This document shows, in pieces, positions 1 to 34,226 of a DNA stretch of 34,226 nt; the stretch's first letter is position 1, and the number at the start of each line of letters is the position of its first letter. Origin of the DNA: Janibacter indicus (GTDB lineage: Bacteria > Actinomycetota > Actinomycetes > Actinomycetales > Dermatophilaceae); contig NZ_FWXN01000016.1 in assembly GCF_900176385.1 (NCBI RefSeq), positions 1 through 34,226 on the forward strand, written 5' to 3'. The translations under genes and the position numbers were made by a program. The notes under the pieces were generated by a model. The model ran no database searches and had not been told where the DNA came from. It was given only the letters and a program-made list of their open reading frames with translations.

Positions 1-56
1 ACCGTAGCAGCGGAGCTGCTCGGTTCCAAATCCGCGGTTCCGACCTGATCGGCCGG

Positions 57-126
57 ATCCGAGTAACTCGGATGGGGGCTGTCAGCTCGCGGGACCGGCC
101 TGCCTGGTGTGACTCTTGCGAGTCAC
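57..126. repeat. Two short palindromes in the left-edge intergenic stretch
   Basis: Positions 57-73 form a 7-bp inverted repeat around TAA (ATCCGAG / CTCGGAT), and 109-126 form a second perfect one (GTGACTC, loop TTGC, GAGTCAC). They lie just beyond the 3' end of the minus-strand glycerophosphodiesterase gene, so either could be its terminator. There is no T-run on either strand. I see no gene in 1-169. Confidence 0.45.
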
Positions 127-169
127 CGCTTGGTGTCCGTTCCTCCCTCTCGGGCTGACGTCGAGAACA

Positions 170-985
170 TTAGATCACCGATGCCGCGGACGCCAAATCG
201 CCTCCGCCGGCGGGCATCCGACCGCGCATCGGCGCCCAGGTGCCCCGCTGGATCATCACTGCGCGCATCAGGTCCGGACGGTCGGTGATGATCCCGTCGA
301 CCCCCATGTCGAGCAGCTCGTGCATCTGCTCCGGGTCGTCGACGGTCCACACAACGACGCGCACGCCGAGTCGGTGAGCGCGTCGCACCAGGGACGCCGA
401 GTGGATCGGCAACCGGCCCAGCTGGACCGGGACGTGGGCGAAGCGGCCCCGCACCGCGGCGGCCGGCGGCTGGACGCCGGCCTTCGCCGCAGAGATGAGC
501 GCAACGAGCGAGCGCCATCCCAGTGCGGTGCGGAGGTGCGGTGCCTGCGATGCGAGCAACTGGAGCCAGCCGTCCCACGCGCCGGCCACGCACACCCGCT
601 CGGCGACGTCGCGGCGCTGGAGGAGGCGGGCCATCGGCGCGATGGCCGCACGGTCCTTCAGGTCGACCGTGAAGCGCGCCTCGGGGAAGGTCAGGAGCGC
701 CTCCTCGAGGGTGGGGATCCGCTCGGTGCCGCCGACCCGGACGTGTCGGTCGAGCTCGCCGAGGGTCCGGGCGCCGATCCGCCCCCTTCCGGTCGTGATC
801 CGGTCGAGGGTCTCGTCGTGGAAGCACACGAGGTGCCCGTCGGCCGTGAGCCGGACATCCGACTCGATGTAGCGCAGACCCAGCGCCGTCGACATGGCGA
901 AGGCCGCCAGGGTGTTCTCGGGTCCCAGAGCCGCCCCACCGCGGTGGGCGATCGCCAGGGGCTCGGTCTCCTCGCCGTAGCTCAT
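170..985 (-). CDS. Glycerophosphodiester phosphodiesterase (GDPD family)
   Basis: This protein is predicted to hydrolyse glycerophosphodiesters (deacylated phospholipids) to glycerol-3-phosphate and an alcohol. It is 271 aa when started at the ATG at 985, giving an N-terminus MSYGEETEPLAIAHRGGA. An upstream in-frame start at 1027 exists, but it adds residues that precede the family's first strand. The GDPD signature is complete: AHRGG with PENT, then ESDV for metal binding, then FHDETLDR with the second catalytic His. The protein is a TIM-barrel, with a late VVWTVDD strand and DGIITDRPD at the C-terminus. There is no signal peptide, so it is probably cytoplasmic. It is divergent from the holin-like gene across a 200-bp gap. 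The family call is secure; the substrate is inference. Confidence 0.9.
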   Translation of the reverse strand: MSYGEETEPLAIAHRGGAALGPENTLAAFAMSTALGLRYIESDVRLTADGHLVCFHDETLDRITTGRGRIGARTLGELDRHVRVGGTERIPTLEEALLTFPEARFTVDLKDRAAIAPMARLLQRRDVAERVCVAGAWDGWLQLLASQAPHLRTALGWRSLVALISAAKAGVQPPAAAVRGRFAHVPVQLGRLPIHSASLVRRAHRLGVRVVVWTVDDPEQMHELLDMGVDGIITDRPDLMRAVMIQRGTWAPMRGRMPAGGGDLASAASVI

Positions 986-1185
986 GACTCGATGGTGGAC
1001 CCCCTTCGCCACCGGATGTGTCCACAACGGGCCGGTGGGGCCGAGGGTTCACCGGGACTTCCACGTGCCGTTGCCGTGCCGTCGTCGCGGCCCGGTGACG
1101 TCGCCCGCGGGGAACTCGTGGGTAGGCTGACCAACGAACAGGCCACCCGTGGTGGCAGGTCCACGTCCACACGAGCAGGAGCAGC

Positions 1186-1644
1186 ATGAGCAACGATCAC
1201 GCCCGCACCGGCAGCACCGACCCCGTGACGCGACGTCCCGTCGGTCAGCCCGCCCCCGGGGAGACCGAGCGCACCGTCGGCCAGCTCGTCGCCGACGCCT
1301 CGCACGACATCTCCGCACTGGTGCAGAACGAGATCCAGCTGGCCAAGGCCGAGGTCACCAAGGGCCTGGGCTTCGGCGGCAAGGGCGCCGGCCTGCTCGG
1401 CGGCGCCGCATTCCTCGGGCTGCTCGGCCTGATCTTCCTCTTCCACACTCTGGCCCGGGTCATCGCGATCTGGCTGCCGGTGTGGGCGGGCTACCTGATC
1501 ATCACGGTCGTCCTGCTCCTCCTCGCCGCGGCCCTCGGTCTGCTGGGCTACAAGGCCCTGATGAAGGCGAAGAACAACACCGTCCCGCAGCGCGCGATCC
1601 GCAACGCACAGGAGACCGTCGCCGCGATCAAGCCGGGCAGCTGA
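1186..1644 (+). CDS. DUF1469 / actinobacterial holin-superfamily membrane protein
   Basis: This is a 152-aa membrane protein of the Phage_holin_3_6 (DUF1469) family, which is common on actinobacterial chromosomes and need not be phage-derived. The N-terminal ~35 residues are polar. A charged amphipathic stretch follows (about residues 36-65, QNEIQLAKAEVTKG). Two adjacent membrane segments lie near residues 68-95 and 98-125, and a basic cytoplasmic tail ends in IKPGS. An AGGAG ribosome-binding site lies about 6 nt before the ATG. The stop codon TGA is embedded in CTGA, where the next reading frame opens, so the two genes are probably translationally coupled. The cellular role of the family is not established; a membrane-organising partner is only a guess. 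Confidence 0.85.
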   Translation: MSNDHARTGSTDPVTRRPVGQPAPGETERTVGQLVADASHDISALVQNEIQLAKAEVTKGLGFGGKGAGLLGGAAFLGLLGLIFLFHTLARVIAIWLPVWAGYLIITVVLLLLAAALGLLGYKALMKAKNNTVPQRAIRNAQETVAAIKPGS

Positions 1645-2549
1645 ACCCGCCCGACGCGGCGGCCGCCCTCGTCGAGGGCCCGTGGGAGCACCGCTTCGTC
1701 TCGGCGAACGGCGCGCGCTTCCATGTGGCCCTGGCCGGGAGCGGCCCGCTCGTGGTCCTCGTCCACGGGTACCCGCAGTTCTGGTGGACCTGGCGTCACC
1801 AGATCCCGGCCCTCGCACACGCCGGCTACCGCGTCGCCGCCGTCGACCTGCGCGGCTTCGGGGCCAGTGACAAGCCGCCGAGCGGCTACGACGCCCCGAC
1901 GGCCTGCGACGACCTCGCCGCGATCACGCGCAGTCTCGGCGCCGGCCGCGCCGCCGTCGTCGGTCAGGGGCTCGGCGCGTGGATCGCGTGGAGCATGCCC
2001 ACGCACCACCCCTCGGTCACGGCGGCGATCGCTCCGCTCGCCATGCCGCACCCGGCGGTCTTCCACCGCGCCATGTGGCGGCATCCCCTGCAGTGGCGGG
2101 CCAACCAGTACCTGCGGGCCATGCAGGCCCCCTTCGCCTCCGAGCGTCAGCCACTGACCGTCGAGCGCCGTCTGCGCTCCTGGTCCGGGCCGGACACGTC
2201 GTGGATCACCGACGAGGTCGGCGAACGCTACACGGAGGCGATGTCCGTCCCCTTCGCCGGGCAGGCCGCCGCCGAGTACCACCGGTGGTTCTACCGGTGC
2301 CGACTGACCCCGACGGGGCTGCGGTACCTGCACCGCGTGCAGGAGCCGATCGAGGCGCCGGTGCTCCACCTGCACGGCGAGGCCGACCCGACGTCGTTGC
2401 CGGTCATGGGTCAGGAGAGCGACCGCTTCGTCCGGGGCCCGCTGGCCCGCTCGGCCGTGCCGGGAGTCGGCCAGTTCCTTGCCGAGGAGGCGCCCGACGA
2501 GGTCGGGTCGGCCCTCATCTCGTGGTTGGCCGCCGCGCACCCTGCGTGA
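1641..2549 (+). CDS. Alpha/beta-hydrolase, EphE-like, apparently lacking catalytic residues
   Basis: This is a 302-aa alpha/beta-hydrolase of the epoxide-hydrolase-like group. The fold is clear: HGYPQFWWTW (oxyanion region), VDLRGFGASDKP, a cap domain, LHGEADPTS (acid strand) and a C-terminal FLAEEAPDEV. The nucleophile elbow reads VGQGLGAW, where active enzymes have Asp or Ser in the G-x-[D/S]-x-G position. The usual catalytic His strand, GVGHF, reads GVGQF. Two of three triad positions therefore look lost, suggesting a non-catalytic or binding role. No ATG, GTG or TTG is available near the start of homology. A CTG at 1641 overlapping the upstream TGA is the best candidate, making the start unusual. 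The last 35 bp overlap the convergent NUDIX gene. The position matches ephE in the mycobacterial gene order. Confidence 0.82.
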   Translation: MNPPDAAAALVEGPWEHRFVSANGARFHVALAGSGPLVVLVHGYPQFWWTWRHQIPALAHAGYRVAAVDLRGFGASDKPPSGYDAPTACDDLAAITRSLGAGRAAVVGQGLGAWIAWSMPTHHPSVTAAIAPLAMPHPAVFHRAMWRHPLQWRANQYLRAMQAPFASERQPLTVERRLRSWSGPDTSWITDEVGERYTEAMSVPFAGQAAAEYHRWFYRCRLTPTGLRYLHRVQEPIEAPVLHLHGEADPTSLPVMGQESDRFVRGPLARSAVPGVGQFLAEEAPDEVGSALISWLAAAHPA

Positions 2550-3198
2550 GGTAGGGACGCACGACCCGCCACGGGAGGCGACGTCGTCTCCCTTCGTCCC
2601 AGGGGCGGGTCAGACCCGCCGCATCGAGGAGGACGCTCAGCAGCTGGGCCGTGAAGCCCCAGACGAAGAGGTCCGCCACCTCGAAGCCGGGGCCGACGTA
2701 TCCACTCGGGCCCTTGACCGTGAACCGGTTGGCCGGGTCGACGAGGTCGTCCACGGGGATGCTCTCGACCCGGGCCACCTCGCCGGGGTCGACGACGCGA
2801 AGGGGGCCCGGCTGCGGCCACCAGCCGAGGACCGGGGTCACCGCATTGCTGCTCGGGCCCAGCCACAGGTCGGGGAAGGACCCGACGACCTCGATGCCCT
2901 CGGGGTCGGCACCTACCTCCTCCCACGTCTCGCGCAACGCGGCCTCGACCGGGGTCTCGCCGGGGTCGAGCTTGCCGCCCGGGAAGGAGACCTGGCTGGC
3001 ATGGCTGCGCAGATGGCGCGAGCGCTCGGTGAGGACGATCTCGGGACCCGACTCCCCCGGCGTCACGAGCATGAGGACCGCCGATCGCCGCGGCGGGTCC
3101 TGCGGCGGCGCGAACTGCGTAAACCACTCGGGCAGGTCGGCGCGCAGCTCGGACTCGGCCCGGAGCAACCAGTGGGGGGCGATCGGGTGGGCGGTCAC
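2515..3198 (-). CDS. NUDIX CoA pyrophosphatase (NudL-like)
   Basis: The 227-aa protein carries a perfect NUDIX box running from GGKLDPGE through RETWEEVGA (Mg2+ binding, phosphohydrolysis). Immediately before it is the UPF0035 motif [20 protein letters not shown], which marks CoA/acyl-CoA diphosphatases that cleave CoA to phosphopantetheine and 3',5'-ADP. It starts with GTG at 3198 inside the stop of nth (GTGA, 4-bp overlap), so nth and this gene form one operon. Its 3' end overlaps the tail of the convergent alpha/beta-hydrolase. In mycobacteria the corresponding NUDIX gene is separated from nth by a thioredoxin-like gene that is missing here. Activity is inferred from motif identity. Confidence 0.9.
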
Positions 3199-3917
3199 TG
3201 CGCGGACCCGGGCGCGAGCTCGTACTTGAGCAGCTTGGCGGCCTTGTCCGGGTCGGTCTCGCCGGCGCCGTAGGCAGGGCAGATGCGCGCCACCGGGCAG
3301 GCGCCACAGGCCGGCCGGCGGGCGTGACAGGTGCGGCGCCCGTGGAAGATCACCACGTGACTGAGCATCGTCCACTCCTTGCGCGGGATGAGCGCGCCGA
3401 CGGCGTGCTCGACCTTGACCGGGTCCTCCTCGTCGGTCCACCCCATGCGGCGAGCCAGACGACCGAAGTGGGTGTCGACGGTGATGCCCGGGATCCCGAA
3501 GGCATTGCCCAGGACGACATTGGCCGTCTTGCGGCCCACTCCGGGCAGCTTGACGAGGTCCGCCAGGCGGGGCGGGACCTCGCCGTCGTGCTCCTCGACG
3601 ATCGCGGAGGCGAGCCTGAGCACGGAGTTGGTCTTGGCCCGGTAGAAGCCCGTCGGTCGCAGCACCTCCTCCATCTCGGTGCGATCCGCGGCGGCGAGGT
3701 CGGGCGCCGTGGGCCACCGGGCGAAGAGCGTCGGCGTCACCTTGTTGACCGTCACGTCGGTCGTCTGCGCCGACAGGACGGTGGCCACGAGCAGCTGCAG
3801 CGGGGTGTCGAAGTCGAGCTCGCAGTGCGCGTAGGGGTACCGCTCGTGGAGCATCCGGTACATGCGCCGCGCTCGGCGGGTCAGGGCGAGCGGGGACTCG
3901 ACGCGTTCGGCAGACAC
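3195..3917 (-). CDS. nth: Endonuclease III (DNA glycosylase / AP lyase)
   Basis: This is a base-excision repair glycosylase/AP lyase that removes oxidised pyrimidines and nicks abasic sites. It has 240 aa. The helix-hairpin-helix [12 protein letters not shown] contains the catalytic Lys, and [11 protein letters not shown] has the catalytic Asp. The C-terminal [4Fe-4S] cluster has the canonical C-x6-C-x2-C-x5-C spacing ([17 protein letters not shown]). All key residues are present and the length is normal. The ATG at 3917 is 50 bp from the divergent crp start, so both promoters share that interval. The downstream NUDIX gene is coupled by a 4-bp overlap. Confidence 0.97.
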
Positions 3918-3967
3918 CCCCGCAGCCTAGGCCCCCTGCCGCGGAGCGACGTGGCACACTGCCCACT

Positions 3968-4645
3968 GTGAACCTCGATGTCGTACGCCGCGCCCCGCTC
4001 TTCGCGACCCTCGACGATGCCGACGCCGCACAGGTGATGTCGTCCATGACTCCCGTGCGGATGGAGCGCGGCGACGTCCTCTTCAACGAAGGGGATCAGG
4101 GTGACCGGCTCTACGTGATCACCGAGGGCAAGATCAAGCTCGGTCGCACCTCCACCGACGGCCGCGAAAATCTGCTCGCGATCCTCGGCCCGTCGGAGAT
4201 GCTCGGCGAGCTGAGCCTCTTCGACCCGGGCCCGCGCACGGCGACCGCGACCGCCGTCGCCGAGACCCAGCTCATCGGTCTGGGCAACGAGCAGCTCACC
4301 CAGCTGCTCGGCGCGCACCCGCGCATCGCCGGCACGCTGCTCGCCGCGCTGGCCCGTCGTCTGCGCCGCACCAACGAAAACCTCGCCGACCTCGTCTTCA
4401 CCGACGTCCCCGGTCGCGTGGCCAAGGCGCTGCTCGAGCTCAGCCAGCGCTTCGGCCGCCCCGTCGAGGACGGCGTGATGGTCGCCCACGACCTCACCCA
4501 GGAGGAGCTGGCCCAGCTCGTCGGCGCCTCTCGCGAGACGGTCAACAAGGCCTTGGCGGACTTCGCCTCGCGCGGCTGGCTGCGCCTCGAGGCCCGCGCC
4601 GTCCTCCTTACCGACGTCGAGCGCCTCCAGCGCCGCGCACGCTGA
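3968..4645 (+). CDS. crp: Crp/Fnr-family cAMP-responsive transcription factor
   Basis: This is a 225-aa global regulator of the actinobacterial Crp/GlxR type. The N-terminal cyclic-nucleotide-binding beta-roll includes EGDQGDRLYVITEGKIKLGR and the phosphate-binding cassette GELSLFDPGPRTATAT. A dimerisation helix follows, around RRLRRTNENLADLVFTDVPG. The C-terminal winged HTH contains TQEELAQLVGASRETVNKAL. From memory it closely resembles M. tuberculosis Crp (Rv3676) in length and in these motifs, and it sits next to nth as there. It starts with GTG at 3968. No Shine-Dalgarno sequence is evident, which would suit a leaderless transcript. I found no convincing TGTGA-N6-TCACA box in the 50-bp divergent region, so autoregulation is not shown. 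Confidence 0.93.
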   Translation: MNLDVVRRAPLFATLDDADAAQVMSSMTPVRMERGDVLFNEGDQGDRLYVITEGKIKLGRTSTDGRENLLAILGPSEMLGELSLFDPGPRTATATAVAETQLIGLGNEQLTQLLGAHPRIAGTLLAALARRLRRTNENLADLVFTDVPGRVAKALLELSQRFGRPVEDGVMVAHDLTQEELAQLVGASRETVNKALADFASRGWLRLEARAVLLTDVERLQRRAR

Positions 4646-4657
4646 CCCCGCATCCCT

Positions 4658-4693
4658 CGAAGGGCCCGGCCGCCTCAGGCGCCGGGCCCTTCG
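4658..4693. terminator. GC-rich hairpin terminator after crp
   Basis: The stem is a perfect 13-bp inverted repeat (CGAAGGGCCCGGC at 4658-4670, its complement at 4681-4693) with a 10-nt loop, 12 bp after the crp stop. There is no T-run, as is usual in high-G+C actinobacteria. The stem base is the CGAAGGG heptamer. Confidence 0.75.
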
Positions 4694-5016
4694 CGCGTCT
4701 GCGGCCGCGAAGGGCGGGGCCCACCAGATCGGGTGGAGGTATACGCGCGGCAGGTTCATCGGCGTGTTTACCTCCACCCAAAGCGGCGGGGGCCCACGCA
4801 CGGGCGGACGAAGAGCGGGGCGGCCAACCGCGATCGAGAAGCGGATGCGGACGAAGGGTGGGGGTGGCCCGACTCATGAAGAAGTCCGGCCGACACACGG
4901 AGTGAGCGTTCAGGGAAGCAGCCGGACTTCTTCTTAGGGCCACCCCCACCCCTTCGGGAGCCCAGAGGGAGACTGCGGGAGGGCATCGAGACGCGGCGGC
5001 GGCGAGACGAGGAGAC
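4694..5016. repeat. Non-coding convergent spacer with two further inverted repeats
   Basis: No credible gene lies between crp and the convergent MBL gene. Positions 4732-4741 and 4769-4778 form a 10-bp inverted repeat (GGTGGAGGTA / TACCTCCACC). Much larger is 4852-4956: an outer arm CGAAGGGTGGGGGTGGCCC (4852-4870) pairs with 4937-4956 with a single bulge, and an inner perfect 13-bp arm GAAGAAGTCCGGC (4878-4890) pairs with 4921-4933. Together they enclose a 30-nt loop. This could be the bidirectional terminator of the MBL operon or a small structured RNA. It is far longer than a terminator needs to be. Confidence 0.65.
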
Positions 5017-5826
5017 TCAGGCGCCCTCGAGGAACCGCATCTGCGCGAGCACCGACATCTTCGCGGCCGGCCAGACCGAGCGGTCGACGTCTGCGTAGAC
5101 CGTCGCGACGACGGCGTCGGCATCACGCGCCCCCTCGGCCATGGCGGCCCGCACCTGGTCGAGCCGCTCACGGCGGTGCACCCGATAGAAGTCGACCATC
5201 GCCGCGGCGTCGGGAACCGTCGGACCGTGACCGGGCAAGATCGTGGCGACTGCCCCGTCACCGGTGAGCGCCTTGATGCGTTCGAGCGAGTCGAGGTAGG
5301 CCGCGAGCTCGCCGTCGGGGTGCGCGACGACGGTCGTGCCCCGACCGAGGACGGTGTCACCCGTGAGGAGCGCGTGGTCGGCCGCGAGCGCGAAGGAGAC
5401 CGAGTCGGCGGTGTGCCCGGGGGTGGCCACGACCCGCACCTCGAGGTCTCCGGCGCGCAGGACGTCGCCGTCGGAGAGGTCGTCGTGTCCTCGGCCGACG
5501 GCCTGGACGGGGGCGCCGGTGAGCCGAGCGAGCCGGGGCGCACCCTCGCTGTGGTCGGCGTGCCCGTGGGTGAGGACGATGCGGGTGACCCGCGCGCCGA
5601 GCCCGGCGACGTGGTCGACGACGCGCTGCTGGTGGGCGGGCTCGTCCTCACCGGGGTCGATGACGATGGCGTCGCTGCCGCCGGGGCTCATGAGCACCCA
5701 GGTGTTGGTGCCGTCGAGCGTCATCGGACCGGGGTTGCCCTGGAGCAGGCAGTGCGCGTGCTCGGTGATCTGGCCTCCGGCCCAGTGACCGAAGGGAGCG
5801 GACGGCTCGGGAGCAGCGACGCTCAC
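5017..5826 (-). CDS. Metallo-beta-lactamase-fold hydrolase
   Basis: The 269-aa protein belongs to the MBL superfamily, LACTB2/glyoxalase-II-like branch. The zinc motif is THGHADHSEG, with downstream ligands in ATPGHTADS (His), LLTGDTVLG (Asp) and LPGHGPTV (His), so the binuclear metal site is complete. A C-terminal helical segment with YRVHRRERLDQV is typical of the LACTB2 branch, some members of which act on RNA or thioesters. The substrate here is unknown. The GTG start at 5826 overlaps the stop of the upstream NUDIX gene by 4 bp. It is the last gene of a minus-strand operon beginning at 7278 and matches the Rv3677c position. Confidence 0.9.
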   Translation of the reverse strand: MSVAAPEPSAPFGHWAGGQITEHAHCLLQGNPGPMTLDGTNTWVLMSPGGSDAIVIDPGEDEPAHQQRVVDHVAGLGARVTRIVLTHGHADHSEGAPRLARLTGAPVQAVGRGHDDLSDGDVLRAGDLEVRVVATPGHTADSVSFALAADHALLTGDTVLGRGTTVVAHPDGELAAYLDSLERIKALTGDGAVATILPGHGPTVPDAAAMVDFYRVHRRERLDQVRAAMAEGARDADAVVATVYADVDRSVWPAAKMSVLAQMRFLEGA

Positions 5827-6659
5827 GGCAGTTCCGCCCGCATGGCGGGGCCGGCCTCGGTCTCGACGAGACGGGGCATGACCGGCGCGATCGGCAGGTC
5901 CTGCCCCAGCGCGGCGCTCACCGTGCTGACCTCGGCCAGCTGCTCGAGGCAGACGAGGGTCGGCGGCATGAGCATGACGTCGCCGTCGCCGAAGGCGCCG
6001 AGCGCGTCGCGGGGGTGCACCCACTCCGACAGGTCGGCCTCGCTCGTCTCGCCGTCGGGCTCCTGGCCCGGGGGGACGGCCGCGACGAAGAACCGGGTGT
6101 CGTAGCGACGCGGCTCGACCTCGGGCGTGATCCAGTGCCCGCGGTAGCGCAGCAGGTCGCTGCGCAGCACGAGGTGGTGCTCGAGGAGCACCTGTCCGAA
6201 GCCGATCTCGTGGCGCACGAGGCGGGCGCGCAGGTCGGCGGCGACCGCGGGGTCGAGGTGAGGGGTCTCCCCTTCGCCCGAGGCCGGGGAGGCGAGGAGC
6301 ACGCCGGTCTCCTCGAAGACCTCCCGGATCGCCGCTGCGACGAGCATCCGGGCGCTCGCCTCGTCGGTGCCGAAGACCTCGGCCCACTCCTCGACCGCTG
6401 GGCCGGCCCACGGGAGCTCGTCCTCGGCGTCGCCCCGGTCCACGCCACCACCGGGGAAGACGTGCATCGACGGGGCGAAGGCCATCGACGAGGCCCGCCG
6501 GAGCATGAAGACCTCGAGCGGCCCCTCGTCGTCACGCACGAGCATGACGGTCGACGCGAGCTTGGGCTGGGCCGGCTCGGTGACGGCCGGAGGCTCCCCG
6601 GCGTCGAGCCCCAGCAGAGACTCGCGCAGCGAGCCCAGCACGAAGTCGCGCTGGACCAT
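5823..6659 (-). CDS. NUDIX hydrolase, NUDT19-like with interrupted box
   Basis: This 278-aa NUDIX protein has its box split by an insertion. FPGGGVDRGD comes first, then about 30 residues (PAVEEWAEVFGTDEASARM), then AAIREVFEETGVLL with the metal-binding Glu residues. That insertion is a feature of the NUDT19/RNA-pyrophosphohydrolase-like branch, whose members hydrolyse CoA derivatives in some cases. LRRASSMAFAPSMHVFPGG precedes the box. The ATG at 6659 touches the RidA stop and the 3' end overlaps the MBL gene, so translation is coupled on both sides. The actual substrate cannot be told from sequence. Confidence 0.87.
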   Translation of the reverse strand: MVQRDFVLGSLRESLLGLDAGEPPAVTEPAQPKLASTVMLVRDDEGPLEVFMLRRASSMAFAPSMHVFPGGGVDRGDAEDELPWAGPAVEEWAEVFGTDEASARMLVAAAIREVFEETGVLLASPASGEGETPHLDPAVAADLRARLVRHEIGFGQVLLEHHLVLRSDLLRYRGHWITPEVEPRRYDTRFFVAAVPPGQEPDGETSEADLSEWVHPRDALGAFGDGDVMLMPPTLVCLEQLAEVSTVSAALGQDLPIAPVMPRLVETEAGPAMRAELP

Positions 6660-7123
6660 CAGTCGCGGATCCGGACCGTCACCTCGACCTCGACGGGCGT
6701 CCCGAGGGGCAGCGCCGCAACGCCGACGGCCGAGCGGGCGTGCTCTCCGGCCGCGCCGAAGACCTCGCCGAGGAGCTCGCTGGCGCCGTTGATCACGCCG
6801 GGCTGACCGGTGAAGTCCGGTGCGCTGGAGACGAAGCCGACAACCTTGACCACCTGCTCGACGCGGTCGAGGTCACCGATGGCGCCGCGGATGGCGGCCA
6901 GCGCGTTGATCGCGCACAGGCGGGCCATCTCCTTGGCCTGCTCGGGGTCGACCTCGGCACCGACGTGGCCGGTGACGGGGAGCGCACCGTCGACGAGGGG
7001 CAGCTGCCCCGAGGTCAGCACGTGGTGACCGTCGACGATGGCCGGGACGTAGGCGCCGGCCGGCGCGGGCGGGTCAGTCAGGGTGATGGACAGCTCCGCG
7101 AGGCGCTCGTCGATGCGTCCCAT
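6659..7123 (-). CDS. RidA/YjgF-family protein
   Basis: The 154-aa protein is of the RidA/YER057c/UK114 family; canonical members deaminate reactive enamine/imine intermediates. Recognisable parts are the LTSGQLPLVDG strand, a central helix KEMARLCAINALAAIRG, VVKVVGFVSSAPDF and the C-terminal PVEVEVTVRIRD strand. The conserved Arg of classical RidA (in a V-RR-VAVxxLP-G context) appears as HARSAVGVAALPLGTPVE. This is the shape of the long actinobacterial subgroup, and some members of that subgroup may not be deaminases. It is coupled upstream to the DUF4177 gene (TGATG overlap) and downstream to the NUDIX gene. Confidence 0.88.
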   Translation of the reverse strand: MGRIDERLAELSITLTDPPAPAGAYVPAIVDGHHVLTSGQLPLVDGALPVTGHVGAEVDPEQAKEMARLCAINALAAIRGAIGDLDRVEQVVKVVGFVSSAPDFTGQPGVINGASELLGEVFGAAGEHARSAVGVAALPLGTPVEVEVTVRIRD

Positions 7124-7278
7124 CAGGCCGCCTTGGGGCGCTTGAGGTAGGCCACGAGGTTGCCCCCGTCGCCCTGCAGGACCTGGACGAGCTCCCAGCC
7201 GTCCTCGCCCCACTGGTCGAGGATCTGCTTGGTCGCGTGGACGATGAGCGGCACGGTGACGTACTCCCACTGGGTCAT
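7123..7278 (-). CDS. DUF4177 small protein
   Basis: This 51-aa protein begins MTQWEYVTVPLIVHATKQIL and ends VAYLKRPKAA. The central DQWGEDGWELVQVL is the hallmark of DUF4177, whose members are small and usually made of strand-helix-strand. The ATG at 7278 is the first gene of the minus-strand operon, and the stop overlaps the RidA ATG by one base. The matching tiny gene lies at the same place in mycobacteria (annotated Rv3678A, from memory). Function is unknown. It shares a short divergent interval of 29 bp with the ArsA-like gene pair. Confidence 0.85.
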   Translation of the reverse strand: MTQWEYVTVPLIVHATKQILDQWGEDGWELVQVLQGDGGNLVAYLKRPKAA

Positions 7279-7294
7279 GTCGGCACCCTACTCG

Positions 7295-7300
7295 TAGACT
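7295..7300 (+). promoter_or_regulatory. Candidate -10 box for a leaderless ArsA-like transcript
   Basis: TAGACT ends 7 nt before the GTG start codon at 7308, so initiation would fall on or next to the start codon and no Shine-Dalgarno is present. This is the arrangement of leaderless mRNAs, which are frequent in actinobacteria. A matching -35 is not convincing. Confidence 0.35.
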
Positions 7301-7307
7301 TACGGGC

Positions 7308-8303
7308 GTGACCGATCCCTCCGCATCCCCCGTTCGGCTGCACGTCGTGAGCGGCAAGGGCGGCACCGGCAAGACGACCGTCGCCACGGCGATGGCGCTG
7401 GCTCTCGCCGCCCGCGGGCAGCGCGTGCTGCTCGCGGAGGTCGAGGGCCGGCAGGGGATCTCGCAGGTCCTCGACGTGGCCCCGCTCGGCACCGAGGAGC
7501 GCACGGTGGTCACCGACCCCTCCGGCGGCGAGGTCGTCGGGCTGTCGGTCGATGCCAAGACCGCGCTGCTCGAGTACCTGCAGAAGTTCTACAAGCTCGG
7601 CCGCGCCGGCTCGGTGCTGGAGAAGGTCGGGGCGGTGGACTTCGCGACGACGATCGCCCCGGGTGTGCGCGACGTGCTGCTCATCGGGCGCGTCTACGAG
7701 GCGGTCGGCCGCGTGACGAAGGGGGCGAAGAAGCGCCCCGCGTACGACGCCGTCGTCCTCGACGCCCCGCCGACCGGCCGGATCGGCCGCTTCCTCAACG
7801 TCAACTCCGAGGTGTCGGAGGTGGCCAGGGTCGGCCCCGTGCGCAACCAGGCCGACTCGATCACCCGGCTGCTGCAGAGCCCGATGACCGCGGTGCACCT
7901 CGTGACCCTCCTCGAGGAGATGCCGGTGCAGGAGACCAAGGACGCCATCGACGAGCTCGGCGGGCTCTCCCTTCGCGTCGGGTCGGTCGTCGCCAACGGT
8001 GTGCGCCAACCCCTCGTCGCCGACGAGGACGCCGAGGCCGTCGCCGACCAGGACCCCACGGTGCGCGCCGCGCTGGAGGAGGCCCTCGCCGCCGTCGAGG
8101 TCACGGCGCGCCCGGCCATCGTCGCGGGGCTCCTCGCGGAGGGTGCCGACCACGTGGACCGCGCCCGGCTGCAGGCCGAGCAGCACGACGTCCTGGGCGA
8201 GCTCGACGTCCCGGTCAGGGTGCTGCCCCACCTGCCCGACGGCGTCGAGTCCGGCGGGCTGCGCCTCCTCGCCGACCACCTCGACGAGCAGGGAGCCATC
8301 TGA
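7308..8303 (+). CDS. ArsA/Get3-like anion-transporting ATPase, first subunit
   Basis: This is a 331-aa P-loop ATPase of the ArsA/Get3/MinD (SIMIBI) class. The deviant Walker A SGKGGTGKTT, with its signature lysine, is at about residue 15. LLAEVEGRQGIS is in the switch region, and LDAPPTGRIGRF carries the Asp of Walker A'/switch II. The C-terminal third is helical. It forms an overlapping pair with the next ATPase, as Rv3679-Rv3680 do in M. tuberculosis, where the two are thought to act together. No arsenite genes are nearby, so arsenic export is unlikely. The GTG start at 7308 is chosen because it directly precedes homology. Confidence 0.9.
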   Translation: MTDPSASPVRLHVVSGKGGTGKTTVATAMALALAARGQRVLLAEVEGRQGISQVLDVAPLGTEERTVVTDPSGGEVVGLSVDAKTALLEYLQKFYKLGRAGSVLEKVGAVDFATTIAPGVRDVLLIGRVYEAVGRVTKGAKKRPAYDAVVLDAPPTGRIGRFLNVNSEVSEVARVGPVRNQADSITRLLQSPMTAVHLVTLLEEMPVQETKDAIDELGGLSLRVGSVVANGVRQPLVADEDAEAVADQDPTVRAALEEALAAVEVTARPAIVAGLLAEGADHVDRARLQAEQHDVLGELDVPVRVLPHLPDGVESGGLRLLADHLDEQGAI

Positions 8304-9451
8304 TGGCGAAGGACACCGGCCTCGACCTGGACGCCGTCATCGGGGACCCCGAGCGGAGGATCATCGTCTGCTGCGGGTCCGGCGGGGTCGGCAAGACGAC
8401 GACCGCCGCCGCACTCGCGGTCCGCGCCGCGGAGCAGGGCCGCCGGGTCGTCGTGCTGACCATCGACCCCGCGCGTCGGCTGGCCCAGTCGCTCGGGCTC
8501 GACGAGCTCGACAACACCCCGCGCCCGGTCACCGACATCGACACCTCCGCCGGCGGTTCGCTCGACGCGATGATGCTCGACATGAAGCGCACCTTCGACG
8601 AGGTCGTCGAGGCGCACGCGGCCCCGGACAAGGCCGCCCAGATCCTCGCCAACCCCTTCTACATCGCCGTGTCGAGCTCCTTCGCCGGGACGCAGGAGTA
8701 CATGGCCATGGAAAAGCTCGGGCAGCTGAGGGGGCAGATGGCCGAGGGCACGCAGGACTGGGACCTCGTCGTCGTCGACACCCCGCCGTCGCGGTCGGCC
8801 CTGGACTTCCTCGACGCACCCAAGCGCCTCGGGTCCTTCCTCGACGGCCGCTTCATCCGTCTGCTCTCCGCCCCGGCCAAGGTCGGCGGGCGGGCCTCGC
8901 TCAAGGTCTTCAGCGCGGGGGTCTCGCTGGCGAGCGGGATCATGACCAAGCTGCTCGGCGGCGAGTTCCTCCGCGACGTGCAGACCTTCGTCGCGGCGAT
9001 GGACACGATGTTCGGCGGCTTCCGCCAGCGCGCCGACCAGACCTATGCCCTCCTCTCGCGGCCCGAGACCGCCTTCGTCGTCGTCGCCGCCCCCGAGCGC
9101 GATGCGATGCGCGAGGCGGGATTCTTCATCGAGCGCCTGGCGAGCGACCGGATGCCGCTGGCCGGCGTCCTCGTCAACCGCGTGCACACCACGGCCGCCA
9201 AGCAGCTGAGCGCCGGCCGCGCCGAGGACGCCGCCGCGGCCCTCGACGAGCTCGGCGGCCACGAGCTGGCCGCCTCGCTCCTGCGGGTGCACGTCGAGGT
9301 CGCCGAGACCGCCGCACGGCACCGGGCGATGATCACCCGCTTCCGCACCTCGCACCCGGGCGTCCCGACGGCCGCGGTACCGGCCCAGCCCCTCGACATC
9401 CACGACCTCGACGGGCTGCGGGCGATCGGCAGCGCACTCGGCGGGCGCTGA
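8303..9451 (+). CDS. ArsA/Get3-like ATPase, second subunit with altered signature lysine
   Basis: This 382-aa partner ATPase overlaps the first by one base (TGATG). Its Walker A is CGSGGVGKTTTAAA: the catalytic P-loop Lys is kept, but the signature lysine two residues after the first Gly (GKGG in the partner) is Ser. VLTIDPARRLAQSLG and VDTPPSRSALDFL are typical of the ArsA branch. The C-terminal half contains FMMDM-like helices and VNRVHTTAAKQL, the adenine-binding region. A heterodimer in which one site is regulatory is a reasonable inference from the residue difference. The cellular substrate is unknown. Confidence 0.9.
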   Translation: MAKDTGLDLDAVIGDPERRIIVCCGSGGVGKTTTAAALAVRAAEQGRRVVVLTIDPARRLAQSLGLDELDNTPRPVTDIDTSAGGSLDAMMLDMKRTFDEVVEAHAAPDKAAQILANPFYIAVSSSFAGTQEYMAMEKLGQLRGQMAEGTQDWDLVVVDTPPSRSALDFLDAPKRLGSFLDGRFIRLLSAPAKVGGRASLKVFSAGVSLASGIMTKLLGGEFLRDVQTFVAAMDTMFGGFRQRADQTYALLSRPETAFVVVAAPERDAMREAGFFIERLASDRMPLAGVLVNRVHTTAAKQLSAGRAEDAAAALDELGGHELAASLLRVHVEVAETAARHRAMITRFRTSHPGVPTAAVPAQPLDIHDLDGLRAIGSALGGR

Positions 9452-9525
9452 CCCCCTTCGTCGGCCGTCGCCATCCCCGCGCGGGCTCCCCCGGACGCAC
9501 AGGTTGCCCGGTTACCCTGTGCCGC

Positions 9526-12093
<2,568 letters not shown>

Positions 12094-12101
12094 CCCATGA
12101 C

Positions 12102-12143
12102 CGAAGGGGGGAGGTCACCGGCGACGGTGACCTCCCCCCTTCG
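12102..12143. terminator. Bidirectional 18-bp hairpin terminator
   Basis: A perfect inverted repeat (CGAAGGGGGGAGGTCACC at 12102-12119, complement at 12126-12143) has a 6-nt loop. It lies between convergent ponA2 and the yqeY-like gene, ending 9 bp after the ponA2 stop and 16 bp before the other stop. The base is again CGAAGGG; there is no T-run. Confidence 0.9.
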
Positions 12144-12159
12144 TCATGTGCTGGCCGGG

Positions 12160-12618
12160 TCAGCCCGCCAGACGCGCCTTGACCTTGGCAGCGATGGCCC
12201 CGCCATCGGCACGGCCGGCGGCCTCGGCCTGCGCGGCCTTCATCACCTGACCCATCTGGGCCATCGACGTCGCGCCGACCTGCTCGATGGCGCGGTCGAC
12301 GATCGCGGTGAGCTCGTCGTCGCCGAGCTGGGCCGGCAGGTAGGTCTCGAGGACCGCGAGCTCGGCCTCCTCGCGCTCGGCCAGCTCGGGGCGGCCGGCG
12401 TCGCGGTAGGCGGTGGCCGACTCCTTGCGCTTCTTGGCCTCCTTGGCCACGACCTTGAGCGTCTCGTCGTCGCTGAGCTCGCGCGCCGACTCGCCCGACA
12501 CCTCGGCATTGCTGATCCCCGTGAGCACCATGCGCAGGGTGGCGACGCGCACCTGCTCGCGGGCCCGCATCGCGGTGTGGAGGTCGTGCTGGAGGGTGGC
12601 CTTGAGGGTGTCGGTCAT
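12160..12618 (-). CDS. GatB/YqeY-domain protein
   Basis: This 152-aa protein of the YqeY family is related to the C-terminal tRNA-binding domain of GatB. It starts MTDTLKATLQHDLHTAMRAR. ISNAEVSGESARELSDDETL and RPELAEREEAELAVLETYLP are characteristic, and the tail MGQVMKAAQAEAAGRADGG is the YqeY conserved end. I chose the ATG at 12618 over the in-frame ATG at 12645 because homology starts there and the extra residues are atypical. The biochemical role of free-standing YqeY proteins is not established. It is divergent from the metallophosphoesterase, with a perfect inverted repeat in between. Confidence 0.92.
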   Translation of the reverse strand: MTDTLKATLQHDLHTAMRAREQVRVATLRMVLTGISNAEVSGESARELSDDETLKVVAKEAKKRKESATAYRDAGRPELAEREEAELAVLETYLPAQLGDDELTAIVDRAIEQVGATSMAQMGQVMKAAQAEAAGRADGGAIAAKVKARLAG

Positions 12619-12637
12619 GACTCGATTGTGGCAGCAC

Positions 12638-12674
12638 GGGCACATCTGCTCGATCGCTTTGCCAAGATGTGCCC
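12638..12674. promoter_or_regulatory. 10-bp inverted repeat in a divergent promoter region
   Basis: GGGCACATCT (12638-12647) and AGATGTGCCC (12665-12674) are perfect complements 17 bp apart, in the 57-bp gap between the divergent yqeY-like and metallophosphoesterase genes. This is the geometry of a dimeric-repressor operator. It ends immediately before the GTG at 12676 and swallows the alternative ATG at 12667. Confidence 0.5.
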
Positions 12675-12675
12675 C

Positions 12676-13614
12676 GTGACCACCACTTCCGTGACGCGCG
12701 TCGTGGCCGGGACGGCCGCGGCCGGTGCTGCCGCGCTCGCATGGGGCGTGCTCGTCGAGCCGCGCCTGTTCACCCTGCGGCGCTTCACCGTGCCGGTACT
12801 ACCCGCTGACGCCCTGCCGGTGCGGATCCTGCAGGTGAGCGACATCCACATGGTGCCGGGGCAGCAGGCCAAGACGGAGTGGATCCGGGGGCTGGCCGCG
12901 CTCGAGCCGGACCTCGTGGTCAACACCGGCGACAACCTCAGCCACCTCGAGGCGGTGCCGGCGGCCCTCGACGCCCTCGCGCCGCTGCTCGAGCGGCCCG
13001 GCGTCTTCGTCATGGGGTCCAACGACTACCACGCCCCCGTGCCCAAGAACCCGGCCCGCTACCTGACCAAGGACCACGCCAAGGTCGTCGGTTCGCGGGT
13101 GGAGCTGCCGACCGAGGAGCTGCGCGAGGGCATGGCCTCGCGGGGCTGGGTCGACCTCGACAACGCCCGCACGAGCCTGACCGTGGCCGGCTCCCGTCTC
13201 GACCTGGTCGGTGTCGACGACCCGCACATCCACCGGGACGACTACGCCGCGGTGGGCGCGCCGGCCGACCCGGCCGCCACGACACTGGGCGTCACCCACG
13301 CTCCCTACCAGCGGGTCCTCGACGCCATGACGGGCGATGGCGCCCGGCTGGTCATCGCCGGGCACACGCACGGCGGCCAGCTCTGCGTGCCGGGCGTGGG
13401 TGCGCTCGTCACCAACTGCGACCTGGACCGCCGCCGGGCGAAGGGGGTCTCCCGCTGGTGGCCGGGTGCCGGCGCCGGCGGCGCAGCTCCCGCCGACGCC
13501 GCCTGGTTGCACGTGTCGGCCGGCCTCGGTGCCTCCCGCTTCGCTCCGGTGCGCTTCGCGTGCCGACCCGAGGCCACCCTGCTCACCCTCGTCCCCGAAG
13601 GGCCTGCCCGATGA
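12676..13614 (+). CDS. Metallophosphoesterase, membrane-anchored
   Basis: The 312-aa protein is of the calcineurin-like phosphoesterase superfamily (YkuE/YaeI-like). It has an N-terminal hydrophobic segment (about residues 5-25) that anchors or exports it. The metal motifs in order are LQVSDIHM (D-x-H), NTGDN (GD), GSNDYH (in place of the usual GNHD/E), a VTHAPY His and IAGHTHGGQ. All five metal-binding blocks are present. Some relatives hydrolyse UDP-diacylglucosamine or phospholipid-linked substrates; the substrate here is unknown. The start may be GTG 12676 (used here) or ATG 12667, which lies inside the inverted repeat. The position matches Rv3683. Its stop overlaps the next ATG. Confidence 0.92.
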   Translation: MTTTSVTRVVAGTAAAGAAALAWGVLVEPRLFTLRRFTVPVLPADALPVRILQVSDIHMVPGQQAKTEWIRGLAALEPDLVVNTGDNLSHLEAVPAALDALAPLLERPGVFVMGSNDYHAPVPKNPARYLTKDHAKVVGSRVELPTEELREGMASRGWVDLDNARTSLTVAGSRLDLVGVDDPHIHRDDYAAVGAPADPAATTLGVTHAPYQRVLDAMTGDGARLVIAGHTHGGQLCVPGVGALVTNCDLDRRRAKGVSRWWPGAGAGGAAPADAAWLHVSAGLGASRFAPVRFACRPEATLLTLVPEGPAR

Positions 13615-14102
13615 ACCTGCGTGAAGCCGCCTCCCTCGTCGCGGCAGCCGTCTTCGCCGGCGGCACCTCGACCTGGGCGATCGCGAGCGCCGCCCCGGCG
13701 GTGGACCTGCCCCCGGCTCCGACGCTGTCGACGAGCACGTCGAGCAGCTCGTCCTCCTCGTCGACCTCTCGGACACGGACGTCGAGTTCGAGCACCTGGT
13801 CGAGCACCTCGTCGACGACCTCGACGACCTCGACGACCACCGAGGAGCCGGCGTCCGAGCCGACGACGACCGAGGAGGTCGTGCCGGAGCCGACGACGAC
13901 GGCTCCTCCGCCCACGGAGACCTGGACTCCTCCGGTCGAGACGACCCCGTGGACCCCGCCGCCCGCCGAGACGACTCCGTGGACCCCGCCGGCCACCGAG
14001 ACCGCCCCTGTCGACCCCGGGGTCACCGAGACCACCCCGACCGACGAGGTCACCGAGACACTGCCCTACGACCCGTCCACGCAGACGGACCAGATGCCCT
14101 GA
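13611..14102 (+). CDS. Secreted Ser/Thr/Pro-rich low-complexity protein
   Basis: This 163-aa protein starts MNLREAASLVAAAVFAGG, a signal-peptide or single-anchor N-terminus followed by an ASAAP cleavage-like site near residue 28. The rest is low-complexity: a Ser/Thr tract (about 38-75), TTTEE and EEVVPEPTTT blocks, and three near-repeats of WTPPxxETTP (about 105-135). No domain is recognised. It could be a cell-wall-spanning linker or an O-glycosylated surface protein. The ATGA overlap with the metallophosphoesterase stop indicates an operon. The extreme composition makes homology searches unreliable, but the reading frame has the codon bias of its neighbours and a coupled start. Confidence 0.72.
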   Translation: MNLREAASLVAAAVFAGGTSTWAIASAAPAVDLPPAPTLSTSTSSSSSSSSTSRTRTSSSSTWSSTSSTTSTTSTTTEEPASEPTTTEEVVPEPTTTAPPPTETWTPPVETTPWTPPPAETTPWTPPATETAPVDPGVTETTPTDEVTETLPYDPSTQTDQMP

Positions 14103-14108
14103 GCCCGA

Positions 14109-14139
14109 TTGTCGATCCGGGCGGCGACTGGGTTATCCT
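14109..14139 (+). promoter_or_regulatory. Probable tRNA-Pro promoter
   Basis: TTGTCG (14109-14114) and TATCCT (14134-14139) are 19 bp apart, and the -10 ends 38 bp before the mature tRNA 5' end. The order and distance fit a housekeeping-sigma promoter for the tRNA. Confidence 0.45.
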
Positions 14140-14177
14140 TCCTTGGCGCCGCTCGGAGACGAGGGGCGCAGGCACCA

Positions 14178-14251
14178 CGGGGTGTGGCGCAGCTTGGTAG
14201 CGCGCGTCGTTCGGGACGACGAGGCCGCAGGTTCAAATCCTGTCACCCCGA
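14178..14251 (+). tRNA. tRNA-Pro (anticodon CGG)
   Basis: A complete 74-nt cloverleaf can be drawn. The acceptor arm CGGGGTG pairs with CACCCCG, and the D arm contains the AGCTTGGTAG loop. The anticodon stem CGTCG/CGACG holds loop TTCGGGA, placing CGG at positions 34-36 (reads CCG). The T arm contains GGTTCAAATCC. The discriminator is A and CCA is not encoded, so it must be added enzymatically. The accessory region starts immediately downstream, and tRNA 3' ends are common integration targets. No second copy of this 3' end is present in the window. Confidence 0.97.
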
Positions 14252-14256
14252 CCCGC

Positions 14257-14307
14257 CGAAACCGGCTCAGATCCGCTAGAAATGCGGGTCTGGGCCGGTT
14301 TTTGTTT
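14257..14307 (+). terminator. Intrinsic terminator of tRNA-Pro
   Basis: AAACCGGCTCAGATCCGC pairs with GCGGGTCTGGGCCGGTTT, with minor mismatches around a TAGAAAT loop, followed by TTTTTGTTT. This is the only classical stem plus T-run terminator that I can see in the core part. Confidence 0.88.
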
Positions 14308-14833
14308 GCCCTCTGGGCATAACTGGGACACAACGGCACAGCTCGCGGACAGCAAGGACCCCCGCGAGGCTGCCACCTCCGGGGGTCTGACGACAGCAAC
14401 TGAGAGGTGCTGACGTGAGACCTAGCGTAGCCATCCACGCTCCGCCCGTGAAGGGCGTCGAGCACCTGGCCGTGCACGCACGTGTCTCCTCTTGCTCGCC
14501 TGTGTCATCTCCTGTCACGGCGGGAGGTGGTGCCGCTGGGTAGCCCCGACCGCTCGACGCGGCGCTGGACAGGGCCTCAGCCGCGACACCAAAACGATCG
14601 ACGCCACCGGTGACTGACCTCCAGGTCTGCGAACCGGCGCAGACCGCCCCACGTAGTGCAGTGCACGGCCGTCGCGGGGTCTTGCGATCAGCTCGCTCTC
14701 GAATCGGGAGCGGGCCAGTCGGCGTGGGATGGAATCAACGTGAGGTCGGATCTTTGGGAGGGATTCCCACAGGTCTGCCCCTGGCCTGCCAGGGCCCCGC
14801 TCGACTGTCGGTCCTCACCGGCACACTCGGCCC
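14308..14833. other. Gene-free stretch at the core/island junction
   Basis: About 525 bp between the tRNA terminator and the first accessory gene contains no reading frame with a credible start, codon bias or family resemblance. One hairpin is visible: GACCCCCG (14357-14364) with CGGGGGTC (14380-14387). Base composition becomes less uniform here than in the core. It may be a decayed integration end, but no integrase remnant could be recognised. Confidence 0.5.
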
Positions 14834-15463
14834 ATGGAACTACCGACCGTCGTCGCTGTCGTCATCGCTGTCGTCTCCTTGCTCCTCAACATCGCGGCCG
14901 TGCTGATCTCGAAGTCGCAAGTAGCCGCAGCCAAGAGCCAGACGGAGGTCCAGCGACAGATCCATCGTGACTCGTCACAGCCCTATGTCTGGGCAGACAT
15001 CCGCCTGAACCCCGACGACGGCGCAACCCTCGACTGGGTCGTCGGCAACTCGGGCCCCACCGTGGCCACAGATGTGACATTCCGCGTCGACCCGCCGTTC
15101 GGTGACATACATCCACTCACCTCCGCGGCCATCGAACGCATGACGAACGGCATCGCGTCGCTCCCGCCGGGGCGGATCAATTGGTGGAGACTGGGAGCAA
15201 CCTACGACTTGATGAAGTCGACGGGCCCTCAACCGCGCACCATCACCATCGACGCGACGGGGCCGTTCGGCGCCCTCCCGACTTTGGAGTACGTCGTCGA
15301 CATCACCGACTTCCGTGAAGCCAATGTCCACCCCGATGGGAGCCTGCACCTGCTCGCCAAGGCCGTAGACCGCCGCCCTTCCGCGAAGGATGTATCAGCC
15401 CTCACGGGGGCGCTTCACCGCTTGGCAGAGCAGCGAGCAGACGATTCGTCGATAGGCGAGTGA
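14834..15463 (+). CDS. Membrane-anchored protein of unknown function
   Basis: This 209-aa protein has one strong N-terminal membrane helix (about residues 4-26, VVAVVIAVVSLLLNIAAVLI). A short polar coiled stretch follows (SKSQVAAAKSQTEVQRQIH), and then a soluble, probably beta-rich domain with PYVWADIRLNPDDG and WVVGNSGPTVATDV. That WVVGNSGPT segment resembles the beta-sandwich N-terminus of small single-pass proteins often found in mobile regions. I cannot assign a family. The ATG at 14834 has no strong RBS. It is a plausible real gene because the anchor and domain architecture are coherent. Confidence 0.65.
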   Translation: MELPTVVAVVIAVVSLLLNIAAVLISKSQVAAAKSQTEVQRQIHRDSSQPYVWADIRLNPDDGATLDWVVGNSGPTVATDVTFRVDPPFGDIHPLTSAAIERMTNGIASLPPGRINWWRLGATYDLMKSTGPQPRTITIDATGPFGALPTLEYVVDITDFREANVHPDGSLHLLAKAVDRRPSAKDVSALTGALHRLAEQRADDSSIGE

Positions 15464-15577
15464 GCGCAGCGCTTGCACAGGCTGGATGCGAACGGCTGGT
15501 TGCTCGGCGTCACCACGCAATCGATGGGACCCTTGCTCCGAGGCTTCTACTGAACGGCGAAGAAAACCTCAACCGAG

Positions 15578-16225
15578 ATGAGGAAGGTGACCAGCGAGGT
15601 GGGACCACGCTCCAGCGTTTGGGCCCTCATCGCGCTGCCGTTGCTCGGCGTCGGTCTGGGTGCGGTCAACGTCGCGGCCAACTTTGACCTCATCCCAGGC
15701 TCGTACTGGATGGCCAAGGTCGTCGGACGCGAGTGGGGATGGCTCCTCGCGGGGTTCGCCGCCGCGTGGGCCGGGAAGACGTGGAAGTCGTCGCTCGCTC
15801 GGGCTCTGACGTTGCTCGTCCCAGCCGTCGCGACTTACGTGGCCCTCGACGCCGCCATGATCGCCCGCACGATCGACGGCACCATCTCTGGTCCCGGTCT
15901 GGTCCTCGTCGAAGGCATCTTCTGGGAGGTTGCCGCGATCGTCGCGGCCGCGGGCCTGGCTGCAGTCCGTCGTCTGATCTCCGTAGACGGCCTTGTCGGG
16001 ATGGCGGCCACAGCCGCGCTCCCCACCTACATCGCCTACTCCGCCTGGACCGCTCGACGCAATGCCGTGCGGGCGGGAAACGATGACCCGGCCCTCATCG
16101 ACGTGACGAATGTTCTGCTGCCCGCGGCGCTCATCGTGGGCGCCGTCGCCACATTGGCCCGGGTGATGACGCAGCAGTCCAGCCAGCGCAAATCGCCAGG
16201 AGCCGATGTCTCCATGGACGCGTGA
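15578..16225 (+). CDS. Multi-pass membrane protein of unknown function
   Basis: This 215-aa protein has about five or six hydrophobic segments (approximately residues 14-36, 53-68, 72-95, 105-130, 135-155 and 178-198), separated by short charged loops such as AGKTWKSSLAR and YSAWTARRNAVRAGN. The C-terminus is polar. No family is recognised. The gene ends 69 bp before the left inverted end of the IS21-type element, so it may originally have had other neighbours. The start at the ATG 15578 is tentative; GTG at 15587 follows a GAGGAAG sequence but too closely. Confidence 0.6.
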   Translation: MRKVTSEVGPRSSVWALIALPLLGVGLGAVNVAANFDLIPGSYWMAKVVGREWGWLLAGFAAAWAGKTWKSSLARALTLLVPAVATYVALDAAMIARTIDGTISGPGLVLVEGIFWEVAAIVAAAGLAAVRRLISVDGLVGMAATAALPTYIAYSAWTARRNAVRAGNDDPALIDVTNVLLPAALIVGAVATLARVMTQQSSQRKSPGADVSMDA

Positions 16226-16293
16226 CCCTGTTCCCAGGCCCTTACGGCCCTTCGTGACTGACGTCGGCTGTCGGGCCCACTTGGCACTGGCTT

Positions 16294-16386
16294 CGGAGGT
16301 TTCGTCCGACACCGTTTGTAGGTGGGTTCTGACACCGCTGAGACGTGGTCTGGGCCGGCGATGGTGGTCTCCGCCGACACCGCCGC
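16294..16386. repeat. Left IS21 end with three GACACCG repeats
   Basis: The terminal inverted repeat is 16294-16319. GACACCG recurs at 16308, 16331 and 16376 in the same orientation. The first copy, GACACCGTTTG, differs by one base from the reverse complement of the right-end repeat CAAGCGGTGTC. The second, TGACACCGCT (16330-16339), is a perfect complement of the inner right-end copy. Confidence 0.7.
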
Positions 16387-16406
16387 TTCGCGCGCCTGAG
16401 CTGCGG

Positions 16407-17186
16407 TCAGGTCGTGCGCTGCTTTGCGGCTTGGGCCAGGCGGTAGGAGTCGGTGCCGGTCTCGAGGATGGTGCCGCCGAAGGTGAGACGGTCAACGATG
16501 GCAGCGCAGAGTCTGGGGTCGGTGAAGGTCTTGGTCCAGCCGCCGAAGGACTCGTTGGACGCGATCGCGACAGAGGCCTTCTCCTCGCGCTCGGTGAGGA
16601 CCTGGAACAACAGCTCGGCTCCGCGCCGGTCGAGTTGCATGTAGCCGAGTTCGTCGATGCACAGCAGGTCGACGCGACCGTAGCGGGCGATGGTCTTGGC
16701 GAGCGTCATCTCGTCGGCAGCCTCGACGAGCTCGTTGGCGAGTTGGGTCGCAAGGGTGTACTTGACCCGGTAGCCGGCCATGGCGGCCTCGGTGCCGAGG
16801 GCGATCAGCAGATGAGATTTGCCGGTGCCGGAGTCGCCGATGAGGCACAGCGGCTGGCCCTTCTGGACCCATTCGCACTTGGCGAGGGTGTGGATCACGG
16901 CGGGGTCGAGATTGGGGTTGGCGTCGAAGTCGAAGGCCCGCAGCGACTTCTCGCGCGGGAACTTGGCGGCCTTGATCCGACGCTCGGACCGGCGTCTGGC
17001 GCGATCGTCGCACTCGGCGAGCAGCACTTCGGCAAGGAACCCGCGGTAGGACATCTGCTCATGCCCGGCCCGGTCGGCGTAGTCGGCGAAGGAGTTGCGG
17101 ATGGTGGGCATCCGCAGCATCCGGCAGGCCTGGTCGATCGCGGCGTCGGCTGCTTCCTCTGTCATCCCTCGGCGCTTGGTGGTCAT
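16407..17186 (-). CDS. istB: IS21 helper ATPase IstB
   Basis: This is a 259-aa AAA+ (DnaA/DnaC-like) ATPase that assists IstA in transposition and target selection. Walker A is GDSGTGKSHLL (about residue 118). Walker B is LLCIDELGYM. Sensor motifs are IASNESFGGW and IVDRLTFGGTILET. The length is normal and no lesion is visible. The ATG at 17186 overlaps the istA stop (ATGA), the usual coupling in this family. The stop lies about 110 bp from the left terminal repeat, normal for the istB side of an IS21 element. Confidence 0.95.
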   Translation of the reverse strand: MTTKRRGMTEEAADAAIDQACRMLRMPTIRNSFADYADRAGHEQMSYRGFLAEVLLAECDDRARRRSERRIKAAKFPREKSLRAFDFDANPNLDPAVIHTLAKCEWVQKGQPLCLIGDSGTGKSHLLIALGTEAAMAGYRVKYTLATQLANELVEAADEMTLAKTIARYGRVDLLCIDELGYMQLDRRGAELLFQVLTEREEKASVAIASNESFGGWTKTFTDPRLCAAIVDRLTFGGTILETGTDSYRLAQAAKQRTT

Positions 17187-18865
17187 GGTGCGGCTCCTTC
17201 GTTCGGCGGGTCACGGCGGCTGGCCAGCAGTTGGTCGTACTTGTCCACGCTCGGCAGCGGCCGAGTGTCGGCCGGGATGTGGGCGCGAAGCCGGCGCTCG
17301 GTCAGCGATCGCACGGCAGGGGTCTCGCCTTCACCGTGTGCCGTGTCGCTGCCCATCAAGGGGGTCGGGTGGTGTGCTGTCGTGTCGTCGGCTTCGCCAT
17401 CTGCCGTCTCGTTGCGCTTGCGCGCTTCCAGTGCGACAGCGTCGGCCGTGAGCGCGCCTGCACGCAGCGCTGTCGCGAGCCCGGCGACGACGTGTTCGTG
17501 TGGAAGGTGTCGGTGCAGCATCAGGACCTCGATCAGGGCCCGGGTGCCGTCGGCGTCGCCGTTCGCCTTGCAGGCCGCGGCCCACCAGGCGTCGTGAACG
17601 GGAGTGAAGCTCCCTGATGCCCTGGCCTGTTCCAGCGCTGTCGCGCCGGGTAGTGCGCCGGGTTTGCGGAGGAGGACCTCGAGGTAGTGATCCAGGTCGA
17701 CCCGGGTCGCGCCCTTGGTCATCAGCCGCTCATGGCGGGCGATCTCGGTCTTGCCGTCGAACACAACCAGGTCACTGGCGTTGAGCAGCACCCGGGCTTG
17801 ACGGCCGGCCATGCGCGCGGGGACAGAGTACTTGTTCATCCTGACCGAGACCTGCGCGTAGCGGTCCACGCGTGGGTTGAACCAGCGGCCGGTCTCGAAC
17901 GGCTCGTTGGGCAGTGGCGCGAGGAGTGGCTGCTCGGTGGCGAAGTGTTCCCCGACAGTGCGGGCCCGCGACCCGATCCGCCGAGTGTCGTCGGCTTCGT
18001 CCCAGGCGTCGACCAAAGTGTTGAGCTCGGCGAGGGAGTCGACTTCGGGGATGGGGACCAGGTGGTTGCGACGGAACCACCCGATCTGCCCCTCGACGCC
18101 GCCTTTCTCGTGCGCCCCTTGGATGCCGGGCTGGCAATAGAAGGCCTCGATGCCGTAGTGAGACCGGAACGCGGTCCACCGGTCGGCTTCGACCCGTTGA
18201 CGGGAGAACCCGATCACGCTGGCGACTGCGGCCTTGAGGTTGTCGTAGCGGATCTTCCCGGTCGGGACGCCCCCGAGGACCCGGAACGCGTGCGCGTGCC
18301 CTTCGAAGAAGGCTTCTTGCCCGGCGGACGCACTGATCCTGTGTGCGGCCTTGCCGGAGTAGGAGAGTCGCAGGCTGAACAGGGTGCAGGTGACGAGTTC
18401 GCCGCGCAGGCGGATCGCGACCTCGCCGAAGTCGACCTCGGCCTCGCGGCCGGGCAGGTGCTCTTGCGGGATGAACGTGTTCGTGGGTTCCCGACCCGCT
18501 TCGATCCGGATCTCGCGGCGTCGGGTGGCGACGTACTCGCGCACCATCCAGTACGACACATCGGTGGCGTGGCGTTCATCCAGTAGCCGGTCGAAGATCC
18601 GCTTGGCGGTGTGCCGCTGCTTGCGGGGCGCGTCCAGGTCTGCGCGCAGCCAGTCGTCGATGGCGTCTCGGTACTGGTCCAGTCGTGAGCCCCGCTTCGG
18701 GGGTGGCTTCCGCTCCTTGGGCCAGGCCGACTCCAGCGCGGCGACCACGGTCCGGTACCCCACGCCGTGCTTGCGCTGCAGGGCGCGGTTGGACATCCCG
18801 GCGCGGACATCGCGCCGGATTGCGGAGTACAGGTCGACCCTGGACCTACCCGCCGGCACGGACAC
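17183..18865 (-). CDS. istA: IS21 transposase IstA
   Basis: This is a 560-aa DDE transposase. N-terminal helix-turn-helix regions (SNRALQRKHGVGYRTVVAAL) bind the terminal repeats. The integrase core carries the first Asp in REAEVDFGEVAI, the second in IRYDNLKAAV and the Glu in HEKGGVEGQIGWF; the C-terminal beta-barrel contains VSVRMNKYSVPARM. All catalytic residues are intact. The start is GTG at 18865, because an in-frame stop lies nine codons upstream and no other start is available. It begins only 24 bp after the stop of tetR on the same strand with no room for an independent IS end and little for a promoter, so co-transcription from the tetR promoter is likely. Confidence 0.95.
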   Translation of the reverse strand: MSVPAGRSRVDLYSAIRRDVRAGMSNRALQRKHGVGYRTVVAALESAWPKERKPPPKRGSRLDQYRDAIDDWLRADLDAPRKQRHTAKRIFDRLLDERHATDVSYWMVREYVATRRREIRIEAGREPTNTFIPQEHLPGREAEVDFGEVAIRLRGELVTCTLFSLRLSYSGKAAHRISASAGQEAFFEGHAHAFRVLGGVPTGKIRYDNLKAAVASVIGFSRQRVEADRWTAFRSHYGIEAFYCQPGIQGAHEKGGVEGQIGWFRRNHLVPIPEVDSLAELNTLVDAWDEADDTRRIGSRARTVGEHFATEQPLLAPLPNEPFETGRWFNPRVDRYAQVSVRMNKYSVPARMAGRQARVLLNASDLVVFDGKTEIARHERLMTKGATRVDLDHYLEVLLRKPGALPGATALEQARASGSFTPVHDAWWAAACKANGDADGTRALIEVLMLHRHLPHEHVVAGLATALRAGALTADAVALEARKRNETADGEADDTTAHHPTPLMGSDTAHGEGETPAVRSLTERRLRAHIPADTRPLPSVDKYDQLLASRRDPPNEGAAP

Positions 18866-18889
18866 GCCCGTCTTGGGTCGGGCCGGAGG

Positions 18890-19660
18890 TCATCGGCCAT
18901 TGCCGGAGGTTGGTGTGCCGAGGCATTTTGCGATGCCGTCGAGAATCAGGCCGACACCACGCCGGTAGGCACCTTCGGGGTCGTTGGCTTTGCCGGTCTG
19001 TTCTCCGAGGGTGCGTGAGACGCGCGAGGCGGTCGGGAACCGGGTCTGGTCGCCGATCGCGGTGGTCAGGGCCGGTTCGATGTTCGACCACCAGTCGGTG
19101 TCGTGGTCTTCGCCCGGCAGCCTGGAGTCTTGGGCGGCGCGTGTGGCGCGGGCTGTTCCCTGCACCAACGAGAGCAGGGCGGTGAGGGTGTGCTCCATCT
19201 CGACGTCGGTGAGCCCGATTCCGTCCAGGGCGCGCAACTCGGTCTCGTACTTCGTTGAGGCCCCTGGTCCGGGGACTGGGCGTCCGGCGGCGAGGTCGGT
19301 GATCCAGGGATGGGCTTGGCAACTCGCCCAGTTCGCTTCGGCGATCGCGGTGACGCGTTCCCGCCAGTCCGCGCCCTCGGGGATCGTGACGGCCTCGTAG
19401 GTCACGCCCGCGACGTGATCGAGCATGAGCTCGATGAGTTCGGCCCGGCCACCGATGTGTGGATACAGCGCCATCGCGGTGACCCCTGCTTCCTCGGCCA
19501 GTCGCCGGATTGTCACGGCGTCCAGGCCCTCTCTGTCGGCGAGGTCGACTGCCAGTGCGGTGACGCTTTGGGTGCTGATCCCGCTGCGTGGGCTCACCGG
19601 CGAGTCACGCCAGAGCAGTCCGATCAGCTTGAACTCGTCCACGCCTGTGCGCTTGGCCAT
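18890..19660 (-). CDS. TetR-family repressor of the DrrABC-like operon
   Basis: The 256-aa protein has an N-terminal extension of about 28 residues, then a TetR HTH (VTIRRLAEEAGVTAMALYPHIGG, with the ALYPHI recognition helix). A C-terminal ligand-binding/dimerisation domain of the TetR_C type follows (MEHTLTALLSLVQGTARA). It is divergent from the ABC operon, with 61 bp between starts, the classical layout for a drug-sensing repressor controlling its efflux genes and itself. The ATG at 19660 follows an AGGAGG-like site (RC of CCTCCTC). Downstream is istA at 24 bp. The inducer is unknown; drug or toxic lipid is inferred from the target genes. Confidence 0.9.
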   Translation of the reverse strand: MAKRTGVDEFKLIGLLWRDSPVSPRSGISTQSVTALAVDLADREGLDAVTIRRLAEEAGVTAMALYPHIGGRAELIELMLDHVAGVTYEAVTIPEGADWRERVTAIAEANWASCQAHPWITDLAAGRPVPGPGASTKYETELRALDGIGLTDVEMEHTLTALLSLVQGTARATRAAQDSRLPGEDHDTDWWSNIEPALTTAIGDQTRFPTASRVSRTLGEQTGKANDPEGAYRRGVGLILDGIAKCLGTPTSGNGR

Positions 19661-19678
19661 CTCTGTCCTCCTCGAACT

Positions 19679-19703
19679 GTACGTTGTAGAATACACTGTA
19701 GAA
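19679..19703. promoter_or_regulatory. Candidate TetR operator and divergent promoters
   Basis: The interval contains two overlapping palindromes, TGTA-GAA-TACA (19685-19695) and TACA-C-TGTA (19692-19700). It also has the direct repeat TGTAGAA at 19685 and 19697. The A+T content is high for this DNA, and TAGAAT/TACACT (plus strand) and TATTCT (minus strand) are possible -10 boxes. Repressor binding here would shut off both transcription units. Confidence 0.6.
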
Positions 19704-19721
19704 CGCGACGAGAGGAACAGC

Positions 19722-20504
19722 ATGGATGTCGAGATGAGCCCACCCGGTTCGATCCGGGTCGAGGCGGTGCGCAAGACCTTCCCGAAGCGGGACAAACCCG
19801 CGTTGACCCGGGTCGATCTGCGCGTCGACTCCGGCCGGGTGTGCGCACTGCTGGGGGCCAATGGTGCCGGCAAAACGACCCTGGTGCGGATTCTGACGAC
19901 GCTGACGGGCAAGGACTCCGGCACTGTGAGCGTCAATGGCTGGGACGTGGACCGCGATCCTGCACGGGTACGGGCATCGATCGGCGTCGTGGGGCAGTAT
20001 GCCGCCCTCGACGAGGTGCTCTCAGCCAGGGAAAACCTGGAACTGTTTGCCCGGCTGATCGGGCTCTCACGTACCGCGGCCCGGTCGCGGGCAGCCACGC
20101 TCCTGGAGCAGGCGGGCCTGAGCGAGCACGGCGGGCAGAAGGTATCCGGGTTCTCCGGTGGCATGCGACGTCGCCTGGACCTCGTGACCTCGATGATCAC
20201 CCGTCCCGCCGTGCTCCTCATCGATGAGCCGACCACGGGCCTCGATCCGATCGCCCGTCGCACGATCTGGAACACGGTGCGCTCGTTGGTGGACGAGGGT
20301 ACTACCGTCCTGTTGACCACGCAGTACCTGGAGGAGGCCGACGAATTGGCCGATGACGTCGTGATCCTGCGCGAGGGTTCCGTGGTCGCCACCGGTGCCC
20401 CATCGGACTTGAAAACGCTCGTGGGAGAGCCACGGATGGAACTGCGCGAACCCTCCCTCGAAGACGTCTACCTGCATCTACATCGAGGGGGCGACGCAGC
20501 ATGA
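19722..20504 (+). CDS. ABC transporter ATPase, DrrA-type
   Basis: This 260-aa nucleotide-binding subunit belongs to the daunorubicin-resistance DrrA type. It has Walker A GANGAGKTT (about residues 44-52), the Q-loop in VVGQYAALDE, signature FSGGMRRRLDL and Walker B LLIDEPTTGLDP. The H-loop position is TTQYLEEADEL; Gln in place of His is usual in DrrA relatives. The C-terminal EPSLEDVYLHL motif is the DrrA-type regulatory tail, although the protein is shorter than typical DrrA (about 300-330 aa). An AGAGG ribosome-binding site precedes the ATG at 19722. It overlaps the permease gene by 4 bp. Confidence 0.93.
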   Translation: MDVEMSPPGSIRVEAVRKTFPKRDKPALTRVDLRVDSGRVCALLGANGAGKTTLVRILTTLTGKDSGTVSVNGWDVDRDPARVRASIGVVGQYAALDEVLSARENLELFARLIGLSRTAARSRAATLLEQAGLSEHGGQKVSGFSGGMRRRLDLVTSMITRPAVLLIDEPTTGLDPIARRTIWNTVRSLVDEGTTVLLTTQYLEEADELADDVVILREGSVVATGAPSDLKTLVGEPRMELREPSLEDVYLHLHRGGDAA

Positions 20505-21313
20505 GCGCCACGACGATCGAGCACCACGCTCCGGCCACGGGCAGCATTCTGCGCGAGGCCGTCATCCTGACCGGCCGCGCGATGCGGCACTGGCGGGCGC
20601 GACCGGTCACGTTCAGCATCCAACTGCTGTTCCCCGTCTTGGTCATGCTGCTCATGGGCGGCCTGCTCGGCGGGGCGATCGCCGGCACCACAGGCGACTA
20701 CATCGTCTTCGTCGTGCCGGGCATTCTCGCCTTCACCGTGCTATCGGGAATCGAGACGACGATCACCGCTGTCACCGGAGACGCTGCCAAGACCGTCACC
20801 GACCGGTTCCGCACACTGCCCATCTCCCGCGGTTCGGTGCTGCTGGGACGGGTCTTCGCTGACATGCTCACTGCCGCCGTGGAACTCGCGGTCGTCACCA
20901 CCGCAGGACTGCTGCTCGGCTGGCGTCCCGAAGGGGGCCTCGCCGATGTTGTGCTCGCCTACGTCCTGCTGCTGTGGCTGAGGTTCGGACTGCTGTGGGT
21001 CGGCGTCTGGATCGGGTTGAAGGCAGGCACACCAGAGGCGGCCACGACCGCCCAGCTTGCGATCTGGCCGGTGGCGTTCCTCTCGACTGTGTTCGTCGAT
21101 CCGCGCACGATGCCGGCCTGGCTCGGAGTCGTCGCCGAATGGAACCCCCTGTCGGCGACCGCATCCGCGGCGCGTGAACTGTTCTCGGGCACCGACCTCA
21201 CCGGGGTTACCTTCGTCGCCGACCACGCTGTGCTCTTCGCCATTGGCTGGCCGCTCGCGCTGACACTGGCGTTCGTGCCCCTCGCTATTCGCGCCTACCG
21301 GAGGCTGTCATGA
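20501..21313 (+). CDS. ABC-2 permease, DrrB-type
   Basis: The 270-aa membrane subunit has six hydrophobic segments (about residues 40-60, 72-92, 120-140, 150-172, 180-200 and 240-262). It also has the DrrB/NodJ-type motifs FPVLVMLLMGGLLGG, YIVFVVPGILAF and DRFRTLPISRGSVLLGR, plus ARELF near the C-terminus. With the ATPase it should form a drug or lipid exporter in the cytoplasmic membrane. ATGA overlaps join it to both neighbours, so all three cargo proteins come from one message. Confidence 0.93.
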   Translation: MSATTIEHHAPATGSILREAVILTGRAMRHWRARPVTFSIQLLFPVLVMLLMGGLLGGAIAGTTGDYIVFVVPGILAFTVLSGIETTITAVTGDAAKTVTDRFRTLPISRGSVLLGRVFADMLTAAVELAVVTTAGLLLGWRPEGGLADVVLAYVLLLWLRFGLLWVGVWIGLKAGTPEAATTAQLAIWPVAFLSTVFVDPRTMPAWLGVVAEWNPLSATASAARELFSGTDLTGVTFVADHAVLFAIGWPLALTLAFVPLAIRAYRRLS

Positions 21314-23580
21314 CGACCACGACCCACGATGTGATCCGCGTGCGCGGAGCCCGCCAGAACTCACTCCAAGACATCGACGTCGACGTCCCCAAGCATCAGC
21401 TCGTTGTCGTCACCGGCGTCTCCGGCTCAGGCAAGTCCTCGCTGGTGTTCGACACTATCGCCGCCGAGTCGGCGCGCCAGCTCAACGAGACGTTCTCGGC
21501 GTTTGCCCAAGGCCGGCTGCCCAGCTACGCCCACCCCGACGTCGACCTGTTGGAGAACCTCTCGGCCGTCATCGTGGTCGACCAGCAGCGCCTGACCGGC
21601 GGACCACGCTCCACGGTCGGGACCATCAGCGACATCGGCGCACGCCTGCGGCTGTTGTTCTCGCGGATCGGTCAGCCAGCGGCCGGCTACTCCAACGCCT
21701 ACAGCTTCAACGACCCCGCGGGCATGTGCCCGAACTGCCAGGGGCTCGGCGTCGCAGCCTCGGTCGTGGAATCCGAGCTCGTCGACGACGACCGATCCCT
21801 CAACGAGGGCGCGATCACCTTCCCCAAGTTCAACCCGGGCACCTGGCTGTGGAAGGCCTACGCCAAGGCCGGGTTCTTCGACCCGGACATGAAGATCCGT
21901 GACTACACCTCCGAGGAACGCGAGCTGTTCCTCCATGCACCAGCCGGGGAACACACCCTGCCAGCTGGGATGGATGCGGTCGGCACCGCCTACGAAGGCC
22001 TCGTCACCCGATTCAACCGGATCTACCTCCAGCGCGAACCCGACTCGTTCAAAGGCAAGCAGCGAGAGGCGTTCGAGCGGATCGTGTCGCGTGGCCCTTG
22101 CCCCGAATGCCACGGCTCCCGACTCGCCGCGCCCGCCCGTGCCAGCCTGATCGACGGCAAGTCGATCGCCGACCTCAACGCGATGCAGATCAGCGACCTC
22201 GCCGAGCGCGTCGCCGAGGTTGACGGTGTCGGCGTGGCACCGCTGGTCGCGAACCTGCGCGTCCACCTGGAACGGATGATGACCCTCGGTCTCGGTTACC
22301 TCAGCCTCGACCGGGCCACGTCCACCCTCTCGGGAGGTGAGGCCCAACGGATCAAGATGGTCCGCCATCTCGGCAGCGCCTTGGCCGACATGCTCTACGT
22401 GTTCGACGAACCCACCGTGGGCCTGCATCCCCGCGACGTCGCCGCGCTCGGAAAGATGCTCGAAGCTCTGCGTGACCGCGGCAATACCGTGCTCGTGGTC
22501 GAGCACGATCCGGACATCATGGCCATCGCCGACCACATCATCGACCTCGGACCCGCCGCCGGAACCTCCGGCGGCCAGATCGTCTACCAAGGCGACTACG
22601 ACGGCCTCACCCAGGCCGACACCCCTACCGGGCACGGACTCCGCGAGCACCGGCGCGCGACCCGGACGCGGCGTGAACCCGACGGCTGGATCAGCATCGA
22701 CGATGCCACCACCAACAACCTCCAGGACGTCTCCACCCGCGTCCCGCGCGGCGTGATGACCGCAGTGACCGGAGTCGCCGGATCGGGCAAGTCCAGCCTG
22801 ATCCTCGGCAACCTCCCCGCCGTCGAGCCCGACGCGATCGTCATCGACCAACGCCCCATCCGGGGATCGCGCCGCTCCAACCCAGCCACCTACACCGGCC
22901 TGCTCAACCTGATCCGTGATGTGTTTGCCAAGACCACCGGAGCACCTGCCGGGCTGTTCACCCCCAACTCCACCGGAGGATGCCCGGCCTGTGAGGGCAA
23001 CGGCATCATCTACACCGACCTCGCCTTCATGGAAGGCGTGATCACCCGCTGCGAAGTTTGCGAAGGACGACGGTTCACCCCACAAGCCCAAGAACATCAC
23101 GTCGCCGGCAAGACCATCGCCGACGTGTTCGAGATGAGCGTTACCGACGCGCTGGACTACTTCACCCAGCCCGCCATCAGGCTCATCCTGTCCCGGCTCC
23201 ACGACGTCGGCCTCGACTACCTCACCCTCGGACAGACCCTCACCAGCCTCTCCGGCGGCGAACGTCAGCGACTCAAACTCGCCACCGAACTCGGAACCCC
23301 CGGCCGCACGATCATCCTGGACGAGCCGACCACGGGACTGCACATCGCCGATATCTCACGGCTCATCGGGCTGCTCGACCGGCTCATCGACGCCGGATCG
23401 ACGCCCATCGTGATTGAGCACAACCTCGACATCATCGCCGCCGCCGACTGGATCATCGACATCGGCCCCGAAGCCGGACACGAGGGCGGACAAGTCGTCT
23501 TCGAGGGCACACCAGACCAGATGATCACGGACGGCGGGACCCACACGGCCGAACACCTACGAGCTCACGCGAAAAACTGA
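21310..23580 (+). CDS. UvrA-like drug resistance protein, DrrC-type
   Basis: This 756-aa twin-ABC protein is related to excinuclease UvrA but about 200 residues shorter, lacking the UvrB-interacting domain. It has Walker A GVSGSGKSSLV and GVAGSGKSSLI, signatures LSGGEAQRIKM and LSGGERQRLKL, and Walker B VFDEPTVGLHP and ILDEPTTGLHI. Zinc-binding CxxC pairs are CPNCQG, CPECHG, CPACEG and CEVCEG. This is the architecture of DrrC (daunorubicin resistance) and related UvrA2 proteins, thought to release or displace DNA-intercalating drugs. Its coupling to a DrrAB exporter strongly suggests resistance to an anthracycline-like or other DNA-binding compound. No lesion is visible. Confidence 0.92.
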   Translation: MTTTTHDVIRVRGARQNSLQDIDVDVPKHQLVVVTGVSGSGKSSLVFDTIAAESARQLNETFSAFAQGRLPSYAHPDVDLLENLSAVIVVDQQRLTGGPRSTVGTISDIGARLRLLFSRIGQPAAGYSNAYSFNDPAGMCPNCQGLGVAASVVESELVDDDRSLNEGAITFPKFNPGTWLWKAYAKAGFFDPDMKIRDYTSEERELFLHAPAGEHTLPAGMDAVGTAYEGLVTRFNRIYLQREPDSFKGKQREAFERIVSRGPCPECHGSRLAAPARASLIDGKSIADLNAMQISDLAERVAEVDGVGVAPLVANLRVHLERMMTLGLGYLSLDRATSTLSGGEAQRIKMVRHLGSALADMLYVFDEPTVGLHPRDVAALGKMLEALRDRGNTVLVVEHDPDIMAIADHIIDLGPAAGTSGGQIVYQGDYDGLTQADTPTGHGLREHRRATRTRREPDGWISIDDATTNNLQDVSTRVPRGVMTAVTGVAGSGKSSLILGNLPAVEPDAIVIDQRPIRGSRRSNPATYTGLLNLIRDVFAKTTGAPAGLFTPNSTGGCPACEGNGIIYTDLAFMEGVITRCEVCEGRRFTPQAQEHHVAGKTIADVFEMSVTDALDYFTQPAIRLILSRLHDVGLDYLTLGQTLTSLSGGERQRLKLATELGTPGRTIILDEPTTGLHIADISRLIGLLDRLIDAGSTPIVIEHNLDIIAAADWIIDIGPEAGHEGGQVVFEGTPDQMITDGGTHTAEHLRAHAKN

Positions 23581-23680
23581 CACGGTAAGGCCAGCCGCAC
23601 TGCCTGGCTCCGGCCTGTCCTCACCACCGATTCACCGACGTCCAAGACAGACGATCTGGAGCCGGTCCACAGCTCGAGAT

Positions 23681-23770
23681 CAAGCGGTGTCAACTCTGGC
23701 CGACACCCTCCCAAGCCATAGCCGGGTGGTGCTGGCTCTGGGCGACAAGCGGTGTCGGATGAGACCCCCG
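23681..23770. repeat. Right IS21 end with paired CAAGCGGTGTC repeats
   Basis: The 11-mer CAAGCGGTGTC occurs perfectly at 23681-23691 and 23746-23756, 65 bp apart. The outer copy lies in the terminal inverted repeat 23745-23770. An extra GACACCC in opposite orientation lies at 23702. From the stop of the UvrA-like gene (23580) to the end there is no other gene. Confidence 0.7.
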
Positions 23771-24540
23771 TAGCCACCAAGCGACTCACTGACCGCCTCA
23801 CCGCGGTCTTTGACCGACTCACAACATGCGGGGCCGCTGTCATCGGCCTCAGCGAAGCCGGTCAGGTAGTCCAGCCGGCGATTCGTGAGTTCGCCCGTTC
23901 GAATGGCTATACCACCATTGCCGGAGGTGGCCTGAGCGCGCGCAAGGGCGTCTCCCTGCTGGTCCACGACTCTCTCAAGGCTTCTGACGTCTCCGTGAGC
24001 GACGAACTCCGCTCTGACAACAAGATCGTCGGCCAGTGGGTCGGGATGGTCGTCGAAGGACTGTGCGCGGAACCGATCCTCGTCGCTTCGGTCTACAACT
24101 ACTGCCACCATCGGGCCGGCTTGGCCGACTCAGTCGCCGCGGCCGCACACCAGGTGAGCGCCGGCGCTGTGATCGCAGGTGGAGACTGGAACTTTTCGCG
24201 CACATGCGACGGCACCCCCGAGGGAAATGGCTGTGGCACTCCGGCGTTCCAGCGCCTTGAACGAGAACTCGGCTTGGTCAACGTGCTGCCCGTGGGCCCA
24301 GCGGGACGCCCTCGCGAGACGCCGTCCTGGCCCACGCACTCAGGTTCCAGCATTCCCCGCATGCCGCGGCAGCTCGATCAGGTCTTTGCAGACGCCGAGA
24401 CAGCGAGGCACCTATCAGTCTCCGTGGACGGGAGCAACTTGCGCCATCACGGCAAGTATCTGTCCGATCACGCCATCTTGGCGGCCAGCATCATCCCGGA
24501 TGGCCTCACCCCTTCGCGCGGAACATCGCCCGGACGATGA
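23752..24540 (+). pseudogene. 5'-truncated endonuclease/exonuclease/phosphatase-fold gene
   Basis: The frame encodes part of an EEP-superfamily protein: VIGLSEAG carries the metal-binding Glu, GGDWNFSRTCDG the Asp/Asn pair, and LSDHAIL the terminal Asp-His. The usual first strand with its catalytic Asn (a W-N-x-R/H type motif) is missing. The frame's first ~8 codons are the outer end of the IS21-type element; recognisable protein begins near 23785. The missing N-terminus is not found at the left end of the element, so insertion was accompanied by a deletion or the gene was already broken. The 3' end overlaps the convergent zinc-motif gene by 35 bp. Confidence 0.6.
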
Positions 24541-24928
24541 CGGCCGTCTTGGCCCTTCCCATCGTCGGAGACTGCCTCGTCAGCTGGGCGTCGCGCAGCA
24601 CCTTGAGCAACACGAGTTCGTCCTGGTCGAGTGGCTCCAGATAGCCGAATGCGGGCACGATCAGGTCAATCTCCGCCATCGACGGGGTGTAGCTCGGCCC
24701 CTTGGCGATGCGCTGTTCGCCCTTCCTGATGACGAAGTCGAGATCGATGACCCGATCAGGGGCGGGCCATCGACATGGCGCACATACCCACCGTCCTTGC
24801 GGACCAGTTCGCTTCTTCGGCAGCTGGAAGATGCGCTCCCCCAGCTTCACTGGCGCCCCACACAGGCCGCACTCCCCGTCGTACCTGGCCTTGATCCCAT
24901 ACCTCACTACCGGATCCACGCAGACCAC
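24506..24928 (-). CDS. Zinc-motif protein of unknown function
   Basis: The 140-aa frame contains CGLCGAPVKLGERIF and VCAPC, a two-CxxC zinc ribbon in the first 55 residues. The C-terminal half is basic and helical (FGYLEPLDQDELVLLKVLRD and RAKTAVIVRAMFRAKG). It starts with GTG at 24928, with nearer GTG alternatives at 24919 and 24907 before the zinc motif. No family is recognised. A small zinc-ribbon protein beside an XRE regulator suggests a DNA-associated or mobile-element function, but this is only context. Confidence 0.6.
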   Translation of the reverse strand: MVCVDPVVRYGIKARYDGECGLCGAPVKLGERIFQLPKKRTGPQGRWVCAPCRWPAPDRVIDLDFVIRKGEQRIAKGPSYTPSMAEIDLIVPAFGYLEPLDQDELVLLKVLRDAQLTRQSPTMGRAKTAVIVRAMFRAKG

Positions 24929-24981
24929 TATGCACTACTAGTAGGGCAGACTTCCGCGTCTAACTGGCGTGACATCACCGG

Positions 24982-25233
24982 GTGCCCATTCGCCGCGACG
25001 CCGCCGACACCCAACGCCAAGAGCGCTGGGCCGCGACGCGCGCCCGCGTGGGAAGCAATGTGCGCCGACTGCGGCTCGAAGCAGATCTCACCCAGGAGGC
25101 ACTGGCCCTCGAGAGCGGGCTCAGCCGCAACCACCTGATCGAGCTCGAGCACGGACGACGTGGCGTGCTGTTCGAGCGGCTCGAGGACTTGGCCGTGGTC
25201 CTCGGTGTGCCTGCTTCGACTCTTCTCGACTAA
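24982..25233 (+). CDS. XRE-family transcriptional regulator
   Basis: This 83-aa single-domain Cro/CI HTH protein has a core VGSNVRRLRLEADLTQEALALESGLSRNHLIELEHGRRG with the standard helix pattern, followed by LEDLAVVLGVPASTLLD. There is no extra ligand or peptidase domain. It starts with GTG at 24982. It is divergent from the upstream zinc-motif gene (53 bp) and converges with the next one with only 3 bp between stops. Such small XRE proteins commonly control islands or toxin-antitoxin-like modules. Confidence 0.85.
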   Translation: MPIRRDAADTQRQERWAATRARVGSNVRRLRLEADLTQEALALESGLSRNHLIELEHGRRGVLFERLEDLAVVLGVPASTLLD

Positions 25234-25236
25234 AGA

Positions 25237-25650
25237 TCAGCGCCGCCGCTGCTTGCGTACATCGCTGCGCCGAATACGACCGCCGACAGCCTCGCTGAGC
25301 GCCACGACTGACGCCGCCAGTTGCCGCAGGTCACGGTCGTACACGCGGCCGTCATCGACGCGTTTCGTCAGGCGCTTCAGCAACGCCTGCCACTCCTCCG
25401 GCGACCGCGGATCCACCTCGACCCTGACCTCGCGCACGACCTCGACGGGACGATCGACGACACGCACTTCCGCATCACCGGACGCCGCCGCACGACGCGC
25501 AGCCCACGCCGCAGTACGGAAACTCTGCGAGCACCACTTGGGCGTCCTGCCCCGGTCGGGCACCAGGATCGGCAACCCACACCACCCACATTCGAGCAGC
25601 TGTCCGGGCCTGCGCACCCCCTTCGCCGCGGGTCGTTCTTTGCCTGCCAT
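25237..25650 (-). CDS. Zinc-ribbon-like protein of unknown function
   Basis: This 137-aa protein has LECGWCGLPILVPDRG followed by TPKWCSQSFRTAAWAARR, resembling the actinobacterial pattern C-x2-C...YCSxxCRxxAY found in many accessory-region proteins. The last cysteine of that pattern is replaced (CSQSF), so the zinc site would be incomplete. A charged C-terminal half (EEWQALLKRLTKRVDDGRV, YDRDLRQLAASVVALSEAV) is probably helical. The ATG at 25650 is followed upstream by a perfect inverted repeat that may be its operator. Function is unknown. Confidence 0.65.
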   Translation of the reverse strand: MAGKERPAAKGVRRPGQLLECGWCGLPILVPDRGRTPKWCSQSFRTAAWAARRAAASGDAEVRVVDRPVEVVREVRVEVDPRSPEEWQALLKRLTKRVDDGRVYDRDLRQLAASVVALSEAVGGRIRRSDVRKQRRR

Positions 25651-25669
25651 GACGCCCCCCTGAGGTCGC

Positions 25670-25688
25670 TACGTTTCGTCACAACGTA
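25670..25688. promoter_or_regulatory. TACGTT-N7-AACGTA palindrome
   Basis: A perfect 6-bp inverted repeat with 7-bp spacing (19 bp in all) lies 20 bp upstream of the minus-strand zinc-ribbon gene, in an otherwise gene-free 213-bp interval. The size fits an XRE or TetR-type dimer site; the XRE protein encoded at 24982 is a natural candidate binder. Confidence 0.45.
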
Positions 25689-25863
25689 AAGGCGGCCTCC
25701 GACAATGCAAGAGGTGTGTCGGGACTGGAGTCAATGAAACTTGCTAGGTAGGCGCGACGCGATGCGGGACACGTTGATGGTCACGGATCCGGTCGCGGTC
25801 GGTTGACGTTTTCGTTCACGTCGGTGGCTAGGCTCTGGCCATCGTCGTCAGGAGGAAAATCGC

Positions 25864-26139
25864 GTGGCAGTCGGACTCGAGGACTTGCTGGACAAGATCT
25901 GGTTTGGCGCGCAGAACACGGTCGAGAAGGGCTCCTCGTTCGAGCACCTGATCGCGAGCTACCTGCGGACGGCTCCGGAGTTCGCGGACCGGTTCGACAA
26001 CGACCCGAACGACTGGTCGCGCGAGGTCGAGGACCCGCGCTACATCATCGACCTGCTCGCCCGAATCGTCACATTGAGCCTGGAAACGATGAAGATCGTC
26101 GACGCGCTTCCCCCGCTGGCCATCAAGGAGACACAGTGA
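25864..26139 (+). CDS. Small protein resembling joined ends of a DEAD/DEAH restriction helicase
   Basis: The 91-aa frame has an excellent AGGAGG site 8 nt before its GTG. Residues 14-44 (NTVEKGSSFEHLIASYLR, then TAPEFADRF) look like the N-terminal nuclease-like start of very large island-borne DEAD/DEAH helicase or type ISP restriction proteins. Residues 46-85 (DPNDWSREVEDPRYIIDLLA, then RIVTLSLETMKIVDAL) look like the extreme C-terminus of the same proteins. I infer an in-frame internal deletion of more than 1000 residues. These family comparisons are from memory. The stop overlaps the GTG of the Mrr-like gene (GTGA), so the small protein is translationally coupled to it. It may be a relic or a retained small partner. 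Confidence 0.6.
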   Translation: MAVGLEDLLDKIWFGAQNTVEKGSSFEHLIASYLRTAPEFADRFDNDPNDWSREVEDPRYIIDLLARIVTLSLETMKIVDALPPLAIKETQ

Positions 26140-27191
26140 CTGAGCAAGCATGGGTCATCCGTTCTGGTCGCCACGGCGAGCGGGATGTGTGGGCTATGGA
26201 CAACGGCTGGTCCGGCGGAGGATGGACGGAGATTCCCGATCTCACGAATGCCCGGACCCGGGCTGACATCGAAGAGATCGTCGCCGCAACTTTCGGCACG
26301 GAGTCGCCGGGGCTCGTCTCCTCCTACACGGGCCAGCTGTACGCCCTTCGTCATCGCATGGAGGTCGGGGACATCGTGATCATGCCCCGGAAGACGGCCA
26401 AGGATCTCGCCTTCGGGCGCATCACGAGCGCATACACGTACCTGGCAGACGAGGCCGACCCGAACCGACGCCATGTGGTCGGCGTGGACTGGCAGGAGAC
26501 CCTGCCACGCACCGCGGTAAAGCAGGACCTGCTGTACACCCTGGGAGGAGCGACGTCGATCTTCTCGCCGAGTCGCAACAAGGCGGTCCCTCGTCTGGAG
26601 CACCTGATGGTCCACGGCACAGACCCCGGCGCTACCGGCCTGAGCACCGGCACGGCGTCCACGGCGTGGTCTTGGGATCCTTCGGCCCAGGGCGACGCAG
26701 TTGTCGACGAACCGGAGACCACACCCGACATCGTCGAGGTGGCCGCCGACGAGATCGCTACGAAGATTGGTGAGGAGTTCGCCGGACACGACCTCGCCCA
26801 CCTCGTGGCCGTGGTCCTCGAGGCGGAGGGTTTCGAGGTCATTGAGTCGCCGACGGGGGCAGACGGTGGCGTCGACATCCTGGCTGGCCGCGGTCTGCTC
26901 GGACTGGAGTCACCGAAGATCGTCGTCCAAGTCAAGACCCCTCAGGTCGGATCGGAGGTGATCTCCCAACTCACCGGGCTCGTGGCCTCCCAAGGCGCGG
27001 ACTACGGACTGATCGCTACCTGGGCCGGGTTGTCCAAGCCGGCTCGTGACGCCGTCAAGCATCAGCGCTTCAAAATCAAGGTGTGGGAGTCGGCCGACAT
27101 CATCGAGGCCGTCCAGAACAACTACGAGAAGTTGCCGGACGACGTGCGCGTGCGACTGCCGCTGCAGCGGGTGTGGATGCTCGCGCGCTGA
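26136..27191 (+). CDS. Mrr-like type IV restriction endonuclease with N-terminal reader domain
   Basis: The 351-aa protein starts with GTG at 26136, overlapping the upstream stop. The C-terminal domain (about residues 225-320) is a PD-(D/E)xK Mrr catalytic fold: HLVAVVLEAEGFEVIESP, then GADGGVDILAG with the catalytic Asp, and IVVQVKTPQVGSEVISQL with Q-x-K. The N-terminal ~125 residues (AWVIRSGRHGERDVWAMDNG, VGDIVIMPRKTAKDLAFGRI) form a PUA/EVE-like reader expected to recognise modified bases. A linker with acidic residues joins them. A type IV enzyme cuts foreign modified DNA and needs no cognate methylase, which fits its presence without one. Confidence 0.85.
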   Translation: MTEQAWVIRSGRHGERDVWAMDNGWSGGGWTEIPDLTNARTRADIEEIVAATFGTESPGLVSSYTGQLYALRHRMEVGDIVIMPRKTAKDLAFGRITSAYTYLADEADPNRRHVVGVDWQETLPRTAVKQDLLYTLGGATSIFSPSRNKAVPRLEHLMVHGTDPGATGLSTGTASTAWSWDPSAQGDAVVDEPETTPDIVEVAADEIATKIGEEFAGHDLAHLVAVVLEAEGFEVIESPTGADGGVDILAGRGLLGLESPKIVVQVKTPQVGSEVISQLTGLVASQGADYGLIATWAGLSKPARDAVKHQRFKIKVWESADIIEAVQNNYEKLPDDVRVRLPLQRVWMLAR

Positions 27192-27418
27192 CTCCTACGG
27201 TCACCCTGTCGCTGCACATCGTTCGTGTGGAGGCGCGCACCCTTGAGCATCCACCGACTTGGGTGGACACTGCGCGGCAAGGCTGGGTCAGCCTGCAGTG
27301 CTCCGGTGACCGGCACTTCCTAGCGGCGAAAAGGGGCCGCTCAGCCTCTGAGCCAACGGTTGCCAGACAAGGCGCTCAGCACCGTTCTGAACCGCACTGG
27401 GTCTGCTGGAGGCTCGGG

Positions 27419-28270
27419 CTATTGGATTCCGACCAAGGGGTGGTCGGACCGTTGCGTAGCGTAGAACGCTTCCTCGAACTCTGCTGGCGGGACGTCGCCC
27501 AGGTAGCCGTGGAGGCGGTCGTGGTTGTGCCAGTGGACCCAGGACAGGGTGGCGAGCTCGACATCCTCGATACTCTTCCAGGGCCGTCCCTGGCGTGCGG
27601 GGCCGCGGATTAGCTCGGCCTTGTAGTAGCCGTTCACGGTCTCGGCAAGGGCGTTATCGTACGAATCCCCGACGGTGCCGATCGAGGGCACCGCACCGAT
27701 CTCAGCCAGTCGTTCTCCGTAGCGAATCGACGTGAATTGGCTGCCCGCGTCGCTGTGACACCGCAGCCCGTCGAGCTGGGTGCCGCGTGACCACCTGGCC
27801 ATCTCGATGGCGTCGAGGACCATCGTGGTCCTCATGTGCGAGGCGACTCGCCACCCGACGATCGTGCGGGAGTAGGCGTCGATGATGAAGCAGACGTAGG
27901 CGACGCCGGCCCAGGTCGGCACGAAGGTCAGATCTGTGACCCACAACTGGTTCGGCGCGGTGGCGGTGAAGTCGCGGCCCACCAGGTCCGGGTGCCGCGG
28001 CATGCCCGGGTCTGGCGTGGTGGTGCGCACCCGCTTGGTGCGCCGCACGCCCTCGATACCCTCGGCGCGCATCAGCCGGGCGACCTGGTCGCGGCCGATG
28101 TCGTGACCAGAGCGTCGCGCGGCCTTCCAGATCTTCCGTGCCCCGTAGACCCGGTAGTTGGCTTCCCACAGCTGCCGCACCACCGGGCCCATCACCGCGT
28201 CACGTCGGGCACGGGCCGATGGCTGCCGGCTCTTGACCTGGTAGTAGCTGCTGGGGGCCACCTGCAGCAC
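27419..28270 (-). CDS. IS3 transposase OrfB (integrase core)
   Basis: The rve-type DDE domain is complete: WVTDLTFVPTWAGVAYVC (first Asp), GLRCHSDAGSQFTS (second Asp) and SYDNALAETVNGYYKAEL (Glu). The HTH_21 region YRVYGARKIWKAARRSGHDI lies near the N-terminus. The only start inside the frame is the GTG at 28270, but the frame is open further upstream past the OrfA stop (reading AAFIDANRDD). That overlap indicates production of an OrfAB fusion by -1 frameshifting near 28345. It appears intact. Confidence 0.95.
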   Translation of the reverse strand: MLQVAPSSYYQVKSRQPSARARRDAVMGPVVRQLWEANYRVYGARKIWKAARRSGHDIGRDQVARLMRAEGIEGVRRTKRVRTTTPDPGMPRHPDLVGRDFTATAPNQLWVTDLTFVPTWAGVAYVCFIIDAYSRTIVGWRVASHMRTTMVLDAIEMARWSRGTQLDGLRCHSDAGSQFTSIRYGERLAEIGAVPSIGTVGDSYDNALAETVNGYYKAELIRGPARQGRPWKSIEDVELATLSWVHWHNHDRLHGYLGDVPPAEFEEAFYATQRSDHPLVGIQ

Positions 28271-28341
28271 GCTGCAGATGAGCTCGACCCCCAGCCGCCG
28301 ACCCGCGACGACGTCGTCGCGGTTGGCGTCGATGAACGCGG

Positions 28342-28686
28342 CTACTTCTTGTGCTGGCGGTCGAGCTCCGCCCCGAAGAAACTGGCGGCCCTCTTCAAGA
28401 TTTCGTTGGCGCGCTTGAGCTCACGGTTCTCCTGCTCCAGAGCCTTCATCTTCGCCGCGTCACTGGTACTGATGCCCGCGACGTGGCCCTCGTCGATATC
28501 AGCTTGACGGACCCAGGACCGCACCGACTCGGTGCCGTACCCCAACTGCTGGGCGACGCGCTGGACCGTGCCGTGCTCTGTGCCTAGCTCTGCGCGCAGA
28601 GTCCTGACCATCCGCACCGCAGCGGCCTTCTCGTCGGGGCTGTAGCGACGCGTGGTCGGCTTCCCCGGGGTGGTGTCCTTCGGCAT
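28342..28686 (-). CDS. IS3 transposase OrfA (HTH_Tnp_1)
   Basis: The 114-aa protein has an HTH domain RRYSPDEKAAAVRMVRTL and LGYGTESVRSWVRQADIDEG, followed by a leucine-zipper-like helix MKALEQENRELKRANEILKR, which dimerises IS3 transposases. I use the ATG at 28686 (MPKDTTPGKP); an in-frame ATG at 28722 would start only 4 bp inside the inverted repeat. Its stop lies within the open OrfB frame, as needed for -1 frameshifting. No A6G slippery run is present; the overlap reads CACAAGAAGTAG. Confidence 0.92.
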   Translation of the reverse strand: MPKDTTPGKPTTRRYSPDEKAAAVRMVRTLRAELGTEHGTVQRVAQQLGYGTESVRSWVRQADIDEGHVAGISTSDAAKMKALEQENRELKRANEILKRAASFFGAELDRQHKK

Positions 28687-28825
28687 GAGTACATCCTCGT
28701 TTCCAAACGATGGAGACTCCAACCAACCCAGTGCGGTTCATTCTGAAAGAGTTTGGGTAGAAGTGTCCGGGAGGTCCGGGAGTGGCCCCTTCGTGTGCCT
28801 AGTGCTAGTGAACAAGGAGGCCCAC

Positions 28826-29017
28826 ATGACCACCACCCACTCCCGCCGACAGTTCGAGACCCTCAACCAGGCCGCCGAACGGACCGGCCTCAGCGTCCGG
28901 ACCCTGCGCCGTCGCATCGCCGCCGGGCTCCTGCCGGCCTACCGAAGCGGCCCGCGCGTGCTCCGCGTCGATCCTGCCGACGTCGATCGCTTGATGGTGC
29001 GGGTACCCACCGCGTAG
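28826..29017 (+). CDS. Excisionase-like helix-turn-helix protein
   Basis: This 63-aa protein carries LNQAAERTGLSVRTLRRRIA and RVLRVDPADVDRLM, the winged-helix HTH_17/excisionase (MerR-like) fold. It is preceded by a strong AAGGAGG site 6 nt from the ATG. Such proteins act as recombination directionality factors or as small regulators in integrated elements. No integrase is next to it in this window, so it may be a relic of the original element or an independent regulator. It sits just right of the IS3 insertion, which may have separated it from its partner or promoter. Confidence 0.83.
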   Translation: MTTTHSRRQFETLNQAAERTGLSVRTLRRRIAAGLLPAYRSGPRVLRVDPADVDRLMVRVPTA

Positions 29018-29069
29018 ACGGCGCTGGCCGCAAGTCTGGATGCGTTACGCGAGCTGGCATGGGCTGACC

Positions 29070-29723
29070 TCACGAAGGCTTGCGAGCAACCACAACGCGA
29101 ACCGATTCGCGATCCTGCAGCCACCGCTGAGCATCCGGGGCGATGTAGCCCATGGCGGTCTCCGCACGAACAAGATCCGCCACGAGGTCCCGGCGGTGAA
29201 TGGGTTCGTGGTGTGCCGCGCGATTGCGCAGGAAGTGCAATTGCTCGATGTGAGCCTCGATGGTCTTGCGAGCGGTCGCCAGATCTCCGTCGACCCCAGG
29301 GAAAGCGCTGTGCAGGCTCGGGATCCACAGCGAGGTCAGATACTTGCGCGCCAGCAGGTATCGCCAGAAACCCAGACTCAGTTCGGCGACGACGTGGCCG
29401 TGGGTGACGCGGCGGCCGCCGCGGGACGCCCTCCACCGTGCAGTCACGATGTCCTTCTGGCCGCGGGGGTCCAGCGGTACCTCATCCAGCCAGTCGGACC
29501 ACCCCTTGCGCTGGGCCAGGTCGTCCAACTGCGCGTCAAGCGCGTTGCGAAGGACGACCTCCACCATGGCGGACACCGACAGGACCGCGGATGACGCGTC
29601 CATGTTCCACTCGTACAGGTCAAAGGCCCCATCCAGATCGCCGTCGGCGGCCTTCATGTAGGACCCCAGCCGCTCATTCGTCAGAAGTCGACGAAGGGTC
29701 TCCCGGTCAACGTGCGGTGGCAT
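29070..29723 (-). CDS. Abi_2 (AbiD/AbiF-like) abortive infection protein with HEPN motif
   Basis: This is a 217-aa protein of the Abi_2 family. Its diagnostic C-terminal block FLRNRAAHHEPIHRRDL contains the HEPN RNase signature R-x4-H (RNRAAH). Upstream blocks also fit the family: LTNERLGSYMKAADGD, YEWNMDASSAVLSVSAMVEV (helical HEPN start), LRNALDAQL and GHVVAELSLGFWRYLLARKY. HEPN ribonucleases of phage-defence systems cleave host RNA upon infection. The ATG at 29723 has AAGGGAG just upstream. Only 34 bp upstream begins the structured element at 29757-29882, which may be its RNA partner or cis-regulator. Confidence 0.88.
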   Translation of the reverse strand: MPPHVDRETLRRLLTNERLGSYMKAADGDLDGAFDLYEWNMDASSAVLSVSAMVEVVLRNALDAQLDDLAQRKGWSDWLDEVPLDPRGQKDIVTARWRASRGGRRVTHGHVVAELSLGFWRYLLARKYLTSLWIPSLHSAFPGVDGDLATARKTIEAHIEQLHFLRNRAAHHEPIHRRDLVADLVRAETAMGYIAPDAQRWLQDRESVRVVVARKPS

Positions 29724-29756
29724 CCTCTCCCTTCTTACGTGTATCTTGATGCGTGA

Positions 29757-29882
29757 AGACCCCGGAACGATCCCTGGCTCAGGCCATATCGCCGGGGTTT
29801 CGTCATGTGGCCGGGGACTAGGCTGCTCGGCCCTTCGGGCGCGGAGCGTGGCGTGCCACCGAGCAGCCTAGTCCCCGGCCAC
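29757..29882. ncRNA. Candidate structured RNA upstream of the Abi gene
   Basis: Two structures are adjacent. Hairpin A (29757-29800) is fully nested: AGACCCCGG/CCGGGGTTT (one G-U), then CGAT/ATCG, then TGGC/GCCA around a TCAG loop. Hairpin B is a perfect 24-bp inverted repeat, 29807-29830 with 29859-29882, enclosing 28 nt that contain a small CCC-TTC-GGG hairpin. No reading frame across the region is credible. Abi_2-type genes are known to be accompanied upstream by a conserved structured RNA (the abiF motif, as I recall it); whether this belongs to that motif cannot be tested here. A terminator or cruciform is the alternative. The transcribed strand is unknown. Confidence 0.5.
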
Positions 29883-30024
29883 GACACCGACGCCCGTCTC
29901 GTGAAGTCGGCGGCGCGAGTCCGCTTTGAGAGACGCGGGCCGTACCGAACACCTCCGCCTCGCGCCATGCGCGCCGAGACCAAACTGTGCGAAGACGATA
30001 GCGAGCGGTCCTACTCGAGAGTGT

Positions 30025-30357
30025 TCACGACAAGATCGTGGGATCGAGGTCATGCAGGTCGAGCCACGAGTAGTACCCCGGCACCTGCTCGCCCGTGGAC
30101 CATATGTACGGTCCCTCAGGGCCATCCGTCGCCAGACTCGCAATGCATGTCAATACCTCTTTGAGGAGCAGAGTGAGTACCTCGTCGGACAAGTCAGGAC
30201 GGTATGCGAGTCCATACGAGTAGCCGCCCGGTTTTGCTTCAGCAGCGATGTACGCCACCGAACCTTCTGACGGCCCCTCTGTGACGATCCGGGGGGACTC
30301 CTCGACTCGAAAGCCGGCCTCGGCGAGCGGGACCAGCGGCTCAGGTATCTCGGTCAT
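30025..30357 (-). CDS. Small acidic protein of unknown function
   Basis: The 110-aa protein starts MTEIPEPLVPLAEAGFRVEE and contains SVAYIAAEAKPGGYSYGLAY, a helix DLSDEVLTLLLKEVLTCIAS and an aromatic tail YIWSTGEQVPGYYSWLDLHD. It is soluble and acidic with one cysteine. The pattern, an alternating strand/helix fold with a C-terminal Trp/Tyr cluster, suggests a real domain, perhaps an immunity- or barstar-like small protein, but I cannot assign it. It starts with ATG and lies 53 bp downstream of the next minus-strand gene, so the two may share a message. Downstream, 29883-30024 shows no gene. Confidence 0.6.
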   Translation of the reverse strand: MTEIPEPLVPLAEAGFRVEESPRIVTEGPSEGSVAYIAAEAKPGGYSYGLAYRPDLSDEVLTLLLKEVLTCIASLATDGPEGPYIWSTGEQVPGYYSWLDLHDLDPTILS

Positions 30358-30410
30358 AGGCAGGCAACCTACCGACTGTCAGCTGAGGACCCCAGCGCAG
30401 CGGAGACTTG

Positions 30411-30689
30411 TTAGTAGGGCAGGTGCTCCCACGTCACACTGTGAGCAGTGGCTCTCTTCTGCATGTCTTCGAAGAAGGAGTAGCCCTGGTCGACGTCTGA
30501 GAAATCGCGCTCGTGGAACTCGCCGTCGTACGTCTTCCAGGTGACCCGGTAGGTTACGGGCACCCCGTCGACTGTCCATTTGTGCCCGTCCCACTGCTTC
30601 CCGCCACGGTCCGTCTCGTCGGTGTCGCCGCTCTCCACGTGATCGTGATCGCCGCCGAAGGTACTGGTCAGCCTGTCGAAGAAGCCCAT
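30411..30689 (-). CDS. Small hydrophilic protein of unknown function
   Basis: This 92-aa protein begins MGFFDRLTSTFGGDHDHVES and continues with an acidic spacer, then GKQWDGHKWTVDGVPVTYRV and WKTYDGEFHERDFSDVDQGY. It ends with an FFEDMQKRATAHSVTWEHLP helix. The C-terminal part looks like a compact beta-strand/helix domain joined to a charged N-terminus. There is no signal or membrane segment. No family is recognised. It is divergent from the ABC exporter (123 bp). Confidence 0.6.
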   Translation of the reverse strand: MGFFDRLTSTFGGDHDHVESGDTDETDRGGKQWDGHKWTVDGVPVTYRVTWKTYDGEFHERDFSDVDQGYSFFEDMQKRATAHSVTWEHLPY

Positions 30690-30812
30690 TGCTCGATAGT
30701 CTCAGGACCCGCACTCCGTATGGAGCGAAGTCCCGCCTCGTGGTGTGCGTAGACGATCGTGGGACGCGACGGGATGATGGTTCTGGTCCACTGAGTCGGG
30801 AGGGGCTGCGCA

Positions 30813-31505
30813 ATGGGTCGACCAGCGAAGGCAACGGCCATCGAGTTATCTGCAGTTGCCTACGGCCACCGGAAGCGGCCTCTGCTGTTTGAGGATGTCT
30901 CGCTGGCCGTGGCGGGTGGTGAGTCGGTCGCGCTCATGGGGCCCAGCGGCGTCGGTAAGTCCACGTTGCTCTCCCTCGCGCTGGGGATTTTGTCCCCTGC
31001 GCGGGGGCGGGTGACGGTGGCTGGTCAGGATTGGTCGTCGTTGTCGAAGTCCGTTCGAGCACGGCACCGCGCTGCCCAAATCGGGATGGTTTTTCAGTTC
31101 GGCGAGTTGCTTGATGAGTTGAGCCCGGTTGAGAACGTGGCTCTGCCGATGATGTGGTCCGGGAAGGATGGTCGCGAGGCGGTCGAGCGAGCAGAGGAGT
31201 TGCTGGAGCGACTGGGTGTCCACACGTCTGCGTCGACGACGGACGTGGTCTCTGGCGGGGAACGACAGCGGATCGCTGTCGCCCGTGCCTTGATCAGCGA
31301 CCCTCAGGTGGTCCTGGCCGACGAACCGACGGGATCGCTGGACAGCGACAACGCGAACGCGCTGGCCGACGTGCTCTTCGGTCTGCCCCGCGAGCAGGGA
31401 TGCGCGCTACTGGTGGTGACTCATTCGGCTGAGATCGCCGCTCGGGCCGACCGTGTGCTGCGCTTGTCCTCTGCGGGGACCCTCGCGGCTGATCGTGCTG
31501 CATGA
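30813..31505 (+). CDS. ABC transporter ATPase, MacB/LolD type
   Basis: The 230-aa ATPase has Walker A GPSGVGKST (about residue 44), the Q-loop in GMVFQFGELLDELSPVENVAL, signature VSGGERQRIAVARAL, Walker B VVLADEPTGSLDS and the H-loop VVTHSAEIA. This is the MacB/LolD/FtsE class, which pairs with FtsX-like permeases. Note FQFGELLDEL, where FQ-x-F-x-L-L is typical of LolD. The ATG at 30813 has a weak purine-rich leader (GAGGGG). It overlaps the permease by 4 bp. Confidence 0.93.
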   Translation: MGRPAKATAIELSAVAYGHRKRPLLFEDVSLAVAGGESVALMGPSGVGKSTLLSLALGILSPARGRVTVAGQDWSSLSKSVRARHRAAQIGMVFQFGELLDELSPVENVALPMMWSGKDGREAVERAEELLERLGVHTSASTTDVVSGGERQRIAVARALISDPQVVLADEPTGSLDSDNANALADVLFGLPREQGCALLVVTHSAEIAARADRVLRLSSAGTLAADRAA

Positions 31506-33607
31506 CGGGGCTGCTGTGGCGAGCCTCGGCTTGGCGCCACACCTTTGTGTGGGCATTCGCCGCTGGGATGGGTCTGGCCCTCGCTGCCATGGTCGCTGCG
31601 ACCGCGTACGGGGTGTACGAGGTCCGGGCCGCCGGTGACGGCGCCCGTTATCCGGTCCAGGGCTCAGGGGTGTCCGCCGCGAGCACGACGAGCCTGAGTG
31701 CGGCTTGGGACGATGCGCCCGGGCAGGGGCAGTTCAGCGTGGTCACGCTGTATCCGGGAAGCTCCGACGCTCCATTGCCTCCAGGGCTGCCTGCGGGCCT
31801 GGCGCCAGGAGATGTGGTCCTCTCCCCGCACCTGATGGAGCTTGATGAGTCCCAGAAGCTCCAAGAGCGCTACGGCCCCGTCAGCGGCACGATCGCGGCA
31901 GAGGGCCTGGGTGCCCCCGACGAGAACCTCGTCTACATCATCGGGGAAGGGAAACCTCCCTCCGGCGCACAACGGGTGAGCGAGTTCGGTGCGCCGATCT
32001 CGCCTTGGGCGGTGGGCTCATCGTCGGCGTTCTTTGGTGAGTCCCTGACGATCCAGACGCTCAGTGCTGTGCTTCCGGCGGTTGCCGTTCTTGTCGTCCT
32101 GCCCGCGATCGGACTCGCAGTGTCCTGCGCCCGGAGGGTCGCAGATCGCCGCCGCCGACGAGACGGTGTTCTCGAAGCACTCGGGGCCCCGGTCCGCTTT
32201 CGCTGGACCATCACGCTCCGGTCGGCCCTTCCGGGACTGCTCGCCGGGTCCTGTCTTGCCGCTGTCGCGGTCTGGGCGTGGTCGAGATCCCAACCGACCG
32301 TGCCCTACGTGGACTTCGTCGTCTCACCCGAAACGCTCCCCATCCCGCGAACTGTGCTCGTCACGCTGGCGGCACTCGGCATCGGGTTGGGGTGTTTCGC
32401 GTTCCCGGGCCGACGGGGGCCCGGTCACACCCGTCCGGGACCGGCTCGCTCTCATCTGTCTGCCGCGTGGATGCTCGCCGGACCGGTCGCCGTTGCACTC
32501 GCCTCCTGGCTGCCCGATCAGGTAGCGCCACCGCCGGGCCCGCTCAACGTGATCCTCCGGTGGGGACTGTCCATCGCCAGCCTCGTCGCAGTGGCCGTCA
32601 GCGTGAGCGCAGCCCTGATCGCTCTTGGCACTTGGCTGCGTGAACAGGGACACCGCCGTGGACGTGTCTCTCCGCTGATCACCGGAGCATCACTGCAAGC
32701 GATGGGACGAAACATCCTCGTCCTCACCCTCGCCGTCGGCAGCATGTGCTTCGCCGCCTTCTTCGCGGCACAGTACGCCGCGCTCGGACAATCGTTCTCG
32801 GTGGAAGGTCGCAGTCTCAACCAAGTCATCGGTCCGTCGGTCGCCGTTGTCGAGATGCCAGAGGAACCCGCAGCACGTCGATTCCTTCAGTCCGTGCCCG
32901 ACGGGCTTGAGGTCGTCAGTGTCCGCGGCAGCACACTCACGGGCCAGTGCACGGGCCTGGAGCACCTCGGCTTCGCCTGCGACTCCACAGATCGCCAATC
33001 GCCAGCCTCGGCTGTCCTCCAAGCCGCGAACCTGCCGCCCGAGGCCACAGCCCGCACCGGGCAACCGCGCCCCCAAGAAGGCGAATACCTCCTGGTCGAC
33101 ACCACCGGCGCCGCCGTCGACGTCCCCGAACTCAAGAAGCTCGCCTACCAGGCCAGCGGTCAGGTCACCCCCGTCGGCGAGCTCGCCTCCCGGTGGATCA
33201 CCGCGACGAACGGGCTGCTCCATCAACTCCGATGGGTGTCCGTCTGGGCGGCTGTCGGTCTGACCCTGGGTCTGGCTGGCGTCCTGATCGCCTTCCTCGG
33301 AACCCAGGCCGAGCAGAGCCGCCGGATCGCCCCGGTGCTGGCGCTCTTCGGACCCGCCCGCGCCCGCACAGCCATCATCGTCGGCCTCACCACTGGCCTG
33401 CCCCTGCTGACAGCAGGCGTGGCATCCATCTTCGCCCACCTCGCGCAGTCCGCGCCCTTCCTCGCCCGCATCGACATGCCCGGTGCCTTCATCCCATTGA
33501 CGCTCACCCTGATGGCCCTCGTCCTGATCGCAGCCATGCTCATGTCGATCGTCGCCGCGTGGAAAACCCTCGAAGATGCCGAGGACTGGACGCCCGGCGG
33601 GAAGTAA
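31502..33607 (+). CDS. FtsX-like ABC exporter permease
   Basis: This 701-aa membrane protein probably has ten segments arranged as two FtsX-type modules. TM1 (about residues 14-38) is followed by an extracytoplasmic domain (about 40-175), then three or four segments (about 178-305). A second module begins near 325, with another extracytoplasmic domain (about 430-575) that contains a Cys pair around GQCTGLEHLGFACDS, possibly a disulfide. Closing segments lie near 580-600, 620-645 and 660-690. Together with the ATPase it resembles actinobacterial exporters for peptides or antimicrobial resistance. No precursor peptide, two-component system or outer partner is adjacent, so the substrate is unknown. 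Confidence 0.87.
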   Translation: MTGLLWRASAWRHTFVWAFAAGMGLALAAMVAATAYGVYEVRAAGDGARYPVQGSGVSAASTTSLSAAWDDAPGQGQFSVVTLYPGSSDAPLPPGLPAGLAPGDVVLSPHLMELDESQKLQERYGPVSGTIAAEGLGAPDENLVYIIGEGKPPSGAQRVSEFGAPISPWAVGSSSAFFGESLTIQTLSAVLPAVAVLVVLPAIGLAVSCARRVADRRRRRDGVLEALGAPVRFRWTITLRSALPGLLAGSCLAAVAVWAWSRSQPTVPYVDFVVSPETLPIPRTVLVTLAALGIGLGCFAFPGRRGPGHTRPGPARSHLSAAWMLAGPVAVALASWLPDQVAPPPGPLNVILRWGLSIASLVAVAVSVSAALIALGTWLREQGHRRGRVSPLITGASLQAMGRNILVLTLAVGSMCFAAFFAAQYAALGQSFSVEGRSLNQVIGPSVAVVEMPEEPAARRFLQSVPDGLEVVSVRGSTLTGQCTGLEHLGFACDSTDRQSPASAVLQAANLPPEATARTGQPRPQEGEYLLVDTTGAAVDVPELKKLAYQASGQVTPVGELASRWITATNGLLHQLRWVSVWAAVGLTLGLAGVLIAFLGTQAEQSRRIAPVLALFGPARARTAIIVGLTTGLPLLTAGVASIFAHLAQSAPFLARIDMPGAFIPLTLTLMALVLIAAMLMSIVAAWKTLEDAEDWTPGGK

Positions 33608-33870
33608 CCGCTGACCGACCGGGAAGTAGGGCTCATCGTCAAACGCGACACCGCAGGCCACCGGACTGCTCAACGCAGCGACACCAGTGTCGAGAAGCGC
33701 TCTAAATTGGAGCAACGCGATTTCTATCTAAGATACGAAGATTCTGGTTGGCGCACTCCGCCGATGAGGCCGTGTGGCATGATGTCGCGTCCAGCCAAGG
33801 TGGTCGGCGCTACTGGCTGTCAAAGGCCGATGGCTCGTTGATAATCAGCCCTGGCGGGTATCTGGCGCGG
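33608..33870. other. Gene-free interval before the resolvase, with short palindromes
   Basis: No gene is supported in these 263 bp. Two palindromes are visible: CGACACCAGTGTCG (33679-33692, two-base centre) and TATCTAAGATA (33725-33735), within the most A+T-rich stretch nearby. Serine resolvases recombine at res sites made of inverted half-sites with a two-base crossover, so this could be a res-like site for the adjacent broken resolvase. I cannot match it to a known consensus. Confidence 0.35.
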
Positions 33871-34131
33871 TCAGGAGTCCTGTGACTGGACGGTGGCGTT
33901 GTGGCGGTAGAACGTGGCGCGGGACCACCCCACGAGTTGGGCTGCGTCTGTGGCGGTGCGTCCTTTGGCGCGTGCATCGTTGACGATCGCGAGCTTCTCG
34001 GCGATCACGGCTGGCTCGACGCGGGGTCGCCCGAACTGGGTGCCGGAGGCTTTGGCTGCGGCGATGCCGGCATTGACCCGTTCTGTGATCAGCTCCCGCT
34101 CGTATTCAGCCAAGGTGGCGAGCATGTTCAG
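33871..34131 (-). pseudogene. Serine resolvase/invertase, C-terminal fragment cut by an IS
   Basis: Reading leftward from 34131 the frame gives GGSLNMLATLAEYERELITE, the conserved C-terminal end of the serine recombinase catalytic domain and its E-helix. GRPR then leads into the HTH_7 DNA-binding domain with DAAQLVGWSRATFYRH. The N-terminal catalytic part with the nucleophilic Ser is absent. At 34132 the sequence switches to the inverted-repeat end of an IS3-type element, so the gene is split. An in-frame ATG at 34125 would give only an 84-aa fragment, without catalysis. Confidence 0.8.
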
Positions 34132-34226
34132 TGAACCGCCCCGGCGTGTCCGGAGGCTCCGTTCCTTGGGAAGGATGGAGTCATGTCAGGGAGTACATCG
34201 AAGAGGTATCCGGCCGAGCTGCGTGA
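34132..34226 (+). mobile_element. Left end of a second IS3-family element (runs off the window)
   Basis: TGAACCGCCCCGG at 34132 shares TGAACCGC with the ends of the 27388-28740 element and is the typical start of actinobacterial IS3-family inverted repeats. It is followed 51 bp later by an OrfA start. It is a different IS because the repeat and OrfA differ. The right end and target duplication are outside the window. Confidence 0.75.
34183..34226 (+). CDS. IS3-type transposase OrfA, first 14 residues (partial)
   Basis: ATG at 34183 follows AAGGATGGAG and encodes MSGSTSKRYPAELR. The KRYPAELR segment is the characteristic beginning of HTH_Tnp_1 OrfA proteins. It is truncated by the window edge. 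Confidence 0.75.
   Translation, partial: MSGSTSKRYPAELR

Follow-up and report, generated by a model that had tools for sequence, protein, structure and literature searches.

The window analysed here, a 34,226-nt stretch of Janibacter indicus DNA, very probably holds a single self-mobile IS21-type element with a complete resistance-type operon lying between istA and its right end. Judged from sequence comparison, it is a passenger-carrying ('transporter IS', tIS) variant of IS21 that is mobile as a unit. An IS21-family element with an internal operon had been noticed in the first-pass annotation, and that observation was confirmed; the interpretation given there is supported with two amendments, namely that IstA and its cargo do not strictly share their descent and that the likeness to DrrABC lies at superfamily level. 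The features are as follows.

16288–23776, no strand, whole element, 7489 bp (inverted ends, unoccupied locus in G065, same block at other sites)
16288–16319, forward, left terminal inverted repeat of 32 nt, next to istB (complementarity to the right arm 84%)
16308–16382, forward, three left-end GACACCG repeats, starting at 16308, 16331 and 16376
16407–17186, reverse, istB, helper ATPase (NCBIfam NF038214, 250.8 bits; cut-off 200)
17183–18865, reverse, istA, IS21 transposase (NCBIfam NF033546, 224.5 bits; cut-off 160)
18750–18865, no strand, 5' part of istA, putatively from the cargo donor (crossover near 18750)
18890–19660, reverse, tetR regulator, 256 aa (Pfam TetR_C_1 and TetR_N on 18890–19600; frame and stop)
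19679–19701, no strand, candidate TetR operator, an imperfect palindrome between the divergent genes (alignment read by eye)
19722–20504, forward, DrrA-like ABC ATPase, 260 aa (TIGR01188, 282.3 bits, under the cut-off of 312.45)
20501–21313, forward, DrrB-like ABC-2 permease, 270 aa (Pfam ABC2_membrane; TIGR01247, 47.3 bits, cut-off 223.05)
21310–23580, forward, 756-aa UvrA-like protein resembling Ecm16/DrrC (7SH1, Ecm16, scores best among PDB sequences)
23685–23756, reverse, two right-end GACACCG repeats, starting at 23685 and 23750
23745–23776, reverse, right terminal inverted repeat, pairing with the left arm

IS21 elements have ends of the form TG..CA and make short target duplications of 4–8 bp. 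In the available text of one source, the family (IS21, IS5376) is described as having istA and istB in one operon and inverted ends built from several repeats (PMC10122671). The window element is alike in having istA, istB and inverted ends that begin with TG and contain multiple internal repeats, and both IstA and IstB exceed their curated NCBIfam cut-offs, which places it in the IS21 family. Residues D145, D208, E253 and E258 of IstA, among which we take the catalytic residues to be, are conserved in 79, 78, 79 and 79 of 79 IstA rows, respectively. The start of istA is a GTG at 18865 or 18859, and no clear ribosome-binding site for it was seen by eye. The terminal arms, each of 32 nt, are complementary at 27/32 positions and tie for the longest of 87 inverted pairs in 15800–24400 (among the best 25 of 87 by length); among the matches listed, a second 32-nt pair is 72% complementary and some shorter pairs reach 90–94%. 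Across the window, GACACCG is not enriched (16 observed versus 12.5 expected; at least 16 in 17 of 100 shuffles), so weight attaches only to how its copies cluster and are oriented at the ends. Matching subterminal repeats of this motif within shared inverted ends around istBA and the operon had been claimed beforehand, and were found together with the 32-nt arms, as was the 24-bp gap between istA and tetR. The single pair of ends also stands, although the earlier bounds of 16294–23770 were 6 bp too short on each side.

The same block, 7472–7473 bp long, was found at four other sites in five copies (L054/L055, L056, L057 and L131), in the Rhodococcus strains KRD162 and AW25M09, which share one site, in metagenome-assembled genomes of a Brachybacterium and of a member of the Propionibacteriales, and in genome G499 (L131), the host names of L056 and L057 being uncertain as these are metagenome bins. 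All four sites carry target duplications of 6 or 8 bp, respectively TCGGAC, CCCATGGC, CCGACC and ATCGCC. Duplications of these sizes, as expected of IS21, flank 12 of 17 element rows of the clade; none was found in the other five rows, and the window copy lacks the 4–8 bp duplication suggested earlier as a check. The elements of L056 and L057 are identical at 7468/7472 positions and lie at different sites, which points to recent movement. The right segment of the window element (23581–23776) is the same as in L054 and L131 at 196/196 bases. Unoccupied sites were also identified: the joined flanks of the G499 insertion run continuously in G548, G309 and G551 (the flank matched 4 of 47 family genomes including G499, two of them displayed across the junction), and in G065, a draft genome of the same genus, the element is absent from the window locus, where by comparison 49 bp are deleted beside the window copy. 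These copies and empty loci bear out the suggestion that about 7.5 kb would move as one unit. As such a unit the block occurs in several families of Actinomycetota, mostly with a 6-bp target duplication. A family search of 186 genomes gave no second full block among the matches listed; G184, G034 and G183 have istBA and the left end in common with the window element, with different cargo. In PLSDB, the cargo matched five records, none at more than 5% coverage, and 64 records matched the whole block, all at less than 80% coverage; among the 60 of 64 listed, the top record covered istBA only (30%). Three records had best places above 90% identity, of which the single one listed is about 100 bases long.

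Such data make it very improbable that a plain IS21 and a chromosomal tetR-drr operon are merely chance neighbours, with a fortuitous repeat as the right 'end' of the IS. Related tetR and UvrA-like genes (76–83% identity) do occur without istBA in G088 (L044), as that explanation would have it, but five copies at four other sites have both ends and the whole interior in common, and the copies bounded by target duplications, together with the empty sites, refute it. Resistance operons are often moved by composite transposons, and the operon might have been bracketed by two IS copies. This is more improbable still: the block has a single istBA with none at its right end, no second istBA match was listed in G000, and the sequence itself refutes an arrangement with two flanking IS copies.

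IS21 elements are about 2–2.6 kb long, are usually described without passengers and serve as a model for AAA+-assisted transposition. Unlike these, the window element is 7.5 kb long with cargo between istA and its right end, and most of the copies found have 6-bp duplications. Tn7-like systems and IS21 both pair a DDE transposase with an AAA+ partner; the window element differs from the former in using IstA/IstB, and no targeting gene was recognised among its annotated genes. Its clade resembles Tn7-like transposons in the modular cargo described for them in part of one source (PMC8649781). Transporter IS, insertion sequences with unrelated passenger genes, are exemplified in the portions available by IS1, IS1595 and one IS6 member (PMC8496243, PMC7986276); the window element likewise carries unrelated passengers inside one pair of IS ends and occurs as a unit at different sites, a likeness by comparison only, and differs in belonging to IS21, which those portions do not name. 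The titles and abstract openings listed, mostly open-access and with ISfinder excluded, yielded no description of passenger genes inside an IS21 element, which does not establish their absence from print.

The search for IstA relatives found 191, of which 80 loci were kept. The right-end motif adjoined istA at none of the 18 loci with at least 77% IstA identity and at 45 of the remaining 62; the other 17 of these 'plain' loci had no near right end by motif. An ungapped comparison of near right ends scored at shuffle level for most loci, and the motif count was used across all 80. Finding istBA alone at related loci had been named as evidence against the cargo reading, and no right-end motif lay beside istA in any of the 18 close relatives. 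The end-pair search covered 45 of the 80 loci. In six of the 18 (L047, L048, L049, L053, L059 and L102) the contig start was reached without a convincing far right end, L059 having a weak candidate at 827 (20/28) with no duplication in the flanks displayed; the ends of L127 are weak (22/28). Close relatives carry seven or more further kinds of cargo upstream of istA, and the cargo slot is, as judged across these loci, exchangeable.

The window copy is itself, on the pattern of identities, a recombinant, with the crossover falling sharply within istA close to 18750. It matches L054 at 190/249 positions over 18501–18749 and at 116/116 over 18750–18865 (Fisher p = 7e-20 for the jump, 190/249 versus 249/249), and L047 at 226/249 over the first interval, then at 70/89. 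In the IstA tree, built without L060, L075, L102, L120 and L121 (internal stops or gaps), G184 and G034, the window copy groups with L047 and G183 (100/91) and away from the other five rows that carry drr; as the labels 'cargo' (at least 77%) and 'plain' (at most 73%) were assigned by IstA identity, the single-change statistic on this tree is partly circular. The istBA backbone of the window resembles that of hydrolase-carrying elements, and its cargo is of the Rhodococcus type. The crossover, in the 5' part of istA, joined one backbone (left end, istB and most of istA) to the cargo and right end of a different element. The proposed co-inheritance of IstA and cargo is therefore not strict.

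The operon had been called DrrABC-type, a likeness that holds for the ABC pair at superfamily level; neither protein reaches the curated DrrA or DrrB cut-off. Its 'drrC-like' gene encodes a UvrA-like protein that matches 7SH1 (Ecm16) best in the PDB (820.6 bits; next, UvrA, 565.9) over residues 4–752 in two stretches. Residue 130 aligns to position 269 of the NF001503 profile, with about 139 fewer positions before it, and the UvrB-binding domain is missing, as in Ecm16/DrrC. In the part of the source available, Ecm16 confers resistance to a drug that intercalates into DNA, its structure 7SH1 is without the UvrB-binding domain, and DrrC is a 51% relative; the two are the confirmed resistance proteins of their UvrA-like group (PMC10192343). 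Known proteins of this type are located in producers' antibiotic gene clusters, according to a source available in part (PMC10413001), whereas the window gene lies on a transposable element. By family, the ABC pair would export a compound and the UvrA-like protein would act on DNA holding an intercalating drug. Both ABC genes and the UvrA-like gene have dN/dS in the purifying range (0.11–0.21); tetR has few changes, with ratios of about 0.3, 0.5 and 0.7 in three pairs, so no purifying selection is demonstrable on it. A clade with exchangeable regulator and exporter or detoxification-type cargo would route producer-type intercalator resistance between Actinomycetota families.

The cargo could instead export and sense an endogenous compound, as the DrrA and DrrB scores under the curated cut-offs would allow; we consider this unlikely, given that Ecm16 is the nearest match of the UvrA-like protein and that Ecm16 and DrrC confer resistance (PMC10192343, in part). 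TetR may control transposase expression, as suggested by the layout, in which tetR lies 24 nt upstream of istA on the same strand. By family, TetR would bind the short divergent region, where the palindrome is near-perfect in L056 and L057, until released by an inducer, and tetR, istA and istB would, from their layout, form one transcript. If so, the inducer of the exporter may increase transposase levels as well, and drug-responsive transposition would be directly testable in a one-operon system. We are evenly divided on whether the mobile unit expresses istAB independently of TetR, either from a separate promoter within tetR or only very weakly, in which case TetR would not influence transposition. 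Low constitutive transposase expression is common among IS elements, and the start context of istA looks weak by eye; the position of istA directly behind tetR speaks against such independence, as does the istA-nearest cargo gene lying on the istA strand in 8/8 cargo types. A consensus scan of 18600–19800, tetR region included, found no sigma-70-like promoter, so that co-transcription of tetR and istA is argued from layout, and the scan, empty at both places, does not discriminate. It is conceivable, if somewhat doubtful, that this IS21 clade has given rise to modular cargo transposons whose transposase genes form the co-induced tail of the cargo operon, with swaps at the 5' end of istA. Against such coupling, the gap between the last cargo gene and istA is about 300 nt in PadR-type cargo and about 100 nt in L127.

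The 7489-bp IS21-type element of the window (16288–23776) is arranged as follows.

Genes and ends of the window element
16407–17186, minus strand: istB
17183–18865, minus strand: istA
18890–19660, minus strand: tetR
19722–20504, plus strand: DrrA-like ABC ATPase, divergent from tetR
20501–21313, plus strand: DrrB-like ABC-2 permease
21310–23580, plus strand: UvrA-like protein
16288–16319 and 23745–23776: inverted ends of the whole block, complementary at 27 of 32 positions (84%)
Inward-pointing GACACCG repeats: three at the left (istB-side) end, two at the right

A genome search showed this to be the sole full-length match to the block in its own genome (3.42 Mb, 29 contigs). An IstA-based scan of genome contigs returned 191 relatives, with 80 loci kept, and placed the full block in two Rhodococcus (L054 and L055, 7473 bp each, with identical elements and shared flanks), in a Candidatus Brachybacterium merdavium MAG (L056, 7472 bp) and in a Propionibacteriales MAG (L057, 7472 bp). 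When the block was searched across the order (396 genomes, 354 scored and 42 unscored; threshold 1e-200), 3 of the 354 scored genomes matched, the window included. This search yielded a 7473-bp block in genome G499 (locus L131) that shares 97.3% identity with L054; from G191 it added a fragment of the UvrA-like gene, 957 bp long. The check proposed in the first-pass annotation, a search for the same block with identical ends at other loci, thus came out positive, each of these full-length copies having a target duplication: TCGGAC (L054/L055), CCCATGGC (L056), CCGACC (L057) and ATCGCC (L131). For the G499 insertion, 47 genomes were searched for an empty site, and the joined flanks were continuous in G548, G309 and G551, with the alignment running across the junction in G309 and G548. 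The L056 and L057 elements differ at only 4 of 7472 bases yet occupy different sites, and therefore moved recently. Taken together, these sequence comparisons show that istBA and the drr-type cargo are one unit. Transporter IS (tIS), which carry passenger genes inside one pair of ends, are known from the IS1, IS1595 and IS6 families, according to portions of PMC8496243 and PMC7986276; the window element likewise carries passengers, but belongs to IS21. No description of an IS21 tIS was found in the open-access literature, among the matches listed.

Across the clade, target duplications were detected in 12 of the 17 rows tested, corresponding to 11 sites, as L054 and L055 share one; they are 6 bp long, or 8 bp in L056. 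For L058 and the outer end pair of L041 (a locus in genome G184), the script favoured an 8-bp reading shifted by 2, while a 6-bp reading sits at the exact ends. An additional duplication, ACCGTC, was read by eye in L061. Among the 17 rows, none was found for the window, L075, the inner L041 pair, L042 or L043; the L075 flanks match at 5 of 6 duplication positions, and the duplication of L060 is intact. A right-end motif 115–180 nt before istA was present in 0 of 18 loci with IstA identity of at least 77% and in 45 of 62 more distant loci. The tree statistic is not independent, because the tree labels (cargo or plain) follow IstA identity.

At the window locus, the same-genus draft genome G065 (79% complete) lacks the element and has both flanks (87% and 93% identity) 49 bp apart. 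These 49 bp contain the start of a gene of the endonuclease/exonuclease/phosphatase family, the remainder of which lies at window 23752–24540, and are deleted in the window. No target duplication was found in the window element's flanks. Insertions with adjacent deletions are mentioned for the IS21-family ISPve1 in a passage of PMC9330008, and by analogy the 49-bp loss may have been caused by such an insertion. Elsewhere in the window, GC content drops from ~0.72 to 0.66 to the right of a tRNA-Pro gene (14178–14253), with G065 still matching on both sides. Also seen were a protein carrying an Mrr-type restriction endonuclease domain (25803–27191) and, on the minus strand, an integrase-core protein plus an HTH transposase that resemble an IS3-type pair (27419–28722).

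Measured against the L054-type element, the backbone of the window copy has 76% identity in the left end, 89% across istB and 85% over most of istA. Within the 5' part of istA, identity then shifts from 190/249 (18501–18749) to 116/116 (18750–18865), and stays high through tetR (98%), the ABC genes (97–98%), the UvrA-like gene (94%) and the right end (196/196). Against Dietzia L047, the window is 84% identical at the left end and 91–94% in istBA up to 18749, with 70/89 beyond. The first-pass annotation had proposed a tree check for joint inheritance of IstA and cargo; such inheritance is not strict, as in the IstA tree the five other drr-carrying IstA form a separate set (support 100/100) and the window IstA groups with L047 and G183 (100/91). 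The identity jump at 18750 and this tree placement show that the window copy is a recombinant: a crossover within istA, in its 5' part, swapped backbone and cargo. Neither control pair showed a step of the window's kind or size across 18750: L054 and L131 are identical at 2317/2328 positions (99.5%) in 16407–18749 and 4643/4831 (96.1%) in 18750–23580, and L054 and L056 at 98.3% and 94.9%. The smaller step in these pairs is the reverse of the window's, the cargo being more diverged than istBA, and may reflect further exchange.

The cargo had been described as a drrABC-like operon. A DrrA-like ATPase and a DrrB-like permease are indeed present, but neither ABC protein reaches the curated DrrA and DrrB cut-offs, and the third gene product is UvrA-like, with Ecm16 (7SH1) its best PDB match (820.6 bits) ahead of the next match, a canonical UvrA (565.9 bits). 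DrrC itself protects against daunorubicin or doxorubicin, according to part of PMC10192343. Between copies, dN/dS was 0.11–0.13 for the UvrA-like gene, 0.12–0.19 for the ATPase and 0.11–0.21 for the permease, as would be expected for genes maintained functional; for tetR, the value of ~0.3–0.7 comes from few changes and shows nothing on selection. A related, divergent tetR and UvrA-like pair in genome G088, with neither ABC genes nor matching ends, hints at how the drr-type operon may have been assembled.

The intergenic 61 bp separating tetR and the exporter genes contain a palindrome, near-perfect in L056 and L057, and the spacing of tetR and istA is only 24 nt. A search for consensus motifs over 18600–19800 gave no promoter and no terminator, which says little in such GC-rich DNA. 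We infer that tetR, istA and istB would form a single transcript controlled by TetR, the least certain step of this account.

Eight cargo types were seen in the clade, the window type included.

Other cargo types
L047 (part only), G183, G184: alpha/beta hydrolases and a DUF1697 protein (marginal Pfam match)
G034: DUF488, Rid-family protein, WYL regulator
L050–L053, L058, L102: PadR regulator, ABC ATPase, ABC permease, DoxX-like and hydrolase genes (Pfam for L053, ORF likeness for the rest)
L059: PEP-synthase-like protein
L061: ArsR regulator, AHSA1 protein, ABC pair
L065: hydrolase
L127 (plasmid of Rhodococcus sp. 2G): DUF1761 and HxlR regulator

The cargo lies upstream of istA, inside the right end wherever one was located, and its istA-proximal gene is on istA's strand in all eight types. 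This gene abuts istA in most types; elsewhere the gap is ~66 nt (L065), ~100 nt (L127) or ~300 nt (PadR type). The contig of L048 begins at the ATPase gene of a PadR-type cargo, and L060 and L075 are 5.08-kb PadR-type elements with the ABC genes missing and istA broken. By ORF likeness, L051 and L102 have two PadR regulator genes.

L041 (2251–12543), a relative of 10.3 kb, has tandem right ends (inner 7039, outer 2251), and its outer end pair is flanked by a 6-bp repeat. Its cargo joins the hydrolase type with genes of the DUF488/Rid/WYL type of G034, possibly a snapshot of cargo stacking. A repetitive ORF (6602–7072) adjoins the inner right end. In L043 of G183 (3647–13144), the element's istB is disrupted by insertion of another IS21-type element (istB of the latter at 5864–6679).
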